Below are positions 1-64,000 of a stretch of 64,000 nucleotides of DNA, piece after piece. The notes beneath the pieces were generated by a model. That model saw only the letters and a program-made list of their open reading frames with translations, made no database searches and was not told the DNA's origin. The DNA is from Actinomycetota bacterium (lineage in GTDB: Bacteria > Actinomycetota > Actinomycetes > Actinomycetales > Microbacteriaceae). The translations under genes were made by a program, and so were the position numbers. The DNA is taken from NCBI GenBank assembly GCA_020161315.1, contig JAIUOH010000007.1:36993-100992 (forward strand). The letters are read 5' to 3'. How positions within the stretch are numbered: position 1 is the first letter of the stretch; the number at the start of each line of letters is the position of its first letter.

Positions 1-1
1 G

Positions 2-733
2 CTCACGATTCGCAACCTCAAGGTGCGCTACTCCACGTCTCTGCTTGGCTACCTGTGGTCGGTGCTCGACCCGCTGCTGATGAGTCTGATCTACTGGTTC
101 ATCTTCACCCAACTGATGCACCGCTCGCTTGGAGAAGACCCGTACATCGTCTTCTTGCTCTGCGCGATGCTGCCGTGGATGTGGTTTAACGGGGCTGTAA
201 GCGACTCGACAGTTGCGTTTCGTCGTGACGCGAAGCTCGTACGCTCGGTCTCGCTGCCACGCTGGATCTGGGTGGCACGCTTCGTCTGCGCAAAGGGCAT
301 CGAGTACCTGCTGAGCCTGCCAGTGCTTGCGCTCTTCGCGCTGCTTTCGCCAGGCACCCAGGTCAACTGGATGCTGCTGCTCTACCCGCTTGGCATTCTG
401 CTGATGGGTGTGCTCATTCTGGGCGTTGGCCTCATCATCGCACCGCTCGCCGTGTTCTTTCGCGACTTCGAGCGCGCAACCCGCATCGTCTTGCGCGTGC
501 TGTTCTACGCCTCCCCCGTCATCTATGGCGCAAGCGACCTGCCCGCCGCAGCCGCTCCGCTTGCCTGGTTCAACCCGCTCTCGGGCATCTTTGCGCTGTT
601 CCGTGCCGGATTCTTTCCAGACCAGCTCAACTGGGCGCTCGTTGGGGTTTCGGCCGCCATCTCGTTTGCGGTGCTCGGTCTTGGCATCTGGGTCTTCAGC
701 CGCTCGGTGGGCCGCGTTCTGAAGGAGCTGTAA
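2..733 (+). CDS. ABC-2 type polysaccharide/teichoic acid export permease (5' end outside window)
   Basis: Membrane subunit of an exporter for lipid-linked surface polysaccharide or teichoic acid, of the Wzm/TagG type. The reading frame is already open at the window edge (LTIRNLKVRYSTSLLGYLW), so the true start lies upstream; a GTG at 23 is inside the conserved amphipathic entry helix and is not a good start. About six hydrophobic segments follow, and the motif SLLGYLWSVLDPL is typical of ABC-2 polysaccharide permeases. The stop codon directly abuts the ATG of the ATPase gene, so the two are translationally coupled and form one transporter. The exported glycan cannot be told from this fragment. 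Confidence 0.85.
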   Translation, partial: LTIRNLKVRYSTSLLGYLWSVLDPLLMSLIYWFIFTQLMHRSLGEDPYIVFLLCAMLPWMWFNGAVSDSTVAFRRDAKLVRSVSLPRWIWVARFVCAKGIEYLLSLPVLALFALLSPGTQVNWMLLLYPLGILLMGVLILGVGLIIAPLAVFFRDFERATRIVLRVLFYASPVIYGASDLPAAAAPLAWFNPLSGIFALFRAGFFPDQLNWALVGVSAAISFAVLGLGIWVFSRSVGRVLKEL

Positions 734-1522
734 ATGAGCATCGAAAAGGATCCCGGAACAGCCGCCGTGGGCAATGGTCAGGGCGCCGACCCAGAGATGA
801 TTACGGTGCAAGGTCTTGGTGTGCACTTTCGCCGCAACCGGGGCACGCATCGAAACTTCACAGAACTCTTCGCGAGCAAGAAGCGTCGAGCGAAGTCGAA
901 CGACTTCTGGGCGCTGCGCGAGGTCTCGTTCACCGTTCGCGCGGGCGAGGCGATTGGTGTGGTTGGTCGCAACGGCCAAGGAAAATCGACCCTACTGAAG
1001 CTCGTCGCCGGAGTGCTGTTGCCCGACGAGGGGTCTGTGCGCGTGCACGGCGGGGTTGCCCCGCTTATCGAGCTCACAGGCGGCTTCTCTGGCGATCTCA
1101 CCGTGCGCGACAACATTCACCTCGCGTCGGGCCTGCACGGCCTCACCAGCGCAGAGATCGCTGAGCGTTTCGACTCGATCGTGAGCTTTGCCGAGGCAAA
1201 AGACGTGCTCGACACCCCGTTCAAGCACCTTTCGAGCGGCATGAAGGTGCGCGTCGCCTTCGCCGTCGTCTCGCAGCTCGACGAGCCCGTGCTACTGGTT
1301 GATGAGGTGCTTGCGGTCGGCGACAAGGCGTTTCGCGACAAGTGCTATCGGCGCATCGACGAGCTGCTGGCGGCAGGCAAGACGCTGTTTCTCGTCTCGC
1401 ACAGTGAGCGCGATCTGCGCAGGTTCTGCACGCGCGGGCTCTACCTCGACGGGGGTCGCCTCAAATTCGACGGCCCCATCAACGAGGCCCTCGACCTTTA
1501 CAACGCCGACCACAACTCCTAA
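734..1522 (+). CDS. ABC transporter ATP-binding protein, Wzt/TagH type
   Basis: ATPase partner of the preceding permease, 262 aa, driving export of a surface glycan. Walker A is GRNGQGKST near residue 83; the signature is HLSSGMKVRVAFA, a variant usual for the TagH/Wzt group rather than LSGGQ; Walker B is VLLVDEVLAVGD, followed by the switch His in FLVSHS. An N-terminal stretch of about 40 residues before the core domain (VHFRRNRGTHRNFTELF) is usual for the glycan-export subfamily. There is no long C-terminal glycan-binding domain like that of E. coli O9a Wzt. Start at the ATG immediately after the permease stop. Confidence 0.9.
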   Translation: MSIEKDPGTAAVGNGQGADPEMITVQGLGVHFRRNRGTHRNFTELFASKKRRAKSNDFWALREVSFTVRAGEAIGVVGRNGQGKSTLLKLVAGVLLPDEGSVRVHGGVAPLIELTGGFSGDLTVRDNIHLASGLHGLTSAEIAERFDSIVSFAEAKDVLDTPFKHLSSGMKVRVAFAVVSQLDEPVLLVDEVLAVGDKAFRDKCYRRIDELLAAGKTLFLVSHSERDLRRFCTRGLYLDGGRLKFDGPINEALDLYNADHNS

Positions 1523-1563
1523 GCCAGGGCACCGAAACCGCATGCCTCAGTAAGATTACGAGC

Positions 1564-3945
1564 ATGCTTCCACCCGCACAGCGCAGTGCGTCGCACAAGC
1601 TGCGACGACCCCTCATCGCGCTCATCACCATGGCAGTGCTCGTAGCCGCTCAGCTTGTGCTCGACCCGACTGGGCTGCTTGCGCTCGTGGGCTGGCCCGG
1701 CGGCACGCCACAGGTGCAGCTGTGGTGGCCGATCGCGCGTTACGTCGTGTTCGTGCCCGTGCTGTTCGGTGCCGTCTGGTGGGCTGCCGCGCGCGTGGGC
1801 GACCGCCTCTTTACGATGGCGCTCGCCACAGTCTGGGCCGTGATCCTCGCCCAGTTTTTAACGCTTTTTGCGATGACGTTCGATCTCGCGCTCTCGGCCT
1901 GGGGCGCGGGGTACGTGCTCGCGAAGGCGCTGCCGGCGGCGCTCATCGTCGCGCTCGTCACGAAGGTCTTCGGAGGGCGCGTTGACCGTGTGGCGCGCGA
2001 GGCCTGGGCAGACTCCCCCGCTGCCGGCGGACAATTGCTGGTGTGGCCCGGCATCTTCGCTGCGGCTGCTGTCGCGGTACTGCCCGGCAGCTATTGGTGG
2101 TCAGCGCCGGTTACGCACGACATGCTGCCGGTGCCTCAGATCGGGCGGCCGCTGTTGCCTTTCGCCATTGCGCTGCTGCTGTGGTTTGTCTGCACCTGGT
2201 TCGGCGTGCAGCTACTTCGCCGTAAGACCCCAGACGCACTGCTCGGGCCGTGGCTCGGCTACGTGTTTGGCGGGGCGCTCTTTGGCCTACTCATATCGCT
2301 CTTCGCGACGGTGCTCGACGGGGTGGGCGACGACCTCTGGCCGCTCATGGCCGGCTACATGCGCATCGCAGACGGCATCTCGCTCGGTGTTGCGGCGGGC
2401 TCGGTGGGCGCGGCACTGACCTTCGGGCTCGCACTCGTGAGAGAGAGATTCGAAGACCAAGAGCGCCCCGCGTCTGCCCTCACCGCCGCCGTGCTCGTTG
2501 CCGCGTTCGGGCTCACCGTGGTGTTCGTGCAGCCGTTGCCCGCGCGCGCTGCCGCCGAGGCCCCCGAGGGTTTCTTGCGCGTCACCAACGGCAAGATCGC
2601 CGACGGCAACGGCAACGAGGTGCTGCTGCGCGGCGTCAACGTGAACAACCTTGTCGATTTCTATCAGTACGACCCAGAGCAGCCAGCCACCACCCTGTTC
2701 ACCGAAGACGACGTGAAGCAGATCGCCTCCTACGGCTTCAACGTGATTCGCCTGAACCTCTCGTGGTCAGCGGTCGAGCCAGAGCGTGGCAAGTACAACG
2801 AAGAGTACCTTGCCCAGATCGACGATGCCGTGAAGTGGGGCGAGGCCGCTGGCGTGCGCGTCGTGCTCGATATGCACCAAGATGGCTGGTACAACGGCGC
2901 CACCGAGAAGGGCACCGAGTGCCGCCCGGGCACCGAGCCCATGTGGGGCTACGACGGCGCGCCGGAGTGGGCGACCATCACTGACGGTACCCCGCGCTGC
3001 CAGTTTCAGGGGCGCGACATCTCGCCTGCCGGCAACCGTGCCTTCGAGCACTTCTTCTTCAACACCGAGGGCGTGCGCGATGCCCTCGCAGAGACCTGGG
3101 GCATGCTGGCCGCGCGCTACGCCAAGAACCCCACGGTCGCCGGCTTTGATCTATTGAACGAGCCCGGCTTTGGCGAAACCGCGCCGGCAACTACCGCGCT
3201 GCAGCTTGGCCGATTCTACGATTCGGCGATCGGCGAGATCCGCGACGCCGGGGCGCCCCAGATCGTATTCGTCGAGCCCTCGATTCTCTGGTCGGGCCTC
3301 GGTGTCGAGGTCGGGCCGCGACCGAACTTCACGGGTGACGCAAACATCGCGTTCTCACCGCACCTCTACGCAGAGTCGATCACCATGGATCGCGACCTCG
3401 GGCTGCCTCCGATCGTCTCCATGGAGCGGCAGTTTGGGCTCGCACAGCGCGTTGCTGATGCGTACGATGCGGCGCTCTGGTCGGGCGAGTACGGCTACTG
3501 GGGCGACGATTCGGTGCCTCGCCTCGTGCGTTACGCGTCCGCCGAAGACGCACGCGGGCTCGGCAGCGCCTACTGGGTCTGGAAGCAGGCTTGCGGCGAC
3601 CCGCAAAACGGCGTGCAAGAGACCGGCGACGGCCTGATTCCGCAAGACTGCGCCACCGGTGAGTGGCTCGAACCGAGGCACGACCTGCTCAGTATTCTCT
3701 CTCGCCCCTACCCACGCGTCGTGCCGGGCACGCTGCAGGGCATTGTCTCGCACCAGGGTTCGCTCGAAGTCACCGGGCGCACGGGTGAGGGCGAGTCTTG
3801 CGATCTCGAGATTTGGTTTCCTGGCGAGGATCAGCCCCTCGCCGAAGTCGCAAACCTCGAAGACATCACGTTCACCCAGGTGCCCGGTGGCTGGCTCGTT
3901 GGCGGCTGCGTGAAGGGCGACTACGCCCTTCACGTCGGATTGTAG
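1564..3945 (+). CDS. Polytopic membrane protein fused to a GH5 endoglycoceramidase-like hydrolase
   Basis: A 793 aa two-part protein. Residues about 15-330 hold many hydrophobic segments and form an unassigned membrane domain. From about residue 335 (EGFLRVTNGKIADGNG) a glycoside hydrolase family 5 domain follows, with the layout of endoglycosylceramidases: LRGVNVNNLVDF, VVLDMHQDGWYNG, acid/base Glu533 in LLNEPGFGE and nucleophile Glu642 in SGEYGYWGD, then a small beta-rich C-terminal tail. Both catalytic glutamates are present. The hydrolase probably faces outside, tethered to the membrane. It follows the ABC glycan exporter by 41 bp in the same direction, so it may trim or remodel a glycolipid. 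Substrate not known; the fusion is unusual, since family members commonly carry a signal peptide only. Confidence 0.75.
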   Translation: MLPPAQRSASHKLRRPLIALITMAVLVAAQLVLDPTGLLALVGWPGGTPQVQLWWPIARYVVFVPVLFGAVWWAAARVGDRLFTMALATVWAVILAQFLTLFAMTFDLALSAWGAGYVLAKALPAALIVALVTKVFGGRVDRVAREAWADSPAAGGQLLVWPGIFAAAAVAVLPGSYWWSAPVTHDMLPVPQIGRPLLPFAIALLLWFVCTWFGVQLLRRKTPDALLGPWLGYVFGGALFGLLISLFATVLDGVGDDLWPLMAGYMRIADGISLGVAAGSVGAALTFGLALVRERFEDQERPASALTAAVLVAAFGLTVVFVQPLPARAAAEAPEGFLRVTNGKIADGNGNEVLLRGVNVNNLVDFYQYDPEQPATTLFTEDDVKQIASYGFNVIRLNLSWSAVEPERGKYNEEYLAQIDDAVKWGEAAGVRVVLDMHQDGWYNGATEKGTECRPGTEPMWGYDGAPEWATITDGTPRCQFQGRDISPAGNRAFEHFFFNTEGVRDALAETWGMLAARYAKNPTVAGFDLLNEPGFGETAPATTALQLGRFYDSAIGEIRDAGAPQIVFVEPSILWSGLGVEVGPRPNFTGDANIAFSPHLYAESITMDRDLGLPPIVSMERQFGLAQRVADAYDAALWSGEYGYWGDDSVPRLVRYASAEDARGLGSAYWVWKQACGDPQNGVQETGDGLIPQDCATGEWLEPRHDLLSILSRPYPRVVPGTLQGIVSHQGSLEVTGRTGEGESCDLEIWFPGEDQPLAEVANLEDITFTQVPGGWLVGGCVKGDYALHVGL

Positions 3946-3948
3946 GGG

Positions 3949-4962
3949 CTAGACGTTTGTAAGCGGCAGCTCGCGATCGCTCACAAATTCGCGGCGCACC
4001 CCGTCAATCGGGTCGATGAAGCTCAGCTCGCTCGCGAGCAACTGCAACGGCACCTCAAAGTCGTCAATCGCGACCGCGCGCTCGACCGGATAGAGCGGGT
4101 CGCCCACAATCGGAATGCCGAGCCGCCACAGGTGCATGCGCAGCTGATGTGTCTTGCCTGTCAGCGGCGTCAGCCGGTAGCTCGCAAGCCTCTCAGACCG
4201 CACGAGCGGGTCACCGCCGACTGCCGCACCGGCTTCGAATTGCGCTTCGCTCAGGCGCGGGTACGCCAGCGGCGCTACGCCCGCGGGCAGCTCCCCCTCA
4301 AGCTCAACGATCGACGCAGAGTTCGGTTCGCGATCGGGCAGCTCTTCGGCCTGCATGACGCCGTGCTCTTTCGCCAGGTGGCTTCGAACCGTGACGGGTG
4401 AGGCGAGATCCTCGCAAAGAGGCGCGATCGCCCGATACCGCTTCTCATACCCGCCGTGCATAAACATCGACTGGTACGCGCCGCGCCAACGTTTCTCGGT
4501 CGCGAGCAGCAGCAGGCCAGAGGTGACGCGGTCGAGGCGGTGCATCGGGGTGAGCTCGGGCAGGCCGAGCTCTTCTCGCATGCGCACCACAACGCTCTCG
4601 GTGATGTGACGCCCGCGCGGAATCGACGACAAAAACGGCGGCTTATCAACCACCACGATGCGCTCGTCTCGGTAAAGCACATGCACCCGGCCCGGCACCA
4701 GCACCTCGTCGCGCAGGTCGCGGTGAAACCACACGAAGGTGTGCGGCAGATACCGGTCGCGAGCCATCACCGGAGTGCCGTCTTGGTAGACAAATCGCTG
4801 TTCCGCGATCCCCCGGTCTACATCAAGATTGCCCTTGAGTCGAAACTCAAGCCAATCGCGCATCGTCGCCCAAGCTGCGGAGCGCTCGCGATCGACGTCC
4901 TCGGTGCGCATCCACGCGGCATCGAGGCCGCCGCGCTGGGGCAACGGAGACTTGGGAGGCAC
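3949..4962 (-). CDS. RluA-family pseudouridine synthase
   Basis: Converts uridine to pseudouridine in rRNA or tRNA. The 337 aa protein contains the family's catalytic motif MHRLDRVTSGLLLLAT (catalytic Asp in HRLD), RIVVVDKPPFL upstream, and the later block LTGKTHQLRMHLWRLGIPI. The N-terminus SPLPQRGGLDAAW matches the actinobacterial/proteobacterial 'PPKSPLPxR' subgroup, which supports the GTG start at 4962; there is no clear Shine-Dalgarno site. It ends 3 bp from the end of the convergent GH5 gene. The RNA position modified cannot be stated. Confidence 0.88.
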   Translation of the reverse strand: MPPKSPLPQRGGLDAAWMRTEDVDRERSAAWATMRDWLEFRLKGNLDVDRGIAEQRFVYQDGTPVMARDRYLPHTFVWFHRDLRDEVLVPGRVHVLYRDERIVVVDKPPFLSSIPRGRHITESVVVRMREELGLPELTPMHRLDRVTSGLLLLATEKRWRGAYQSMFMHGGYEKRYRAIAPLCEDLASPVTVRSHLAKEHGVMQAEELPDREPNSASIVELEGELPAGVAPLAYPRLSEAQFEAGAAVGGDPLVRSERLASYRLTPLTGKTHQLRMHLWRLGIPIVGDPLYPVERAVAIDDFEVPLQLLASELSFIDPIDGVRREFVSDRELPLTNV

Positions 4963-5002
4963 CAGACGATGCTACCGCGAGTCAGCCCGCAAGTGCCGCC
5001 GC

Positions 5003-5833
5003 TCAGCAGGCCCAGTCAAACGCCTCGGTTTCGAGGTCGATCTGCGCATTGCCGCCGCCGTAGTTGAGATCGCCGAATTCTTCAAGTTCGAGGTACCACG
5101 GCGAAAGCCCCTCAGGCATGCCCTGCACCGGCATCGCAGTGCCGCCGAGGTGGCTCTGCAGGTGCATCGCCTCGGCCCACGGCAATAGCTCAAAGTCGTC
5201 ACCGTGCGGGCTCTGGTAGCCGTTCTCGGCCGTCGCACCCGCGCGCACCTCGAGGGGTGCGATGCCCGCATTCGGGTCTTCGCGCTTGACGAGCCAGAGG
5301 CGGGCATACTCCACCTCGTTGTCCCAGGCGCTGAGAGTGTCTTCGGCTTCGGGCTCGCCTTCTTCTCGCAGGTCGGCGTGCGGTGCGACCGGGCCACGAG
5401 CCAGCTCTTCGGCTGTGAGCCAGATGATCGCGTGCTCGGCGCCCAAGACATCTACGCGGCGACTCAGCGTCGGGTGATCAACCGCCTGAGCGAGATCGGC
5501 TAAAAATGGGTCGTCCGAGTCAGCTTCGCCACGCTCGGGTTCAGCCGCATCAGGCTCCCCGCACTCTGCGAAATAGGCGATTCCAACATACTCGGGGCCT
5601 TTACGCTGGTAATCGCCCGGCAGCCACAGCGTCAGTACATGCATCAGCGGCAACCCCGTGTTCAGGCTGCGCGGCCAGTGCTTCCAGTCGATCGCCGGGC
5701 CGGGCGTTCCCACCCAACCGTGGTGTGGAGCCTCGGGCATCGGCAGGGTCGGCGCGTTGCCCACCTCGGGCGAGTACGTCACCCCGCCCTCGGTTTCGAA
5801 GAGCAGACTAAATGAAGCATGTTGGGGGGTCAT
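5003..5833 (-). CDS. Hypothetical protein, possibly DUF1963/YwqG-like
   Basis: A soluble acidic protein of about 276 aa with no membrane segment. The C-terminal part has HLGGTAMPVQ and a Gly/Asn-rich DLNYGGGNAQIDLETE, which recalls the YwqG (DUF1963) fold where an 'LGGxPxWxQ' block and a glycine-rich block occur, but the match is loose and I do not assign a function. An ATG at 5833 (MTPQHASF) seems the better start than the in-frame ATG at 5845; neither has a clear ribosome site. It lies 40 bp upstream of the pseudouridine synthase gene on the same strand and may be co-transcribed. Confidence 0.55.
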   Translation of the reverse strand: MTPQHASFSLLFETEGGVTYSPEVGNAPTLPMPEAPHHGWVGTPGPAIDWKHWPRSLNTGLPLMHVLTLWLPGDYQRKGPEYVGIAYFAECGEPDAAEPERGEADSDDPFLADLAQAVDHPTLSRRVDVLGAEHAIIWLTAEELARGPVAPHADLREEGEPEAEDTLSAWDNEVEYARLWLVKREDPNAGIAPLEVRAGATAENGYQSPHGDDFELLPWAEAMHLQSHLGGTAMPVQGMPEGLSPWYLELEEFGDLNYGGGNAQIDLETEAFDWAC

Positions 5834-6045
5834 GCTTTTTACCATAGACCGCCAAACCCTGGCCCAGACAAGAAGACGTAAGATGTTCCAATTTTCATTG
5901 AAAGATTGGGGCTTTTCGCAGGTTTAGACCCGAAGAGGCTCCGAGCAATGGAGCCTCGAAACCAGAGGTGCGCCTGAGCGGGACCTCCTGGCGTGCGCGC
6001 AAAAGACGTGCCCCCGTTACCGCTAAGAGCAAAGGCTAGGCTTTC
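5834..6045. other. Intergenic stretch with one small hairpin
   Basis: About 210 bp without a gene. A 7-bp inverted repeat, GAGGCTC and GAGCCTC at about 5934-5957 with a 9-nt loop, could be part of a terminator for the gene at 6046-6468 but has no T-run. Nothing else is recognised. Confidence 0.4.
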
Positions 6046-6468
6046 CTACTTTGTTTTGTCTGAAACGCGCGCCGAAGCGAACTCCCCGGCAAGCGCTTCC
6101 ACGAGCTCTCTGTTACGCTGCACACGCTTCTCGAACACGAGCTCCATCAAGAACGCAACGACCGCTGCACCGAACAACTCGATCGCAACTGAGAACAGTA
6201 CATTTGTCAGCAAGTCGTGCGCGACCGGCACATCACCGAACACTCCGGTGTACTCAAAAACCTTTGCCATTGCCGCAAGAAACAGGGCTATCGAAAGCAA
6301 TACATAGATGTACCGCTTCTTCACTTCGAGCGGGTCGGTGAGCTTGCGCAGCAACCCGGGATTCTCTCGAATCACCTGAATGTCGTCGTCGCTGAAGTCT
6401 GGGGCACCACCAAACATGTCTCGCGCAACCAGCTCATCGAGCAGTTTGTCATTCTGATCTCTCGCCAT
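6046..6468 (-). CDS. Small membrane protein of unknown function (two TM segments)
   Basis: 140 aa. A charged N-terminal 45 residues (DFSDDDIQVIRENPGLLRKL) precede two hydrophobic segments, YIYVLLSIALFLAAMAKVF and LFSVAIELFGAAVVAFLMEL, then a basic, helical C-terminus. No family recognised. It is downstream of the frameshifted membrane gene 6532-7039 on the same strand (63 bp), so the two may belong to one transcript. The start ATG at 6468 is followed by a clear coding bias, and the membrane topology supports a real gene. Confidence 0.6.
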   Translation of the reverse strand: MARDQNDKLLDELVARDMFGGAPDFSDDDIQVIRENPGLLRKLTDPLEVKKRYIYVLLSIALFLAAMAKVFEYTGVFGDVPVAHDLLTNVLFSVAIELFGAAVVAFLMELVFEKRVQRNRELVEALAGEFASARVSDKTK

Positions 6469-6531
6469 GCACTAAGCGTAAACGAGGCACGACGGCGCTC
6501 GGAGTCACCGTGCCTGCTCGTCAGCCCATAC

Positions 6532-7039
6532 TCAGTGGTGAATGAGCACCTTCAAGAGGATCATCAGGGCGCCGCAACCCGCGGTCAGAATCACCCCGCC
6601 GATTCGCGCCCAAAACGAGGGGGTGCGTGCCGCAGTAATGAACCATCCGAGCACGCCGAGCAGTATCCCGTCGATGGTGAGGGCAATCCAGATCGCGTCG
6701 ACCTGCCGCAGCAGACCGAGCACCCCGAGCGCGAGCACCATGATCGGAATCATTCCGACGATAAGCAGGCCGAACGATTCTCGAATGCCGTGCCGAATCG
6801 ATTCGCGAAGGCCCCCGGTGCCCTGCTCTGCGAGGCGAGCGACCGTGGCGGCATAGACGTGCGCAACAAAAAAACACGAGTAGCGTCGCAATCACGGTCA
6901 GCAGCGCTTCACCCGAAGAACCGGTGAGGTTACGGCTAACGACGATCATGCCGGCTATCAGAATGAGTCCGTAAATACCCTCTGCCGAGACCATGAGATC
7001 TCCGAGTTTCCGGGATCGGCGAACGGCTGCTGAAGTCAT
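6532..7039 (-). pseudogene. Frameshifted membrane protein gene (split at an A7 run)
   Basis: Two overlapping frames together encode one plausible protein of about 168 aa: the start (MTSAAVRRSRKLGDL, a hydrophobic segment and ALLTVIATLLVFF) is in one frame, the rest (VAHVYAATVARLAEQG, then three more hydrophobic segments to the end at 6532) is in the next. They join at a run of seven A at 6868-6874 (T7 on the coding strand). With six T the frame reads continuously as LLVFFVAHVYAATV. This is therefore either a one-base homopolymer error in the sequence, a recent null mutation, or slippage-controlled expression. Function unknown; four TM segments. It sits in a run of small minus-strand genes with SHOCT and DUF6325 proteins. 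Confidence 0.65.
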
Positions 7040-7139
7040 AGCGAGGCGCTTCGTGATCGTGTCACCGAGCGTCCCTGATGTTCGAGCACAACAACATGGG
7101 TGATCCTTTCCCCGCAAATGCGGGCACGTGCCAAGCCGG

Positions 7140-7439
7140 TCAGTCTGCCGCGAGCAAGCGTTGTTTCTGTGTTTCGAACTCCTCGGGGGTCAGCACCCCC
7201 GCGTCGCGCAGCTGCCCGAGCTTGGTGAGCTGATCGATCATCACCTGCGTGCCACTCTGGGCAGCAGCTGCGGGCGGTGGAGCCTGCGGCATCGGGGCCG
7301 GTGGCACCTCGTGCGTCGGTGCCACCGGCTGAGCCCGAGCGGCGTCTTGGGCCGCCCACCTGGTTTGCTGCCGCCGCTGCACATTTCCGACGACACTGGC
7401 GGCGACTGCAGCTCTGGCCGCGGTGCGAAGAAGTCCCAT
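7140..7439 (-). CDS. SHOCT domain-containing protein
   Basis: 99 aa. The C-terminal about 30 residues, DQLTKLGQLRDAGVLTPEEF plus ETQKQRLL, are a classic SHOCT (short C-terminal) domain, a small oligomerisation module. Before it is a Pro/Ala-rich linker and a basic N-terminal helix (GLLRTAARAAVAASVVGNVQRR). The gene follows the DUF6325 gene by 11 bp and is probably translated from the same mRNA; this pair recurs in actinobacteria. No enzymatic role is expected. Confidence 0.8.
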   Translation of the reverse strand: MGLLRTAARAAVAASVVGNVQRRQQTRWAAQDAARAQPVAPTHEVPPAPMPQAPPPAAAAQSGTQVMIDQLTKLGQLRDAGVLTPEEFETQKQRLLAAD

Positions 7440-7450
7440 GGTGTTGCTCC

Positions 7451-7855
7451 CTATTCGTTCGGTTCAGCGTTGTCGGTGTCAAGGTCTGCGGCGTCGATGC
7501 CGCCGGCCCAGAGTTCACGACCGGCAGCCGCCACAACGCGCCCGGCAAGGCTGGCGAGTGTGCGATCCTCGTAGACCACCACTAGCGCCTGCTCACCCGC
7601 TTCAAGATCAGCGACGATCGCTTCAAGATCGTCGGGCTGCAAGAGGTCGGTTTCGATCGCGGCGAGTTCGTCCGGCAACCACCCTCGCGTTGCGGTGCCA
7701 TCGGCAGCACGGACGAGGATCTCGACATCGAGAATCTCGGCGTGATGCTCAATGGCAAGGCGCCGAAGTTCTGCCGTAGCCGATGAGAGGTCGGCCGCCT
7801 CTGGCAGAGCGAATACCGCGAAGTTCAGCGGTCCGGTGTAGTGAGAGTCAGACAT
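7451..7855 (-). CDS. DUF6325 family protein
   Basis: 134 aa acidic protein. It begins GPLNFAVFALPEAADLSSAT, then EILDVEILVRAADGT and a C-terminal block QALVVVYEDRTLASLAGRVVAAAGRELW, the pattern of the DUF6325/DUF1269-like group, which is often next to SHOCT proteins and small membrane proteins and is thought to be stress- or membrane-related. Function is not established. First gene of the small minus-strand cluster; family assignment is by memory of the pattern only. Confidence 0.6.
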   Translation of the reverse strand: MSDSHYTGPLNFAVFALPEAADLSSATAELRRLAIEHHAEILDVEILVRAADGTATRGWLPDELAAIETDLLQPDDLEAIVADLEAGEQALVVVYEDRTLASLAGRVVAAAGRELWAGGIDAADLDTDNAEPNE

Positions 7856-7880
7856 AGACGGAGTCCCTTTTGCTTCTTAC

Positions 7881-9395
7881 TTAGTCGTTCGGGGCGAAGT
7901 TGTGAGCGAGATCAAGCAGCAAGCGCGCGCCGAAACCGGTCGCACCCTTCGTGCGCCAGGAATCGTCGGCGTCAACCTGCATGGTGCCTGCGATGTCGAG
8001 GTGCGCCCAGGGCGTGCCCTGGGCGAAGTGATCGAGAAACAGCGCCGCGGTGATGGTGCCAGCGAACGGACCGCCAAGATTCGAGATATCGGCGATGTCC
8101 GAGTCGAGTTGTTTGCGGTACTTACGTACAAGCGGCAACTGCCATACCTGCTCATCGGTCGCCGCCGAGGCTTCGCGTACGGCGCCGATCACCCCGTCGT
8201 CGTTGCCAAGCAACGCCGCAACGTGACCTCCAAGCGAGACCAGGGCTGCCCCCGTGAGAGTCGCGATATCGACGATCGCGTCGACGCCCGCTTCGTTTGC
8301 GAACGCGAAGGCGTCACTCATTACCAGGCGACCCTCTGCGTCTGTATTCTTCACCTCGATCGTGGTGCCGCCGCGCGCAGTCAGCACATCACCGAGCTTG
8401 TAGGAGGTGCCCGAGGGCATATTATCGGTGCACATCAGCCAACCGATCACCTCGGCCTGCACACCCGAATCCCGCAACCCGGTGAACGCGCCGAGCACGG
8501 CCGCCGCACCACCCATATCCATCTTCATGAGCAGGTGCATCGGGTCAGACGGCTTCAGGCTGATGCCGCCCGAATCGTACATAATACCCTTGCCGATGAG
8601 CCCGAGTTTGCCAGTCGCAGTGCCCTCGGGCCGGTAGCGCAGCACAACCATGCGAGGCTCCTCGGTCGAGCCCTGATTGACTCCGAGCAGGCCGCCGCAA
8701 CCTAGCTCGATGAGCTGCTGCTTCCCATAGATCTCAACCTCAAAGCCGAAGCGTCCTCCAAGCTCCGTGGCAATCTCGCCCATGTTCACCGCGGTGAGGT
8801 GTCCGGGAGGAGTGTTCGCAAGATCTCGGGCGACAACTGCAGCACGCACGCGGACGGTCGCTTCTGCCACTGCTGCCTCCGGGTCAGCCTCGCCGGTAGG
8901 CATCTCAAGCGTGAGTTCACCGAGCGGCACGTGTTTCGAAGCTGCCGTCAGCACGGTGTATCGATATCGGGCCAGGAGCGCGCCCTCGGCGAGTGACTGT
9001 ATCGCCGCTGCGGGCTCAACCCCTGCGATGTCGTCAATGCGCAGGCCAAGAACAGATCGGCGCGCGGCCGCACGAGCCAGCGTTGCCGCGGCATCGCGCA
9101 ACACGCGATCACTCAAACCCGACCGTTCGCCGAGACCGATGAGGATCTGATCGGCGACACCGATACCGGGCAATACGAGCGAAGTGCCCTCTGTAGCCGA
9201 GAAACCGGCGGCCTCGAGATCTGCGCGAGCAAAGCCGAGGCCGCTAGGGAGGTCACCATCGGAGAAGACGCCGATGCCGATCGCTTCGACCTCGGCAGAT
9301 ACCTGCCCGACCCTCACACGCGATGCCTCGAGCTCATCGAGCCCCGGTACCGTCGCTAGGTCGTGCGGTATCAGTTTGTTCGGGCTACGTTCCAT
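7881..9395 (-). CDS. pepA: Leucyl aminopeptidase, M17 family
   Basis: Cytosolic two-metal exopeptidase of 504 aa that removes N-terminal residues from peptides. The signature NTDAEGRLVMSDAF is intact, with upstream metal ligands in LIGKGIMYDSGGISLK and the bicarbonate/metal Asp in MDMGGAAAVLGAF; the usual length is near 500. A good ribosome site (AGGGAG) lies before the ATG at 9395. It is downstream of the AbgT transporter gene on the same strand (86 bp apart), which suggests that imported peptide-like compounds are cleaved here. Confidence 0.93.
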   Translation of the reverse strand: MERSPNKLIPHDLATVPGLDELEASRVRVGQVSAEVEAIGIGVFSDGDLPSGLGFARADLEAAGFSATEGTSLVLPGIGVADQILIGLGERSGLSDRVLRDAAATLARAAARRSVLGLRIDDIAGVEPAAAIQSLAEGALLARYRYTVLTAASKHVPLGELTLEMPTGEADPEAAVAEATVRVRAAVVARDLANTPPGHLTAVNMGEIATELGGRFGFEVEIYGKQQLIELGCGGLLGVNQGSTEEPRMVVLRYRPEGTATGKLGLIGKGIMYDSGGISLKPSDPMHLLMKMDMGGAAAVLGAFTGLRDSGVQAEVIGWLMCTDNMPSGTSYKLGDVLTARGGTTIEVKNTDAEGRLVMSDAFAFANEAGVDAIVDIATLTGAALVSLGGHVAALLGNDDGVIGAVREASAATDEQVWQLPLVRKYRKQLDSDIADISNLGGPFAGTITAALFLDHFAQGTPWAHLDIAGTMQVDADDSWRTKGATGFGARLLLDLAHNFAPND

Positions 9396-9481
9396 CAGTT
9401 CTACTCCCTACCTCGTCGTAAGAATTTCGTTGTTTTCTGAGTTTGTCGGCTGGCGCGAGAGCAGACGTTGCTGCCCCGGCT

Positions 9482-11137
9482 TCAGCCCATTTGCACCGGC
9501 GAGCCCGGGCCCCAAGGAATGCCGGTCAAGAACCAGATCACGAAGAGCGCGGTCCAGGCGAGCAGCATCCAGAGCGCGTACGGGATCATCAGGGCGATGA
9601 TCGTGCCGATCCCGGCGTCCTTCTTGTAGCGCTGCGCCACAGTCACCATGAACGGGAGATAGACCATCAGGGGCGTGAGTACGTTGACTGGCGAGTCGCC
9701 GACCCGGTACGCGGCGAGCAGGGTCTGGGGCGCGACATCGAGCGAGGCGAAGATCGGAATAAACACCGGCGCGAAGATCACCCATTTCGGCACCAGGCCA
9801 GGCAAGATGAAATCGAGGATCAGGATCACCAAGATGAACGCGAGCAGCAGCACAATCGCCGGCACACTCGCGTGCTGCAGGGCCTCAGCGGCCGAGATCG
9901 CCGCGACGGTTGGCAGGTTGGTCCAGTTGAACAGGGCGATAAACTGCGCAATCATCAGGAACATCACCAGCAGCCCGCCAAGGCTGCCGAAGGTCTTCGC
10001 GATCGCACCGACGGCGGCTGATCCGCCACGCAGAGTCTTCGCGCCTGCCCCATAGGCGACGCCGCAGACCAGGAAGGCGAGCGAGATAATGAACACCAGG
10101 CTCGCCATGAACGGTGAAGTTCCGGCGATATCGCCGTCAGAGGGAGCCCGAAGCGGGGCCCCAGGTGGCAGCGTGAGCGCGAGAATCACGACGACGAATC
10201 CCAGCAGCGCGAGGCCCGAGAATTTTAGCCCGCGCGCCTCTGCGTCGTGGTCGATCCCCTCCGAGTCGTCGACAACTGTCAGCTCGGAGCGATCGTAGTC
10301 GCCGAGTCGCTTTTCGGTCACAAACATGGTCACGAAGAGTGCGACGAAAGTAAGCAGAAAGGTTGAGAGGATGCCGAAGTAGAGGTTGTGGGTGACCTGG
10401 ATCGGCTGCATACCGGCCGCCGAGAGCACACCGTTGGTGATCTCGGCGAGCATGCTGTCGCTGGGTGTAATGATGAGGTTTGCCCCGAACGCAGCGCCGA
10501 CTGCGGCGAACGCACCGGCGAGGCCAGCAAGAGGGTGCCGACCAACCGTCAGGAACGCCGCTGCGGCCAGTGGCACCAGGATCAGGTAGCCAGCGTCGGT
10601 AGCAACCGACGAGAGCACGCCGACAAAGAGCAGGATTGCGGCAAGCCAGCGGCGCGGTGCGACTTTGACCACTCGGCGGATCAGCGCACCCATGAGCCCT
10701 GCATGCTCGGCCACGCCGACACCTGCCATCGCGATGAGCACCGTCGCCACCACGCTGAACCCGGCGAAGTTGTCTACGAACGAGGTGAAGAAGAACCGCA
10801 GCCCATCTACCGAGATCAGGTTCTGCACCGCGAAGGTGCGGGTCTCAACAACGTACTCAGGCACATCGGCGGGCTCGCCTGTCGCGGTGTCGTAGATCTG
10901 CCAGTTCGTGCCGAACTGGTCATTGAGCTGGGCGACCTGGCCCGTGTCGACAGGCACGGCGACCTCGTCGGTGACCGAGACCCCTACCCAGTTCAGGATC
11001 GCAGAGAGCACCGCAATGAACCCGATCAGGTAGACGAACATGATCGTCGGGTCGGGCACCTTGTTGCCGACCTTCTCGATCCAGTTCAGAAACCCCTTCT
11101 GCTGAGGCTGCGGTACTACATCCGACGCTGCTCCCAT
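9482..11137 (-). CDS. AbgT family (p-aminobenzoyl-glutamate type) transporter
   Basis: 551 aa inner membrane transporter. The N-terminus (GFLNWIEKVGNKVPDPTIMF) and the segments PSDSMLAEITNGVL and AYRVGDSPVNVLTPLMVYLP are characteristic of AbgT/MtrF proteins, which move p-aminobenzoyl-glutamate inward or export sulfonamide-like compounds. About eleven to thirteen hydrophobic segments. The start is put at the ATG at 11137 (MGAASDVV), since upstream codons lie in the divergent promoter. Pairing with pepA just downstream suggests the cargo is a peptide or amide conjugate, but there is no abgA/abgB hydrolase beside it. Confidence 0.88.
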   Translation of the reverse strand: MGAASDVVPQPQQKGFLNWIEKVGNKVPDPTIMFVYLIGFIAVLSAILNWVGVSVTDEVAVPVDTGQVAQLNDQFGTNWQIYDTATGEPADVPEYVVETRTFAVQNLISVDGLRFFFTSFVDNFAGFSVVATVLIAMAGVGVAEHAGLMGALIRRVVKVAPRRWLAAILLFVGVLSSVATDAGYLILVPLAAAAFLTVGRHPLAGLAGAFAAVGAAFGANLIITPSDSMLAEITNGVLSAAGMQPIQVTHNLYFGILSTFLLTFVALFVTMFVTEKRLGDYDRSELTVVDDSEGIDHDAEARGLKFSGLALLGFVVVILALTLPPGAPLRAPSDGDIAGTSPFMASLVFIISLAFLVCGVAYGAGAKTLRGGSAAVGAIAKTFGSLGGLLVMFLMIAQFIALFNWTNLPTVAAISAAEALQHASVPAIVLLLAFILVILILDFILPGLVPKWVIFAPVFIPIFASLDVAPQTLLAAYRVGDSPVNVLTPLMVYLPFMVTVAQRYKKDAGIGTIIALMIPYALWMLLAWTALFVIWFLTGIPWGPGSPVQMG

Positions 11138-11303
11138 GACTCTCGCCCCTTGTCTGGTCTCGGGCCTGGTGTTCACATTCTCGCGAAACTTTCAGCCTGG
11201 TATGCCTAATGATCCTCTAGATTACCCTCGGCTGACAATCGACACCCTCGATTTCGGGAGTGATTGTCGTCCAGAACACACATTTCGGTCTACGCTCGCT
11301 CAT
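11138..11303. promoter_or_regulatory. Divergent promoter region, abgT-like / SLC13
   Basis: 166 bp between two divergent transporter genes must hold both promoters. The part at 11205-11240 is AT-richer than its surroundings (contains TAATGATCCTCTAGATTACC). I see no clear operator or riboswitch. Confidence 0.45.
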
Positions 11304-12872
11304 ATGGAACCGATTGCGACAGTCTTCACCATCTTGGCGGTGGCTGTCGTCGCGTTCATCACCAACCGCATCCCCCTCGGCGTCATCGCAATCGGGGTAT
11401 CGCTCTCGTTGTTTCTCACCGGAGTCCTCGATCTCGGATCGGCGCTTGCCGGGTTCGGAGATCCAACGGTGTTGTTTATCGCTTCACTATTCGTGATCAG
11501 CGAAGCGCTCCAGGCTTCGGGGGTCATCGCCTGGGCCGGCCAGCAGGTTATCGCTCGCGCGGGCACGAAACGCATCCCCCTCGTCATCGTGCTGTGCCTG
11601 CTCACCGCTCTGGTTACCGCGCTGATCAGTGTGAACGGGTCAGTCGCCGCGTTTCTTCCCCTGATCGTCGTGGTGGCGATGCGCGCGGGTATCGCACCGT
11701 CGCAGATGCTGCTCCCGCTCGCTTTCTCTGCCCACGCCGGATCGATGCTGGCACTCACCGGAACCCCGGTGAACATTCTGGTGTCTGAGGCTGCTGCTGA
11801 ATCCGGAGCACGGCCGCTCGGGTACTTTGAATTCGCTCTCGTGGGTCTGCCGCTCGTCACCGGAGCTGCACTGATTATCGTGTTTCTCGGGCCACGGTTG
11901 CTACCCGTGCGACACGCAGAGGCGGCACCTGTCGATATGCAACGCCTCGCCGAACTGCTGCGCCGCGACTACGACCTCTCCCACAGCGATATTTCAGTGA
12001 CCGCAAACCGGGGTGTCGCGGAGGTTGTGATCCCGCCCCGTTCCCCACTGATCGGCATGCATGTGTATCCGGGAATGAGCACCCCCAGCGGAGACCTCGT
12101 GATCATCGCCGCTCGTCGCGGAGACGAGAGATTGACCGGCCGAAAGACGGCGCTGCGCGCAGGCGATGTGTTGCTACTCGACGGCAGTTGGGACGATCTC
12201 AGCCGGCACACCTCAGATGGCCGCGAGGTGCTCGTTGTCGACCGACCCGATCAGCTGCGGCGTAGCGTTCCCCTCGGTTTGGGCGCGAAACGCACACTCG
12301 CCGTGACCGCGGTGATGCTCGTGCTGCTCGTCACAGGCGTCGTTCCCGCAGCAGTCGCTGGTCTTCTCGCGGCCTGCTCACTTATCCTCCTCCGAGTTCT
12401 CTCCCCGACACAGGCCTATCGCGCAATCTCTTGGACCACCGTTGTACTGGTGGCGGGCATGATCCCGCTCTCGACAGCCTTCCAATCGACCGGCGCGGCG
12501 CAGCTCATCGCCGACGGGCTTATGTCGATCGTCGGCGGCTTCGGGCCGACTGCCGCGCTCGCCGCGCTCGTGCTCGTGACCCTGGTACTCGGCCAACTCA
12601 TTAGCAACACCGCGACGGTGCTCATCATGATCCCCATCGCCGTCGCGCTTGCCGACGGGATGCATGTCTCGGTGCTGCCCTTCCTCATGGGGCTGGCAGT
12701 GTCAGGTGCGGCCGCATTCCTCACTCCGGTCGCCACCCCTGCAAACCTCATGGTGATGGAGCCAGGTCGATATCGCTTCGGGGACTACACGAAGTTCGGC
12801 CTTCCGTTCATCGCCCTGTTCTTCACCGTCGCGGTGTTCTGGGTGCCGGTCATCTGGCCGTTCCACAGCTGA
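11304..12872 (+). CDS. SLC13/DASS-type permease with internal TrkA-C domain
   Basis: 522 aa divalent-anion:cation symporter-like membrane protein. The hydrophobic halves hold the twin hairpin motifs SVNGSVAAFLPLI / ALTGTPVNILVSEAA and LISNTATVLIMIPIAVALAD / FLTPVATPANLMVMEPG, typical of Na+-dicarboxylate/sulfate (DASS) carriers. Between them a soluble RCK_C (TrkA-C) domain lies at about residues 215-305 (IPPRSPLIGMHVYPGMSTPS, then RAGDVLLLDG), which probably senses a ligand. Start at ATG 11304 because the translated region before it is not protein-like. Substrate could be a dicarboxylate or sulfate. Regulation is divergent from the AbgT gene. Confidence 0.85.
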   Translation: MEPIATVFTILAVAVVAFITNRIPLGVIAIGVSLSLFLTGVLDLGSALAGFGDPTVLFIASLFVISEALQASGVIAWAGQQVIARAGTKRIPLVIVLCLLTALVTALISVNGSVAAFLPLIVVVAMRAGIAPSQMLLPLAFSAHAGSMLALTGTPVNILVSEAAAESGARPLGYFEFALVGLPLVTGAALIIVFLGPRLLPVRHAEAAPVDMQRLAELLRRDYDLSHSDISVTANRGVAEVVIPPRSPLIGMHVYPGMSTPSGDLVIIAARRGDERLTGRKTALRAGDVLLLDGSWDDLSRHTSDGREVLVVDRPDQLRRSVPLGLGAKRTLAVTAVMLVLLVTGVVPAAVAGLLAACSLILLRVLSPTQAYRAISWTTVVLVAGMIPLSTAFQSTGAAQLIADGLMSIVGGFGPTAALAALVLVTLVLGQLISNTATVLIMIPIAVALADGMHVSVLPFLMGLAVSGAAAFLTPVATPANLMVMEPGRYRFGDYTKFGLPFIALFFTVAVFWVPVIWPFHS

Positions 12873-13145
12873 CAAACTCAGGCCTCCGAGGCAATCCGGA
12901 TTGAGGGATTGCCTCGCCATGCGGTGTGCGAGACAGAGCGCCGGAGAGGGTGACGAGTGGGCGACGCTCTGCAAAATATTCGCCGAAGTATTCGATGAGT
13001 CTCGATTCTACACAAGTATTTCTATATAATATTTTCTGTATAAAAATACCCCGCGGCCTCGCCCGTCGGCAACGACGCAAGAGCCAGGGAACACGGAAGC
13101 CCCACGCGCCCTCACGCCTCGCACCGAACGGGAGATGCAGTAGAC
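12873..13145 (+). promoter_or_regulatory. pyc promoter region with AT-rich motif
   Basis: 273 bp upstream of pyc. A small inverted repeat, GGCAATCC with GGGATTGCC at 12890-12913, may end the SLC13 transcript. At 13022-13037 is the motif CTATATAATATTTTCT, also found exactly at 35412-35427; it includes a perfect -10 hexamer TATAAT, so it may be promoter, operator or both. Base composition drops sharply to AT-rich from 12972 to 13047. GGGAGATG precedes the start of pyc. Confidence 0.55.
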
Positions 13146-16100
13146 ATGTTCAAGAAAATTCTGGTTGCCAATCGTGGCGAGATCGCGATTCGCGCGTTTC
13201 GCGCCGCGCACGAGCTCGGCGCACGCACCGTCGCAGTGTTTCCCTACGAGGATCGCAACTCGCTGCACCGACTGAAAGCTGATGAGGCGTATCTAATCGG
13301 AGAGGTCGGCCACCCGGTTCGCGCCTACCTCGATGTCGCCGAGATCGTGCGGGTCGCGCGCGAAGCCGGATGCGACGCGATCTACCCCGGCTATGGCTTT
13401 CTGTCAGAGAACCCCGATCTCGCAGGGGCGGCTGAGGCCGCGGGAATTCGCTTCATCGGCCCCGGTCGCGTCGCCCTCGAAATGGCAGGCAACAAGGTTG
13501 CCGCGAAAGAGCATGCGATCGCCGCGGGTGTGCCCGTGCTCCGCTCTACCGCACCAACGACCGACATCGATGCGCTGCTCGAGGGTGCTCGCGAGATCGG
13601 CTACCCGGTATTCGCGAAGGCTGTCGCTGGCGGCGGCGGGCGCGGCATGCGGCGTGTGGAGCGAGAGGAAGACCTGCGCGACGCGCTCGAATCGGCAATG
13701 CGTGAGGCCGAGTCGGCATTCGGCGACCCCACGATGTTCATCGAGCAGGCGGTGCTGCGCCCCCGACACATCGAGGTGCAGGTTCTCGCCGACGCCACAG
13801 GCGCTACCGTGCACCTATTCGAACGCGATTGCTCGGTGCAGCGCAGGCATCAGAAGGTCGTCGAGATTGCGCCCGCACCGAACCTCTCACAGGCAAAGCG
13901 AGACGAGCTCACCCGCGACGCGATCGCGTTTGCGAAGTCGATCGGCTATGAAAATGCCGGTACCGTGGAGTTTCTGCTCGACACCGAGGGCGAGCGAGCC
14001 GGCGAGCACGTCTTCATCGAGATGAACCCGCGCATCCAGGTCGAGCACACTGTAACCGAAGAGGTCACCGACGTCGACCTGGTTCGGTCTCAGATGCGGA
14101 TCGCCGCCGGCGCGACGCTTGCAGAACTCGATCTAACGCAGGATCAAATCGAACTTCGCGGGGCGGCGCTGCAGTGCCGCATCACGACCGAAGACCCCGC
14201 AAACGACTTCAGGCCCGACCTCGGCCGAATCACCGCGTACCGCTCGCCGGGCGGCGGCGGGGTGCGCCTCGACGGCGGCACGATCAATGCGGGTGCGCAG
14301 ATCAGCCCGCACTTCGATTCGATGCTTGCGAAGCTCACGTGCCGCGGCCGCAACTTCGAAGACGCCGTCGTGCGCGCCAGCCGTGCCCTCGCGGAGTTTC
14401 GCATTCGTGGCGTCTCAACGAACATTCCATTTTTGCAGGCGGTGCTTGCAGACCCAGATTTTCAGGCGGGCAACGTATCTACCAAGTTCATCGAGGAGCG
14501 GCCTGATCTGCTCGAAATGAACAAACCGCAGGATCGCGCAACAAGGCTGCTGCAACACGTTGCGAATGTCACCGTCAACCAGCCGAATGGGCCCCGACCA
14601 GGGAGCTTTGACCCGGCGACAAAGCTCCCCCCGATTGACCTCAGTATCCCGGCCCCGGTTGGCCAACGCCAGCGCCTGCTTGAGCTTGGCCCCGAGGCGT
14701 ACGCGCAGTCTCTGCGAGCCCAGTCGAGCCTCGCGGTCACCGACACCACGTTCCGTGACGCGCACCAGTCGCTGCTCGCGACGCGGGTGCGCACCAAAGA
14801 TCTGGCCCGCATTGCCCCGCATGTGGCTCGAATGACGCCGCAGCTGTGGTCGGTTGAGGCATGGGGCGGCGCGACCTACGATGTGGCTCTGCGATTTCTC
14901 AGCGAGGATCCCTGGGAGCGGCTCGCGGTGCTGCGCGAAGCGCTACCCAACGTGCCGATTCAGATGCTGCTGCGCGGCCAGAATACGGTCGGCTACACGC
15001 CGTACCCGAAACAGGTCGCCGAGGCGTTCGTCGCTGAGGCTGCGGCGACCGGCGTCGATGTGTTTCGCATCTTCGACGCGCTCAACGATGTGAAGCAGAT
15101 GCGGGCGGCAATCGACGCGGTGCGAGCAACCGGCACTACCGTTGCCGAGGTTGCAATGGCATACACCGGCAACCTGCTCTCACCCGCCGAAGACAAGTAC
15201 ACGCTTGACTACTACCTGCACCTCGCAGACGAGATCGTCGCGGCGGGCGCGCACGTGCTCGCGATCAAAGATATGGCGGGGCTGCTGCGCCCGCAGGCTG
15301 CCTGGGCGCTGGTCACTGCGCTGCGAGAGCGCTTCGACCTGCCGGTGCACCTGCACACGCACGATACCCCCGGAGGACAGCTCGCTACCCTGCTGGCAGC
15401 CTCGGCGGCGGGTGTCGACGCGGTCGATGTCGCCTCAGCTCCGATGTCGGGCACCACGAGCCAGCCGTCGCTGTCGGCGCTCGTCGCGGCACTGGCAGAC
15501 ACCGAGCGCGACACCGGTCTCGATGCCGAGGCGGTGTACGCGCTCGAACCCTACTGGGACTCGGTGCGTGGTCTGTACCGCCCGTTCGAGTCTGGCTTGG
15601 CCTCGCCAACGGGTCGCGTCTACTCACACGAGATTCCCGGTGGGCAACTTTCAAATTTGCGGCAGCAGGCCGGCGCGCTCGGCCTCGCCTCAAATTTCGA
15701 GAAGATCGAAGACATGTACGCGGCGGCAGATCGAATTCTCGGGCGCATTCCGAAGGTTACCCCGTCGTCGAAAGTCGTTGGCGACCTTGCGCTGCACCTC
15801 GCGGCGGTCGATGCCGATCCTTTCGATTTTGAGCAGAACCCGGGCTCGTACGACGTACCCGACTCGGTTGTCGGCTTTCTCGCCGGCGAGCTCGGCGAGA
15901 TTCCTGGCGGTTGGCCCGAACCGTTCCGGTCGAAAGTGCTCGCGGGCCGCACCGTGAACATCCTTCCCTCCCCCGTCACGGCAGCGGATGAGGCCTTGCT
16001 TCGCGGATCGAGCGAGCAGCGTCGGCGTACGCTCAATCGTTTACTCTTCCCTGCCCCGACCGCTCAGTTCGAGAGCACCCGTACGCAGTTCGGCGACCTC

Positions 16101-16544
16101 TCGGTGCTCGAAACCGCTGACTACCTGTACGGCCTCGTGCCCGGAGACGAGCACGCGATTGACCTCGCAAAAGGTGTGCGCCTCTATGTCGGACTCGAGG
16201 CAATCGGAGAGGCAGACGACAAGGGCGTGCGCACCGTCATGGTGCGCGTGAATGGTCAGCTGCGCCAGGTATTCGTCAAGGACGAGTCGATCGAGGTACA
16301 GACCGCTGCCGCCGAAAAGGCCGACCGCACGCAGCCCGGCCAGATCGCAGCGCCCTTCTCTGGCAACGTGACCATTCGTGCGGCCGTCGGCGACGCCGTC
16401 GATGCCGGCCAACCGATCGCCATGATCGAAGCAATGAAGATGGAAGCGGCGATTACCGCGCCTCTCGCAGGTACGGTGAACCGGCTCGCATTTGCCGGCA
16501 CACGATCGGTCGATGCAGGCGACCTGATCCTCGTCATCGAGTAA
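13146..16544 (+). CDS. pyc: Pyruvate carboxylase
   Basis: Anaplerotic enzyme: pyruvate + bicarbonate + ATP to oxaloacetate. The 1132 aa chain has all domains in order: biotin carboxylase with the ATP-grasp Gly loop KAVAGGGGRGMRRV and VEIAPAP; carboxyltransferase with TFRDAHQSLLATRVRT near residue 535, metal His pair in VHLHTHDTPGG and the CT lysine region; allosteric linker; and C-terminal biotin carrier with Lys1098 in IEAMKMEAAI. Full length for the family. The upstream AT-rich motif is shared with the dicarboxylate cluster near 31-36 kb, suggesting co-regulation. Single gene with its own terminator. Confidence 0.97.
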   Translation: MFKKILVANRGEIAIRAFRAAHELGARTVAVFPYEDRNSLHRLKADEAYLIGEVGHPVRAYLDVAEIVRVAREAGCDAIYPGYGFLSENPDLAGAAEAAGIRFIGPGRVALEMAGNKVAAKEHAIAAGVPVLRSTAPTTDIDALLEGAREIGYPVFAKAVAGGGGRGMRRVEREEDLRDALESAMREAESAFGDPTMFIEQAVLRPRHIEVQVLADATGATVHLFERDCSVQRRHQKVVEIAPAPNLSQAKRDELTRDAIAFAKSIGYENAGTVEFLLDTEGERAGEHVFIEMNPRIQVEHTVTEEVTDVDLVRSQMRIAAGATLAELDLTQDQIELRGAALQCRITTEDPANDFRPDLGRITAYRSPGGGGVRLDGGTINAGAQISPHFDSMLAKLTCRGRNFEDAVVRASRALAEFRIRGVSTNIPFLQAVLADPDFQAGNVSTKFIEERPDLLEMNKPQDRATRLLQHVANVTVNQPNGPRPGSFDPATKLPPIDLSIPAPVGQRQRLLELGPEAYAQSLRAQSSLAVTDTTFRDAHQSLLATRVRTKDLARIAPHVARMTPQLWSVEAWGGATYDVALRFLSEDPWERLAVLREALPNVPIQMLLRGQNTVGYTPYPKQVAEAFVAEAAATGVDVFRIFDALNDVKQMRAAIDAVRATGTTVAEVAMAYTGNLLSPAEDKYTLDYYLHLADEIVAAGAHVLAIKDMAGLLRPQAAWALVTALRERFDLPVHLHTHDTPGGQLATLLAASAAGVDAVDVASAPMSGTTSQPSLSALVAALADTERDTGLDAEAVYALEPYWDSVRGLYRPFESGLASPTGRVYSHEIPGGQLSNLRQQAGALGLASNFEKIEDMYAAADRILGRIPKVTPSSKVVGDLALHLAAVDADPFDFEQNPGSYDVPDSVVGFLAGELGEIPGGWPEPFRSKVLAGRTVNILPSPVTAADEALLRGSSEQRRRTLNRLLFPAPTAQFESTRTQFGDLSVLETADYLYGLVPGDEHAIDLAKGVRLYVGLEAIGEADDKGVRTVMVRVNGQLRQVFVKDESIEVQTAAAEKADRTQPGQIAAPFSGNVTIRAAVGDAVDAGQPIAMIEAMKMEAAITAPLAGTVNRLAFAGTRSVDAGDLILVIE

Positions 16545-16561
16545 ACGCCTGGCGAAACGAG

Positions 16562-16599
16562 GCAGCCCCGGCATTCCTAAAAGGAATTGCCGGGGCTGT
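16562..16599. terminator. Bidirectional terminator between pyc and gabD-like gene
   Basis: GC-rich hairpin: GCAGCCCCGGC and GCCGGGGCTGT arms with a short loop of TTCCTAAAAGGAA, placed between two convergent genes. One base is bulged in the stem. Confidence 0.8.
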
Positions 16600-16639
16600 C
16601 TCGTTCTCGCCGGGTGCGCGATCGCGCAGCAGCGAATGC

Positions 16640-18130
16640 CTAGACCGTTTCGCGACGCTGCATCGTGAAGTAGCGAATCTCCTGGTACTCCTCGAGCCCC
16701 TCGGAGCTCCCCTCGCGACCGATGCCCGACTGCTTGACACCACCGAAGGGCGCGGCAACGTTCGAGAGCAGGCCGTTGTTGATGCCAACCATGCCGGTCT
16801 CGAGCGCTTCAGCAACGTTGAAGGCGCGATCCACGTTCTCGGTGAACACGAAGGCGGCAAGACCGAAGCAGGTGTCGTTCGCTTTGGCGATGGCTTCTTC
16901 CTGCGTCTTCACGCGCGTGATCGAGGCGATCGGACCAAAGATCTCGGTTGTTGTGATGTCTGCCGCCACCGGCACGTTGTCGAGCACGGTGGCCTCGAAG
17001 AAGTGGCCAGCGCGATCGAGCTTTGTTCCGCCGGTGCGCAGATCTGCCCCCTTGGCCGTCGCATCGGCCACGAGGTGTTGCAGACGTTCGACCGCGCGCC
17101 CGTCGACCACTGGGCCGAGCTCGACCTCACGGTTGAGGGGGTTGCCCTGCACGAGGCCTGCCATCTTCTCAGTGAAGCCGGCGATGAAATCGTCGGCGAT
17201 CCCTTCTTGAATGAACATGCGGTTCGCCGACACGCAAGTTTGGCCGCCGTTGCGCATCTTTGCGAGCATCGCGCCCTCGATTGCCCGGTCGAGGTCTGCG
17301 TCATCAAAGACCAGCAGCGGCGCGTTGCCGCCGAGCTCCATCGAGCTCTTCACGATGTTCTTCGCGGCAAGCCGCATGAGCGTCGAGCCCACCGGGGTTG
17401 AGCCGGTGAACGAGACCTTGCGCACGCGATCGTCGGTGATCACTGCCTCGCTGAACGCCGAGGCGTTGTTGGTGGTGATGACCTGCACGAGCCCTGCGGG
17501 CACGCCTGCCTCTTCGAAGAGCTTCACGGTGAGGTAGGTGGTCAGTGGGGTTAGCGTCGCCGGCTTCACCACGCAACCACAGCCAGCCGCGAGGGCCGGG
17601 GCGATCTTTCGGGTGGCCATCGCCATCGGAAAGTTCCAGGGCGTAATCAGCACGGCAAGACCGACCGGGCCACGAGTCGTGACCATCGTTGAACCGCCCT
17701 GAGGCGATTCGCGGTAGCTACCGCCCGCGCGCAGCGCCTCTTCGGCGTACCAGCGAACATAGTCGGCTGCGTACTGCACCTCGGCGTACGACTCGGTGAT
17801 GGTCTTGCCCATCTCGCGGCTCATGATGAGGGCCAGGTCGTCGCGGTTCTCGATGAGCTTGGCGTAGACCGCATGCAGCACATCGGAGCGTTTGCGCGGC
17901 GTGGTCTTTGCCCAGGCCCGCCCAGCGGCGTCGGCAAGCGTGACGGCCTCGAGAGCGGTCTCGACCGTGTGGTTCGGGATCGTGGCGATCTCTTCGCCTG
18001 TGGCGGGGTCGAGCACAGGGATTGTGCCATCGATACCGGTCAGCAGGCTGCCGGGCACTGCGGCAAGCGCCGCCTTCGAACGGGCGTAGAGTTCGGGGTC
18101 GGCTTCTGCGAATGCGGCTTCGTATGCCAT
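16640..18130 (-). CDS. gabD: NAD(P)-dependent succinate-semialdehyde dehydrogenase family
   Basis: 496 aa aldehyde dehydrogenase that by subfamily oxidises succinate semialdehyde to succinate, the last step of GABA breakdown. Catalytic Cys299 is in GGQTCVSANRMF, general base Glu in SSMELGGNAPLLVFDD, and the Rossmann block is FTGSTPVGSTLMRLAAKN. The NRMF/GMVGINNG and FGGVKQSGIGREGS blocks match the SSADH group (GabD/GabD2). It follows the PuuD-like hydrolase gene by 69 bp on the same strand, so both are likely one operon. No GABA aminotransferase is in the window. Confidence 0.85.
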   Translation of the reverse strand: MAYEAAFAEADPELYARSKAALAAVPGSLLTGIDGTIPVLDPATGEEIATIPNHTVETALEAVTLADAAGRAWAKTTPRKRSDVLHAVYAKLIENRDDLALIMSREMGKTITESYAEVQYAADYVRWYAEEALRAGGSYRESPQGGSTMVTTRGPVGLAVLITPWNFPMAMATRKIAPALAAGCGCVVKPATLTPLTTYLTVKLFEEAGVPAGLVQVITTNNASAFSEAVITDDRVRKVSFTGSTPVGSTLMRLAAKNIVKSSMELGGNAPLLVFDDADLDRAIEGAMLAKMRNGGQTCVSANRMFIQEGIADDFIAGFTEKMAGLVQGNPLNREVELGPVVDGRAVERLQHLVADATAKGADLRTGGTKLDRAGHFFEATVLDNVPVAADITTTEIFGPIASITRVKTQEEAIAKANDTCFGLAAFVFTENVDRAFNVAEALETGMVGINNGLLSNVAAPFGGVKQSGIGREGSSEGLEEYQEIRYFTMQRRETV

Positions 18131-18199
18131 GGTGGGGTCCTTTCGAGGCTTGTGTTCAAGAGCGGGCGGCGCTTGGCCGCTCGCGAGAGTCGGGTGAGA

Positions 18200-18958
18200 T
18201 CAGGCAGTTTCTGCGGCGAGACGCTCGCGCACGCGGGCCACGAACCAGTCGAAGAGCGGCTGGTGCTCTGGCATCTTCTCGGGGTGCCACTGCACGCTCA
18301 GCGCCAACCAGTCATCATCAACCGGCTCGATGGCCTCGATGATGCCATCGGCAGCGCGCGCGACGACACGGAATCCGTCGGCGCAGCGGTCGATCGCCTG
18401 GTGATGAATCGAGTTGGTCTTCACGGTTGTGCCGAAGACCTGACCAATGAATCGGCTGTCGGGGCTGATTTCGACGCCGTGCTCGGAGACCGGGGACTCT
18501 CCGGGTGCGGCAGGGCCGGGTGTGTGCCGTACCGGTTCTTGCGCAATGTCTTGAATCAGGGTGCCGCCGAATGCGACGTTCAGCAGTTGGTGACCGCGGC
18601 AGATCGCGAAGAGCGGGATCCCCCGACGCTTTGCCTCTCTGATGAGTGCAAGGTCGAACGCGTCTGCGGCAGTGGTGAAGCTGCGGCTGCCCCGGTTCTC
18701 CTGCCCGTAGAAGGAGGGGTCAACGTCTTCGCCGCCAATCATCACGAGTGCGTCGGCCCCCGCGAGCAGCTGCGCCGCACGCTCTGGAAGGTCTCGGGGA
18801 ATCTGCAGCACCAACGCCCCAGCGTTCTGCACACGCATCACGTAATCGGTAATGGAGGCTTCGATGTCAAATGAGCCGTAGGGTGCGATGTCCATCGTCT
18901 TCCGCCAGGTATTGACGTAGACGATTGGAACCAATTCTTCGTTGATTTGATTCGTCAT
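18200..18958 (-). CDS. Gamma-glutamyl-gamma-aminobutyrate hydrolase family protein (PuuD-like, peptidase C26)
   Basis: 252 aa class I glutamine-amidotransferase-like hydrolase that releases glutamate from a gamma-glutamyl amide. Nucleophile Cys120 sits in FAICRGHQLLNVAFGG and the His/Glu pair in SVQWHPEKMP, so the triad is complete. In E. coli the homologue frees GABA from gamma-Glu-GABA. The ATG at 18958 lacks a Shine-Dalgarno site and is only 12 bp from an ATACCGTA-type operator, so the mRNA may be leaderless or have a very short leader. Upstream of gabD-like in an operon; divergent from an APC permease gene. Confidence 0.85.
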   Translation of the reverse strand: MTNQINEELVPIVYVNTWRKTMDIAPYGSFDIEASITDYVMRVQNAGALVLQIPRDLPERAAQLLAGADALVMIGGEDVDPSFYGQENRGSRSFTTAADAFDLALIREAKRRGIPLFAICRGHQLLNVAFGGTLIQDIAQEPVRHTPGPAAPGESPVSEHGVEISPDSRFIGQVFGTTVKTNSIHHQAIDRCADGFRVVARAADGIIEAIEPVDDDWLALSVQWHPEKMPEHQPLFDWFVARVRERLAAETA

Positions 18959-18961
18959 AGC

Positions 18962-18985
18962 TGTTATCGTATACCGTACTCGGTG
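18962..18985. promoter_or_regulatory. Putative GntR operator, site 1 (ATACCGTA)
   Basis: TCGTATACCGTAC: a GTATAC palindrome (18969-18974) overlapping the octamer ATACCGTA (18971-18978). The same octamer recurs at 23047-23054 and 28836-28843. The site is between divergent hydrolase and APC permease genes. GTATAC cores are usual for FadR/FCD-type GntR regulators, such as the one encoded at 20796-21446. Confidence 0.6.
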
Positions 18986-19137
18986 TTTTGTCGCCTACTT
19001 TCTTGGCGACAACCGGCACAAAACAGAATTCTCCTCATCTCGTTCGCCGCGATCGTAGAGTCTTCGCCCCGCCGCCGAGATACCAAAAGTGAACAAGGCT
19101 GCCGCACCGAAGCGGCATCCCTTGATGAAAGGTGACG

Positions 19138-20649
19138 ATGGTGTCCTCCTCAACAACCGATACGGCGTCGACGCAGACGCTGCGCAGCGGGGCCGTCGGT
19201 GCACCCGCGATCGCGTTCTTCGTGATCGCCGCAGCCGCCCCACTGACCTGCGTCATGGGCGTCACTCCCCTGCTCATCGGCTACGGTGTCGGCATCTATG
19301 CGCCGCTCATCTACGTCATCATCGGCCTCGCGCTGCTGCTGTTCGCCGTCGGCTACGTCGCGATGAGCCGCCGCATTCGCAATGCCGGATCGATGTACGC
19401 GTACATTGCCCAGGGCATTGGGCCCTCGTGGGGCGCCGGAGCATCGTTCGTCGCGCTCGCGGCGTACTTCTGCTCGATCATCACGCTGCTCGGGTTTTTC
19501 GGCTTCGTGGCACACACGCTCTTTCTCGATCTGTTTGGGCTTGACATTCCGTGGTACCTGCTCTGCCTCGGTGCCATCATTCTGTGCGTGCTGCTCGGTC
19601 GCAGCAACCTCGAACTCGGCGCAAAGGTACTCGGCCTCCTGCTGATTGCGGAGCTCTCGATTCTGCTGATCCTCGCAGTCACGGTGATCTTCACGGGCGG
19701 CGCCGAGGGCGTTACCGTCGAATCGTGGAACCCCGCAGGCCTCTTCGGCGGCGGCATTGGAATCAGCCTCGCATTCGCCTACGCCTCATACATCGGCTTC
19801 GAACAAACCGCCATCTACTCTGAAGAGGCGAAAGACCCAAAGACCTCGGTCAAGCGCGCAACCATCGGCGCCGTCATCTTCACTTCTGCCTTTTACGCGC
19901 TGCTCACCTGGGTGCTCGTGCTCGCCTACGGCAAGAGCGATGCAATGCAGGTCGCGCTCGAAGATCCGGGCAACATGGTCGTGAACGCGGCCCAGGATTA
20001 CCTCGGCCAGGGCGTGGTCTGGGTGATTCAGATTCTCGTTGTCACCGGCTCATTCGCTGCGATCCTCTCGTTTCACAACGCGATCTCACGCTACTTCTTC
20101 TCGCTCGGTCGCGAGAAGGTGCTGCCGAAGTCGCTCGGCTACGTGCGCGAGATCGCGCAGTCACCCCACCGCGGCAGCCTTACCGTCGGCGTGGTCAACA
20201 CCGTGCTGCTACTCATCCTGTTCGTGCTCGGCGCAGACCCCTACCTCGACATCTTCACCTGGGGTGCCGCGGCCTCGACCGTCGGCTTCGTAGCCCTGCA
20301 GACGCTCTGCTCGGTCGCGATCGTCATGTACTTCCGCAGGCACCGCGATGGCGATGAGGGACTGTGGACGACGACGATCGCCCCGGTTCTCGCATCGCTC
20401 GTGCTCGGAGCCGGCGTCGTGCTGATCGTCGCAAACTTCGGCAACCTCGTCGGCGGCGAGGTCGGCGCCGCGCCCTATGTTGTTGCGGCCATCTACCTCG
20501 CCGTGGGCGTCATCGGCTTTATCGTCGCCGAGGCCATGAAGCGTAAGCGTCGCCAGGAGTGGGCAGCCATCGGCACCGGCCGTATCTCCGTCATCGGCAC
20601 CGACGAAATGTCGGCCGAGTCGTCGACCGAGCCATCGCGGACCGCCTAA
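19138..20649 (+). CDS. APC superfamily amino acid/polyamine permease
   Basis: 503 aa inner membrane transporter with about twelve hydrophobic segments. The first, GAVGAPAIAFFVIAAAAPLT, with FAYASYIGFEQTAIYSEEAK (helix 6 region and the conserved Glu) identify the amino acid-polyamine-organocation superfamily. The ATG at 19138 is preceded by GAAAGG; a GTG two codons earlier is less well placed. Divergent from the PuuD-like hydrolase and next to the GntR gene, it takes the place of PuuP, so an amine or gamma-glutamyl compound is the likely cargo. Followed by a strong terminator. Confidence 0.88.
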   Translation: MVSSSTTDTASTQTLRSGAVGAPAIAFFVIAAAAPLTCVMGVTPLLIGYGVGIYAPLIYVIIGLALLLFAVGYVAMSRRIRNAGSMYAYIAQGIGPSWGAGASFVALAAYFCSIITLLGFFGFVAHTLFLDLFGLDIPWYLLCLGAIILCVLLGRSNLELGAKVLGLLLIAELSILLILAVTVIFTGGAEGVTVESWNPAGLFGGGIGISLAFAYASYIGFEQTAIYSEEAKDPKTSVKRATIGAVIFTSAFYALLTWVLVLAYGKSDAMQVALEDPGNMVVNAAQDYLGQGVVWVIQILVVTGSFAAILSFHNAISRYFFSLGREKVLPKSLGYVREIAQSPHRGSLTVGVVNTVLLLILFVLGADPYLDIFTWGAAASTVGFVALQTLCSVAIVMYFRRHRDGDEGLWTTTIAPVLASLVLGAGVVLIVANFGNLVGGEVGAAPYVVAAIYLAVGVIGFIVAEAMKRKRRQEWAAIGTGRISVIGTDEMSAESSTEPSRTA

Positions 20650-20664
20650 CCGAGGTCACATCGC

Positions 20665-20710
20665 AGCGCGGCGGGCAGAAGTGAAGGCTTCACCCGCCGC
20701 GCTCTTGTTT
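20665..20710 (+). terminator. Rho-independent terminator after APC permease
   Basis: Perfect 11-bp stem AGCGCGGCGGG / CCCGCCGCGCT at 20665-20675 and 20693-20703, followed by CTTGTTTTA. Confidence 0.88.
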
Positions 20711-20795
20711 TACATCGAGCACCGGAACGTCAAGGGTCGAGCTCGCGCCTACCACTATTCTGGGAGAAACCAGGATCACCGAAAGTGAACGGCCA

Positions 20796-21446
20796 TTGGC
20801 AATACAGAAAATTTCTTTTCAGCGCGAAACACTTGGCGAGGCCGCCTATCGACACCTCTTCGAGGGCTTCCTCAACAAGGAGCTGCGACCCGGCACCCGC
20901 TTGCTCATGGATGAACTCGCCGAGCAAATGGGCATCAGCCGCACCCCCGTGCGCGAAGCCCTGCAGCGCCTCGAGCGCGAGGGCGTCATTGAGGCCCACG
21001 GCCGTCGAGGCTACGTCGTGTGCGAGACCGACCCCACCGAACTCGATCAGCGCTACCAGGCTCGTGAGGCAATCGAGGGCTACTCCGTCGAGAAGGCCAC
21101 GGCACTCGGCGGCGGCACCGTCGCCCGCATTCGAGCGCGCTACGATGCCCTGCTGCAACAGCCGCAGACCACGCCAGAAGAGGTCTTCCGGGTCAATCGC
21201 GAGTTTCACCGCATGATCATTGAGGAGATCGGCAACGACCACCTCATCGAGGCGTTCGACATGCTCTGGAACCGGGTGCTCACCGCCGACATCTGGGCAG
21301 CCATGCTCGACAGCAACGACGTCGTCGGAGACTTCGACCGCGCCCACCGCGACCTCATCGCGGCGATCGAGTCGGGTGACCCTGATCGCGCACGTGAGAC
21401 CGCTATTTTGCACATTCACGACGGTCGCGTGCTTCACGAACACTGA
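20796..21446 (+). CDS. GntR family transcriptional regulator, FCD subfamily
   Basis: 216 aa. N-terminal winged helix with GTRLLMDELAEQMGISRTPV and REALQRLEREGVIEA (the recognition helix R-x-P-V-R-E-A-L), followed by an all-helical FCD ligand-binding domain with the metal-binding His residues in REFHRMI, DRAHRDL and LHIHDG. Begins at a TTG (20796); a ribosome site is weak. It lies between the permease and the glutamine-synthetase-like gene and is the best candidate to bind the ATACCGTA/GTATAC sites at 18.97, 23.05 and 28.84 kb. The inducer is probably a pathway acid or gamma-glutamyl intermediate. Confidence 0.88.
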   Translation: MAIQKISFQRETLGEAAYRHLFEGFLNKELRPGTRLLMDELAEQMGISRTPVREALQRLEREGVIEAHGRRGYVVCETDPTELDQRYQAREAIEGYSVEKATALGGGTVARIRARYDALLQQPQTTPEEVFRVNREFHRMIIEEIGNDHLIEAFDMLWNRVLTADIWAAMLDSNDVVGDFDRAHRDLIAAIESGDPDRARETAILHIHDGRVLHEH

Positions 21447-21498
21447 TCGCCCTGCCTGTTTTCGGGGTTTGGCGGCACTTGCCTACCAGCCCTCATTG

Positions 21499-21572
21499 CG
21501 AGACAACACGGTTCCGCCGAAACAACACGAGATTATTGTGTGGTTTCGGCGGAACCGTGTTGTTTCGGTGCG
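21499..21572. repeat. AACAACAC palindromic repeat, copy 1
   Basis: A perfect 21-bp inverted repeat: ACAACACGGTTCCGCCGAAA and one more C at 21503-21523, with its complement at 21543-21563, around a 19-nt spacer. It starts with CGAGACAACACG and includes CCGAAACAACACG, units also present at 44.55-44.68 kb; related sequences are at 40.87 and 62.93 kb. The position between convergent genes would also suit a terminator, but there is no T-run. Confidence 0.8.
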
Positions 21573-21632
21573 ATCGCGAGCCAAGCGGGTTCTGGTTCAG
21601 CGAGCGGATCGGCAGAAACCATCGACACATGA

Positions 21633-21670
21633 ATGGCTGAGGCCCCAGATTGCTCCGGGGCCTCAGCCAT
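21633..21670. terminator. Terminator of the glutamine-synthetase-like gene
   Basis: Perfect 14-bp stem ATGGCTGAGGCCCC / GGGGCCTCAGCCAT at 21633-21646 and 21657-21670, just beyond the stop codon of the minus-strand gene. Confidence 0.8.
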
Positions 21671-21682
21671 GTTCAGCACGAA

Positions 21683-22987
21683 TCAGATCGCACCGATGTA
21701 GCGGTCTCGCTCAATGTCAGATACTGGAATCGTCACAGCGTCGTATTCGCGCTTCACCGTGTCGATGTAGGTGTCGATCAGGAGCTCCGGGAAACTCTTA
21801 CGGGCAAGATCTGACGCCTCCAATGCCTCAATCGCGGCGGGCACCGAACGCGGCAGCGGCTTCGCGTTGGGGTCGGTGTAGGCGTTGAGATCGCATCGCG
21901 GCCCAGGCTTTACCCCCGTGCGCACCCCGTCCAGGCCGGCTGCGAGCTGGCCCGCGACCGCAAGGTAGAGGTTGCTGGTCGAGCAGGGATCACGCTGCTC
22001 AAAGCGATAGCTGCCCTCTGCGTCGATCATGCGAATCGCAACGGTGCGGTTATCGCCGCCCCAGGAGTCGGTGGTGGGGCTGAGCGTGAAGTCCTGGCGC
22101 CTCTTGTAATCATTGACGTTCCAAGAGCCGAAGAGCGAAAACTCTGCAATGCGCTTCTGCAGGCCGCCGAGGTAATGCATCGCATATTCCGATGGACCAC
22201 CGGCGGCCTCGCCAACGCCGTCAAAGAGGTTCTTGCCATCGCGCCACATTGACTGGTGAATGTGCAGGCCGCTGCCACTCTCTTCGTTAAAGGGCTTCGC
22301 CATGTACGTCGCTACCAGGCCGTTCTTCGCGGCAAGCTCCTTGACCGCGTTGCGCATAAGGATAGCGTCGTCAGCCGCTTTCAGCGCCTTGTCGTACCGC
22401 AGCGTGATTTCGAGCTGCCCGGTGCCGTATTCCTGCATACCTGCTTCGACGGGAAGACCGTAGGCAACGAGCCCATCGATAATGTCGGTGAGCACCTCAT
22501 CGTAGCGCGACCCGTCGTATACGCCGTAGGTGTTCATCTGCCGAATCAGCGGCTTGTGCGTCTCAGGGTCGAGAAGATAGAACTCCATCTCGAGCGCGAT
22601 CATCGCATCGACGCCGTCTTTCTCGTACTCCTGCAAGATCGAGATCAACGCGTTTCGCGGGCAGAGCTCAGACGGAGTACCGTCAGGGTTCTCGAGCGAG
22701 CAGAAGACCTGGGTGATGCCTGGCCGCCAAGGGACCGGGCGCAGCGTGCTCGCGATGGGTTTGATCACCATGTCAGGGTAACCCTGGTCCATGCCACCGG
22801 CGGGTGATTCATCAGGGCACTCGCAGCGCACACCCCAGTACAGGGGTGCACCGGGAATGTGCGATCCCTCGTGGGCAACACGAGGCCACTGTGCCGCTGG
22901 CACTTTCTTTCCTCGCAAGACGCCGAAAACGTCAGCGAAGATCATCTCGACGATGCGGGTTCCCTCGGGGAGTTCTATTGCGGACAC
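21683..22987 (-). CDS. Glutamine-synthetase-like gamma-glutamyl amide ligase (PuuA/IpuC/GlnA3-like)
   Basis: 434 aa. ATP-dependent joining of glutamate to an amine is the likely reaction. Glutamine synthetase fold marks are complete: metal ligands in ALEMEFYLLD, EAGMQEYGTGQLEITL, His in GSGLHIHQSMW, and the Arg block NRTVAIRMIDAEGSYRFEQR. It lacks the C-terminal adenylylation-type segment of GlnA1, and its neighbours are catabolic genes, so assimilation of ammonia is improbable. The start is GTG at 22987, chosen for a perfect AAGGAGG at 22993-22999 with 5 nt spacing. An ATACCGTA operator is 60 bp upstream. The amine substrate cannot be read from the sequence. Confidence 0.82.
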   Translation of the reverse strand: MSAIELPEGTRIVEMIFADVFGVLRGKKVPAAQWPRVAHEGSHIPGAPLYWGVRCECPDESPAGGMDQGYPDMVIKPIASTLRPVPWRPGITQVFCSLENPDGTPSELCPRNALISILQEYEKDGVDAMIALEMEFYLLDPETHKPLIRQMNTYGVYDGSRYDEVLTDIIDGLVAYGLPVEAGMQEYGTGQLEITLRYDKALKAADDAILMRNAVKELAAKNGLVATYMAKPFNEESGSGLHIHQSMWRDGKNLFDGVGEAAGGPSEYAMHYLGGLQKRIAEFSLFGSWNVNDYKRRQDFTLSPTTDSWGGDNRTVAIRMIDAEGSYRFEQRDPCSTSNLYLAVAGQLAAGLDGVRTGVKPGPRCDLNAYTDPNAKPLPRSVPAAIEALEASDLARKSFPELLIDTYIDTVKREYDAVTIPVSDIERDRYIGAI

Positions 22988-23040
22988 CAAATCCTCCTTG
23001 ATTGGTTCAAACCGTGTCGGTACTTCAATGTCCGACTCGT

Positions 23041-23062
23041 TAACATATACCGTATACCAAAT
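23041..23062. promoter_or_regulatory. Putative GntR operator, site 2 (ATACCGTA)
   Basis: CATATACCGTATACCA: octamer 23047-23054 overlapping GTATAC at 23052-23057, 60 bp upstream of the GTG of the glutamine-synthetase-like gene. AT-rich flanks (TAACATA, AAATATTATT) stand out from the GC-rich surroundings and may hold the promoter. Confidence 0.6.
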
Positions 23063-23198
23063 ATTATTTCTGCGAAAGAGGAACATCGGACGCGATGCTA
23101 CTCGCGGCCAGCCCGTTCTCTGCGTTTCGATTGAGCTCACGCGGATAGGCGCCGTCGACTGAGCTCGTCGAAGTGATCGGCGCCTATCCGCGCGATCG

Positions 23199-23990
23199 CT
23201 AGCCCGCGAGTTCGGCTTCGAGCTTCTGTCGCAGCAGTCCGCCCTCGGCACCGCCGTCGACCACCAGGTCTTCACCCGAGATCCAGGATGCCTCGTCCGA
23301 AGCGAGAAAAGAGATGGCCGCGGCGATCTCTTCGGGGCGGCCGTGACGCCCCGCGAACTCCTTCAGCGGGTCGAGCTGATCTTCACCGATCGAGTCGTAG
23401 AAATCTTGCAACAGCGGCGTCTCGGTAGGCCCTGGGCTCACCGTGTTCATGCGCATGCCCTGCACGAGCTGCCGCGACGAAATCATGGTCCACACGATCA
23501 CGGTCGCCTTCGCAAGGTTGTACGCCTCGAACGACTCCTGCCCCTCCGGCAAGAAGGGGGCGACATTGACTCGCGCTTCCTCGAGCGTCTGCGAACGCAG
23601 CAGCGCCTTGACGCCCTCGATGCGCTTGCGCCATTCGAAGCCGACCGTCGAGGCGATGGTCACGACATTCGACTCCATCCGCATTCGCTTCACCGCGTGC
23701 TCGGCGAATCGACGCATGCCGAGAAAGTTGACGGCCAGCGCCGCATCCACGCCACTCTTGCCCGAAATGCCGGCGGCATTCACCAGCACGTCGATGGTTT
23801 CGGGCAACTCATTGACTGCTGCGTCGATGGCTGCCGGATCCATCAGATCTACGATCACGGTCGGCACATCGCGCGGCGACGGGTTTCGATCTACCACGAC
23901 CACCCGGTCACCATCGTCCAGAAACCGCTCGACTACCTTGTCGCCAATGCCAGATGCGCCGCCGGTGATGACGACAGTTCTTCCACTCAT
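23199..23990 (-). CDS. SDR family NAD-dependent alcohol dehydrogenase
   Basis: 263 aa classical short-chain dehydrogenase. Cofactor loop TGGASGIGDKVVERF; Asp after VVVV (VVDRNPS) favours NAD; NAAG as VNAAGIS; catalytic Ser in TIASTVGF and Tyr/Lys in AYNLAKATV. The long insert between Ser and Tyr (WRKRIEGVKALLRSQTLEEA) and SPGPTETPLLQDF resemble the 3-alpha-hydroxysteroid / coniferyl alcohol dehydrogenase subgroup. Last gene after ALDH on the same strand (92 bp gap), it would oxidise an alcohol made by the P450 to an aldehyde or ketone. Substrate inferred from context only. Confidence 0.8.
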   Translation of the reverse strand: MSGRTVVITGGASGIGDKVVERFLDDGDRVVVVDRNPSPRDVPTVIVDLMDPAAIDAAVNELPETIDVLVNAAGISGKSGVDAALAVNFLGMRRFAEHAVKRMRMESNVVTIASTVGFEWRKRIEGVKALLRSQTLEEARVNVAPFLPEGQESFEAYNLAKATVIVWTMISSRQLVQGMRMNTVSPGPTETPLLQDFYDSIGEDQLDPLKEFAGRHGRPEEIAAAISFLASDEASWISGEDLVVDGGAEGGLLRQKLEAELAG

Positions 23991-24082
23991 ACTGCTCTTC
24001 CGTTTCTTCTTTAAGATGACGACAGCGCTACGCTGCGCCGAATGGGGTGGGTGGATCAGCTAGTGCGGATCCACCGCAAACA

Positions 24083-25597
24083 TCAACTCGGGTCGATGAG
24101 CACCGACTTGCTCTTCGTGTACTCAAGCACGCTCTCGCGCCCGAGTTCGCGACTGTTGCCCGAGAGGTGGTGCCCACCGAAGCTGATGCCGGGGTCGAGC
24201 TTGCCCACTGTGTTCACCCAGACGAGGCCGCCGCGCAGTCGCTGGGTGAGCCGGTGAGCACGCGAGAGATCGCGCGTCCAGATCGCAGCCGCGAGATCAT
24301 ACTCTGAGGTGTTCGCGAGCCGCAGCGCCTCCTCCTCGTCGCGGAAGGTGATGACCGACAGCACCGGGCCGAAGATCTCCTCGCGCGCGACCCGCATGTC
24401 GTTGTCGACTCCCGCGACAATGGTCGGTTGCATATAGAAGCCCTCCGTGCCAACAGCCTCGCCGCCGACGGCGATCTCTCCGCCCTCTTCTCGCGCGATA
24501 TCGACGTAACTGCGCACCGTGTCGAGTTGCTTCTCCGAGACGAGCGGCCCCAGGGTTGTCGCTTCGTCGAGCGGATCGCCGAGCGTGAGCTTCGCGGTCT
24601 CTTCTGCGAGCAACTGCAGCATCTCTTGCTCAATACTCTCGTGCACGAACAGGCGCGTGGGGGCTATGCAGACCTGGCCGGCGTTCTCCCAAATGGCGTC
24701 GGCAGACCCGGCCGCGGCTTTGCGCAGGTCGGCGTCAGGAAAGACGATGTTCGCCGTCTTCCCGCCAAGCTCGACACTCACTTTCTTCATCTGCGGGCTC
24801 GCGACCTCGAGAATTCGCTTGCCCACGGGCGATGACCCGGTGAACGAGACCTTTCGCACCAGCTCATGACTGAGCAGGGCCTCGCCGACCACCCGGCCGG
24901 CACCGGTCACGACGTTCAGCACGCCGTCTGGCAGGCCGACCTCACGGGCGAGATCGGCAAGGTACAGAGTGGTGTACGACGAGATCTCGGCCGGCTTCAT
25001 TACGACGGTGTTACCCGCGGCAAGGGCCGGGCCGATCTTGTGCGCGGCCATCACGACGGGAAAATTCCATGGTGTGATCGCCGCGCAGACGCCGATCGGC
25101 TGGCGCAGGGTCATTCCAAAGAAGGGACTGCGCACCGGGTTGATATCGCCCTCGATCTTCGTGGGCCAGCCGCCGTAGTAGCGGAAGGTGAGCGAGACTC
25201 CCCCGATGTCGTCCCGCGCCTGCACAATGGGTTTACCCATATCGAGCGATTCGAGCTCAGCGAGGGTCTCGAGGTGCTCATCGACCGCATCGGCAAGGTC
25301 AAAGAGATATTGCGCGCGCCTGGCCGGGCTGATGTCGCGCCACTCGGGGCTCTCGAGCGCTGCCGCGGCCGCGGTCACGGCAACATCGACATCTTCGACC
25401 GTCGCCGCGGCGATACGGCCGAGCACGCGCCCCGTTGCCGGGTCAATCGATTCGAAGGTCGCCCCATTTTTCGCCTGCTGATCCCAGGCTCCGCCGATGC
25501 GCAGGCCCTGCACCCGATCGATGAAGGCGAGCGTGCGTTCGCCAATCGGGCGGCAGTGGCCGCGATAGGCGTCGGCACCGGTGCCTGACTCTGCCAT
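24083..25597 (-). CDS. NAD-dependent aldehyde dehydrogenase (PuuC-like)
   Basis: 504 aa. Catalytic Cys310 in NAGQVCIAPTRLF, general base Glu in VSVELGGKTANIVFPDAD, and cofactor block SFTGSSPVGKRILE. The C-terminal GGHHLSGNSRELGRES is typical of the betaine/gamma-glutamyl-gamma-aminobutyraldehyde dehydrogenase group. ATG at 25597 follows GGGAGA at the usual distance. It starts 27 bp after the P450 stop codon and precedes SDR in the same operon. Expected role: oxidation of the aldehyde made by the SDR to an acid, before the PuuD-like hydrolase removes glutamate. Confidence 0.85.
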   Translation of the reverse strand: MAESGTGADAYRGHCRPIGERTLAFIDRVQGLRIGGAWDQQAKNGATFESIDPATGRVLGRIAAATVEDVDVAVTAAAAALESPEWRDISPARRAQYLFDLADAVDEHLETLAELESLDMGKPIVQARDDIGGVSLTFRYYGGWPTKIEGDINPVRSPFFGMTLRQPIGVCAAITPWNFPVVMAAHKIGPALAAGNTVVMKPAEISSYTTLYLADLAREVGLPDGVLNVVTGAGRVVGEALLSHELVRKVSFTGSSPVGKRILEVASPQMKKVSVELGGKTANIVFPDADLRKAAAGSADAIWENAGQVCIAPTRLFVHESIEQEMLQLLAEETAKLTLGDPLDEATTLGPLVSEKQLDTVRSYVDIAREEGGEIAVGGEAVGTEGFYMQPTIVAGVDNDMRVAREEIFGPVLSVITFRDEEEALRLANTSEYDLAAAIWTRDLSRAHRLTQRLRGGLVWVNTVGKLDPGISFGGHHLSGNSRELGRESVLEYTKSKSVLIDPS

Positions 25598-25624
25598 GTT
25601 CTGCTCTCCCATTGCCTTCGACGC

Positions 25625-26890
25625 CTACGCGGCGATCTTGTTCATACGAATGGGCAAACGCTTTAGGCCGTGCGTCAGATTCGAACGCAGGCGCTTCACC
25701 TCACCGGCAAGCTCGAAGCTCTCAACCTGCTCGATCTGGTGCTGCAGCAGCACCTTCAGCTCGAGACGCGCAAGCGAGTTACCGAGGCAACGATGCGCGC
25801 CGCCACCGCCGAAGGCGAGGTGGAAATTGGGCTTACGCTCAATGTCAAAGGTGTGGGGATTCGTGAAGACGCGCTCATCGTAGTTCGCCGAGGCGTACCA
25901 AATTGCGACTTTGTCACCGGCCTCGAGTTTTTTACCGTGCATCTCGGTATCCTGCGTGACCGTGCGACGGAAATGGTGGATCGGCGTGGCCCAGCGCAGA
26001 ATCTCTTCGACCGCGCTGTCTACGAGCTGCGGATTCTCGCGCAGCTTCGTCCACTGATCTGGAAAGTCACAGAACGCCTTCGCCGCGTGCGAGAACGCCA
26101 TGCGGGTTGTTTCATTGCCTGCGATCACGAGCAGCGAGAAGAAGTTCGCGAGCTCGTGCGGGGTGAGCTTGCGTCCGTCGACCTCGCTCGTGATCAACAG
26201 TGAGAAGACGTCGTGGCCGAGATCCTTTTCACGACCGATGCGAAGCTTGTCGCCGTACTCCCACAGCTCTCGACCGGCGGGACTCGAGAACTGGTACTTG
26301 CTGTTCTCGGCGAGCACCTCAGGGGTGAGGGCAGTGCGCGGGGCATGGTCCGGGTCAGAACTTGCGATCATCTCGTCGCCAAGCTCCATGATGTAGTGCG
26401 CCTCACTGTCGGGCACATCGAGCAGCGCCGCGAGCACGCGCACGGGAATCTCAGAGGAGATCTTCGAGACGTACTCGATCTCCCCTTCTTCGGCAAGGGC
26501 CGCCGTGAATGTCTCGCTCACGATGGTCTCGACTCGCTCGTCCCAGTTGCGACGCACGATGCCCGGGTTGAAGCTGGGCGCGAGGATCTTGCGATACCCG
26601 GTGTGCAGGGGTGGATCGGTGTCGATCATGGTGCGGCGTCCCTGCAGATCGGCCTCGGGAATGTCCTCGAGGGTGGTGCCGCCCTTCTCTGATGAGAAGG
26701 TGCCCGTGTCGCGGCTCAGCGCAACGACGTCCTCGTATCGCGTAAACGACCAGAAACCGCGGCTGCCGTCCCCCGGTTCCGTCCAGTGCGCGGGGTCTTC
26801 ATCGCGGAGAGTTTTGAAGAACTCGTGGGGAACCGAACCCTCAAACGCGAGCGAAGAGAGCAGGTGGTCATTCTCGTGACCTACAGACAT
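25625..26890 (-). CDS. Cytochrome P450 monooxygenase
   Basis: 421 aa soluble bacterial P450. I-helix oxygen motif AGNETTR, ExxR as EEILRW, and heme loop FGGGGAHRCLGNSLAR with heme-ligand Cys368; an Ala in place of one usual residue gives FGGGGAHRC. The N-terminal half (TMIDTDPPLHTGYRKILAPS) looks like the CYP124/125/142-type group or terpene P450s, but no CYP family can be fixed. ATG at 26890 is preceded by AAAGGA. It is in one operon with a reductase and a flavodoxin, giving a complete NADPH-to-heme chain. Context with an amide ligase and hydrolase suggests hydroxylation of a gamma-glutamylated or free amine; other substrates are possible. Confidence 0.92.
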   Translation of the reverse strand: MSVGHENDHLLSSLAFEGSVPHEFFKTLRDEDPAHWTEPGDGSRGFWSFTRYEDVVALSRDTGTFSSEKGGTTLEDIPEADLQGRRTMIDTDPPLHTGYRKILAPSFNPGIVRRNWDERVETIVSETFTAALAEEGEIEYVSKISSEIPVRVLAALLDVPDSEAHYIMELGDEMIASSDPDHAPRTALTPEVLAENSKYQFSSPAGRELWEYGDKLRIGREKDLGHDVFSLLITSEVDGRKLTPHELANFFSLLVIAGNETTRMAFSHAAKAFCDFPDQWTKLRENPQLVDSAVEEILRWATPIHHFRRTVTQDTEMHGKKLEAGDKVAIWYASANYDERVFTNPHTFDIERKPNFHLAFGGGGAHRCLGNSLARLELKVLLQHQIEQVESFELAGEVKRLRSNLTHGLKRLPIRMNKIAA

Positions 26891-26955
26891 GGTGAATCCT
26901 TTCGATGTGTGTTGCGCGGCAACCCTGCCGCGGGAAGAGCGAGCGACGCCCGGTA

Positions 26956-27420
26956 TCAGACCAGTTGGGCTTTGAGGTCTGCGAGCACGCCAGGCACCCA
27001 TGCCAGGGCGAGCTCGGTGCCGTCGTCGATTGACGAGGCATCGTGGCGGCCGTACTCACCTATGCGAGTGGCGCCCAGCTCGGTGAGCTTGCGGTCGATG
27101 ATCTCGCTGCCCTGGCTGTACGTTTCAGCGTAGAACGAGTCGCCGAGACCGAACATCGCGTAGCGTACACCCGAGAGATCGGGTGCTTTCGCCTCGAGCT
27201 CGGCGAGAAAAGGGATCGCCGTGTGGGGCAGTTCACCTTCGCCGTGAGTTGAACAGATAATGAGGTAGGCGTGCACATCGGGATCGACGTTTGTCGGGTC
27301 GGTGTTGGCGAGATCGCCGAGCTCGGCCTCGTACAGTTCGCTCGTCAGATAGTCAACGAGATCTTGCGCGATGAACTCGGAGTTGCCCGATTCTGTGCCA
27401 TACAGAACGCTGAATTTCAT
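26956..27420 (-). CDS. Flavodoxin (FMN electron carrier for P450)
   Basis: 154 aa flavodoxin-like protein. FMN phosphate loop YGTESGNSEFIAQDL at the N-terminus, then ICSTHGEGELPHTA (50s loop) and MFGLGDSFYAETY (90s loop) are all present. It carries no fused reductase domain. Located between the FprA-type reductase (35 bp upstream) and P450 (65 bp downstream), it most likely passes single electrons from FprA to the P450, as cindoxin does for P450cin. Most actinobacterial P450s use 3Fe-4S or 2Fe-2S ferredoxins, so this redox partner is less common. Start ATG at 27420. Confidence 0.9.
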   Translation of the reverse strand: MKFSVLYGTESGNSEFIAQDLVDYLTSELYEAELGDLANTDPTNVDPDVHAYLIICSTHGEGELPHTAIPFLAELEAKAPDLSGVRYAMFGLGDSFYAETYSQGSEIIDRKLTELGATRIGEYGRHDASSIDDGTELALAWVPGVLADLKAQLV

Positions 27421-27454
27421 GAAGGTACCTCGTTTCGAAGTGCTGGGGTGATGT

Positions 27455-28816
27455 TTAGGCTGCCGTCGCGCCCTGGCGGGCGACCTCGAGCATCTGGACG
27501 GTAGTGGGAAGCTTGCTGCGGGTGCGGCCTGTCGCCGCGTGCTCGCATTCGTGGCGGTCAACGCGCAGCCAGTCTTCGTAGCTGACGGCGAGGGCGCGCG
27601 CGCGGCTGGGCAGAATCGGTGCCTCTGCCGCAATGTCTGCGCGCGGGATGGCTCCGCTCTCAAGATCGGCGACAATCTCGGCGGCAACAGCAACGGCGTC
27701 GGCGCGGTTCTCAGGAATGGTGCCCTGGGGGCCGCGGCGAAGCCAGCCGACGCGGTACAGACCGGGCTCGACCCTGCATGATCCACCGTCTGCCCGGGTA
27801 CCGCCAATGTCTGGGCTGTGCGCATCAGCGCCAAAGCCGATCGCAGAGACAACGCTATCGACGGCGTAGTCTTGCGTTCCGCCGGCGCTCAGCGCGACCC
27901 GCAGCCCGACAACCCGCTCTTCGCCGAGCACCTCTTGCGGTGCGGCACCGAAGTGCAGGCGCAATTCGATACGTGGCCCGGCGGCATCTGCGGCGAGCTG
28001 AGCGAGCTCGCGCAGCGCCTCGACCCGTGACTTTTGCACGCGATCTTCGATCTGCTCGAGCGGGGTCGCGGTGTCTCCATGCAGCGACACGACGAGGCCC
28101 GAGATCTGACCGAGCTCGCGAATCATCTGCGCGTCGCATTTGGCCAGCTCAATTGCTGAACGGGAGAAGACATCGATGCGCGTGACGGGTGCCCGATGGT
28201 AGGCGGCGAGTGCAGCGTCGTTGATGTCGCTGCCTTCGAAATCAGCGGCCTCCTTGGCAAGAAAGCGAATGATATCTACGGCCACGTTGCCGAGCCCAAC
28301 GATAGCCACGCGATCACCGAGCGTCGCGGTGAGCGCGATCGCATCGGCATCATCGGGGTGGCTGTTCAGCACGCGAGTGAGGGCACCGGACCCGATGACC
28401 CCTGGCAGCCCTTCACCAGGCACACCGAGCGCACGATCGGCGGCGAGCCCCGTGGCAAAAACCACTGCGTCGACACGATCGCGAAGCTCGGCGAGAGTCA
28501 CACTGCCGGCGCCGCTCTGGATCTCGGCGTTCACTGCTGCCGTGGTTACGCTCACATTGCCAGCAAACTCAACACCCTCACGGCTGAAGATGCGGTCGAA
28601 CTGGCGGGTGATGTTCTTCGTGCTCTGATGGTCAGAGGCCACGCCGTAGCGCACAAGACCGAAGGGGCATGGCAATCGGTCGATGACCACGATGCGCGCG
28701 GTGGGCAGGGAGCGCCGCAGCGCCCCGGCGATAAAGCACCCGCTGGGGCCCGCGCCGACAACGGCGATACGCAGAGGCCGCTCCGCTCCGCTCAATTCGA
28801 CTGTGTTGTCGCTCAT
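27455..28816 (-). CDS. fprA: FprA-type NADPH:ferredoxin/flavodoxin reductase
   Basis: 453 aa flavoprotein of the adrenodoxin reductase family. FAD loop AVVGAGPSGCFIAGAL, the family sign PCPFGLVRYGVASDHQSTKN, NADP loop VGLGNVAVDIIRFLA, and the C-terminal GWLRRGPQGTIPENRADA are intact. It takes electrons from NAD(P)H and reduces the flavodoxin next to it. First gene of the operon fprA-flavodoxin-P450-ALDH-SDR; AAAGGAG lies upstream of the ATG at 28816. An ATACCGTA/GTATAC operator lies 20-30 bp upstream, in a position to block transcription or translation start. Confidence 0.92.
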   Translation of the reverse strand: MSDNTVELSGAERPLRIAVVGAGPSGCFIAGALRRSLPTARIVVIDRLPCPFGLVRYGVASDHQSTKNITRQFDRIFSREGVEFAGNVSVTTAAVNAEIQSGAGSVTLAELRDRVDAVVFATGLAADRALGVPGEGLPGVIGSGALTRVLNSHPDDADAIALTATLGDRVAIVGLGNVAVDIIRFLAKEAADFEGSDINDAALAAYHRAPVTRIDVFSRSAIELAKCDAQMIRELGQISGLVVSLHGDTATPLEQIEDRVQKSRVEALRELAQLAADAAGPRIELRLHFGAAPQEVLGEERVVGLRVALSAGGTQDYAVDSVVSAIGFGADAHSPDIGGTRADGGSCRVEPGLYRVGWLRRGPQGTIPENRADAVAVAAEIVADLESGAIPRADIAAEAPILPSRARALAVSYEDWLRVDRHECEHAATGRTRSKLPTTVQMLEVARQGATAA

Positions 28817-28831
28817 GCCACCACTCCTTTA

Positions 28832-28850
28832 TGGGATACCGTATACGCTA
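28832..28850. promoter_or_regulatory. Putative GntR operator, site 3 (ATACCGTA)
   Basis: GGGATACCGTATACGCTA: octamer at 28836-28843 and GTATAC at 28841-28846, upstream of fprA. Shares the 11-mer ATACCGTATAC exactly with site 2. Confidence 0.62.
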
Positions 28851-28899
28851 CATCATAGTGGAGCGTCCCACAAGTGGGCGTTGCCACGGGTTACCCACG

Positions 28900-28971
28900 G
28901 CAAGCGTGCCCCTCATTGCAAGCAGGCCCTCCGCAGCAAACAAACCCTCCACAGCAAGCGTGCCCCTCACA
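28900..28971. repeat. Four tandem 18-bp imperfect repeats
   Basis: Units GCAAGCGTGCCCCTCATT, GCAAGCAGGCCCTCCGCA, GCAAACAAACCCTCCACA and GCAAGCGTGCCCCTCACA follow each other without spacers between the CoA-transferase stop codon (28983) and the fprA promoter. The first and last units are nearly identical. Role unknown; may be a transcription end region or an upstream regulatory array. Confidence 0.8.
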
Positions 28972-28982
28972 GCGGAGCACCC

Positions 28983-30137
28983 TCACTCGGCTTGGTTATG
29001 CTCCCCCAGGCGCGGTACCCGCCCCGGCTTCGCATGGGCACCATCGAACAGCAGCGGCAGACGCGGCAGCGACAGCCTGGACCCGTCTTCCAAGACGGCC
29101 ACCGAATTCTCCACCGGCACGAACATTTCTCGGTGCGCGAGCTGGGGGTGTGCCCGCACCTCAGCGATGTCATGCACCGCCCCGACAGGCTGCCCCGCGC
29201 GGCGCAATATCGCCGCCGCCTCGTCGCGCGTCAGCTCGGCCGCCCAGGCTTCGAAAATCGGGATCACCAGGTCGTGCATACGGTCGGCCCGCTTGAGCAC
29301 AGTGTCGAGTTCAGGGTGCCGCACCAGATCCGGGTCACCCATCGCCTCAGCACAACGACGCCACATCTCATCGGTGGGAATCACAATCGAGAGCCACCGG
29401 CCATCGCCCGCGCGAAACATACCGACCGGGCTGAACCGGTCGATACCCCGAGTCGGCGTCGCCCCCGTGAACTCGTGCAGTGTGAGGGGGCGCTCAAGAA
29501 ATGCTGCGGTGATATCGAGCATTGCGGCGTCAACCAGGCTGCCCTCGCCTGTGCGCGCACGCTGCACGAGCGCCATGAGGATTCCGACCGTCGAATATAC
29601 GGCGGTCAGCATGTCGGTTGTTCCCATTGGCGCAAGCGTGGGCGGGCCGTCGGCCTCACCAATGAGGCTCCCGAGACCGGCCATGCCCTGGATCACGCTG
29701 TCGAAAGCCGGCCAGCCTGCGACCTCACCACCAGTGCCGCCAAACCCGGTGATCTCGCAGATGACCAACCCGGGGTATCTGCGGCGCAGCTCAGACGGTG
29801 CCAGCCCCATGCGGCCAAGGGCACCCGGGCGCAGGTTGCAGACAAGCACGTCAGCCTCACCGATCAGGCGTTCAAGCGCCGACACACCTTCGGGTGTGTC
29901 CAGTGCGAGCTCGACCGATCGCTTGCCACGGTTGTAGGACGCAAAACCCCCGCTGAGGCGATCTTCGCCCTCGCCGATCACAGGAGCATAGCTGCGACGC
30001 GGGTCTCCCACCCCTGGCCGCTCAATCTTCGTAACCTCGGCACCGGCGTCGGCCAGCATCGATGTGCAATAGGGGCCCGCGATGAACTGCTCAAGCGAGA
30101 CCACCCGAATGCCCTGCAGCAACGTCAACCCTGACAT
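28983..30137 (-). CDS. Family III CoA-transferase (CaiB/BaiF)
   Basis: 384 aa. Transfers CoA between acyl-CoA and a free carboxylate. The start LLQGIRVVSLEQFIAGPYCT, ADAGAEVTKIERPGVGD, VLVCNLRPGALGRMGL and the catalytic-Asp block LAPMGTTDMLTAVY are family marks; length is normal. ATG at 30137 follows AGGAGG. It is downstream of the GntR gene on the same strand (46 bp), so may be co-transcribed with it. A second, divergent family III transferase is at 32203. Substrate is probably a dicarboxylate of the neighbouring pathway; which of the two enzymes activates and which recycles CoA is not clear. Confidence 0.85.
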   Translation of the reverse strand: MSGLTLLQGIRVVSLEQFIAGPYCTSMLADAGAEVTKIERPGVGDPRRSYAPVIGEGEDRLSGGFASYNRGKRSVELALDTPEGVSALERLIGEADVLVCNLRPGALGRMGLAPSELRRRYPGLVICEITGFGGTGGEVAGWPAFDSVIQGMAGLGSLIGEADGPPTLAPMGTTDMLTAVYSTVGILMALVQRARTGEGSLVDAAMLDITAAFLERPLTLHEFTGATPTRGIDRFSPVGMFRAGDGRWLSIVIPTDEMWRRCAEAMGDPDLVRHPELDTVLKRADRMHDLVIPIFEAWAAELTRDEAAAILRRAGQPVGAVHDIAEVRAHPQLAHREMFVPVENSVAVLEDGSRLSLPRLPLLFDGAHAKPGRVPRLGEHNQAE

Positions 30138-30183
30138 GCATGCCTCCTGCTATGAATTGTCGGCTGCGGTGAATGACTAGCCG

Positions 30184-30831
30184 TTATGCGCGCTGTCTAC
30201 CCTCGAAGTAATCGGCGAGCTTCTCGCCCGCGTTGCGGATGTGCTGCGCCATCGCCGCACGGGCTGCCTCGGCGTCTCGCCGCACGATCGCGTCGCACAC
30301 GACTGAATGATCGGCGGCGGTCGTCTCTGGCCAGCCTGCGATTTGTGCATAGAAAGAGCTCGGCACGTACTTCACGAAATTGCCGAGCGCCCAGCGCAGA
30401 CGTTCTGACCCCGATGCAAGATAGACCATTCGGTGAAACTCATCGTTCAGGCGATCGAGCCGCTCGGTGTCTCCCCGCTCGGCAGCGAGCATCAGCTGCG
30501 CCTGGTTTTCAGTCAGGGCGGCAAGCGCCACATCGTCAATCTTCGCCGCCGCGCGCGCAGTAAGCTCGCCTGCGACCAGCGCATGAGCCTCGAAGATATC
30601 GCGAATGTCATCAGCCACGAGCGGGCGCACGGTGAAACCGCGTCGCGGAATCAGGTCGAGAAATCCTTCGGCCCTGAGCGCATGCAGCGCCTCGCGCACC
30701 GGCGTAGCAGAGACGTCGAGCGCCTCACCAACGGCCTCGGCGCGCACCGATGCACCGGGGGCAAACTCACCGGCCATGATCGATTGGCGCAGGTGCGATG
30801 CGACCTCGTCGCTGAGCTGACGTCGAAGCAT
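30184..30831 (-). CDS. GntR family transcriptional regulator, FCD subfamily (second)
   Basis: 215 aa. Winged helix with VGEALDVSATPVREALHALR, then FCD domain with DEFHRMVYLASGS, AADHSVVCDAI and MAQHIRNAGE His residues that bind a metal and the effector. ATG at 30831 has AGGA just before it. Divergent from acyl-CoA dehydrogenase; the 208-bp gap holds an AT-rich near-palindrome (30947-30963) like those before pyc, the citE-like gene and the MaoC-like gene, which this protein could bind. The ligand is likely an acid or acyl-CoA of that pathway. Confidence 0.88.
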   Translation of the reverse strand: MLRRQLSDEVASHLRQSIMAGEFAPGASVRAEAVGEALDVSATPVREALHALRAEGFLDLIPRRGFTVRPLVADDIRDIFEAHALVAGELTARAAAKIDDVALAALTENQAQLMLAAERGDTERLDRLNDEFHRMVYLASGSERLRWALGNFVKYVPSSFYAQIAGWPETTAADHSVVCDAIVRRDAEAARAAMAQHIRNAGEKLADYFEGRQRA

Positions 30832-30946
30832 AATGTTCCTCCTGCGAAGCACCGACCCACGCGCGCTTCGCCCTCAGGATCGGAATACCGATTCCGTTCA
30901 CTCCATATTCTATTGGCGCGGCGACGAAGTTCTTGTTGAATCGTGC

Positions 30947-30963
30947 TTTCTATATTATATTGC
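30947..30963. promoter_or_regulatory. AT-rich putative operator C (gntR / acyl-CoA dehydrogenase)
   Basis: TTTCTATATTATATTGC, 76 bp upstream of the acyl-CoA dehydrogenase ATG. Compare TTTCTATATAATATTTTC before pyc. AT-rich in a GC-rich genome, close to a palindrome. Confidence 0.5.
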
Positions 30964-31038
30964 AAATACCGAAATGGTGTCGGGCGCCTGTTCCAAAAAC
31001 CAGCCCTCCCCTCCTCATCCAATAGTTAGGACGCAGCA

Positions 31039-32190
31039 ATGACTCATCTCAACGAAGAAGAGAGCTTCCTGGTCGAAACCGTACGCGCCTTCATCGATCG
31101 CGAAGTCAAGCCGACGGTACGCGAGGTTGAGCACGCGAATGAGTACCCCGAGCGCTGGATCGAGCAGATGAAAGAGATCGGCATCTACGGCCTGGCTGTA
31201 CCCGAGGAGTACGGCGGAATGCCGGTCTCGATGCCGTGCTACGCGCAGGTCTCAGAAGAACTCGCCCGCGGCTGGATGACCCTCACCGGCGCGATGGGTG
31301 GCCACACCGTCGTGGCGAAGCTGCTCACCGAATACGGCACCGAAGAGCAAAAGCAGAAGTACCTCCCCCGCATGGCAACCGGCGAGCTGCGCGCCACCAT
31401 GGCGCTCACCGAGCCCGGCGGCGGCTCCGACCTGCAGGCCATGAGCACGACCGCCCGCACCGAAGGCGAAGACCTCGTGATCAACGGCTCGAAGATGTGG
31501 ATCACGAACGCACGCCGCTCGGGACTCATCGCGCTGCTCTGCAAGACCGACCCCACCGCCGAGCCTCGGCACCGCGGCATCTCGATCGTGCTGGTCGAGC
31601 CCGGCCCCGGGTTCGAGGTGTCGAAAGATCTGCCGAAGCTCGGCTACAAGGGCGTCGAGACCTGTGAGCTACTCTTCACCGACTACCGCACCCCCGCCGC
31701 ACAGATTCTTGGCGCGGTCCCCGGCAAGGGCTTCTCACAGATGATGCGCGGCCTCGAGACCGGCCGCATCAATGTCGCCGCCCGCGCGCTCGGCGTCGCC
31801 TCGGCGGCGCTCGAAGACGCGCTCAAGTATGCGCAGCAGCGCGAGAGCTTTGGCAAGCCGATCTGGAAGCATCAGGCGATCGGGCACTACCTAGCAAACA
31901 TGGCGACGAAGCTCACCGCGGCCCGCCAGCTCACGCGACTTGCCGCCGAGAAGTACGACAGCGGCGAGCGCGCAGACATGGAAGCAGGAATGGCAAAGCT
32001 GTTCGCCTCCGAGACCGCAATGGAGATCGCACTCGACGCGGTGCGCATTCACGGCGGCTACGGCTACTCGACAGAGTTCGATGTCGAGCGGTACTTCCGT
32101 GACGCGCCGCTCATGATCGTCGGCGAGGGCACGAACGAGATTCAGCGCAACGTCATCGCTGCGCAGCTGGTCTCGCGTGGCGGCATCTAG
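31039..32190 (+). CDS. Acyl-CoA dehydrogenase
   Basis: 383 aa FAD enzyme that makes an alpha,beta-double bond in an acyl-CoA. FAD/substrate motifs: MALTEPGGGSDLQAM, KMWITNARRSG, and the C-terminal VGEGTNEIQRNVIA next to the catalytic base region; GGYGYSTEFDVERY precedes. Start ATG 31039 after AGGAC. Followed by a CoA-transferase gene after 12 bp, so the two form an operon with terminator at 33370. In this setting it could act on methylsuccinyl-CoA or a related branched C5 acyl-CoA; that is inference from neighbours. Confidence 0.92.
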   Translation: MTHLNEEESFLVETVRAFIDREVKPTVREVEHANEYPERWIEQMKEIGIYGLAVPEEYGGMPVSMPCYAQVSEELARGWMTLTGAMGGHTVVAKLLTEYGTEEQKQKYLPRMATGELRATMALTEPGGGSDLQAMSTTARTEGEDLVINGSKMWITNARRSGLIALLCKTDPTAEPRHRGISIVLVEPGPGFEVSKDLPKLGYKGVETCELLFTDYRTPAAQILGAVPGKGFSQMMRGLETGRINVAARALGVASAALEDALKYAQQRESFGKPIWKHQAIGHYLANMATKLTAARQLTRLAAEKYDSGERADMEAGMAKLFASETAMEIALDAVRIHGGYGYSTEFDVERYFRDAPLMIVGEGTNEIQRNVIAAQLVSRGGI

Positions 32191-32202
32191 AAGGGCTATC
32201 TC

Positions 32203-33336
32203 ATGTCAGTGCTCCCCCTCGAAGGCATCACCGTTGTATCGATCGAACAGGCGGTTGCTGCGCCGTTCGCCACCCGGCAGCTCGCCGATCTTGGTGCGCG
32301 AGTCATCAAGGTCGAACGCGACTCCGGCGATTTCGCTCGCAACTACGACACCACGGTCGACGGCGAGGCGAGCTATTTCGTCTGGCTCAACCGCGGCAAA
32401 GAGTCGGTCGTGCTCGATCTCAAGGCCGAGGCCGACCAGCAGGTGCTGCGCACCATGCTCAGCCGGGCCGACGTGTTTGTCGAGAACCTCGCCCCGGGGG
32501 CAGTCGCCCGGCTTGGGTTCACCACCGAGGTGCTCAAAGAGATCAACCCGCGCCTCATCAGCGTCTCGATCTCTGGGTTCGGCGAGGGTGGACCGTACGC
32601 CCGCAAGAAAGCCTACGACCTTATTATTCAGTGCGAGGCGGGTTTGCTCTCGCTGACCGGCACCGAAGAGGATCCCGCGAAGGTAGGCGTGTCGATCGCC
32701 GACATCGCGGCCGGCATGTACGCCTATTCGGGCACCCTCGCAGCGCTGCTGCAGCGCGCGAGAACCGGCGAGGGCACTCACGTGGCAGTGAGCATGCTCG
32801 AGGCGCTTGGCGAGTGGATGCAGCAGACGTATCTCTACGCCGAATACTCGGGTACTGCCCCGAAGCGATCGGGCGCCGCGCACGCGAGCATCGCCCCCTA
32901 CGGCCCGTTCGAGGTTTCTGACGGGGTCGTCTTTCTCGGTCTGCAGAACGAGCGCGAGTGGGCGCTCTTCTGCGACCACGTGCTCAAGAACCCGGAGTTG
33001 AAAGGCGACGCACTGTATTCGACGAACTCGCTGCGCGTTGCCAATCGCGAACAGCTCGGCGCCCTCATCACGGCGCAGTTTCAGGGGCGCACCGTCGCCG
33101 AGGTGCAGGGCCTGCTCGACGAGGTCGGCATCGCAAACGCGCAGATGCGTACCATGGCCGAGTTCTCGGCGCACCCGCAGCTCGCGGCACGCGATCGCTG
33201 GCGGACCGTCGCCACCCCGTCGGGCACGGCGCGGGTCGCGCTGCCACCCGTCACGCTCGGCGTCGAGCCACCGATGGCCCCGGTGCCCGCGCTCGGCGAA
33301 CACACCGAGCGCATTCTGCGCGAGTTCGCCTCGTAA
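32203..33336 (+). CDS. Family III CoA-transferase (CaiB/BaiF), second copy
   Basis: 377 aa. Family start PLEGITVVSIEQAVAAPFAT, ADLGARVIKVERDSGDFARN, VENLAPGAVARLGF, and catalytic-Asp block VGVSIADIAAGMYAYSGT. Preceded by AAGGG and 12 bp behind acyl-CoA dehydrogenase. Only distantly like the copy at 28983, so it is not a recent duplicate. It resembles the CoA-transferases that activate C4-C5 dicarboxylates (itaconate, mesaconate, oxalate types); the exact pair of substrates is open. Confidence 0.88.
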   Translation: MSVLPLEGITVVSIEQAVAAPFATRQLADLGARVIKVERDSGDFARNYDTTVDGEASYFVWLNRGKESVVLDLKAEADQQVLRTMLSRADVFVENLAPGAVARLGFTTEVLKEINPRLISVSISGFGEGGPYARKKAYDLIIQCEAGLLSLTGTEEDPAKVGVSIADIAAGMYAYSGTLAALLQRARTGEGTHVAVSMLEALGEWMQQTYLYAEYSGTAPKRSGAAHASIAPYGPFEVSDGVVFLGLQNEREWALFCDHVLKNPELKGDALYSTNSLRVANREQLGALITAQFQGRTVAEVQGLLDEVGIANAQMRTMAEFSAHPQLAARDRWRTVATPSGTARVALPPVTLGVEPPMAPVPALGEHTERILREFAS

Positions 33337-33369
33337 CTAGAGTTCAACACTCGAGGATCCCCTCGACCA

Positions 33370-33406
33370 GTTGAAATGCCCTCCCCTGCCGGGAGGGCAT
33401 TTCAAC
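33370..33406. terminator. Bidirectional terminator
   Basis: Perfect 16-bp stem GTTGAAATGCCCTCCC / GGGAGGGCATTTCAAC with loop CTGCC, between the convergent CoA-transferase and CitE-like genes. Confidence 0.9.
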
Positions 33407-33445
33407 GATTGCGAGCGGGGCTAGCGCACGCGATAGTACAACCAG

Positions 33446-34297
33446 TTATCGCACCTGGGCAAGAATTCGCTCGGCGCGCTCGCGCACCGGCTTGTCGACC
33501 ATCTGCCCGTCGACCTGGGCCGCCCCGTCGGTAGCGGCCGCTGCTGCGACCACCCGGCGAGCCCACTCGACACGCTCGGGCGCTGGCAAGAACCCCGCAT
33601 GGATCGCCGGCAGCTGCCCTGGATGGATGCTGAGCTGAGCGGTTGCGCCGATCCCACGTAGACGAACTGCCTCTCGCTCGACGGCGGCGACATCGGCGAT
33701 CTCGAAAGTCGGCGAGGCAATGGGGGCGGCGAGCCCGGCGAGGCGAGACTCGATGACGAGCTGCGCGTAGACCCAGTCCACCGTCGCAGAGACGATCTCG
33801 ACGTCGAGATCGAAAGAGAGGTCGGCGGCACCGACCGCGAACCGCGACAGGCCCGGCACAGCGGCAATCTCGCGCGCCGCTGCGACCCCTCGCGCGCTCT
33901 CGATGAGCGCGACGACCTCGGGGGCGCGCTGCCCACCCTGCACCGCCTCGACAACCCGCTGCAGGTCGTGCGCAAGCTCGGCCTTCGGCAGAAACACGCC
34001 GGCAAGCGAGGCTCGCGCCACCTCAGACAGCTGCGCAAGGGCGGCGAGGTCGCGCTCGAACCACTGCGAGTCTGCGGCGTTGATGCGCACGTGCACCGCG
34101 CGGATCGCGCCAGCTTCGAGGGCCGTCAGGAGGTGCTGCAGAGCGGCATCTTTTTCTTCCGAGGGCACCGCGTCTTCAAGGTCGATGATCACCGCGTCGG
34201 CGGGGCTCGCGAGCGCCTTCTCGAAGCGATCTGGGCGCGAAGCGGGCACGAACAGATAAGAGATTGCTGCGGCTTGCGCCGCGGAGTTGTCGGCCAT
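33446..34297 (-). CDS. CitE-like acyl-CoA lyase (HpcH/HpaI aldolase family)
   Basis: 283 aa Mg-dependent TIM-barrel lyase. Blocks: LFVPASRPDRFEKALAS, DAVIIDLEDAVPSEEKD, VHVRINA, FLPKAE, VVALIESARGV, RFAVGAADLSFDLD, SIHPGQLPAIHAGF and the C-terminal VDGQMVDKPVRERA that folds over the active site. Stand-alone CitE-like proteins such as Rv2498c and citramalyl-CoA lyases split beta-hydroxyacyl-CoAs (citramalyl-CoA to acetyl-CoA and pyruvate). No citrate lyase alpha or gamma genes are present. Start ATG 34297 with AAAGGGG ahead. AT-rich motif D is about 30 bp upstream. Confidence 0.88.
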   Translation of the reverse strand: MADNSAAQAAAISYLFVPASRPDRFEKALASPADAVIIDLEDAVPSEEKDAALQHLLTALEAGAIRAVHVRINAADSQWFERDLAALAQLSEVARASLAGVFLPKAELAHDLQRVVEAVQGGQRAPEVVALIESARGVAAAREIAAVPGLSRFAVGAADLSFDLDVEIVSATVDWVYAQLVIESRLAGLAAPIASPTFEIADVAAVEREAVRLRGIGATAQLSIHPGQLPAIHAGFLPAPERVEWARRVVAAAAATDGAAQVDGQMVDKPVRERAERILAQVR

Positions 34298-34325
34298 CAA
34301 GGCCCCTTTCGTGGTGGTCGAGTTT

Positions 34326-34346
34326 TGAATATATAAAATATTTAGC
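34326..34346. promoter_or_regulatory. AT-rich putative operator D (citE-like)
   Basis: TGAATATATAAAATATTTAG just upstream of the CitE-like gene. Related to sites A-C but with an extra A in the centre; overlaps a likely -10 (TATAAA/TATATA). Weakest of the four sites. Confidence 0.42.
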
Positions 34347-34453
34347 GTATCGCGCAAGGCCTCGGGCCTCAAGAGGTTCCCGCGCATTCGGGCGGCTAAG
34401 GCAACTCAAGCCCACGACTGGACCACTGCGGCACCGAGATCCCACGTGGCGCA

Positions 34454-35302
34454 CTATTCGTCGACTGGTGCCCACAGGCGAGGGTCTACCGTCGACCCGT
34501 GCGAAATCGAGGTGACGGTGGCCACCCCCAGCGACCCAATCCGGTCAAAGATCGCGGCACTCGCAGAGAGCACCCCCTGCCCCGTCGAGACGTGAGTCGC
34601 CAGCAACCCGATGCCATCACCCGCAGGCGCTCGCGCGAGGCTCAGCGTCGCATCCGTGTTGATGAATTGAATGCCGGCCAGACCCCAACTCGCGATCGCA
34701 TTCAGGCTGTCGACCGCGAACCCGGCGAGCAGCGCCCCGCCAACTTGCTCGCCCTCTACGAGCTCGAGCGGACGAAGCGGCGAACCACCAACCCAGACGG
34801 CTTTGCGCGCTGCACCGTCAACGCGGCTGCCATGCGCGACCCAGCCGCTCGCGTCCGTAAAAAACTGGCGATGGTTGCGGTCGCCCGTTTGACCGGGGCT
34901 CGGCGGCGCAACCGGCAGTGCCGGGGCCCAGACCTTACCGGTCGACTGCTGCGCCTCGGCAACAAAGTACAGTTGCGCCCGCGCGGTCTCGCGACCGCCT
35001 TGTTCAATACTCACGTCGATGAGAGTCAGGCTGCGCCCCCGCTTAACGACGCGAGCAGTTGCCCGACTAGCAACCAGCTTGCTCACCGAGTGCAGGTCGT
35101 ATGCCGCGCGAACGAGCCGCCTGTCGCCGTCCAGCTCACGCGCCACGTCGAGGCCGCAATGCGTCAGCAGGCCCGTCACCGCAGAGCCCGTCAGCTGATC
35201 AGCCCGCCAGCCGGAGTGACTATGCGTTCGCGGTAGATACTCGTCCCCCGACCGCGCGAAGTACGCGGGCGACCAGGTCTCAGCACTCCGAAGTTCGCTC
35301 AC
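34454..35302 (-). CDS. Acyl-CoA thioesterase-like protein (double hotdog, TesB-like)
   Basis: 282 aa. The start ETWSPAYFARSGDEYLPRTH followed by SGWRADQLTGSAVTGLL, and two repeated hotdog halves (VRAAYDLHSVSKLVASRATA; later SWGLAGIQFINTDATLSLAR), fit thioesterase family PF13622. Chosen start is GTG 35302 with GAGGAAGG upstream; an ATG six codons further out is possible. It would hydrolyse acyl-CoA to free CoA and acid, perhaps relieving CoA trapping. Lies upstream of the CitE-like gene, 156 bp apart, and is divergent from the MaoC-like gene with operator-like motif B between them. Confidence 0.7.
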   Translation of the reverse strand: MSELRSAETWSPAYFARSGDEYLPRTHSHSGWRADQLTGSAVTGLLTHCGLDVARELDGDRRLVRAAYDLHSVSKLVASRATARVVKRGRSLTLIDVSIEQGGRETARAQLYFVAEAQQSTGKVWAPALPVAPPSPGQTGDRNHRQFFTDASGWVAHGSRVDGAARKAVWVGGSPLRPLELVEGEQVGGALLAGFAVDSLNAIASWGLAGIQFINTDATLSLARAPAGDGIGLLATHVSTGQGVLSASAAIFDRIGSLGVATVTSISHGSTVDPRLWAPVDE

Positions 35303-35411
35303 ACCACTTGCCTTCCTCAATCAGTCACCGTGTCTCGCGTTGAAGTGACGCACCAGACCGCATCACTCTTCACGCGATCGCCGCTCCCGCTCGCTCGCCC
35401 CTTCCGTAATG

Positions 35412-35427
35412 CTATATAATATTTTCT
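35412..35427. promoter_or_regulatory. AT-rich putative operator B (thioesterase / MaoC-like)
   Basis: CTATATAATATTTTCT, identical over 16 bp to the motif at 13022-13037 upstream of pyc. Contains TATAAT, so may double as the -10 element for the MaoC-like gene (ATG at 35473). Confidence 0.55.
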
Positions 35428-35472
35428 ACTCATGCACGCCCATGAGTGCCCGCCCAACGAGGAGCCGCAGAG

Positions 35473-36357
35473 ATGACCACGAACCCCAGCACCGCCGCCG
35501 ACTTCTCGGCATGGGTCGGACGCACCGAATTCCTCAACGATGTGGCCTCCCGATCGGCTGCAGTTGGCCTCGCCGCCGTGCTTGACCGGCCAATTGCGCT
35601 GGCCGCCGTCGACGCCGCACCACTCTTTCCCCTGGGCCACTGGCTGCAGTTTCTTCCGTCGGCACCGATGAGCGAGCTTGGCGTCGATGGCCACCCGAAG
35701 CTCGGCGGATTCATGCCACAGCTAGATCTGCCGCGCCGCATGTGGGCAGGCAGCACTATCGACTTTCACGCGCCGATCGCCGTCGGGCAACGACTCGAAC
35801 GCATCACGACGATCGAGTCGATCACACCGAAGCACGGCTCGAGCGGGCGTCTCTGCTTCGTCGTGCTTCGCCACGACGTCAGCGCAGATGGCGTGCACGC
35901 ACTCACTGATCGACAGACCATCGTCTATCGAGAGGCGGTCGAGGTTGATCCCACTGCCGAGCCTCCCCGCAGGGCCGTACAAGGCAACCCCGCCGCGACT
36001 GAGGGGTGGGATTGGGTAGTAGATCAGCAGCCCGTCGAGACCACACTGTTTCGCTATTCGGCGCTGACCTTCAACACCCATCGGATTCACTACGACCTGC
36101 CCTACGCGACCAAGGCCGAGGGATACCCTGGGCTCGTTGTACACGGACCACTGATGGCGACGTACCTCGTCGACGGCTTCCTGCGCACACACAGCGGTGC
36201 CGAGCTGACGCGCTTCGAGTTCAGCGCACGGGCACCGATGTTCGCTGGCGAGTTGCTGCACATCGTTGGCCGCGCCGAGGGCGCCGGGCAGCAGGCCCTT
36301 GCAGTGCTCGGTGCGGACGGCACACCCGCCGTGACCGCCAAGATTGCCTACCGCTAA
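35473..36357 (+). CDS. MaoC/HTD2-like hydratase (itaconyl-/mesaconyl-CoA hydratase type)
   Basis: 294 aa double-hotdog hydratase. The C-terminal hotdog holds the hydratase-2 motif in ALTFNTHRIHYDLPYATKAE plus GYPGLVVHGPLMATYLVDGF, with the usual catalytic Asp/His pair (HYD and VHGP). The N-terminal half (FAS1-like dehydratase domain) begins FSAWVGRTEFLNDVAS. COG3777 members include mesaconyl-C4-CoA and itaconyl-CoA hydratases. With the CitE-like lyase, it would give citramalyl-CoA for cleavage. AGGAG lies 8 nt before the ATG. Exact substrate inferred. Confidence 0.78.
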   Translation: MTTNPSTAADFSAWVGRTEFLNDVASRSAAVGLAAVLDRPIALAAVDAAPLFPLGHWLQFLPSAPMSELGVDGHPKLGGFMPQLDLPRRMWAGSTIDFHAPIAVGQRLERITTIESITPKHGSSGRLCFVVLRHDVSADGVHALTDRQTIVYREAVEVDPTAEPPRRAVQGNPAATEGWDWVVDQQPVETTLFRYSALTFNTHRIHYDLPYATKAEGYPGLVVHGPLMATYLVDGFLRTHSGAELTRFEFSARAPMFAGELLHIVGRAEGAGQQALAVLGADGTPAVTAKIAYR

Positions 36358-36406
36358 CCGATTTCAGGCCCGAGCGCTCCGCTCAGCAGCCGGGGCGCGG
36401 GATAGC

Positions 36407-37099
36407 ATGAAGCGTGCGCACAAGCCCACTGCCAGAATTGCCCTGCTCGGCGATGATCGAGGCCACACGAGTCACCGTGAACTGAATGCCTTGATCCCCC
36501 GCCTGGGTGACGAATGCGGCGCACTCGCCGAGTGGCTGCCCTCCGATTCCGCTTTCGACGTACGCGAATACGACCGCGTCTGGTTGGTTCCGGGATCGCC
36601 CTACGCCTCCGACAAAGCGGTCTACGAGGCATTGACGACCGTGCGCGAGCAGAAGATTCCGTTCTTGGGCACCTGCGGCGGCATGCAGTACGCCGTGATC
36701 GAGTACCTGCGCAACGTCATCGGCTCGTCCGCCTCGCATGCCGAGTCAGATGGTGAGGCCGAAGACAACGCGGTTGAAGCGCTCGCCTGCTCACTGTACG
36801 GCGAGAAACGATTGGTCATACCGACAGAGGGCACCCGCTTTCACACATGGTGCCCCGAACCCTTTGCCGGGATGCACTTCTGCAATTTCGCACCGAGCGA
36901 AGCGGCGATCACAACACTCGAGGCCGCAGGCGTGGTTGTCGGTGCCCGAGCCGAAGACGCGGGTGCTGAGGTGCTGGAGTTTCCTGGCGATGCGTTTTTT
37001 GTCGCCAGCATGTTTCAGCCCCATATCGGAGCAAGCGCGGGATCGCCCATTCACCCTCTGATTCGCGCGTTTGTCGCTTCAGCGACTCGAGAGGCGTAG
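36407..37099 (+). CDS. CTP-synthase-like class I glutamine amidotransferase domain protein
   Basis: 230 aa stand-alone amidotransferase-like protein. Nucleophile Cys in PFLGTCGGMQYAVIEYLRN; RVWLVPGSPYASDKAV resembles the oxyanion-strand region of the PyrG C-terminal domain; the FQPHIG near the end replaces the usual HPE, so the triad is altered (His kept, Glu absent). It lacks a synthetase domain. Such 'CTP synthase C-terminal region-related' proteins have no established function. ATG 36407; the gene follows MaoC-like by 49 bp and may share its transcript. Confidence 0.72.
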   Translation: MKRAHKPTARIALLGDDRGHTSHRELNALIPRLGDECGALAEWLPSDSAFDVREYDRVWLVPGSPYASDKAVYEALTTVREQKIPFLGTCGGMQYAVIEYLRNVIGSSASHAESDGEAEDNAVEALACSLYGEKRLVIPTEGTRFHTWCPEPFAGMHFCNFAPSEAAITTLEAAGVVVGARAEDAGAEVLEFPGDAFFVASMFQPHIGASAGSPIHPLIRAFVASATREA

Positions 37100-37245
37100 C
37101 CAACGTCATGTATCGCACCTTTCCCAGGGAACACCGACCATCAGTTTTCATGAGAAATCGGTAATCGACACATTAGTGTCGTGTTTCCCCCGAGTCTGCC
37201 GTTTCAGGTTCGGGTGCGGGTGCGGGATCAGCCTACGCTAGTGGC

Positions 37246-37812
37246 ATGACCAACCCCGATGCGCAAGCGGCTCGCCCGCCCGCGAACTGCACAGTGCGCC
37301 GAGCAACTGCTGACGACGCCGCCGCGATCCTCACGATATTTGACGAGGTGATCGAGTGGTTCGTAAGCATCGGCAACATCGAACAGTGGGGCACGGAGCC
37401 ATGGTCGACGCAGCCGCGTCGGATCGAGGTGGTGACCGAGGCGTGCAGGCTGCCCGAGGCTTGGGTCGCTGAGCACCCGGAGCTTGGCGTCTGCGGGGCG
37501 ATCGTACTTGGCGAGGCGATGCCGTACGTGCCTTCGCCAGACCGCCCCGAATTCTATGTACGCATGCTGATCGCGTCGCGCGCCCCACAAGCGCGCGGGG
37601 TGGGGCGCATGCTCATGAGCCTCGCCGATTCGCGGGCCGCAGGCGCCGGGGTCGAGCAATTACGCGTCGACTGCTACGCCGGTGGTTCGGGCGCGCTCAT
37701 CGAGTTTTACGAGTCGTGGGGATACCTGCGCACGGGTACCTTTGACGTCGACGGCTGGCCTGGGCAGGTGCTCGTGCGCCCGCTTGCGAGCGAAGGCGGC
37801 GCTACAGAGTGA
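37246..37812 (+). CDS. GNAT family N-acetyltransferase
   Basis: 188 aa. Acetyl-CoA binding block MLIASRAPQARGVGRMLMSL (Q/RxxGxG/A type), preceded by PEFYVR and followed by LRVDCYAGGSGALIEFYESW, the common C-terminal part of GNAT enzymes. Substrate unknown; similar proteins act on small amines, antibiotics or protein termini. ATG at 37246; the preceding 146 bp hold no clear promoter. It overlaps the end of the convergent gene at 37802 by 11 bp. Confidence 0.85.
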   Translation: MTNPDAQAARPPANCTVRRATADDAAAILTIFDEVIEWFVSIGNIEQWGTEPWSTQPRRIEVVTEACRLPEAWVAEHPELGVCGAIVLGEAMPYVPSPDRPEFYVRMLIASRAPQARGVGRMLMSLADSRAAGAGVEQLRVDCYAGGSGALIEFYESWGYLRTGTFDVDGWPGQVLVRPLASEGGATE

Positions 37813-38461
37813 GGGCGAAGCCCGCCACCATCACCACAAGCAACCCGACTGCCACGAGCAGCCCACAGCCACAGCCGATTCCGATGATCGCGCCATAGCC
37901 GAAGCGTGAAACAGGGCTGCCCGAAGCGCGCATCGCTGCGAGAAACTCCGGGCCTCCTGCGGCATAGAACTTCTGTGCGGCACCGGCCTGGTTTATCCCA
38001 CGGCCGAGCACGCCCGCGCTCTCAAGCAGAGAGTTGCCGGCAATGCCGCCCGCGACATCCACAGCGAGCAGGCCTGGCACACGTCTCGCCGCGTCCACGT
38101 CGGCGAGAATCGGAAAGCTTTGCCCGTTTGCAACCAGCGTGATGCGCTGCGACGCCGACTTCACGGTGACGTAGGGAGCGGGCAGACTAAAGCGCTGCCC
38201 CCAGCCGGTCGGCCCCAGCACCCAGAACGTGACGTACCCCTGATCAACCATCGCTTGCGCGGGATACCAGGCACCAGTAGCGGTATCGCCGTAGGTTCCA
38301 GTGAATGTGGCTCGGGGGTACGCGGGGGGCATAGTCACACTGCGAGTCCACTGACCGGCAGAGACACCGCTCTCATTCTTCGAGCAGAAGGTAGACGGCC
38401 AAACGGTATCTCTGAGTTGCAGCACCCGGCCAGCCTCGACACGAGCCGCCCGAATGATCAT
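37802..38461 (-). CDS. Hypothetical protein with C-terminal membrane segment
   Basis: 219 aa with start placed at ATG 38461 (MIIRAARVEAG). Residues 1-150 are soluble with FWVLGPTGWGQRFSLPAPYV and a stretch of beta-type pattern; then small residues, and a strongly hydrophobic C-terminus YGAIIGIGCGCGLLVAVGLL that would anchor it, probably with the N-terminal part in the cytoplasm. No family recognised. Frame continues open upstream but runs into the divergent agmatinase gene, so the longer form is unlikely. Confidence 0.55.
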   Translation of the reverse strand: MIIRAARVEAGRVLQLRDTVWPSTFCSKNESGVSAGQWTRSVTMPPAYPRATFTGTYGDTATGAWYPAQAMVDQGYVTFWVLGPTGWGQRFSLPAPYVTVKSASQRITLVANGQSFPILADVDAARRVPGLLAVDVAGGIAGNSLLESAGVLGRGINQAGAAQKFYAAGGPEFLAAMRASGSPVSRFGYGAIIGIGCGCGLLVAVGLLVVMVAGFALTL

Positions 38462-38638
38462 TGTTGACGGCGGTTGCGATATTCTGCGCGGGTACGTGGT
38501 TGCGGCATTTGGTGCAGCAGCCGCTGCCGATTTGCACAGACCAGGCCTCTTCGCGCCAGCGCACCTCGACCGCCCGGCCGTGCACAAACACTGATCACAC
38601 CCAGAACACACTCTTCTACTAGAAAGAATTGAGACGAC
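38462..38638. other. Divergent intergenic region upstream of agmatinase
   Basis: 177 bp presumably with the agmatinase promoter. The only near-start signal is a weak GA-rich stretch, GAAAGAATTGAGACGAC, before the ATG at 38639. No ATACCGTA or AT-rich operator motif is present, so agmatinase is not obviously in either regulon. Confidence 0.4.
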
Positions 38639-39583
38639 ATGTCTGACCACACCCCGGTAGGTCCCATAGACGCGAGCCTTACCCCCCGCTACGCGGGCCT
38701 CGCAACCTTCGCGAAGCTCCCCCGCATTGAAGACGTGCCTTCTGCCGACATCGCAGTCGTTGGCGTGCCATTCGACACCGGAGTGAGCTTTCGCCCCGGT
38801 GCGCGGTTCGGCCCCTCGCACGTACGTGAGGCATCTCGTCTGCTTCGTCCGTACAACCCCGCACAAGACGTCTCGCCGTTCGCGCTCAAGCAGGTCGTAG
38901 ACGCGGGTGACATCGTTGCAAACCCGTTCAATCTGAACGAGGCTGTTGATCAGATTGATGTGGCGGCAACCGAGCTCGGTGAGCGCGTCGACAAGATCGT
39001 GACGATCGGCGGCGACCACACCATCGCACTGCCGTTGCTTCGCGCGATCAACAAGAAGCACGGCCCGGTCGCCGTGCTGCACTTCGATGCGCACCTCGAC
39101 ACGTGGGATACCTATTTTGGTGCCCCCACCACGCACGGCACTCCGTTCCGCCGCGCATCAGAAGAGGGCCTCATCGATATGACAGCGTCGATGCACGGCG
39201 GCACCCGCGGGCCTCTTTACGGCAAGCAGGATCTCGAAGACGATGCCATGCTCGGATTCCAGATTCTCACCACCGAATACGTTGAAGAACACGGCGTACC
39301 GGCGGCCCTCGAGCGCATTCGTGCCCGCGTGGGCGACAAGCCGCTCTACATCTCGATCGACATCGACGTGCTCGATCCCGCGCACGCACCCGGCACCGGA
39401 ACACCCGAAGCTGGCGGCCTCACGAGTCGCGAACTCATTCGCATCTTGCGCGGGCTTGCTGATCTCAATATTGTCGGAGCCGACGTTGTTGAGGTTGCGC
39501 CCGCTTACGACCACGCTCAGATCACCGCGGTCGCAGCCAGCCATGTTGTCTATGAACTCGTGACCGCAATGGCAGCCCGCTAA
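38639..39583 (+). CDS. speB: Agmatinase / ureohydrolase family
   Basis: 314 aa Mn-dependent ureohydrolase: agmatine to putrescine and urea, or a related guanidino acid. Metal motifs are complete: [27 protein letters not shown] and [20 protein letters not shown]. The length and [20 protein letters not shown] fit agmatinase and guanidino-butyrase/propionase better than arginase. Followed by EamA exporter after 66 bp. It could feed putrescine to the amine-utilisation genes 20 kb upstream, but shares none of their operator sites. Confidence 0.85.
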
Positions 39584-39649
39584 CTACGATTCACCCCTCG
39601 CGCCTCGGCGCGCACCCGTCTGTTTTCAATCTCCGTTTGGAGCCACCGC

Positions 39650-40510
39650 ATGCGCCGCACCGGCACCACCATACCCCCATGGTCAATGGCTGTTGCTGCG
39701 ATGCTCGCTGTGCAGCTCTCAAATGCGCTCTCGGTGCCGCTGATTGAACAGGTGGGTGCCGCCGGGGCAGCGTGGCTGCGCATGTGCTTCGGCGTGGCGA
39801 TCCTCTGGATCGTGAGCCGCCCAGCCATTCGCTCCATTCACCTCGCCGACCTCCCCAGCATTCTCGCGCTTGGCACGGCGACAGGCTTCATGACGGTGTT
39901 CTTCTTCGCCGCGCTCGAGCGCATTCCGCTCGGCACCGCGGTCGCGATTGAGTTTCTCGGCCCGCTCACCGTCGCGGCGCTCCTGAGCAAGCGGCGCCAA
40001 GCACTCATCTGGCCTGCGCTGGCGTTTATTGGGGTGGTACTGCTCACAGAGCCCTGGCTGGGCAACATTGAACTCACTGGAATCGGGTTTGCGCTTGCCT
40101 CGGGCGTGTGTTGGGGCCTCTACAATATCCTCACCCAGCATGTAGGAGATCGCTTTTCGGGCATCAGCGGGCTTTCGCTGACAATACCGATCGCCGCACT
40201 TGCGACTCTGCCCGTCGGTTTGCCGCAGCTCGCCGCCCACGACTTCAGCTGGTGGGTGTTTCCTGCTGCCGCCGGCATCGCGCTCATCACCCCGGTGCTT
40301 GCGTTCGGGCTTGAGATGCTCGCTCTACGACGAATGACGCATACCGCCTTCGGCACGCTGCTCTCAGTTGAACCGGCATTCGGTGTGCTCATTGGGCTCG
40401 TCATACTTGCCCAATCCCCCACGCTCCTGCAGGTCGTAGGCATCGCTATCGTCGTGCTCGCAGGTGTTGCTGCCCAGCAAGACGGTCGCCGCAACCCAGA
40501 GCTCGCCTAG
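39650..40510 (+). CDS. EamA family transporter (RhtA-like exporter)
   Basis: 286 aa with ten hydrophobic segments in two EamA repeats. FAALERIPLGTAVAIEFLGPL and LLSVEPAFGVLIGLVILAQ are the conserved ends of repeats 1 and 2, as in RhtA threonine/homoserine exporters. ATG 39650 after TTTGGAG. Probably exports an amino acid or amine; adjacency to agmatinase suggests co-expression. Confidence 0.85.
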   Translation: MRRTGTTIPPWSMAVAAMLAVQLSNALSVPLIEQVGAAGAAWLRMCFGVAILWIVSRPAIRSIHLADLPSILALGTATGFMTVFFFAALERIPLGTAVAIEFLGPLTVAALLSKRRQALIWPALAFIGVVLLTEPWLGNIELTGIGFALASGVCWGLYNILTQHVGDRFSGISGLSLTIPIAALATLPVGLPQLAAHDFSWWVFPAAAGIALITPVLAFGLEMLALRRMTHTAFGTLLSVEPAFGVLIGLVILAQSPTLLQVVGIAIVVLAGVAAQQDGRRNPELA

Positions 40511-40599
40511 CAAGCGACCTTGCTGTCGCCGGCGCCGCCCAGGCTCAGCTCTCCGTACCCTGCTGAGGCCAACGTCGAGTCGCGCCAAGAAAAACATTA

Positions 40600-40632
40600 A
40601 CCCCTGGCCTTTTCAAAGATGACCAGGGGTTT
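40600..40632 (-). terminator. Terminator after tRNA-Gln
   Basis: Stem CCCCTGG / CCAGGGG with a 15-nt loop and T-rich flanks (TTTT on the plus strand, AACCCC on the other) just beyond the 3' end of the tRNA gene; may act on both strands. Confidence 0.65.
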
Positions 40633-40637
40633 TATCG

Positions 40638-40709
40638 CTGGGATACCAGGACTCGAACCTAGAATGACGGTACCAGAAACCGTAGTGTTGCCAATTACAC
40701 CATATCCCA
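40638..40709 (-). tRNA. tRNA-Gln (CTG anticodon)
   Basis: Reading the minus strand: acceptor TGGGATA pairs with TATCCCA; D arm GGTGTAATTGGCA; anticodon stem ACGGT / ACCGT enclosing the loop TTCTGGT, so the anticodon is CUG, reading CAG; T arm includes GGTTCGAGTCC. About 72 nt without encoded CCA. Reads glutamine codons. Confidence 0.93.
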
Positions 40710-40872
40710 ATGGCAAGCCACTTCTCGTAAACGAGCAGCAGCACCAAGAGATAACTCTAGCAAAGGCGCAGGCGAATCCCAAATTGGTGCAACCCCGGCA
40801 CGCAACCCGGGAGCGTCGCGTGCCGTCACTCTCCGACCCTCTGCGCTCCTGAGCCCGCACGCGCCCGAAAGG

Positions 40873-40905
40873 GACACTTATTGTTGCCTCGCCGCACTAC
40901 ACCCA
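40873..40905. repeat. AACAACAC repeat family, degenerate copy 2
   Basis: AAGGGACACTTATTGTTGCC then TCGCCGCAC: aligns with the left arm of the palindrome at 62928 (AAGGGGGCACTTGTTGTTGT then CTCGCCACTC). Here only one arm remains, so it is a half-copy. Confidence 0.55.
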
Positions 40906-40949
40906 ACATCTAGCGCCCCTTTGTGACGAGGGCGTGAGATGGGTGCCCG

Positions 40950-41197
40950 GGCGCGGGCAGGACAAGTAAGCGCGGGCAGGCGGCGCCGGCAGACGGGCAC
41001 GGACAGGCGGGCACGGGCAGGCGGGCACGGGCAGGCGGGCACGAACAGCAGGCGAGCACCCCACCCCACCGCAAAGCAAAGCAAAGCAAAGCAAAGCAAA
41101 GCGCCCGCCCCGCACAAAGCGGAACGGGCGCAGAGCTAAGCAGAAGCTAGAAGCTAGAAGCTAGAAGCTAGAAGCTAGAAGCTAGAAGCTAGAAGCT
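40950..41197. repeat. Cluster of simple tandem repeats (14-bp, 5-bp and 7-bp units)
   Basis: Three arrays in 250 bp. About 41005-41045: GGCGGGCACGGGCA units in imperfect tandem. 41071-41100: six GCAAA units. 41142-41197: eight perfect AGAAGCT units that run up to the stop codon of the NADH dehydrogenase gene. Between the last two is a hairpin GCGCCCG / CGGGCGC (41101-41130) that can terminate that gene. No coding function; such repeats are prone to length change. Confidence 0.9.
41101..41130 (-). terminator. Probable terminator of ndh
   Basis: Inverted repeat GCGCCCG(CCCCGCACAAAGCGGAA)CGGGCGC downstream of the ndh stop, beyond the heptamer array; no T-run, so efficiency is unsure. Confidence 0.5.
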
Positions 41198-42525
41198 TAC
41201 TTGGGGCGCGAAGCGAACTCCTCGAAGATCGCGCGGGGGCGCTCGAGCTCAGGCAGGTTCACGACGTCGCGGCCGAGGAAGAAGTGCGAGGCCCAGCCAC
41301 CGAAGACGCGCCACTTGCGCTCCCACGTCGGAATCGCGAGACCGTGGTAGAAGCGGTGCGCGAGCCACGCGAAGTAGCCGGTCATGGCGAACTTGCCCGA
41401 CTGGAACACGCCGGTGTTCAGGCCGAGGCCAGCAACCGCGCCTGCGTTCTTGTGGTTGTACTCGGCAACGCCCTCACCGCGCAAGTCGGCGACAATGTTG
41501 CGAGCGAGCAGCTTGCCCTGGCGCACAGCGTGCTGTGCGTTGGGCACGCAGAAGCCGCCGGGGCCGGGGGTTGCCGAGATGTCGGGCACCTGCGAGGTGT
41601 CGCCAGCCGTCCATGCACCCTCGAGAGCTTCGCCCTCTTCGGTTGCGATGCGCAGCGAAGGCAGTGCGACGACGTGGCCGCGCTGGCCGATCGGCAGGTC
41701 GGTGCCGCGCAGGAACGGGCGGGGCATGACGCCTGCGGTCCAGACAATGAGATCGCTCTCGTAGCTCTCGCCGGTCGACAGCTCGATCTTGCCGTCGACA
41801 GCAGATGACAGCTGAGTGTCGAGGTGAATGTTTACGCCGCGACGGGTCTGATCCTTGATCACCCAGAGCGAGGTCTCAAGCGCGACCTCGGGCATGATGC
41901 GGCCCATGGCCTCGATGAGGTGAAACTTGGTCTCGTCGAATGTGATCTCGGGGTAGCGGCGCAACAGCGAGGTTGCAAACGAGCGCAGCTCGCTGATGGT
42001 CTCGATGCCCGCGAAGCCGCCACCGACGACGGTCACGGTGAGCAGGCGTGCACGCTCTGCCGAGCCTGCGGGCAACGATGCTGCGCGCTCGAAGTTATCA
42101 ACCATACGGTCGCGTACGGCGACGGCTTCCTCGATGGTCTTCATGCCAATTGCATTGTCGGCGATGCCCGCGATCGGGAACGTGCGCGACACCGATCCGG
42201 TCGTAACAACGATGTGGTCGTACTCGAAGTCGAACGCCTCACCCTCGTTGGGGGTGATGGTTGCGGTCTTCGTAGCGTGCGAGATGCCGGTGACCTTGCC
42301 CGCGATGTTCGCGGTGCTGTTCAGGTGACGGCGACGTGCAACCACTGCGTGACGCGGCTCGATCGAGCCCGATGCCACCTCTGGCAAGAACGGCAGGTAA
42401 GCCATGTACGGCAGCGGGTCAACGATGGTGACCTCTGCCTCACCGGCACGGAGCATCTTCTCGAGCTTCCATGCAGTGTAGAAACCGGCGTAGCCGCCGC
42501 CGACGATCAGAATCTTCTTCGCCAC
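41197..42525 (-). CDS. ndh: Type II NADH dehydrogenase (NDH-2)
   Basis: 442 aa membrane-associated flavoprotein passing electrons from NADH to quinone without proton pumping. FAD loop ILIVGGGYAGFYTAWKLE; NADH loop TVVGGGFAGIETISELRSF; quinone/FAD region VPNAQHAVRQGKLLARNI; amphipathic C-terminus with FFLGRDVVNLPELERPR. Full length. Start ATG at 42525 with AAGGAGA. Its stop codon is immediately followed by eight 7-bp repeats. Central to respiration in this strain group. Confidence 0.92.
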   Translation of the reverse strand: MAKKILIVGGGYAGFYTAWKLEKMLRAGEAEVTIVDPLPYMAYLPFLPEVASGSIEPRHAVVARRRHLNSTANIAGKVTGISHATKTATITPNEGEAFDFEYDHIVVTTGSVSRTFPIAGIADNAIGMKTIEEAVAVRDRMVDNFERAASLPAGSAERARLLTVTVVGGGFAGIETISELRSFATSLLRRYPEITFDETKFHLIEAMGRIMPEVALETSLWVIKDQTRRGVNIHLDTQLSSAVDGKIELSTGESYESDLIVWTAGVMPRPFLRGTDLPIGQRGHVVALPSLRIATEEGEALEGAWTAGDTSQVPDISATPGPGGFCVPNAQHAVRQGKLLARNIVADLRGEGVAEYNHKNAGAVAGLGLNTGVFQSGKFAMTGYFAWLAHRFYHGLAIPTWERKWRVFGGWASHFFLGRDVVNLPELERPRAIFEEFASRPK

Positions 42526-42690
42526 GAAGCAGTCTCCTTAGAGCGCGTTAGGTGCTGCGCCCGTCCCATTCTCGGGCGCACAAAAAACCGAGCCATAAAG
42601 CTCGACCCTGTCTATCTTAATACGCTGGCAGCGAAGCCTCTACACGCAGCGACATGGCACCCATGCGGCACCGGGTTTAGACTCGCAGAC

Positions 42691-44544
42691 ATGGCCACTC
42701 GACTGCAAAACAGCAAATTTTGGGCGAGGATCGCGACAGCCGTCACTGCACTGCTGCTCTTGGGCGCTGCAGCTCTCGCGGGCACCACCCCCGCACTCGC
42801 AGACGTCAACGATTTCACGATCGACTCTTTCAGTGCCGAGTACAGGCTGGGTGTTGACAGCGAGGGGCGATCCTCGCTCAAAACTACCGAGCACATCGTC
42901 GCGATGTTTCCTGATTTCGACCAGAACCGCGGTCTCAGGCGCGATCTTGTGCGCGTCTACGACGGCCACAGCACCTCACTCGAACTCGCGAGCGTGACCG
43001 ACGAAAACGGCCTGCCTCGCGAGTACACCACCGAAACCAACGGCGACTATCTCACGGTCACGATCGCAGTGCCAGAGGGCGAGTTCGTGCACGGAGCCCA
43101 GCACTACGTGCTCGAATACACGCAGCGCGACGTGACGCGCCACTTCAAAGACACCGAGGTTGACGAGTTCTACTGGGACGTCAACGGCACCGATTGGGCG
43201 CAGCCCTTCGGCGCAGTGACTGCGACGATTCTGCTCGACGATACCCTTACGAACGCCTTCACTGGCGCAACGGCCTGTTACCGGGGCCAGTTTGGCGAGT
43301 CGACCCCGTGCGAAATCTTGGGCGGTGGCGGCCAATTTACCGCCCAGGCAATCGCGCTCACCCCGAACGAGAACATGACGGTCGCGCTGGGCTTCATGCC
43401 CGAAACGTTCGCCTCCGCCCCAACTCCCCCGGTGCCGTTCTTGCAGCGCGTGCCTCTGCTCGTGTGGAGCGGCATCGCGAGCGCACTCGGTGCCGTCACA
43501 GTCTTTGTGGTCTCGCTCATCCGAGGTCGCACCTCACGCACCGGCCGCGCAATCATTGCGCAGTACGAGCCGCAGGCGGGCATCAACGCCGCCACCGCGG
43601 CAGAGTTGCTGCGCACACGCAAGAAGGCGATGACCGCCACGCTGCTCGACCTCGCTGTGCGACGCAAGGTGAGATTGCTCCGCGACGAGGCGAGTGATCG
43701 CTACGGCGTAGAAGCGGTCGATGCGACGAGCCTCGATGCAACCGAGGGCTGGGTCTACGGGCGACTCTTCGGCAGCACGCGAGACGCCGCTGGCGTGACT
43801 CCCGGCGACCGCGAGTGGTTCACCGCGAAGAGCACGCGGCTCGGCGACACCGCGAACTCGCTCAGGTCGCGGGTGCGGGCAGAGATGAAGAAGCAGGGGC
43901 TCGTGCGCCCCGCAAGCGGTAGTGCAGTCACGGCAGTCATCGTGCTGATGCTGCTCGGCCTCGGCTTGCCGCTCATTCATTCCATCGTGCTGGGGCAGTT
44001 TGTACTCATGACCATCTTGCTTGCGGTGGGCATCAACGCGCTGGTCTGGGCACTGTTTGGCATGATCTTTGCACTGAAGCGAGGGCGTCGCCTCACACAC
44101 GAGGGTGCGCTCGTGGTCGACCATCTGCAGGGCCTGCGCGAGTACATTCGTCTGGCCGAGGCCGATCGCATCAAGATGCTGCAGAGCGTCACGGGCGCTG
44201 AGGTCGACGAGCAGTTCATTGTGCAGGTGTACGAGCGTCTGCTGCCGTACGCGGTGCTCTTCGGCTTTGAAACCGAGTGGCAGGGCGAACTCGAGAAGTA
44301 CTACGGTGAATCCACACCAGACTGGTTCGCTGGCGAGGGTTTGAGCAGCACGAGCACAACTACCTTTACGCATGTGTTTCCGCTCGGCGCGTTTACCACC
44401 ACGGTCGCGTCGAGCCGCACCACAGTTACATACAGCAGCGGTGGATCAGGCTCGGGGTCGTCGTTCTCGTCGTTTAGCGGCGGCTCGTCTGGCGGCGGCT
44501 TCTCTGGTGGAGGCGGCGGCGGGGGCGGCGGAGGCGGAGTCTAG
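42691..44544 (+). CDS. DUF2207 family membrane protein with Gly/Ser-rich tail
   Basis: 617 aa. N-terminal signal/anchor (ATALLLLGAAALAGTTPALA), an extracytoplasmic DUF2207 domain with FTIDSFSAEYRLGVDSEGRS and YVLEYTQRDVTRHF, one TM segment near residue 255 (VWSGIASALGAVTVFVVSLI), a cytoplasmic winged-helix-like part (AATAAELLRTRKKAMTATLL), two more TM segments, and a tail of Ser and Gly ending in ten glycines. This order is normal for the family. Function unknown, presumed cell-envelope. ATG 42691; the longer open frame upstream is antisense to ndh and is not used. Confidence 0.82.
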   Translation: MATRLQNSKFWARIATAVTALLLLGAAALAGTTPALADVNDFTIDSFSAEYRLGVDSEGRSSLKTTEHIVAMFPDFDQNRGLRRDLVRVYDGHSTSLELASVTDENGLPREYTTETNGDYLTVTIAVPEGEFVHGAQHYVLEYTQRDVTRHFKDTEVDEFYWDVNGTDWAQPFGAVTATILLDDTLTNAFTGATACYRGQFGESTPCEILGGGGQFTAQAIALTPNENMTVALGFMPETFASAPTPPVPFLQRVPLLVWSGIASALGAVTVFVVSLIRGRTSRTGRAIIAQYEPQAGINAATAAELLRTRKKAMTATLLDLAVRRKVRLLRDEASDRYGVEAVDATSLDATEGWVYGRLFGSTRDAAGVTPGDREWFTAKSTRLGDTANSLRSRVRAEMKKQGLVRPASGSAVTAVIVLMLLGLGLPLIHSIVLGQFVLMTILLAVGINALVWALFGMIFALKRGRRLTHEGALVVDHLQGLREYIRLAEADRIKMLQSVTGAEVDEQFIVQVYERLLPYAVLFGFETEWQGELEKYYGESTPDWFAGEGLSSTSTTTFTHVFPLGAFTTTVASSRTTVTYSSGGSGSGSSFSSFSGGSSGGGFSGGGGGGGGGGGV

Positions 44545-44554
44545 GCTATGCCTA

Positions 44555-44684
44555 CCAAGACAACACGAGTCGACCGAAACAACACGCACCGTCCGAAACA
44601 ACACGAGTTGACCGAAACAACACAAGTCGACCGAAACAACACGGGAATCGTGTGTTGTTTCGCGGAAATTGTGTTGTCTCGGCA
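44555..44684. repeat. AACAACAC repeat family, copy 3: 19-bp tandem array plus hairpin
   Basis: Units begin CCGAAACAACAC and repeat every 19 bp at 44574, 44593, 44612 and 44631, after a diverged first unit at 44555 (CAAGACAACACGAGTCGA). The last unit pairs with GTGTTGTTTCG at 44652-44662 to give an 11-bp hairpin, and GTGTTGTCTCGGC follows at 44671. Shares units with the palindrome at 21.5 kb. No protein is likely here. Confidence 0.85.
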
Positions 44685-44786
44685 GCGGACGTTACGCCTG
44701 GCACGAGAATCAGCAGTGCCGATTGCACCCAGCTTTCGTGCCGACTCGCCGGTTCGCGGAAGTGCCCGGGTACTGGAAGAGGTTGC

Positions 44787-44816
44787 GCCAAAGCCAAAGC
44801 CAAAGCCAAAGCCAAA
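44787..44816. repeat. Five GCCAAA hexamer repeats
   Basis: Perfect (GCCAAA)x5 directly before the stop codon of the DUF501 gene on the opposite strand. Another example of short tandem repeats at a gene 3' end, like that beside ndh. Confidence 0.9.
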
Positions 44817-44823
44817 GCTGACT

Positions 44824-45318
44824 CTAGCTCTGAGCAGCCTTGTCCCAGCCCGAACGTTCAATCACCAGGTCGCCGATTGGGTTGACCCCGGGCCCCGCAG
44901 CGAGTGCATGGCCAAGCAGCGCATGTAGGCACTTGACGCGCGTTGGCATGCCGCCGGCGCTAATGCCAGAGACCTCGGGCACTTCGCCCACGCTGTCGCG
45001 ATCTTCAATGTACTGCCGATGCGCGGCCTCGTACTGCGCGCGCATCTCTTCGTCTTCGGCGAGCATCTCGTTGAACTCGACCATCATGCCGACTGCCTCG
45101 AGGCGTGATGCTGCGGCGACGGCCTCTGGGTGGCAGAGGTAGTAGAACGTCGGAAACGGGCTGCCGTCGGGCAGACGCGGCGCGGTTGCGACCACCGCGG
45201 GTGAACCGTCTGCCGCGCGCGCAGCAATGCCGATCACTCCCCTGGCCTCGCGGCCGAGTTGCTCGCTCACCGCGGCGATGTCGGCCTCGGTGGGGGTCTC
45301 GTATGGGGGTCTTGGCAT
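44824..45318 (-). CDS. DUF501 domain-containing protein
   Basis: 164 aa. DUF501 marks: EQLGREARGVIGIAARAADG, PFPTFYYLCHPEAVAAASRL, and SGISAGGMPTRVKCLHALLG near the end. Conserved in actinobacteria directly after eno and ftsB (Rv1025 position in mycobacteria) with unknown function. Its ATG overlaps the ftsB stop codon by one base (TAATG), so translation is coupled. Confidence 0.92.
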   Translation of the reverse strand: MPRPPYETPTEADIAAVSEQLGREARGVIGIAARAADGSPAVVATAPRLPDGSPFPTFYYLCHPEAVAAASRLEAVGMMVEFNEMLAEDEEMRAQYEAAHRQYIEDRDSVGEVPEVSGISAGGMPTRVKCLHALLGHALAAGPGVNPIGDLVIERSGWDKAAQS

Positions 45319-45776
45319 TATTCGGTCTTTCCGTTGAGTTCTTCGGGGCTCGCGTTGGTGGTGCCAGCCGTGAGCGTCGAGATTGCGAGGCTGCGCGCCC
45401 AGTTGCCCTCAGACGCGGTGAGCTTCTCGCTCGTCTGCTCGTCTGACTCCGCTGGAATCAGCACGTCATCGATCACGCTGAGCTGGGTCTCGCCCGGCAT
45501 CACGTAAAACAGTCGCCCGCGAGCCTGAGAGCGCACATACGACGGGTCAAGCCACTTGGCACGCTCTTCGTCGGCCTTCTCAACCTGCTCATTTTGCAGG
45601 CGAACGCTCTCGCGCAGCTCAGCGAGTTCTCGCTGCTGCTGCACATAGGTGGTGAGGGTCGGACTCACAATGATGCCACCCACCACCACAAGGGCGACGA
45701 TCAGCGCAGTGAAGCCGCTGAAGCGAAGGCTGGCGACCCAGTCGCCAAACCCCTCTCCGATACGCCTTCTGGCCAC
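45318..45776 (-). CDS. ftsB: FtsB/DivIC-like septum formation initiator
   Basis: 152 aa bitopic division protein. A basic N-terminus, one TM segment (GFTALIVALVVVGGIIVSPT), then a coiled coil (QQQRELAELRESVRLQNEQV) and a segment SYVRSQARGRLFYVMPGETQ typical of DivIC. It probably joins FtsL and FtsQ at the septum. GTG start at 45776, 42 bp after the eno stop. Position between eno and DUF501 is the standard actinobacterial order. Confidence 0.9.
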   Translation of the reverse strand: MARRRIGEGFGDWVASLRFSGFTALIVALVVVGGIIVSPTLTTYVQQQRELAELRESVRLQNEQVEKADEERAKWLDPSYVRSQARGRLFYVMPGETQLSVIDDVLIPAESDEQTSEKLTASEGNWARSLAISTLTAGTTNASPEELNGKTE

Positions 45777-45817
45777 GCTGATCGTCTCTCGAGTGCGCTA
45801 ATCGCTGAGTTCAGCGA

Positions 45818-47233
<1,416 letters not shown>

Positions 47234-47668
47234 TTAGCCCTGTGCCTCCATGTACGCGTCGGGGCCAACCTCGGCGGCCTGCGGTTCCATGTACAAGAAT
47301 TCGAGAATGTTGCCATCCGGGTCTTCGAGGGTGCGCGAGTACATGAAGCCGTGATCTTGTGCCGGGCGCGGCTCGGAGCCGCCAGCCGCGATCCCGCGTG
47401 CAAGCGTCTCATCGACCTCGTCACGCGACTCGCGCGTAAACGCAACCAACGCTTGGGCTGTGGTGCGGGTGTCGGCGATCTTCTTGTCGGTGAACGTCGA
47501 GAAGAAGTCGCGGGTGAGCACCATGAAGAAAATCTCTTCACTCCACACGATCGAAGCGGCGTTCTCGTCGGTAAACAGTGGGTTGATCTCGCAGCCGAGC
47601 GCAGTGTAAAACGCTTTCGAGCGCTCGAGGTCATCGGTTGGCAGGTTCACAAAGATCATGGTGCTCAT
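47234..47668 (-). CDS. VOC superfamily (glyoxalase/bleomycin-resistance-like) protein
   Basis: 144 aa. VOC fold: FVNLPTDDLERSKAFYTALG at the start, SEEIFFMVLTRDFF in the middle, and FMYSRTLEDPDGNILEFLYM with the C-terminal metal-site Glu. Of the PhnB/'extradiol-like' type without known substrate. ATG 47668 preceded by GAAAGGTACC. Not clearly linked to its neighbours. Confidence 0.85.
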   Translation of the reverse strand: MSTMIFVNLPTDDLERSKAFYTALGCEINPLFTDENAASIVWSEEIFFMVLTRDFFSTFTDKKIADTRTTAQALVAFTRESRDEVDETLARGIAAGGSEPRPAQDHGFMYSRTLEDPDGNILEFLYMEPQAAEVGPDAYMEAQG

Positions 47669-47804
47669 GGCGGTACCTTTCTCGGCGTTCGCTTGTTGAT
47701 GACGCACACCCGCTCAGCGGCGAGCGTACGCGTTCAGCTTGGCACTGTTCATTTCTTCAGGTCAATGCGAGTTCGCTGAAGATGCGATTATTTTGCGGCG
47801 AGGA

Positions 47805-49175
47805 TCAGCCGAGCTGACGAACCTCAATCTCGCTGGCTGCGCGCACCCCCGCGGGCACGTTCGCGAAACTCGTAAAGCCCTCTGCCGCGATGCGATCGAG
47901 CAGCGCCTTCATGTTCTTCTGCCGGCGTTCGAGGCGAACGCGATGCCCGCGGGCAACCAGCTCGCGTTTGAGAGCGGTGAGATCTGCGGGTGCTGCATCA
48001 CGGTCGAACACGAGGGCGACAGCGTCGGGGCCGTCGTTCTCGGGCAGCGAGATGAGGTCAACGACGCGTTCGAACCCGATCGAGAAGCCAACCGCCGGCA
48101 CGTCTTGCCCAAGAAAACGGCCGACCATGCCGTCGTAGCGGCCACCGCCGCCGACCGAGCTACCCGAACCCGGGTGGGCGATCTCGAAGATCGTGCCGGT
48201 GTAGTAGCCCATGCCGCGTACGAGGGTCGGGTCGAAGCGCACCTCGACGCCTGCTGGCAGCGAGCCCGCGAGGGCCTCGCCGAGCTCGGCGAGGCTGTCG
48301 AAGCCCGCCGTCGTGCCCGAAGCCTCATCCCCGCTCTGGTTACTGGAATCTCCAATAACCGAGGAAATATCTTCGTTATTGGAAATTCCAATAACCGAGG
48401 CAGCGAACGATTCGAGCGCCTCGCGAGTCAACGCGATACCGTCGCCTTCGAGCGCGGGCTCTACCTCTGCGAGAATCGCGCCGAGCTTCTCGGCCGCGGC
48501 AGCATCGAGCTCGCGCAGCTCTTCGACCACGCCCGACGCGCCGATCTTGTCGAGCTTGTCAACGGTGATGAGCGCGCGATCGTGCTGCGCCGCGTCAAAG
48601 CCGCAGCGTTCGAGCAGGCCGAAGAGCACTCGGCGATCGTTCACGCGAATCACGCAGCCCTCGAGCCCGAGCGAGGCAAGCGCCTGCGAGGTCGCGGTGA
48701 TCAGCTCGATCTCGGCCAGGAGGCCCGGCTCGCCGATGATGTCGATGTCGGCCTGCACGAACTGGCGGTAGCGGCCCTTCTGCGGGCGCTCGGCGCGCCA
48801 GACCGGCGCGATCTGCAGCGAGCGAAAGACCGGGGGCAGCTCGGCGCGGTGCGAGGCATAGAAGCGAGTCAGCGGCACCGTGAGGTCGAAGCGCAGGCCA
48901 AGGTCGGCAAGCTGCTCGGGGTTACCGGTTTCGACGGCTGCGGCGAGCGCATCGGGGGTGATCCCACGCTTCAAAATCGAGAACGACAGCTTCTCGTTGT
49001 CGCCGCCCAGCCCCGAGTGCAGCCGCGCGTAGTCTTCGACCACGGGGGTCTCGATCTCGTCAAAGCCGTGCGAGCGGTAGACGCTCTTGATCACGCCGAG
49101 CGCATGCTCGCGGCGGGCTTTATCGGCGGGCAGAAAGTCGCGCATGCCGCGCGGCGGGTTTACGGGAGATGCCAT
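47805..49175 (-). CDS. hisS: Histidyl-tRNA synthetase
   Basis: 456 aa class II synthetase. Motif 2 region RSLQIAPVWRAERPQKGRYR followed by QFVQADID, HisA motif VRGMGYYTGTIFEI, motif 3 VGGGGRYDGMVG with GFSIGFER. Start MASPVNPPRGMRDFLPADKA as in actinobacteria; ATG 49175 preferred to 49184. The protein is about 30 residues longer than usual owing to an insert SVIGISNNEDIS + SVIGDSSNQSGD coded by two tandem 36-bp palindromic repeats (48329-48400). Catalytic blocks are untouched, so it is likely active. Confidence 0.95.
   Translation of the reverse strand: MASPVNPPRGMRDFLPADKARREHALGVIKSVYRSHGFDEIETPVVEDYARLHSGLGGDNEKLSFSILKRGITPDALAAAVETGNPEQLADLGLRFDLTVPLTRFYASHRAELPPVFRSLQIAPVWRAERPQKGRYRQFVQADIDIIGEPGLLAEIELITATSQALASLGLEGCVIRVNDRRVLFGLLERCGFDAAQHDRALITVDKLDKIGASGVVEELRELDAAAAEKLGAILAEVEPALEGDGIALTREALESFAASVIGISNNEDISSVIGDSSNQSGDEASGTTAGFDSLAELGEALAGSLPAGVEVRFDPTLVRGMGYYTGTIFEIAHPGSGSSVGGGGRYDGMVGRFLGQDVPAVGFSIGFERVVDLISLPENDGPDAVALVFDRDAAPADLTALKRELVARGHRVRLERRQKNMKALLDRIAAEGFTSFANVPAGVRAASEIEVRQLG
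48329..48400. repeat. Two tandem 36-bp palindromic repeats inside hisS
   Basis: Repeat 2 contains the perfect inverted repeat GTTATTGGAA-A-TTCCAATAAC (48375-48395). Repeat 1 (palindrome at 48338-48360) has GGTTACTGGA and TCCAATAACC with one mismatch. Both end AATAACCGAGG, exactly 36 bp (12 codons) apart. They are AT-richer than the gene and keep the frame. Confidence 0.88.
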
Positions 49176-49203
49176 GGGTTCCATTCTTCCACGGGTCGGG
49201 CCT

Positions 49204-49650
49204 GTGACTTGTTCGCTTGGCCTGCATCTAAACGACACAAATCGCCCGATTCTCGCCCGCTCGTCAGCAGCAAGTATCGTTGCAGACCGCACCGCAACTG
49301 CGCGCCTGCTCAGCTTCATCGCACTCGGCGGCGTGCTGCTCAGCCTTGGTGCGGTATGGGCTCATGTTGGTTTTCTCGGCACCATGATCGTCGGGCTTGA
49401 AGCCGACGCCTCGGGGCAGCTCACCACGATTGTTGGCACAGGCTACCGCGAAATCGCACGGCCAATGCTGCTCGCGGGCTACGCGGTACAGGGCATCGGC
49501 GCAGCAGTGCTGATGCGACTCATTGTCGACACCCTGCGCGCGAGCGCCTCCCTGCGCCGGTCCAAGGTGAACCCTGCCAAGGCAGCTACAAACGAGGTAA
49601 CTGTTGCGCACCCGTCGGCGCCCTCAGCGCAGAGCGGAGAAGTGAAGTGA
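49204..49650 (+). CDS. Small membrane protein preceding a GntR regulator
   Basis: About 148 aa with two hydrophobic segments (LLSFIALGGVLLSLGAVWAH and IARPMLLAGYAVQGIGAAVL), then a hydrophilic tail ending SAQSGEVK. Its TGA overlaps the GTG start of the GntR gene (GTGA), so both are translated together. The start is not sure: GTG 49204 is the first start codon outside hisS. Divergent from hisS. Function unknown; perhaps it is sensed or regulated by its GntR partner. Confidence 0.5.
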   Translation: MTCSLGLHLNDTNRPILARSSAASIVADRTATARLLSFIALGGVLLSLGAVWAHVGFLGTMIVGLEADASGQLTTIVGTGYREIARPMLLAGYAVQGIGAAVLMRLIVDTLRASASLRRSKVNPAKAATNEVTVAHPSAPSAQSGEVK

Positions 49651-50045
49651 CCGGCGCAGAAGCATCGCAACCCGCGGCCTCCAAGACTCCGCACCCAGCT
49701 GAGCCAACCCCCAGCACAGCCGAAGACATCACCGAACTCTTTCGCGGGGCGATTCGCGCGGGCCAGCTCGGCGACGGCGAGCGCCTGTCCACGGTGCGGC
49801 AGACGGCGCGCGACTTTGGGGTCGCCCAGGCCACTGCGGCAAAGGCCTATCGCACGCTTGAGCAGGAGGGGCTCATCGTGACCCGCACTGGCGCTGGCAG
49901 TCGCGTCGCCCCCGGCGCCTCGCGCGCGCCCGCTGCGGTCGTCGAAATTGCTCGCTCGCTCGTAGAGGCAGCACAACTCGAGGGTGTGAGCCACGACGAT
50001 GTCAGCGCGGTGCTGCGGGCGCTCTGGGTGCAACAGCAGGACTGA
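49647..50045 (+). CDS. GntR family regulator, YtrA subfamily
   Basis: 132 aa. Winged helix with GDGERLSTVRQTARDFGVAQ, ATAAKAYRTLEQEGLI and VTRTGAGSRVAPGASRAP, then only a short dimerisation helix (VVEIARSLVEAAQLEGVSHD), the make-up of YtrA-type GntR proteins. They usually repress their own operon, here with the small membrane protein. GTG start overlaps the previous stop codon. Confidence 0.85.
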   Translation: MTGAEASQPAASKTPHPAEPTPSTAEDITELFRGAIRAGQLGDGERLSTVRQTARDFGVAQATAAKAYRTLEQEGLIVTRTGAGSRVAPGASRAPAAVVEIARSLVEAAQLEGVSHDDVSAVLRALWVQQQD

Positions 50046-50053
50046 CAAACAAG

Positions 50054-50085
50054 GGTGGCCGCCCGCCGAAGCGAGCAGCCACCCC
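50054..50085. terminator. Probable terminator between gntR and symporter gene
   Basis: GGGTGGC / GCCACCC stem with an internal CGCCCGCC/GAAGCGAG loop, between convergent genes; no T-run. Confidence 0.5.
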
Positions 50086-50171
50086 CGGAGGTTCAGGCAC
50101 CGGCGCGAAGCCGACACAACGCCGCCCTAACACCGACCAGGTACCGGCACAGTGCCGGCCCGGCAACCGGT

Positions 50172-51797
50172 CTAGTGATCCACCGGCGGCTCTGCGCCGT
50201 AACCGGTGAGCGCACGAACCTCCATCTCGGCTGCCAGCTTCTTCGACTCCTGCTGCTTACCCGAGGTCACAGACCCGAGCCAACCCAAGAAGAAGCCGAG
50301 CGGAATCGACACGATGCCCGGGTTCTTCAACGGGAAGATCGCGAAGTCAACCGAGTCGCCGAGCATTGCAGCGGGGTCGCCCGACACCACCGGAGAGAGG
50401 GCGATCAGCAGCACGGCCGAGACCAAGCCACCGATCATCGACCACACGGCACCGCGGGTAGTGAATTTCGACCAGAACAGCGAGAAGAGGATCGTCGGCA
50501 GGTTCGCCGAGGCAGCAACCGCGAACGCAAGCGCCACGAGAAACGCCACGTTCTGCCCCTGCACGCCGATGCCGCCGACAATCGCGAGCGCTCCGATCAC
50601 GAGAGTTGTGATCTTGGCAACGCGCACCTCTTGCTTGGCCGACGCCTTACCCTTCTTCAGCACGCTGTTGTAGACGTCGTGCGCGAACGATGCCGATGCG
50701 GTGATCGTGAGGCCGGCTACGACCGCGAGAATCGTCGCGAACGCAACCGCCGAGATGAAGCCGAGCAAGAGCGGCCCGCCCAGTTCGAGCGCGAGCAGTG
50801 GCGCCGCCGAGTTCTGCCCGCCTGGCGCCTCGAGAATGGTCTGCGGCCCGACGAGCGCGCCCGCACCGTAACCGAGCACGAGGGTAAACAGGTAGAACAG
50901 GCCGATGAGCCAGATTGCCCACACCACCGAGCGACGCGCCTCTTTCGCGGTCGGCACAGTGTAAAAGCGCATCAGCACATGCGGCAGGCCCGCGGTGCCG
51001 AGCACGAGGGCGAGGGCGAGCGATACGAAGTCGATCGGGTTTGCACCGTACTGCAGCCCCGGTGCGAGAATAGCGGCACCGTTGGCGTTCTCGGGGTTAT
51101 TGACCGCCGCGTCAAGCACCGCGGTGAAACTGAAGCCGTGCAGCACGAGCACCCAGATGGTCATCGCGAACGCGCCGAGAATGAGCAGCACCGCCTTGAT
51201 GATCTGCACCCAGGTGGTGCCCTTCATGCCGCCGATGAGCACGTAGAGAATCATGACGACACCGACGACCGCGATCACGGCCGACTGGCCGAGCTTGTCG
51301 CTCACGCCGAGCAGCAGCGAGACGAGACCGCCCGCACCGGCCATCTGCGCGAGCAGATAGAAGAACGAGACGGCGAGCGTGGTCAGCGCCGCAGCCATGC
51401 GCACCGGGCGCTGCTTGAGCCTGAACGACAGCACGTCAGCCATCGTGAACTTTGCGGTATTGCGCATGAGCTCAGCGACGAGCAGCAGGGCGACAAGCCA
51501 AGCCACCAAAAAGCCGATCGAGTACATGAAACCGTCGTAGCCGTTGATCGCGATCGCGCCACAGATGCCAAGAAATGAGGCTGCAGAAAGATAGTCGCCC
51601 GCAATAGCGAGGCCGTTCTGTCGGCCCGAGAACGAGCGCCCACCGGCGTAGAAGTCGGCTGCCGTTTTGTTGTTGCGGCTCGCACGAATCACGATGACCA
51701 TGGTCACCGCGACGAATGAGAGAAAGATCGAGATGTTCAGTACAGGGTTCTGCTCGCCAGACCCGGCAGCGGCGTGAAATGCGGTCGCGAGGCTCAT
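50172..51797 (-). CDS. Cation/acetate-type sodium:solute symporter (ActP/MctC-like)
   Basis: 541 aa transporter of the SSS family with about 13 TM segments. SRNNKTAADFYAGGRSFSGR and QNGLAIAGDYLSAASFLGIC, VAELMRNTAKFTMADVLSFR, and LGTAGLPHVLMRFYTVPTAK are the marks of acetate/pyruvate/propionate permeases (ActP, MctC). The ATG overlaps the DUF485 stop codon (ATGA). Probable substrates are acetate, pyruvate or short-chain acids. Divergent from a GAF-LuxR regulator that likely controls it. Confidence 0.92.
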   Translation of the reverse strand: MSLATAFHAAAGSGEQNPVLNISIFLSFVAVTMVIVIRASRNNKTAADFYAGGRSFSGRQNGLAIAGDYLSAASFLGICGAIAINGYDGFMYSIGFLVAWLVALLLVAELMRNTAKFTMADVLSFRLKQRPVRMAAALTTLAVSFFYLLAQMAGAGGLVSLLLGVSDKLGQSAVIAVVGVVMILYVLIGGMKGTTWVQIIKAVLLILGAFAMTIWVLVLHGFSFTAVLDAAVNNPENANGAAILAPGLQYGANPIDFVSLALALVLGTAGLPHVLMRFYTVPTAKEARRSVVWAIWLIGLFYLFTLVLGYGAGALVGPQTILEAPGGQNSAAPLLALELGGPLLLGFISAVAFATILAVVAGLTITASASFAHDVYNSVLKKGKASAKQEVRVAKITTLVIGALAIVGGIGVQGQNVAFLVALAFAVAASANLPTILFSLFWSKFTTRGAVWSMIGGLVSAVLLIALSPVVSGDPAAMLGDSVDFAIFPLKNPGIVSIPLGFFLGWLGSVTSGKQQESKKLAAEMEVRALTGYGAEPPVDH

Positions 51798-52159
51798 CGC
51801 GCACCCCCTGCCGCACCAGCAGCACCCTCAAGTTGCTCGAGCTCTACACGCAGCGCGGTGGTGCTCGGGTCAAGACGCTTGTTTGCGAACGAGACGTACC
51901 ACATGGTAATCGCGAAGGTCGTGACAAACTGGCCGAGGCCGAGCCACAGGCCAACGTTCATGCCGAGCAGCGGCTGCGCCATGAACTCGTGCGCGAACGC
52001 GGCAAGCACCACGTACAGCAAGAACCACAGCATGAACGCGATGGCGAGCGGAAACACGAAGCGCCGCAGCCGGTGCTTGTACTCCTGAAATTCAGGTCGA
52101 GCCTGAAACGCCTCGTAGTCGATGGCATCACCCTGGGGTGGCGGATGTTCGTCAGACAT
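51794..52159 (-). CDS. DUF485 family membrane protein (YjcH-like)
   Basis: 121 aa. DUF485: DYEAFQARPEFQEYKHRLRR before two TM segments (FVFPLAIAFMLWFLLYVVLA and LWLGLGQFVTTFAITMWYVS) and FANKRLDP. Always coupled with ActP-type symporters and thought to be an accessory part. ATG 52159 preceded by AGGAGA. First gene of the two-gene operon. Confidence 0.9.
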   Translation of the reverse strand: MSDEHPPPQGDAIDYEAFQARPEFQEYKHRLRRFVFPLAIAFMLWFLLYVVLAAFAHEFMAQPLLGMNVGLWLGLGQFVTTFAITMWYVSFANKRLDPSTTALRVELEQLEGAAGAAGGAR

Positions 52160-52314
52160 AGGGTCTCCTTGTCTCATCATTGAGCGGATCTGTGAGTCTT
52201 GATCATTCACTGCGAGCGGCTGCTTCGACACGGTGCCTCTACCGCATACGCTCGCGTTCACGATGCTAGGGAGCGACAGGTACCATGGAGTACCCCCGAA
52301 AGTAGGTGGTCGCA

Positions 52315-53223
52315 ATGACGCAACCCTCTGATATCGCGCTACGCCTCCTCAACGACGTCGTCGAGGAGTTCGCGCGCGCCACCAGATTTCCGCTCGCCTT
52401 CGGTGGCTACGAGCACGATGGCGTGGTCAATGTGACCGCGCTCGCCGGCAATCAGACACAGAGCTTGCGGGGCTTGCAGGTGGTCACCGATCGGGGCCTC
52501 GGCGGGCGGGCGATGCGAGAGAAACGACCGCGCATGACCGCCGACTATTCGAGGTCTCGGCTCATCACTCACGACTACGACAGCGAAGTGCTTGCCGAGC
52601 AAGTGCAGATTCTGTTCGCGATGCCCGTGATGATCGGTGATACGGTGCGCGCAGTGCTCTATGGTGGTTCGCGCGGCGGGCACTCGCCTGGCACCTCGTT
52701 TGTGCAGGTTGGCGCGTCGGTGGCACGAGACTTCGCCCGCGAGATCGTCTTCGAAGACGAAGTCGCGAAGCGCCTTGCGTCTCGACCGGTTGCGGCCGCC
52801 ACGCGAGGTGTGGAGTCCGACGGCACCGTGTTATCACAGCAGTATGTCTTGCCGAACACCTTGCGCGAAGAGCTACGCGGCGGGCACGCCGAGCTCAGGC
52901 GCATCGCAGCCTCTTGCGACGACCCCGAGTTGCAGCAGCAGCTGCGCGCGCTCGAGCAGCGACTCGCCAAGATTGGCTCATTCGGCGGCCCCGACCCCAG
53001 AAACAACCGGGGCTCGCACAAGCCAACTGTTCGGCTCACACCCCGAGAACTCGATGTGCTCGCTTACGCCGCGCTCGGCCGCACGAACGCCGAGATCGGC
53101 GTGAGCCTCATGCTCACCGAGAGCACGGTAAAGAGCTACCTCAAGGCGGCGATGGCGAAGCTCGGGGTTTCATCGCGCCACGCGGCAGTTGCAGAAGCGA
53201 GACGCATCGGGCTTATTCCGTAG
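52315..53223 (+). CDS. GAF-LuxR (helix-turn-helix) transcriptional regulator
   Basis: 302 aa. N-terminal GAF-like sensor (TRFPLAFGGYEHDGVVNVTA; IGDTVRAVLYGG), a helical link, then a LuxR-type HTH: RLTPRELDVLAYAALGRTNA plus EIGVSLMLTESTVKSYLKAA. ATG 52315 has AGGTGG ahead; a GTG at 52306 is also possible. The gene is divergent from the DUF485-symporter operon, as in other actinobacteria, so it probably activates acetate-type uptake in response to a metabolite. Ends overlap MazG by 11 bp. Confidence 0.88.
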   Translation: MTQPSDIALRLLNDVVEEFARATRFPLAFGGYEHDGVVNVTALAGNQTQSLRGLQVVTDRGLGGRAMREKRPRMTADYSRSRLITHDYDSEVLAEQVQILFAMPVMIGDTVRAVLYGGSRGGHSPGTSFVQVGASVARDFAREIVFEDEVAKRLASRPVAAATRGVESDGTVLSQQYVLPNTLREELRGGHAELRRIAASCDDPELQQQLRALEQRLAKIGSFGGPDPRNNRGSHKPTVRLTPRELDVLAYAALGRTNAEIGVSLMLTESTVKSYLKAAMAKLGVSSRHAAVAEARRIGLIP

Positions 53224-53911
53224 TGAGCGAGTCAGCGAGGCGCGCGGTTGCGAGGCGCAGCGCGCGATCGGGGTCGACTCCGGCAGCGTTCGCTTTGATT
53301 ACCAACGCGAGGATCTCCTCCCCGAGCGCTTCCTCGCTCGTCGAAACCCTGTCAGTCTGCGCACGAGGCGCAGCTGCTGCCGGGTCGATGAGACCGGCCC
53401 GCTTGAGCCGCTCTACCACCTTCGCCGAGCGGGCAAGCGTCGGCATGCCTGCCGGGATTCCGTCGAGGGCACCGCGCGATCCTCGCCGCTCACCCGCCGC
53501 GTCTTCTTTCAAACGCTCCCATTCGGCGTGCAACTCTTCAACGCTCATGTAACCGCGGTCGCCGAAGACGTGCGGGTGGCGCGCGCGCAGTTTCTCGTTC
53601 AATCGGGCCGCGACCGCGTCGAGGCCGTAGCCCTCGCCGTCACGCTCTGCGATCGCCGCGTGAAACAACACCTGGTAGAGCACATCACCGAGCTCACCGG
53701 CGACCTCATCTGCGGGCAGGCCACGCTCGACCGCGTCGACGAACTCAGCAGTCTCTTCGATAAGAAACGGAATCAGCGACTCATGGGTCTGCACCTCATG
53801 CCACGCACATCCGCCAGGCGAAACCATGTGCCGCACAGTCTCATGTGCAGCACCAACGCCCCGCAGTTCGTCGCCCCCAAAGCTGCCGCCCATCGCATCA
53901 CCGGTGTTCAT
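53213..53911 (-). CDS. mazG: MazG family nucleoside triphosphate pyrophosphohydrolase
   Basis: 232 aa. Removes pyrophosphate from NTPs and damaged nucleotides. The MazG helix motif HESLIPFLIEETAEFVDAVE and the second set ADEVAGELGDVLYQVLFHAA with metal Glu/Asp residues (EExxE + ExxD) are complete. SPGGCAWHEVQTH replaces the common CPWDxxQTH. The C-terminal part is shorter than E. coli MazG, fitting single-domain actinobacterial forms. Close to mfd, as often in this order. Confidence 0.9.
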   Translation of the reverse strand: MNTGDAMGGSFGGDELRGVGAAHETVRHMVSPGGCAWHEVQTHESLIPFLIEETAEFVDAVERGLPADEVAGELGDVLYQVLFHAAIAERDGEGYGLDAVAARLNEKLRARHPHVFGDRGYMSVEELHAEWERLKEDAAGERRGSRGALDGIPAGMPTLARSAKVVERLKRAGLIDPAAAAPRAQTDRVSTSEEALGEEILALVIKANAAGVDPDRALRLATARLADSLTTE

Positions 53912-53948
53912 ACAGGGAACCCTACAGTGCGGCGGTTAGCATCGACTC

Positions 53949-54440
53949 ATGCCCTCTTCGAACTTTGTCGCGCGCGCAAGCAGTCTGCTTGCTGTTGCCG
54001 CGCTCGCGGGCATGTTGACTGCCTGCTCGGCTGAACCGCTGCCCACCTTCACCGCCCCCACCATGGCGCCCGAGCAGTCGCTCTCTGACGCGTGCTCGGT
54101 GTCAGGGGTCGACGTGCAACAGCTCATGAACTCGACAGAACAGCAGCTTCAGCTGGGCATTGCAGACGCGGCCGCAAAGTTTGCGAGCGGCGAAGAGTTC
54201 TCGCTGCAGTCGCTCACCGGGCCGCTCGAAGCGGCTCTCACCGACCTCGAATCGCAGGTTACAAACTCAGAGTTGCTGGCTTCGATCGGCGAGGTGCGAC
54301 AGGCGCTGAGCGGCTTCCAAGACATCTCGCAGCCAGAGAATGCGCTCGGCGTTCCGGGGTATCTGGCAGACTTGGGCACTCAGCTGAACGAACTCACGCA
54401 GGCCGGTGAGCGCCTGCAGGCGCTCTGCAACGCGGGCTAA
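53949..54440 (+). CDS. Putative lipoprotein
   Basis: 163 aa exported lipoprotein. Signal peptide with lipobox LTAC near residue 26 (LLAVAALAGMLTACSAEPLP), so the mature protein starts with a lipid-bearing Cys. The rest is acidic and helical (LNSTEQQLQLGIADAAAK type pattern) with no family seen. Divergent from mazG. Possibly an envelope stress or structural protein; function unknown. Confidence 0.8.
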   Translation: MPSSNFVARASSLLAVAALAGMLTACSAEPLPTFTAPTMAPEQSLSDACSVSGVDVQQLMNSTEQQLQLGIADAAAKFASGEEFSLQSLTGPLEAALTDLESQVTNSELLASIGEVRQALSGFQDISQPENALGVPGYLADLGTQLNELTQAGERLQALCNAG

Positions 54441-54471
54441 CGCCGCTCGCTCCCTGGCCCCGCTCGCTCCC

Positions 54472-54530
54472 TGAACTTGTCGAAGAGAGCGAGCCTGCAC
54501 CCCACCCTTCGACCAGTTCAGGGGGCGAGT
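54472..54530. repeat. Intergenic inverted repeat (CCCTGAAC...GTTCAGGG type)
   Basis: CCCTGAACTTGTCGAAGAGA near 54471 and its near complement CTTCGACCAGTTCAGGGGGC near 54508 form an imperfect hairpin. This GAACTTGTCGAAG palindrome is a widespread intergenic repeat in actinobacteria; a related GAGCTCGTCGAAG occurs at 23161. Between lipoprotein and mfd, convergent, so it may terminate both. Confidence 0.6.
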
Positions 54531-54545
54531 GACACCCTAGGAGCT

Positions 54546-57500
54546 TCAGGGGGCGGGTGCCGCGGGCACCTCGTCGGGTTCCAAGAGCGCGGTGAAGACC
54601 CCGCCAACCCACGCAACAATGTCGCCGTCGAATGGTGCGGCCCCGCCGCGCCCCACGCCCGACAGCGGGCTGCGAGACGTCGGCCCGCTCTCGGGCAGCG
54701 GAATCTGCAGCGACTTCGCGGCCTCGGTGTAGCGCGCACCCCGATAGAGGCGATTCATGCGCATCTGGCGCGATCCTAGGAGGGTCACCGGCTCAATACG
54801 CAACGCAGGGCCGACCGCAACGACCTTGGTGAGCCCGAGCAGCGCCGCCCGGCGGCGCAACTTCGAGATCGCGGCAAGCCGCTGCACCTCGACCGGAGGT
54901 TCGCCGTAGCGGTCGGTGAGTTCTTCGAGCACGAGATCGACGTGGTCGACGGGCGCCTGTGGGTGCGAGGCTGCCGAGAACTTTTGGTACGCCTCGAGGC
55001 GCAGGCGCTCGCTCTCGACGTAGTCTTCGGGAATATGCGCGTCGAGCGGCAGCTCAAGCGAGAGCTCGTTCGCCCCCGCCACGTCTTCGCCCTTGAACGT
55101 CGCCACGGCTTCACCGATCATGCGCAGATAGAGGTCGAAGCCGACGCCGGCGATGTGGCCAGACTGCTCACCGCCGAGCAGGTTACCCGCACCGCGCAGC
55201 TCAAGGTCTTTCAGTGCGACCTGCATGCCCGAGCCCAGCTCATTGTTGGCCGCGATCGTGTCGAGGCGCTCGTGAGCGTGCTCGGTGAGCGGCTTGTCTG
55301 GGTCGTACAAGAAGTACGCGTAGGCACGCTCGCGGCTGCGGCCCACGCGACCGCGCAGCTGGTGCAGCTGGCTCAGACCGTACCTATCGGCCGCGTCGAT
55401 AATGATCGTGTTGGCGTTCGCGATGTCGAGGCCGGTCTCGATAATGGTGGTCGAGACGAGCACGTCGTATTTGCGCTCCCAGAAGTCGACCACAACCTGC
55501 TCAAGTTGGTGCTCGCTCAGCTTGCCGTGCGCAACAGCGACGCGCGCCTCGGGCACGAGCTCGGCAATCTGCGACGCGATGCGGTTAATCGACTGCACGC
55601 GGTTGTGCACGAAGAACACCTGCCCCTCGCGCAGCAGCTCTCGGCGAATCGCCGCAGCGATCTGTTTGTCGCTGCGGGGCCCCACGAAGGTGAGAATCGG
55701 GTGGCGATCCTCTGGTGCGGTCGCGAGGGTCGACATCTCGCGAATGCCGGTGACGGCCATTTCGAGCGTGCGCGGAATCGGGGTCGCGCTCATCGCGAGA
55801 ATATCGACGCCGGTCTTCAGCTTCTTCAGCGCGTCTTTGTGTTCGACGCCGAAGCGCTGCTCCTCGTCGATGATGACGAGGCCGATGTCTTTGTAGCGCA
55901 CCTGATCAGTGAGCAGACGATGCGTGCCAATCACCACGTCGACCGTGCCAGCGGCAAGGCCCTCGATCGTGTCTTTCGACTCTTTCTCGGTCTGAAATCG
56001 GCTGAGCGCGCGCAGGCGCACGGGAAAGCCCGCCATGCGGTCTTGAAACGTTTCGAGGTGCTGCTTCACGAGCAGAGTGGTCGGCACGAGCACGGCCACC
56101 TGTTTGCCGTCTTGCACGGCCTTGAACGCCGCACGCACCGCGATTTCGGTCTTACCGAAGCCGACGTCGCCTGAGATCAGGCGATCCATCGGAATCGTGC
56201 GCTCCATGTCGCGCTTGACCTCATCGATCGTGGTGAGTTGGTCGCGCGTTTCGGCGTACGGGAAGGCCTCTTCGAGCTCGTGCTGCCAGGGTGTGTCGGT
56301 GCTGAATGCGTGACCGGTCGAGGCGACGCGAGCCGAATAGAGCTTCACCAGCTCAACCGCGATATCGCGCACCGCCTTGCGGGCCTTCTTCTTCGCGGTG
56401 GCCCAGTCGCTGCCGCCCATCTTCGAAAGCGCAGGCGCCTCGCCTCCGACATAGCGCGACAGCTGGTCGAGCTGGTCGGTCGGCACGTAGAGCTTGTCTT
56501 TCGGCATGTTTCGCTTCGTCGACGCGTACTCGAGCACCAAATACTCCCGCAGCGCCTTGGCGGGGCCGCCGCGAGGGTCTCGCCCTCCAGTGGGCACCAT
56601 GCGTTGCGTGAGCTCAACAAAGCGGCCGATGCCGTGAGTCTCGTGCACCACGTAGTCGCCCGGCTCAAGCTTGAGTGGGTCGACCACGTTCTTGCCGCGA
56701 CGCTTCGCGAGCTTCGTCGGAGCCTGATGCTGGCTCACAGCACGACCGAAGAATTCGGCCTCACTCACGAGCATCAGCTTTGTTTCGTAGCTTTCGAAGC
56801 CAGACCACGCGGTGCCTGGGGTGAGGTAGACGACACCCGCTTCGAGCTCCTCGGGCAGCACATCAACCATGCGCGCGGCGAAACCCTCGTCTGCGAGCAG
56901 GTCGCGGGCGCGCTCGACGAGGCCGACGCCCTGCGCGGTGACGACGATGCGCCAGCCGCCCTGCAGGCGTGCCTTCAGGGCCTCGATTGTGGCGGCCCCA
57001 GCATCGGCACCCGGCGTCGGGCGCGGCAGTGGGCTGCCCTGCACGACGATCTGATCGTCGTAGGTCTTGGCCTCGCCAGGCTCGACCGGCGCCCCGGTCG
57101 AGCCTGGCGACCCGGCCATCGAGCCTGGTGAGATTTCGGCTGCCTCATCGTGCACAAACCCGGTCAGCGTCTGCCACGGGCGCACACCCGCGGCATCGCG
57201 AAGCTCACGCATCGTGAGCATGCCGTGATCGTCGGTCGGCACTGGTGCGTCGGCTCCGGCGGTGGCCGCGGCCCACGCGGCCTCAAGAAACTCGCGGTTG
57301 GTCTCGGCAAGGCTCACAGCTCGACCGGCGACACGCTCGGGCGAGGCGATCATCACCGCAGCATCGACCGGCAGCAGCGCGGTCAACGGCTGCATGCCTG
57401 GCAAAAGCTGTGGCAGCAGGCTCTCCATGCCCTCGACGGCGATGCCCTGGGCAATCTTTTCGAGCAGCGTTGAGAGCGCGGGAAACTTTGGCAGCAACGC

Positions 57501-58247
57501 GGCAGCGCGTTCGCGTACCTCTTCGGTGAGCAGCAGTTCGCGAGCGGGCCAGAGCTCAATCATCGAAAGAGGATCGCCCGCGCTGCGCTGGTCACTGACC
57601 GCAAATCGGCGAATCTGGTCTACCTCGTCACCGAAGAAGTCGATACGCACGGCTTGCTCTGCGGTCGGCGGAAACACGTCGAGGATACCGCCGCGCACCG
57701 CGAACTCACCACGCCGCGTGACCATGTCGACCCGGGTGTAGGCGGTCTCGACGAGACGGGCAGCGATGCGCTCGAGGCCATCGCTGTCAGAGCCGGCACG
57801 CAGCACGACAGGCTCGGCGTAGGCCGCGTGCGGCGACACCGGCTGCAGCGCCGCACGCACCGAGGCGACGAGCACAAGCGGTTTCGAAGCATCGGCACCC
57901 GCCTCGCGCAGCAGCCTGAGTGCGGCAGCGCGGCGGCCCACGGTCTCAGCGCTCGGGCTCAGCCGCTCGTGCGGCAGCGTCTCCCACGCCGGAAACTCTA
58001 CAGTGATCGCCTCGGGCACGAGCGAGGCAACAGCCGTTCTCAGCGCCTCGGCTTCGCGGCTCGTCGCGGCGACCAGCAGGTAGGCGCCCTGAGATCCCTC
58101 GCGAACACGACGACGCAACAACCCGGCAACGAGAGCCGGGCGCAGCGGCTCAACCGCCGCGAAATCTACGCTCTCGCTTGCGGCGTCGAGAGCGCACGCA
58201 AACGAGGGTGCCTCTGCGAGCAGCCGGTCGAGACCCGCGAGGCTCAC
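54546..58247 (-). CDS. mfd: Transcription-repair coupling factor
   Basis: 1233 aa ATP-dependent translocase that frees RNA polymerase stalled at DNA damage and recruits UvrA. UvrB-like N-terminus; RNAP-interaction block KLEPGDYVVHETHGIGRFVE; Walker A GDVGFGKTEIAVRAAF; DEEQ box VIIDEEQRFGVEHKDALKKL; motif III MSATPIPRTLEMA; motif V/VI VSTTIIETGLDIANANTIII and GRVGRSRERAYAYFLYD; C-terminal TRCF domain. A Pro/Gly-rich insert (near residue 380-420) is a linker. GTG start overlaps the pth stop codon (GTGA). Confidence 0.97.
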   Translation of the reverse strand: MSLAGLDRLLAEAPSFACALDAASESVDFAAVEPLRPALVAGLLRRRVREGSQGAYLLVAATSREAEALRTAVASLVPEAITVEFPAWETLPHERLSPSAETVGRRAAALRLLREAGADASKPLVLVASVRAALQPVSPHAAYAEPVVLRAGSDSDGLERIAARLVETAYTRVDMVTRRGEFAVRGGILDVFPPTAEQAVRIDFFGDEVDQIRRFAVSDQRSAGDPLSMIELWPARELLLTEEVRERAAALLPKFPALSTLLEKIAQGIAVEGMESLLPQLLPGMQPLTALLPVDAAVMIASPERVAGRAVSLAETNREFLEAAWAAATAGADAPVPTDDHGMLTMRELRDAAGVRPWQTLTGFVHDEAAEISPGSMAGSPGSTGAPVEPGEAKTYDDQIVVQGSPLPRPTPGADAGAATIEALKARLQGGWRIVVTAQGVGLVERARDLLADEGFAARMVDVLPEELEAGVVYLTPGTAWSGFESYETKLMLVSEAEFFGRAVSQHQAPTKLAKRRGKNVVDPLKLEPGDYVVHETHGIGRFVELTQRMVPTGGRDPRGGPAKALREYLVLEYASTKRNMPKDKLYVPTDQLDQLSRYVGGEAPALSKMGGSDWATAKKKARKAVRDIAVELVKLYSARVASTGHAFSTDTPWQHELEEAFPYAETRDQLTTIDEVKRDMERTIPMDRLISGDVGFGKTEIAVRAAFKAVQDGKQVAVLVPTTLLVKQHLETFQDRMAGFPVRLRALSRFQTEKESKDTIEGLAAGTVDVVIGTHRLLTDQVRYKDIGLVIIDEEQRFGVEHKDALKKLKTGVDILAMSATPIPRTLEMAVTGIREMSTLATAPEDRHPILTFVGPRSDKQIAAAIRRELLREGQVFFVHNRVQSINRIASQIAELVPEARVAVAHGKLSEHQLEQVVVDFWERKYDVLVSTTIIETGLDIANANTIIIDAADRYGLSQLHQLRGRVGRSRERAYAYFLYDPDKPLTEHAHERLDTIAANNELGSGMQVALKDLELRGAGNLLGGEQSGHIAGVGFDLYLRMIGEAVATFKGEDVAGANELSLELPLDAHIPEDYVESERLRLEAYQKFSAASHPQAPVDHVDLVLEELTDRYGEPPVEVQRLAAISKLRRRAALLGLTKVVAVGPALRIEPVTLLGSRQMRMNRLYRGARYTEAAKSLQIPLPESGPTSRSPLSGVGRGGAAPFDGDIVAWVGGVFTALLEPDEVPAAPAP

Positions 58248-58891
58248 TTGGCTGCCCTGCCATGAAAGCGCTGCTGGGTAGCGAGCAGGCCATCGTCAAC
58301 AAGCCCCTCCGTCGCATCAGCCGCATCTTCGAGCATCACCGCGAGGGTGTCGCGCTCGCCACTCGCGAAGGGCTTCAGCACAAAGTCAGCCGGATCCTGC
58401 TGTCCCGGGGGCCTGCCGATGCCGATGCGCACGCGCAAGAATTCTGGAGTATCGAGCGCCTTCGCAATGTCGCGCAGACCGTTGTGGCCACCATGCCCAC
58501 CGCCCTGCTTCACCTTGATCGAGTCGAAGGGCAGATCGAGCTCATCGTGCAGCACAATGACACGCTCGGCGGGCACGCCAAAGTATTTGCAGAGCGCCGA
58601 AACCGGGCCACCCGAGGTATTCATATAGCCGTTCGACTTCGCGAGCACAAGCTTCGGGCCACCGGGCCGCAGAAACCCCTCGGCAACACGCGAGTTGGTC
58701 TTGTGCGCGGCAAATCTGCCGCCAATACGGTCGGCAAGCACGTCGAGGGCCATCTGGCCGACATTGTGCCGGGTCGCCTCGTATTTCGCACCGGGGTTGC
58801 CGAGCCCGACTACCAACCAACCGTCGCCCACTGGCTCTCCCTCTGTCTTTGCGCCGCGCCTAAAAAGTCCCACCGCACTATCGAACCACAT
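58244..58891 (-). CDS. pth: Peptidyl-tRNA hydrolase
   Basis: 215 aa. Releases tRNA from peptidyl-tRNA. Catalytic His in RHNVGQMALDVLAD, Asn in SNGYMNTSGGPV, and Asp in VLHDELDLPFDSIKVKQGGG, HNGLRDI all present. ATG 58891 (MWFDSAVGLF). Overlaps mfd start and is separated from rplY by an inserted amidohydrolase/permease module; in many actinobacteria pth directly follows rplY. Confidence 0.95.
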   Translation of the reverse strand: MWFDSAVGLFRRGAKTEGEPVGDGWLVVGLGNPGAKYEATRHNVGQMALDVLADRIGGRFAAHKTNSRVAEGFLRPGGPKLVLAKSNGYMNTSGGPVSALCKYFGVPAERVIVLHDELDLPFDSIKVKQGGGHGGHNGLRDIAKALDTPEFLRVRIGIGRPPGQQDPADFVLKPFASGERDTLAVMLEDAADATEGLVDDGLLATQQRFHGRAAK

Positions 58892-58937
58892 GGGTGCAGA
58901 ACTTTCACAGGTGGCACGGGAAGAACGCGACGCTATG

Positions 58938-58960
58938 CTATTGGTCAAGCACTCAATTAG
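58938..58960. promoter_or_regulatory. Putative TetR operator, amidohydrolase site
   Basis: CTATTGGTCAAGCACTCAAT then TAG: matches the reverse complement of 61391-61413 at most positions (18 of 23 or more by eye). It lies 102 bp upstream of the amidohydrolase ATG. Confidence 0.6.
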
Positions 58961-59061
58961 ATGCGGCACGCGCAATCGCTGCCACCGAAGTAAGGTCAAA
59001 GCAGACCCGAGACCGCAGCTCACGATGTGTGTCACCTCACAAAGTCTCCGAAAGGATCAAC

Positions 59062-60669
59062 ATGGCCTCTCAGCTGTACCACAACGCAAAGGTATTCACC
59101 TCAGATTCACGCCGCTGGGCAGAAGCAATCGTCGTGAATGGCGAGCGCATCGCCTACGTCGGCGACGTCGCGACCGCCACGAGGATCGCCGGCGCTGATG
59201 CAGAGGTAATCGACCTGGGCGGCAAGACCGTGCTACCCGGCTTTGTCGATGGCCACTCACACATCGTCATGACCGGCGAGGCCGCTCAGCAGGTTGATCT
59301 CTGGGGCGCGAACACCATCGCTGAGATGCAGGCTCGCATCGGCGCCTGGGCAGACGCAAACCCCGACGCACCCCGCGTATTCGCGCAGGGCTGGGCGCAC
59401 GCTGCGTTCGAGGGCCAGGAGCCGCACGCCTCAATGCTCGATGCTGCGGCACCAGGCCGCATCGTCTACGCCCAGGCCTACGACTACCACTCCATGCTGC
59501 TTAGCACCGCCGCGCTCGCTGACTCCGGCATTGACGCAGACACCGTGTCGCCTGCGGGCGGGCAGATCCACCGCAATGCCGACGGTCTCACTGGCCTTGT
59601 TGACGAGTCGGCAATGCACGAAATTGTGTGGCCGCATCTCGAGAGCTTGAAGAGCGAAAGTGACCGCGGCCAGGCCCTGCAAGCCGCGCTGCAGGCATAC
59701 CGTGAGACGGGCGTGACCGGCGCGACCGACATGGGCATGAACGACGACGACTTTGCGGCGTTGCAGCAGGCAGAGGCCGACGGTACCCTCACCACTCGCG
59801 TCGCCGCACACTGGATCATTCTGCCGACCGGCAAAGACGAAGAAAACCTCGCTCAGCTCGCGCGCGCCGTTGAACTAGGCCGCAGCCAGCAGAGCGACCG
59901 CCTGCGCATCGTCGGTATCAAGGTGATGATTGACGGCACCGTCGACGGCTGCACTGCGACCCTCGGCGCACCCTACGCAAACGGCACCAACGCCGAGCCA
60001 ATGTGGAGCCGCGAAGAGCTCACTCCCCTGGTCATCGCGGCTGATGCCGCGGGCCTGCAGGTCGCAATGCACGCCATCGGTGACGAGGCAGTACGCATCG
60101 CGATCGATGCCGTGGAGTCGGCGATCATCACGAACGGCCCGGCAGATCGCCGCCACCGCATCGAACACCTCGAGGTTGTAGATCAGGCCGAGGTGCACCG
60201 CCTCTCGGCACTCGGCATTACCGCAAGCATGCAGCCCGTGCACGCCGACCCAGCGATTCAGGGCAACTGGCGCGCAATGCTCGGTGACCACCGCATCGAC
60301 CGCGGCTTCCCGTGGCCAGAGATCACCGATGCGGGTGGCACGCTCGCTTTCGGCACCGATTCACCCACCTCGCCGCACTCGCCGCTGCCCAACATGTTTG
60401 TGGCCGCGACCCGTCGCTCGGCACTCGACCCCTCGCTCGAGCCAAACGTCCCCGAGTTCGCGATGCCACTCGAAGACTCGATCGCGTACGCGACGCGTGG
60501 TTCAGCCTGGGCTAGCCGTGCCGAGCACAAGTACGGTCGCATCGCGGCCTCGCTCTTTGCCGATTTCATCGTGATCGACCGCGATGTGTTCTCGGGAGCA
60601 AAGGAAGACCTACTCGCCGCGAAGATCGTGCGCACCGTCGTCGGCGGCAAGACCGTCTTCGAACGCTAG
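59062..60669 (+). CDS. YtcJ-like metal-dependent amidohydrolase
   Basis: 535 aa of the amidohydrolase superfamily. Metal pair HSH in LPGFVDGHSHIVMTG, carboxylated-Lys/His region MIDGTVDGCTATLG, HAIGDEAVRIAID, RHRIEHLEVVDQAEVHRLSA, and the final Asp in LAFGTDSPTSPHSPL. C-terminal composite sandwich (ASLFADFIVIDRDVF). Start ATG 59062 after GAAAGGA. Likely hydrolyses an amide or cyclic compound brought in by the permease at 61463. The upstream operator matches the one in the TetR/permease gap. Confidence 0.88.
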   Translation: MASQLYHNAKVFTSDSRRWAEAIVVNGERIAYVGDVATATRIAGADAEVIDLGGKTVLPGFVDGHSHIVMTGEAAQQVDLWGANTIAEMQARIGAWADANPDAPRVFAQGWAHAAFEGQEPHASMLDAAAPGRIVYAQAYDYHSMLLSTAALADSGIDADTVSPAGGQIHRNADGLTGLVDESAMHEIVWPHLESLKSESDRGQALQAALQAYRETGVTGATDMGMNDDDFAALQQAEADGTLTTRVAAHWIILPTGKDEENLAQLARAVELGRSQQSDRLRIVGIKVMIDGTVDGCTATLGAPYANGTNAEPMWSREELTPLVIAADAAGLQVAMHAIGDEAVRIAIDAVESAIITNGPADRRHRIEHLEVVDQAEVHRLSALGITASMQPVHADPAIQGNWRAMLGDHRIDRGFPWPEITDAGGTLAFGTDSPTSPHSPLPNMFVAATRRSALDPSLEPNVPEFAMPLEDSIAYATRGSAWASRAEHKYGRIAASLFADFIVIDRDVFSGAKEDLLAAKIVRTVVGGKTVFER

Positions 60670-60692
60670 GCGCCCGGTCGCCTCAGGGCGTC

Positions 60693-60736
60693 AAAGGTGA
60701 GGGTGGTCGCGCAACTGCACGGCCACCCTCACCTTT
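60693..60736. terminator. Terminator between amidohydrolase and tetR genes
   Basis: Perfect 14-bp stem AAAGGTGAGGGTGG / CCACCCTCACCTTT followed by T; overlaps the tetR stop codon and serves both strands. Confidence 0.88.
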
Positions 60737-61358
60737 TGCTTACGGCGTCGAGCGCGCCGGGCTCAAGACCTAGGGACCACTCAATCGCGTCGCCGATAAA
60801 GCGAGTAAACGCTGCCTCATAAAACGGCTCCGGGTTGTTGGCGTAGGCACCAAACCCATCATTTGCAATCAGAATGCGCACTGCTGCCGCTGCTGCATCT
60901 ACCTTGGGAATCTCACCAAGCCTGATGCCGTCGTTGATGAGCTCAATCAGCTGGTCTCTGCCGATCGCTTCTTGTTTCTCGAGCTCGGCTGCGATCAGCG
61001 GGCGAAACCTCGCGAGGTGCCTGGCATTTAACCAGAGCCTTGCGAACTGCAGAGAGGTCTCGCTCTGAGCGTTTGCAGCAAGACGGGCAAGTCGTTCGAG
61101 TGGGCGCCCCGCTTCAGGAAAGTGCTCGTCACGTTCCTTTTGCAGCATTAGTGCGAGTGCCTCAACAACGAGGCTCTCGGCAACCGGAAAATAGTGGCTG
61201 ATCAACCCCGGGCGCACGCTGAGCCGCTCGGCCACCGCGCGCAGCGTGATGTGCTCGAGGCTCTCCGCAAGCGCGATTTCTGCAGCCTCGGCAACGATCT
61301 CAGCCCGTCGCTCAGTCGGGGGTTTGCGAAGCGCTGCATTTTTCGACCTTGACACCAT
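60729..61358 (-). CDS. TetR family transcriptional regulator
   Basis: 209 aa. N-terminal HTH with RRAEIVAEAAEIALAESLEH followed by ITLRAVAERLSVRPGLISHY and FPVAESLVVEAL: the classical TetR fold, of the BetI-like type. C-terminal ligand domain with RLWLNARHLARFRPLIAAEL. ATG 61358 is divergent from the permease; the gap contains the inverted repeat CTATTGG...CCAATAG, its likely operator, which recurs upstream of the amidohydrolase gene. Confidence 0.9.
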   Translation of the reverse strand: MVSRSKNAALRKPPTERRAEIVAEAAEIALAESLEHITLRAVAERLSVRPGLISHYFPVAESLVVEALALMLQKERDEHFPEAGRPLERLARLAANAQSETSLQFARLWLNARHLARFRPLIAAELEKQEAIGRDQLIELINDGIRLGEIPKVDAAAAAVRILIANDGFGAYANNPEPFYEAAFTRFIGDAIEWSLGLEPGALDAVSKR

Positions 61359-61362
61359 GCCC

Positions 61363-61413
61363 GCAATGCTATTGGATATTGCTTCGTAAGCCTATTGGGT
61401 CTTTGACCAATAG
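61363..61413. promoter_or_regulatory. Putative TetR operator pair, tetR/permease gap
   Basis: CCTATTGGGTCTTTGACCAA then TAG (61391-61413) has perfect 7-bp arms CTATTGG / CCAATAG. A second half-site CTATTGG is at 61369-61375 inside GCAATGCTATTGGATATTGC. Consistent with autoregulation. Confidence 0.65.
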
Positions 61414-61462
61414 CGTCGGGTTCGAGGACGACCCCGAAGACTCACCGGAGAGGACGACCACA

Positions 61463-62899
61463 GTGTCGGAAACCACACACAGCCCCTCGGGCCAGTTCGC
61501 GGATACCGCGTCGCAGCCTGAGACCCGTGGCATCGAGATCATCGCCGATAGTGACCGCCACGGCAAAGCCCGCAGCCTGTTTCCCGTCTGGGCAGCCACC
61601 ATGGTGAGCGTGCTCAACTTCACCATCGGTGCATCGTTCACCGTGGTGTTGGGGCTCGAGATCTGGCAGGCGATCGCGCTTACCCTGGTTGCTTCGCTGC
61701 TCTGGGTGTTTCCAGGCATTGTCGCCGTCAGCGGCCCCGCAGCGGGCACCTCGGGTTCGGTGATCCAGCGCGCGATCTACGGCTTCCGTGGCAACAAGAT
61801 TGTGATCGCCTTTTATGGCTGGTTCATTTCTGGCGTCTTTCTCGCACTGAACTGGGTCGCTTCGTCGTTCATGGGCGCAGAGATGTTCTCGAGCGCAGGG
61901 TGGGGCGACAAGACTGTGTGGCTCATCGTCGTCACCGTGGTGGTGTCGACCGTGACCGTACTGGTCGCCGTCTACGGCCACGCCCTCATTCTGAAGGCCT
62001 ACGCCGCGCTTACCGCGGTGCTGCTCGTAATCTTCTTGACCGTGACCGCGTTCATTCTGCCGCAGATTGACTGGAGCTTCACGCAGCCCGAGCCGCTCGA
62101 AGGCCCGGCTCTCTGGGGCACCCTGGCAGTCGGCTTCGCGATTCTCGCGTCGAGCCCGCTCTCGTTCTCGAACAGCGCCGACATGGCACGCTACCTGCCT
62201 CGCGACACCAAGCCCTCGCGCATCATCCTGGCAACCGCCCTCGGCGGCGCACTGCCCTTCGCTTTCTTCTCGATTGTTGGCGCACTGCTCGGCAGCGTAG
62301 TCTCGGCAGACGCAATGGAGTTCGGCATTGAGTACGCGCTGCTCGACATGCTGCCCCTGTGGCTCGGCCCCATCTTCGTGATCGGCGTCATCGTCAACAC
62401 CGTTGCCGTGAACGGCATGACCACCTACACCGCGAGCATGGCGTTCCAGTCAATCGGCGTGCCCATTCGCCGTATCCCGTCAGCGATTCTTATCGGCGTG
62501 CTCGGCACAGCGTTCACGCTCTACCTGGTGATGGCATCGAGCCTCATCGAAGCGATCAACCTGATGCTGCAGTTCTTGCTCATCGTCTCGGCGCCCACCA
62601 TGGCCGTGTACGCCGCAGACATCTGGCTGCGCCGCAACCGCTACGACGGCGACGACCTCTTCGACGAGCGCCCCGGCGCAAAGTTCTGGTACACGGGCGG
62701 CTTCGGCTGGGGCGGCCTTGGCGCGGTCATCGTCGGCGCAATCGCAACCGCGCTGTTCCTCTCGACCACGGTCTGGACCGGCCCGCTCGCCATCGCGATC
62801 GGCGGCTACGACCTGTCGGTGCCGGTCGGCATGACCGTCTCGATTCTGGCCTACTTCGTACTCGCGGGCCGCAAGGTGCGCTCGCAGGTCGAGGCCTAA
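61463..62899 (+). CDS. NCS1-like (cytosine/purine) permease
   Basis: 478 aa with about twelve TM segments. FPVWAATMVSVLNFTIGASF near residue 40, SGPAAGTSGSVIQRAIYGFR (the GxxxGxS region of nucleobase permeases), and FSNSADMARYLPRDTKPSRI near the middle are NCS1/CodB-type marks. GTG start 61463 after GGAGAGGA. With the amidohydrolase and TetR, it forms an uptake-and-hydrolysis unit for a nucleobase-like, hydantoin-like or other cyclic amide. Exact substrate open. Confidence 0.85.
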   Translation: MSETTHSPSGQFADTASQPETRGIEIIADSDRHGKARSLFPVWAATMVSVLNFTIGASFTVVLGLEIWQAIALTLVASLLWVFPGIVAVSGPAAGTSGSVIQRAIYGFRGNKIVIAFYGWFISGVFLALNWVASSFMGAEMFSSAGWGDKTVWLIVVTVVVSTVTVLVAVYGHALILKAYAALTAVLLVIFLTVTAFILPQIDWSFTQPEPLEGPALWGTLAVGFAILASSPLSFSNSADMARYLPRDTKPSRIILATALGGALPFAFFSIVGALLGSVVSADAMEFGIEYALLDMLPLWLGPIFVIGVIVNTVAVNGMTTYTASMAFQSIGVPIRRIPSAILIGVLGTAFTLYLVMASSLIEAINLMLQFLLIVSAPTMAVYAADIWLRRNRYDGDDLFDERPGAKFWYTGGFGWGGLGAVIVGAIATALFLSTTVWTGPLAIAIGGYDLSVPVGMTVSILAYFVLAGRKVRSQVEA

Positions 62900-62927
62900 C
62901 AGCGACGGGTTCGCTGCTCACTCCAGC

Positions 62928-62982
62928 AAGGGGGCACTTGTTGTTGTCTCGCCACTCGGCAAGCAACAACAAGTGCCCCCTT
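62928..62982. repeat. AACAACAC repeat family, copy 4 (perfect 19-bp palindrome)
   Basis: AAGGGGGCACTTGTTGTTG at 62928-62946 and CAACAACAAGTGCCCCCTT at 62964-62982 with a 17-nt loop (TCTCGCCACTCGGCAAG). Could terminate the permease gene. The left arm and loop start resemble the half-copy at 40873 and the TGTTGTCTCG part of copies 1 and 3. Confidence 0.88.
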
Positions 62983-63047
62983 CTTGTCTTGCTGAGTCAC
63001 GAAGCCGCGAAAGCGAGCCGCGGCGCGGGCCCACGTTCAGAGAAGCG

Positions 63048-63082
63048 AAAAGGATCCCCCGCCGAGGCGAGGGATCCTTTTC
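63048..63082. terminator. rplY terminator
   Basis: AAAAGGATCCC / GGGATCCTTTT (11 bp, perfect) with loop CCGCCGAGGCGA and T or A runs on both sides, so bidirectional. Confidence 0.92.
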
Positions 63083-63106
63083 TAAAGAGCTAAAGCGCGA
63101 GCGAAA

Positions 63107-63676
63107 TTACTCGGCAGCCTCTTCGTCAGCAGCCTTGCCGCGCGGTGCGACAACGTGCACAACGAGCTGCTCAGCTGCGTCGAGCAGAGTCTCGTCGTCA
63201 GCAAGCTTCACGTCGCCAGCCAGCACCTGGGCGCCGCCCTGCAGGCCCTCAACGCTGACCTCGATGTGCTCGGGGATGTTAGTTGCGGGAACGCTCAGGC
63301 GGATGGTGTTGAGCTCCTGCAGGTAGCTGGTGCCCGAGAAGGGCTCGCCAACGATAACCACGGGAACCTCGACCTCAACGGTCTCGCCCTGGTTCACGAT
63401 GAGCAGGTCGACGTGCTCGATAACCTGCAGCAGCGGGTTCTTCTGCACGTCCTTGACGAGCACGAGCTGCTTGTTGCCGTCGATGTCGAGCTCGATGAGC
63501 GCGTTCGCGTGGCGAACGATCAGGCTCAGCGGGTGGGTCTCAACCGAGAGGTGCACGGGGTCAGTGCCGTGGCCGTATACGACAACCGGGGTCTTACCGA
63601 CGGCGCGCAGCTTGCGGGCAACACCCTTGCCGAATGTTTCGCGTGCCGATGCGACGAGCTTTGCGATCTCGCTCAT
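63107..63676 (-). CDS. rplY: Ribosomal protein bL25/general stress protein Ctc
   Basis: 189 aa, long form (Ctc) of ribosomal protein L25, which binds 5S rRNA. N-terminal L25 domain: RETFGKGVARKLRAVGKTPV, VVYGHGTDPVHLSV, LVLVKDVQKNPLLQVIEHVD; C-terminal TL5-like beta domain with VPVVIVGEPF and ending in an acidic tail. Strong AAAGGAG before the ATG at 63676. Confidence 0.96.
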   Translation of the reverse strand: MSEIAKLVASARETFGKGVARKLRAVGKTPVVVYGHGTDPVHLSVETHPLSLIVRHANALIELDIDGNKQLVLVKDVQKNPLLQVIEHVDLLIVNQGETVEVEVPVVIVGEPFSGTSYLQELNTIRLSVPATNIPEHIEVSVEGLQGGAQVLAGDVKLADDETLLDAAEQLVVHVVAPRGKAADEEAAE

Positions 63677-63954
63677 GTCTGTCTCCTTTAGCGGGCTTGC
63701 GCCCAGAATGGGGCGGCCGGGCCGCCTGTCTGATGTGTCTCACCGTATGGCGCGTCAGAAGGGCCCGCTAAGGCTCCACCGCGTCGATCACGGGCACACG
63801 CTCTGCAGCAGTGCGCCCCTCGCCGAAGTACAGCTCACAAGTTTAGCGTATTGCGGCGCACATCGCACGCCGCCGGCGTACCTTACGTATGTTGATCGCG
63901 TAGCCCGAGTCGTGCCTCACATACTTTGATCGCGTACTTCTACGCTGAACGAGT
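63677..63954. other. Intergenic region with direct repeats TTGATCGCGTA
   Basis: 278 bp. The rplY promoter side has nothing distinct. At its far end, ACGTATGTTGATCGCGTA (63885-63902) and ACATACTTTGATCGCGTA (63919-63936) share TTGATCGCGTA with 34-bp spacing, just before a possible transposase start. These may be terminal repeats of an insertion sequence. Confidence 0.5.
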
Positions 63955-64000
63955 ATGAACAAGGACGTGGTGTCAGTGGCGACACGAATCGAAATCACCA
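63955..64000 (+). CDS. Start of a possible transposase/integrase gene (3' end outside window)
   Basis: Only 15 codons are visible: MNKDVVSVATRIEIT. Proteins beginning (V)xTRxEITxxYA are often DDE transposases in actinobacteria, and short direct repeats occur upstream, as in insertion sequence ends. The evidence is thin and the call could be wrong. Confidence 0.35.
   Translation, partial: MNKDVVSVATRIEIT

Follow-up and report, generated by a model that had tools for sequence, protein, structure and literature searches.

The locus analyzed here raises the question of which compound is handled by a Leucobacter gene cluster in which a glutamine synthetase (GS)-like ligase lies close to a complete cytochrome P450 system. 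The window, i.e., the whole stretch of 64,000 nucleotides that was analyzed, probably contains a gamma-glutamylamide P450 pathway by which a small primary amine would be taken up and utilized, as judged from sequence comparisons.

Gene content and operator sites of the cluster

The cluster comprises genes for a GS-like ligase, a PuuD-like hydrolase, an APC permease, SSADH, ALDH, SDR, a reductase, a flavodoxin and a P450, and all genes which the preliminary description had named side by side were confirmed. The SSADH-type aldehyde dehydrogenase (16640-18130(-)) scores 533 bits with TIGR01780, not reaching the cut-off of 646, and is retained in both other P450-bearing Leucobacter genomes (87% in G008 and 86% in G033). 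Next to it lies the PuuD-like gamma-glutamyl hydrolase of the Peptidase C26 family (18200-18958(-); PF07722, E 5.7e-56), which carries both CRGHQ and HPE. Among 53 other Leucobacter genomes, relatives with 63-74% identity were found only in G008, G033 and G043, all others showing at most 46%. The APC-family permease (19132-20649(+); PF13520, E 1.6e-26) is followed by the GntR/FCD regulator GntR1 (20796-21446(+); PF00392, PF07729) and by the GS-like gamma-glutamyl-amide ligase of the GoaS kind (21683-22987(-); PF00120, E 1.9e-81). The start of the ligase was set to GTG 22987 as the most likely one, since it lies behind a Shine-Dalgarno sequence (AAGGAGG) common to both kin.

Furthermore, an SDR alcohol dehydrogenase (23199-23990(-); NF009092, 237 bits with a cut-off of 242), an aldehyde dehydrogenase (24083-25612(-); PF00171, E 7.3e-169), a P450 (25625-26890(-)), no other being found in the genome, a cindoxin-like flavodoxin (26956-27420(-)), which is 93-94% identical in the kin, and an adrenodoxin-reductase/FprA-type reductase (27455-28816(-); 1CJC, E 6.2e-39) were identified. 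A ferredoxin as electron carrier of the P450 was rejected, because the carrier is the flavodoxin, whose best solved match is cindoxin (4OXX, E 7.8e-24).

The cluster shares PuuA-, PuuD- and ALDH-type parts, an APC permease and SSADH with the Puu putrescine pathway, whereas P450, flavodoxin, reductase and SDR stand in place of PuuB. The absence of this FAD oxidase, as claimed before, can be stated for the cluster only, where no PuuB-like profile was found among the profiled proteins and no DAO matches are listed for the contig of the window (C65); 24 DAO matches are listed elsewhere in the genome. A weak DAO match was seen for a Pyr_redox_2 protein at 41197-42525, outside the cluster.

The sole exact 11-mer common to intergenic stretches (n = 13) is ATACCGTATAC, located upstream of the ligase and of the P450 operon. 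The motif ATACCGTAT occurs exactly in the ligase promoter (23047-23055) and in the promoter of the reductase-flavodoxin-P450-ALDH-SDR operon (28836-28844), and with one mismatch, as ATACCGTAC, in the divergent hydrolase/permease promoter (18971-18979), a position with an equivalent in the loci L039 and L040. No exact copy appeared in 20 simulated 64-kb sequences. In G008 and G033 all three orthologous places carry the motif with 0-1 mismatch. These data confirm the operator-like sites proposed earlier. This shared operator supports the assignment of ligase, P450 operon and hydrolase/permease to one regulon, with GntR1 probably being the candidate regulator of the three promoters. Two terminator-like inverted repeats were found, a large one (I1, 21499-21567) between the convergent GntR1 and ligase genes and one (I3, 23137-23195) between SDR and ligase, which is missing from the preliminary description. 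Due to the latter, the ligase has a promoter of its own.

The ligase and the ligase-linked P450 group

In the alignment of the ligase to 8OOW, FDGSS stands opposite IPGAP and GYEAP opposite FTLSP. The replaced positions are those which we take to be Asp50' and Glu327 of glutamine synthetase. This replacement supports a ligase not built for ammonia, in agreement with its earlier description as an amide ligase. The oxygenases of aniline and naphthylamine degradation are of the Rieske dioxygenase type, in contrast to the P450 of the window. The GS fold lacking the ammonia residues and the adjoining amine catabolism genes are shared with the GoaS ligases AtdA1, NpaA1, PuuA and the Ipu ligase, as far as these are covered by the accessible part of PMC11335346.

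The scheme of glutamylation, P450 oxidation and deglutamylation is already known from the Ipu isopropylamine pathway of Pseudomonas KIE171 and of Paenarthrobacter aurescens TC1 (pTC2), described in the accessible part of PMC6776027. The TC1 cluster contains a permease, IpuC, SDR, an amidotransferase, P450, ferredoxin, a reductase and ALDH. It thus resembles the window in its clustered permease, GS-like ligase, SDR, amidotransferase-type hydrolase, three-part P450 system and ALDH. The same gene kinds are found in the pYJNG cluster, and some of them in clusters of Mesorhizobium and Embleya. However, the Ipu systems use a ferredoxin with its reductase instead of a flavodoxin and an adrenodoxin-type reductase, TC1 carries a GAF protein instead of a GntR regulator, and the SSADH-type enzyme and the adjoining CoA module are particular to the window. 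Identities to TC1 amount to 37% for the permease and only 34% for the ligase (IpuC), and those of the ALDH to its Ipu counterparts to 42-44%. Outside the three Leucobacter genomes, the identity of the ligase to the relatives that were found does not exceed 39.5%.

The P450 of the window, sharing 33% identity with that of TC1, lies outside the Ipu family, from which a branch of 2.72 parts it, and is assigned by its marker residues to a group sitting beside GS-like ligases. Of its 40 top homologues in the phylum, 37 are located beside such a ligase, compared to 2 of 20 chosen lower ones, and a GS-like gene adjoins 6 of the 7 next-nearest P450s in the order. In the P450 tree the ligase label is clustered, requiring 5 changes against 20.9 in shuffles. 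The group is marked by a proline (P204): in another set of 40 loci, 29 of the 31 P450s carrying P204 were found together with a ligase, but none of the 9 lacking it. Group residues were derived from 53 linked and 21 unlinked rows excluding those of the window, which carry P204, G171 and R85, the last being also seen in 8 of 24 unlinked rows. In a quick tree the window P450 has a long branch (1.54) and is part of a polytomy of linked and unlinked groups. Ligase-linked P450s are also present in Alphaproteobacteria. Taken together, these data support a functional link of ligase and P450. They also indicate that Actinomycetota and some Alphaproteobacteria have a second group of P450s associated with amine ligases.

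A further P450-GS neighborhood in print can be seen from the adjacent locus tags of the P450 genes GMOLON4_437 and _3051 and the GS genes _438 and _3052, belonging to the piperidine/morpholine clusters (Gulosibacter pipA/bioI, Mycobacterium) treated in PMC9477822. In the accessible text of that source, unlike here, the role given to GS is ammonium assimilation, and a direct attack of the P450 on a ring amine is suggested. The flavodoxin is closest to cindoxin among the solved chains, whereas the P450 differs from P450cin and the reductase is closest to adrenodoxin reductase/FprA.

The adjoining CoA-thioester module

Directly to the right of the interval covered by the preliminary description, which does not mention it, a conserved CoA-thioester module (28983-36357) was found. 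It consists of the family III CoA-transferase CoAT1 (28983-30137(-); PF02515, E 4.7e-100), a second GntR regulator (30184-30852(-)), an acyl-CoA dehydrogenase (31039-32190(+)), a candidate methylsuccinyl-CoA dehydrogenase whose nearest solved relative is FadE3 (4IV6), the family III CoA-transferase CoAT2 (32203-33336(+)), a citramalyl-CoA-lyase-like protein of the RipC/CitE kind (33446-34387(-); solved relatives 9NZB, 8KHL and 3QLL) and an itaconyl/mesaconyl-CoA-hydratase-like protein of the MaoC kind (35446-36357(+)). The latter has two solved relatives at E <= 0.001, the itaconyl-CoA hydratase 8KHG (1.5e-61) and the MaoC_dehydrat_N protein 8HUC (6.4e-61). CoA-transferase, acyl-CoA dehydrogenase, MaoC-type hydratase and CitE-type lyase are shared with the itaconate/methylsuccinate cluster in the accessible part of PMC12290011, a likeness by homology only, with the lyase below its curated cut-off (NF038242, 158 bits against 375). 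In contrast to that cluster, the window contains a second CoA-transferase and the attached amine cluster, and lacks an MmgE/PrpD isomerase among its profiled proteins. Genes of 451-475 aa between lyase and hydratase in G008 and G033 were ruled out as MmgE/PrpD, being cytochrome b561-like.

The block from SSADH to MaoC is kept, with inserts, in G008 and G033, so that the adjacency of the module is conserved in all three genomes with the P450. On the G043 contig, a CoAT2 relative (69%) adjoins PuuD and the lyase. Orthologues of the acyl-CoA dehydrogenase (81-86%) are present in G003, G005 and G010, where the P450 was not found at E 1e-60; in G003 and G005 they are close to thiolase genes.

Proposed pathway and alternative substrates

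The proposed pathway draws on the observed genes, operator, conservation, ligase-P450 linkage and replaced ammonia residues, and from these we infer its substrate, order of steps and regulator. The amine would be imported by the APC permease and joined to glutamate by the ligase. Electrons would pass from NADPH via the adrenodoxin-reductase-type protein and the flavodoxin to the P450, which would hydroxylate the gamma-glutamyl amide at a terminal methyl group. The resulting alcohol would be oxidized to the acid by SDR and ALDH, after which the PuuD-like hydrolase would set free glutamate and an omega-amino acid. At the amine end, a second carboxyl group would then be formed by an aminotransferase coded elsewhere and the SSADH-type enzyme. 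The transamination preceding the SSADH step, which had been postulated, is supported by a class III aminotransferase gene ending 14 bp before SSADH in G008 and by a GABA aminotransferase encoded elsewhere in the genome of the window (TIGR00700, 593.7 bits with a cut-off of 506.65).

The favored substrates would be C4-C5 alkylamines, with branched C5 amines yielding methylsuccinate for the CoA module slightly ahead of n-butylamine. The module suggests isoamylamine or 2-methylbutylamine as source of methylsuccinate and speaks for a branched C5 amine no less strongly than for butylamine. Tentatively, cluster and module may form a single route for these leucine/isoleucine-derived amines. Glutamylation, P450 omega-oxidation to methyl-GABA, deglutamylation, transamination and SSADH would lead to methylsuccinate, and methylsuccinyl-CoA, mesaconyl-CoA and citramalyl-CoA would then lead to acetyl-CoA and pyruvate. 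Within a group of gamma-glutamyl-amide-oxidizing P450s, of which no description was found in the searchable literature, that of the window would then represent a branched member. Against such a route stand the missing ATACCGTAT operator in the module and the presence of its dehydrogenase in three relatives without the P450.

A slightly less probable substrate is n-butylamine, the case put forward in the preliminary description, which would pass via gamma-Glu-butylamide, gamma-Glu-GABA, GABA and succinate semialdehyde to succinate, the CoA module being an unrelated itaconate cluster. Gamma-Glu-GABA is the known PuuD substrate, and the SSADH-type enzyme, the GABA aminotransferase and the module without operator fit this reading, which leaves the conserved adjacency and the G043 contig unexplained and relies on an SSADH below its curated cut-off.

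Neighbors of other linked P450s vary, and therefore the ligase-P450 pair leaves the substrate unfixed. ALDH and SDR were seen in only part of the linked clusters. Linked P450s of S. canus and G052 adjoin homoprotocatechuate-type genes and one of Ruegeria adjoins paaABCD, which would suit an aromatic amine (phenylethylamine, tyramine) hydroxylated at the ring or the benzylic carbon; with ring-cleavage and Paa genes absent among the profiled window proteins, this seems unlikely here. Slightly less credible still is a P450 operon for an unrelated terpenoid, sterol or acid merely bordering the amine operon. The nearest solved structures are of the CYP125, CYP268 and CYP124 kinds and the promoters are separate, with a terminator-like repeat between them, but the operator is shared and conserved, the P450 group is linked to ligases, and the CYP125 type was rejected, as CYP125MRCA lacks any counterpart of the 13 residues directly before FSSP and carries Met opposite N249. 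Finally, a true isopropylamine pathway ending in alaninol is very improbable: despite the gene kinds of pTC2 and a ligase tree in which only kin and Mesorhizobium lie closer by path than the pYJNG and TC1 ligases, the P450 family differs (the P204/N249 stretch was not seen by eye in Ipu P450s), the Ipu ligases fall into a different group with moderate support, and no alanine or alaninol dehydrogenase was found among the profiled window proteins, a subset of the ORFs.

Glutamate tagging ahead of oxygenation has precedents for a few amines, and isopropylamine is the precedent that involves a P450. As the ligase-tied group is recognizable from sequence, many P450s without an assigned role would gain a testable substrate class. 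The link to methylsuccinate, if true, would bear on where methylsuccinate originates.

Gene content, operator sites and conservation of the proposed amine cluster

Profile searches bore out every gene named in the preliminary description of the cluster (16640-28850), which belongs to a 3.0-Mb draft genome of Leucobacter. The P450 carries the AGNETT and ExxR motifs and the heme loop FGGGGAHRCLG, the PuuD-like hydrolase contains CRGHQ and HPE, and a GQxC motif is present in both aldehyde dehydrogenases of the cluster. Among solved chains, cindoxin is closest to the flavodoxin and adrenodoxin reductase/FprA to the reductase. The cluster P450 is the sole match to PF00067 in a genome-wide profile search.

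Shared operator-like sites, which had been read from the sequence, were confirmed. The motif ATACCGTAT occurs exactly at 23047 and 28836 and with one mismatch at 18971, between the hydrolase and permease genes, and in both related Leucobacter genomes that share the cluster (G008, locus L039, and G033, locus L040) all three orthologous places bear it with at most one mismatch. One further one-mismatch site lies at 38401. In 20 simulated 64-kb sequences (first-order model) the motif never occurred exactly, and matches at one mismatch or fewer averaged 1.85. The only exact 11-mer in common among 13 intergenic stretches, ATACCGTATAC, is located upstream of the ligase gene and of the reductase-flavodoxin-P450-ALDH-SDR operon. 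With up to two mismatches allowed, a longer operator pattern was found 8 times (each strand of a palindromic site being counted on its own) where 1.07 matches were expected, and none of 100 shuffles reached 8. The SSADH gene follows 69 bp behind the hydrolase gene, whose promoter probably serves it as well. Additionally, 16 identical bases of an AT-rich motif, CTATATAATATTTTCT, were found upstream of the pyruvate carboxylase and MaoC genes (13022 and 35412), with a looser copy upstream of GntR2/ACAD (30950). It may be a promoter element, perhaps a -10 box, or a second operator, and because of the former possibility it was left out of the regulon argument.

Orthologues of the P450 (90-91%) and of the ligase (84%) are present in the same two of 48 other Leucobacter genomes. 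The comparative search for the same gene set, as proposed in the preliminary description, recovered the whole block in both, with insertions, in the order SSADH, hydrolase, permease, GntR1, ligase, SDR, ALDH, P450, flavodoxin, reductase, CoAT1, GntR2, ACAD, CoAT2, lyase and MaoC. In G008, the reductase gene is separated from CoAT1 by an insert of about 2.5 kb with frames that look amidase-like and LuxR-like by eye; a Pfam scan of the guessed amidase-like frame returned no family. A second insert of about 10 kb lies between hydrolase and SSADH and contains a class III aminotransferase gene ending 14 bp before SSADH. No close copy of this aminotransferase gene was found in the window's genome, where the best of 10 class III genes reaches 36%; a GABA aminotransferase above the cut-off is encoded there on another contig. 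In the flanking DNA fetched from the two related genomes, neither the genes to the left of SSADH nor the frame at 34454-35320 was found. The same holds for an M17-type aminopeptidase gene adjoining an AbgT-type transporter gene (7881-11176). An agmatinase-like ureohydrolase, recognized by sequence reading, is encoded at 38639-39583, near what by eye is a DMT-type exporter.

P450s linked to a glutamine synthetase-like ligase gene

Outside Leucobacter, the closest P450s in a phylum search (396 genomes) share at most 47% identity with the cluster P450. A P450 counted as ligase-linked if tblastn with the window ligase or with IpuC of Paenarthrobacter aurescens TC1 scored 80 bits or more within the DNA fetched around it, which spanned about 9 kb on each side of the P450 gene and less at contig ends. 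Within the order (396 genomes), seven other P450s pass E 1e-85, three of the loci being from one genus and two from another. Six have a glutamine synthetase (GS)-like gene at gaps of 77-192 bp; at the seventh, L051, only a weak GS fragment was seen, where the fetched DNA ends. Across the phylum (396 genomes, 60 places fetched), a GS-like gene accompanies 37 of the 40 best P450s against 2 of 20 lower ones (Fisher p 2e-10, only a guide, as the rows are related by descent); the 40 are consecutive after omission of the already fetched G098, and the 20 were picked at intervals, not at random. The median gap at the linked loci is 111 bp, and 35 of the 37 pairs lie on the same strand. The exceptions among the 40 are L121, on a contig of 5 kb; L128; and L126, which has an amidotransferase-type gene at a distance of 12 bp. 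Some loci have a genome or contig in common (G856, G957, G1025, G1055, G1062) and are to that extent non-independent.

A plasmid search matched 1,287 records, the best 40 of which were listed. Ten P450 loci were opened, L055 among them as the best ligase match; a ligase was found at eight (L055, L058, L085, L086, L087, L089, L091, L092) and was not found at L088 and L090. The linked plasmid P450s belong to Mesorhizobium, Ruegeria, Tritonibacter, Sagittula, Novosphingobium, Streptomyces and two Embleya, and two Rhodococcus plasmid P450s showed no ligase in the opened records. Two loci of the isopropylamine (Ipu) pathway, L056 and L057, were opened as ligase matches. Linked P450s lie near homoprotocatechuate-type genes in Streptomyces canus (L086) and genome G052 (L041), and near paaABCD in Ruegeria TM1040 (L085), hinting at aromatic amines as substrates of these branches.

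In a quick P450 tree of 82 rows (58 linked, 24 unlinked), the linkage label changes 5 times, compared with 20.9 in shuffles. The branch of the three Leucobacter rows is long and lies within a polytomy, and the Ipu P450s of TC1 and YJN-G stand separate on a branch of 2.72.

A sequence mark was derived from 53 linked and 21 unlinked rows, with Leucobacter, the Ipu P450s and L051, L121 and L126 omitted. The separating residues in the linked rows include P204 (53/53), S203 (50/53), G171 (50/53) and N249 (42/53), and the Leucobacter P450s bear all of them. P204, G171 and R85 are also present in the omitted unlinked L051, L121 and L126, which lie inside linked clades; the remaining 21 unlinked rows have P204 once and the three residues together never. 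R85 occurs in unlinked P450s too and was rejected as a unique mark. Of 40 further loci from the taxonomic class, which are related to the training loci, 31 have P204, and a ligase was found at 29 of these (the exceptions are L177 and L156, the latter on a 7.9-kb contig); none was found at the nine loci that lack P204. This tally was read from the test table; that of the script, for the three-residue signature, is weaker, with a ligase at 25 of 27 loci with it and 4 of 13 without. The first 20 test loci are consecutive, omitting G098, G470, G052 and G626; for the next 20, second P450s in already fetched stretches were skipped before stepping down the list. The P450 fold predicted from two sequences had a mean pLDDT of 36.1 and was not used, and the location of R85, S203/P204 and N249 in the fold is presumed from other P450s.

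The ligase and the candidate amine

The ligase start was reset to GTG 22987, where CCAATCAAGGAGGATTTGGTGTCCG is common to the window and both related genomes. The stop inside the ligase matches of G008 and G033 most likely precedes this start, and the query used in the searches was the reading starting 63 bases upstream of it. The alignment with glutamine synthetases spans the length of the ligase, with FDGSS replaced by IPGAP and GYEAP by FTLSP, stretches which we take to hold Asp50' and Glu327 of glutamine synthetase, respectively. According to PMC11335346, the GS-like amine ligases termed GoaS have lost glutamine synthesis from ammonia, and conserved GS catalytic residues including Asp50' are replaced in NpaA1. 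Because GS residues are replaced in the window ligase as in GoaS enzymes, its sequence suggests that the acceptor is likely an amine rather than ammonia. In a quick ligase tree it groups with Mesorhizobium L055 and with L093/L096 at an SH-aLRT of 84, which is not strong; the 9 label changes of this tree are an overcount, five short loci being tagged 'other' though identical to tagged linked rows.

At L055 (Mesorhizobium loti NZP2037, pML2037), genes for a P450, a reductase, an APC permease, the ligase and a PuuD-type protein lie beside genes annotated as 3-sulfinopropanoyl-CoA desulfinase, CaiB CoA-transferase and acyl-CoA carboxylase, and the locus may serve a sulfur-bearing amine. At L193 (contig C34 of G000), a second gene of the GS-like kind, 33% identical to the window ligase, adjoins a gene of the PuuD type; an APC permease and a GntR regulator accompany the pair, and glycine cleavage genes adjoin.

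The general scheme of the preliminary description, glutamylation of an amine followed by P450 oxidation, is probable and is backed by the comparison, but it is not new in kind, as its logic is already known from the Ipu pathway (PMC6776027). One specific version of it starts from a branched amine: if isoamylamine or 2-methylbutylamine were omega-oxidized and then passed through transamination and SSADH, the product would on chemical grounds be exactly methylsuccinate (for this compound see PMC12290011). Besides CoAT1, ACAD and CoAT2, the adjacent CoA module (28983-36357) encodes a lyase and a MaoC protein. Among solved structures, the lyase comes closest to acyl-CoA lyases of the CitE/RipC kind; the MaoC protein has two solved relatives, the itaconyl-CoA hydratase 8KHG and 8HUC, whose name refers only to its MaoC domain. 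A 5.7-kb contig of a further Leucobacter genome, G043, joins both modules in another order, namely ALDH (47%, cut), APC permease (35%), PuuD (62%), lyase (50%) and CoAT2 (69%, cut), with a one-mismatch operator copy directly upstream of the permease gene; orthologues of the P450 and ligase were not found in this 80%-complete genome. Family III CoA-transferases occur in the L055 and L093/L096 clusters as well, and the genes for ligase, amidotransferase and CoA-transferase directly adjoin or overlap one another in L096; since such genes also lie near the unlinked P450s L133 and L138, this is a weak sign. Against the branched-amine route, the operator search gave no copy in the CoA module, the ACAD gene occurs without the P450 in genomes G003, G005 and G010, beside thiolase genes in the first two, no isomerase was seen (MmgE/PrpD was sought between lyase and hydratase in both related genomes and not found), and SSADH stays below its profile cut-off. 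The route to methylsuccinate is possible but less likely than not.

A plain Ipu pathway was rejected by the separate position of the Ipu P450s on the tree and by comparison of a sequence stretch; the window cluster differs from Ipu in the group of its P450, in its redox partners and in its likely product. Sterol oxidation of the CYP125 type was rejected, as CYP125MRCA has nothing corresponding to the 13 residues that precede FSSP, and so was the canonical Puu pathway, as the cluster lacks PuuB.

Searches of the literature on ligase-P450 and amine-P450 themes found no account of such a P450 group. In Gulosibacter, two P450s of the pipA/morA kind have GS genes at adjacent locus tags (G. molinativorax, 437/438 and 3051/3052), and PMC9477822 interprets the GS neighbor as ammonium assimilation. 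This GS gene might instead encode an amine ligase. Of these results, the ligase-linked P450 group is the one that a specialist would not foresee.
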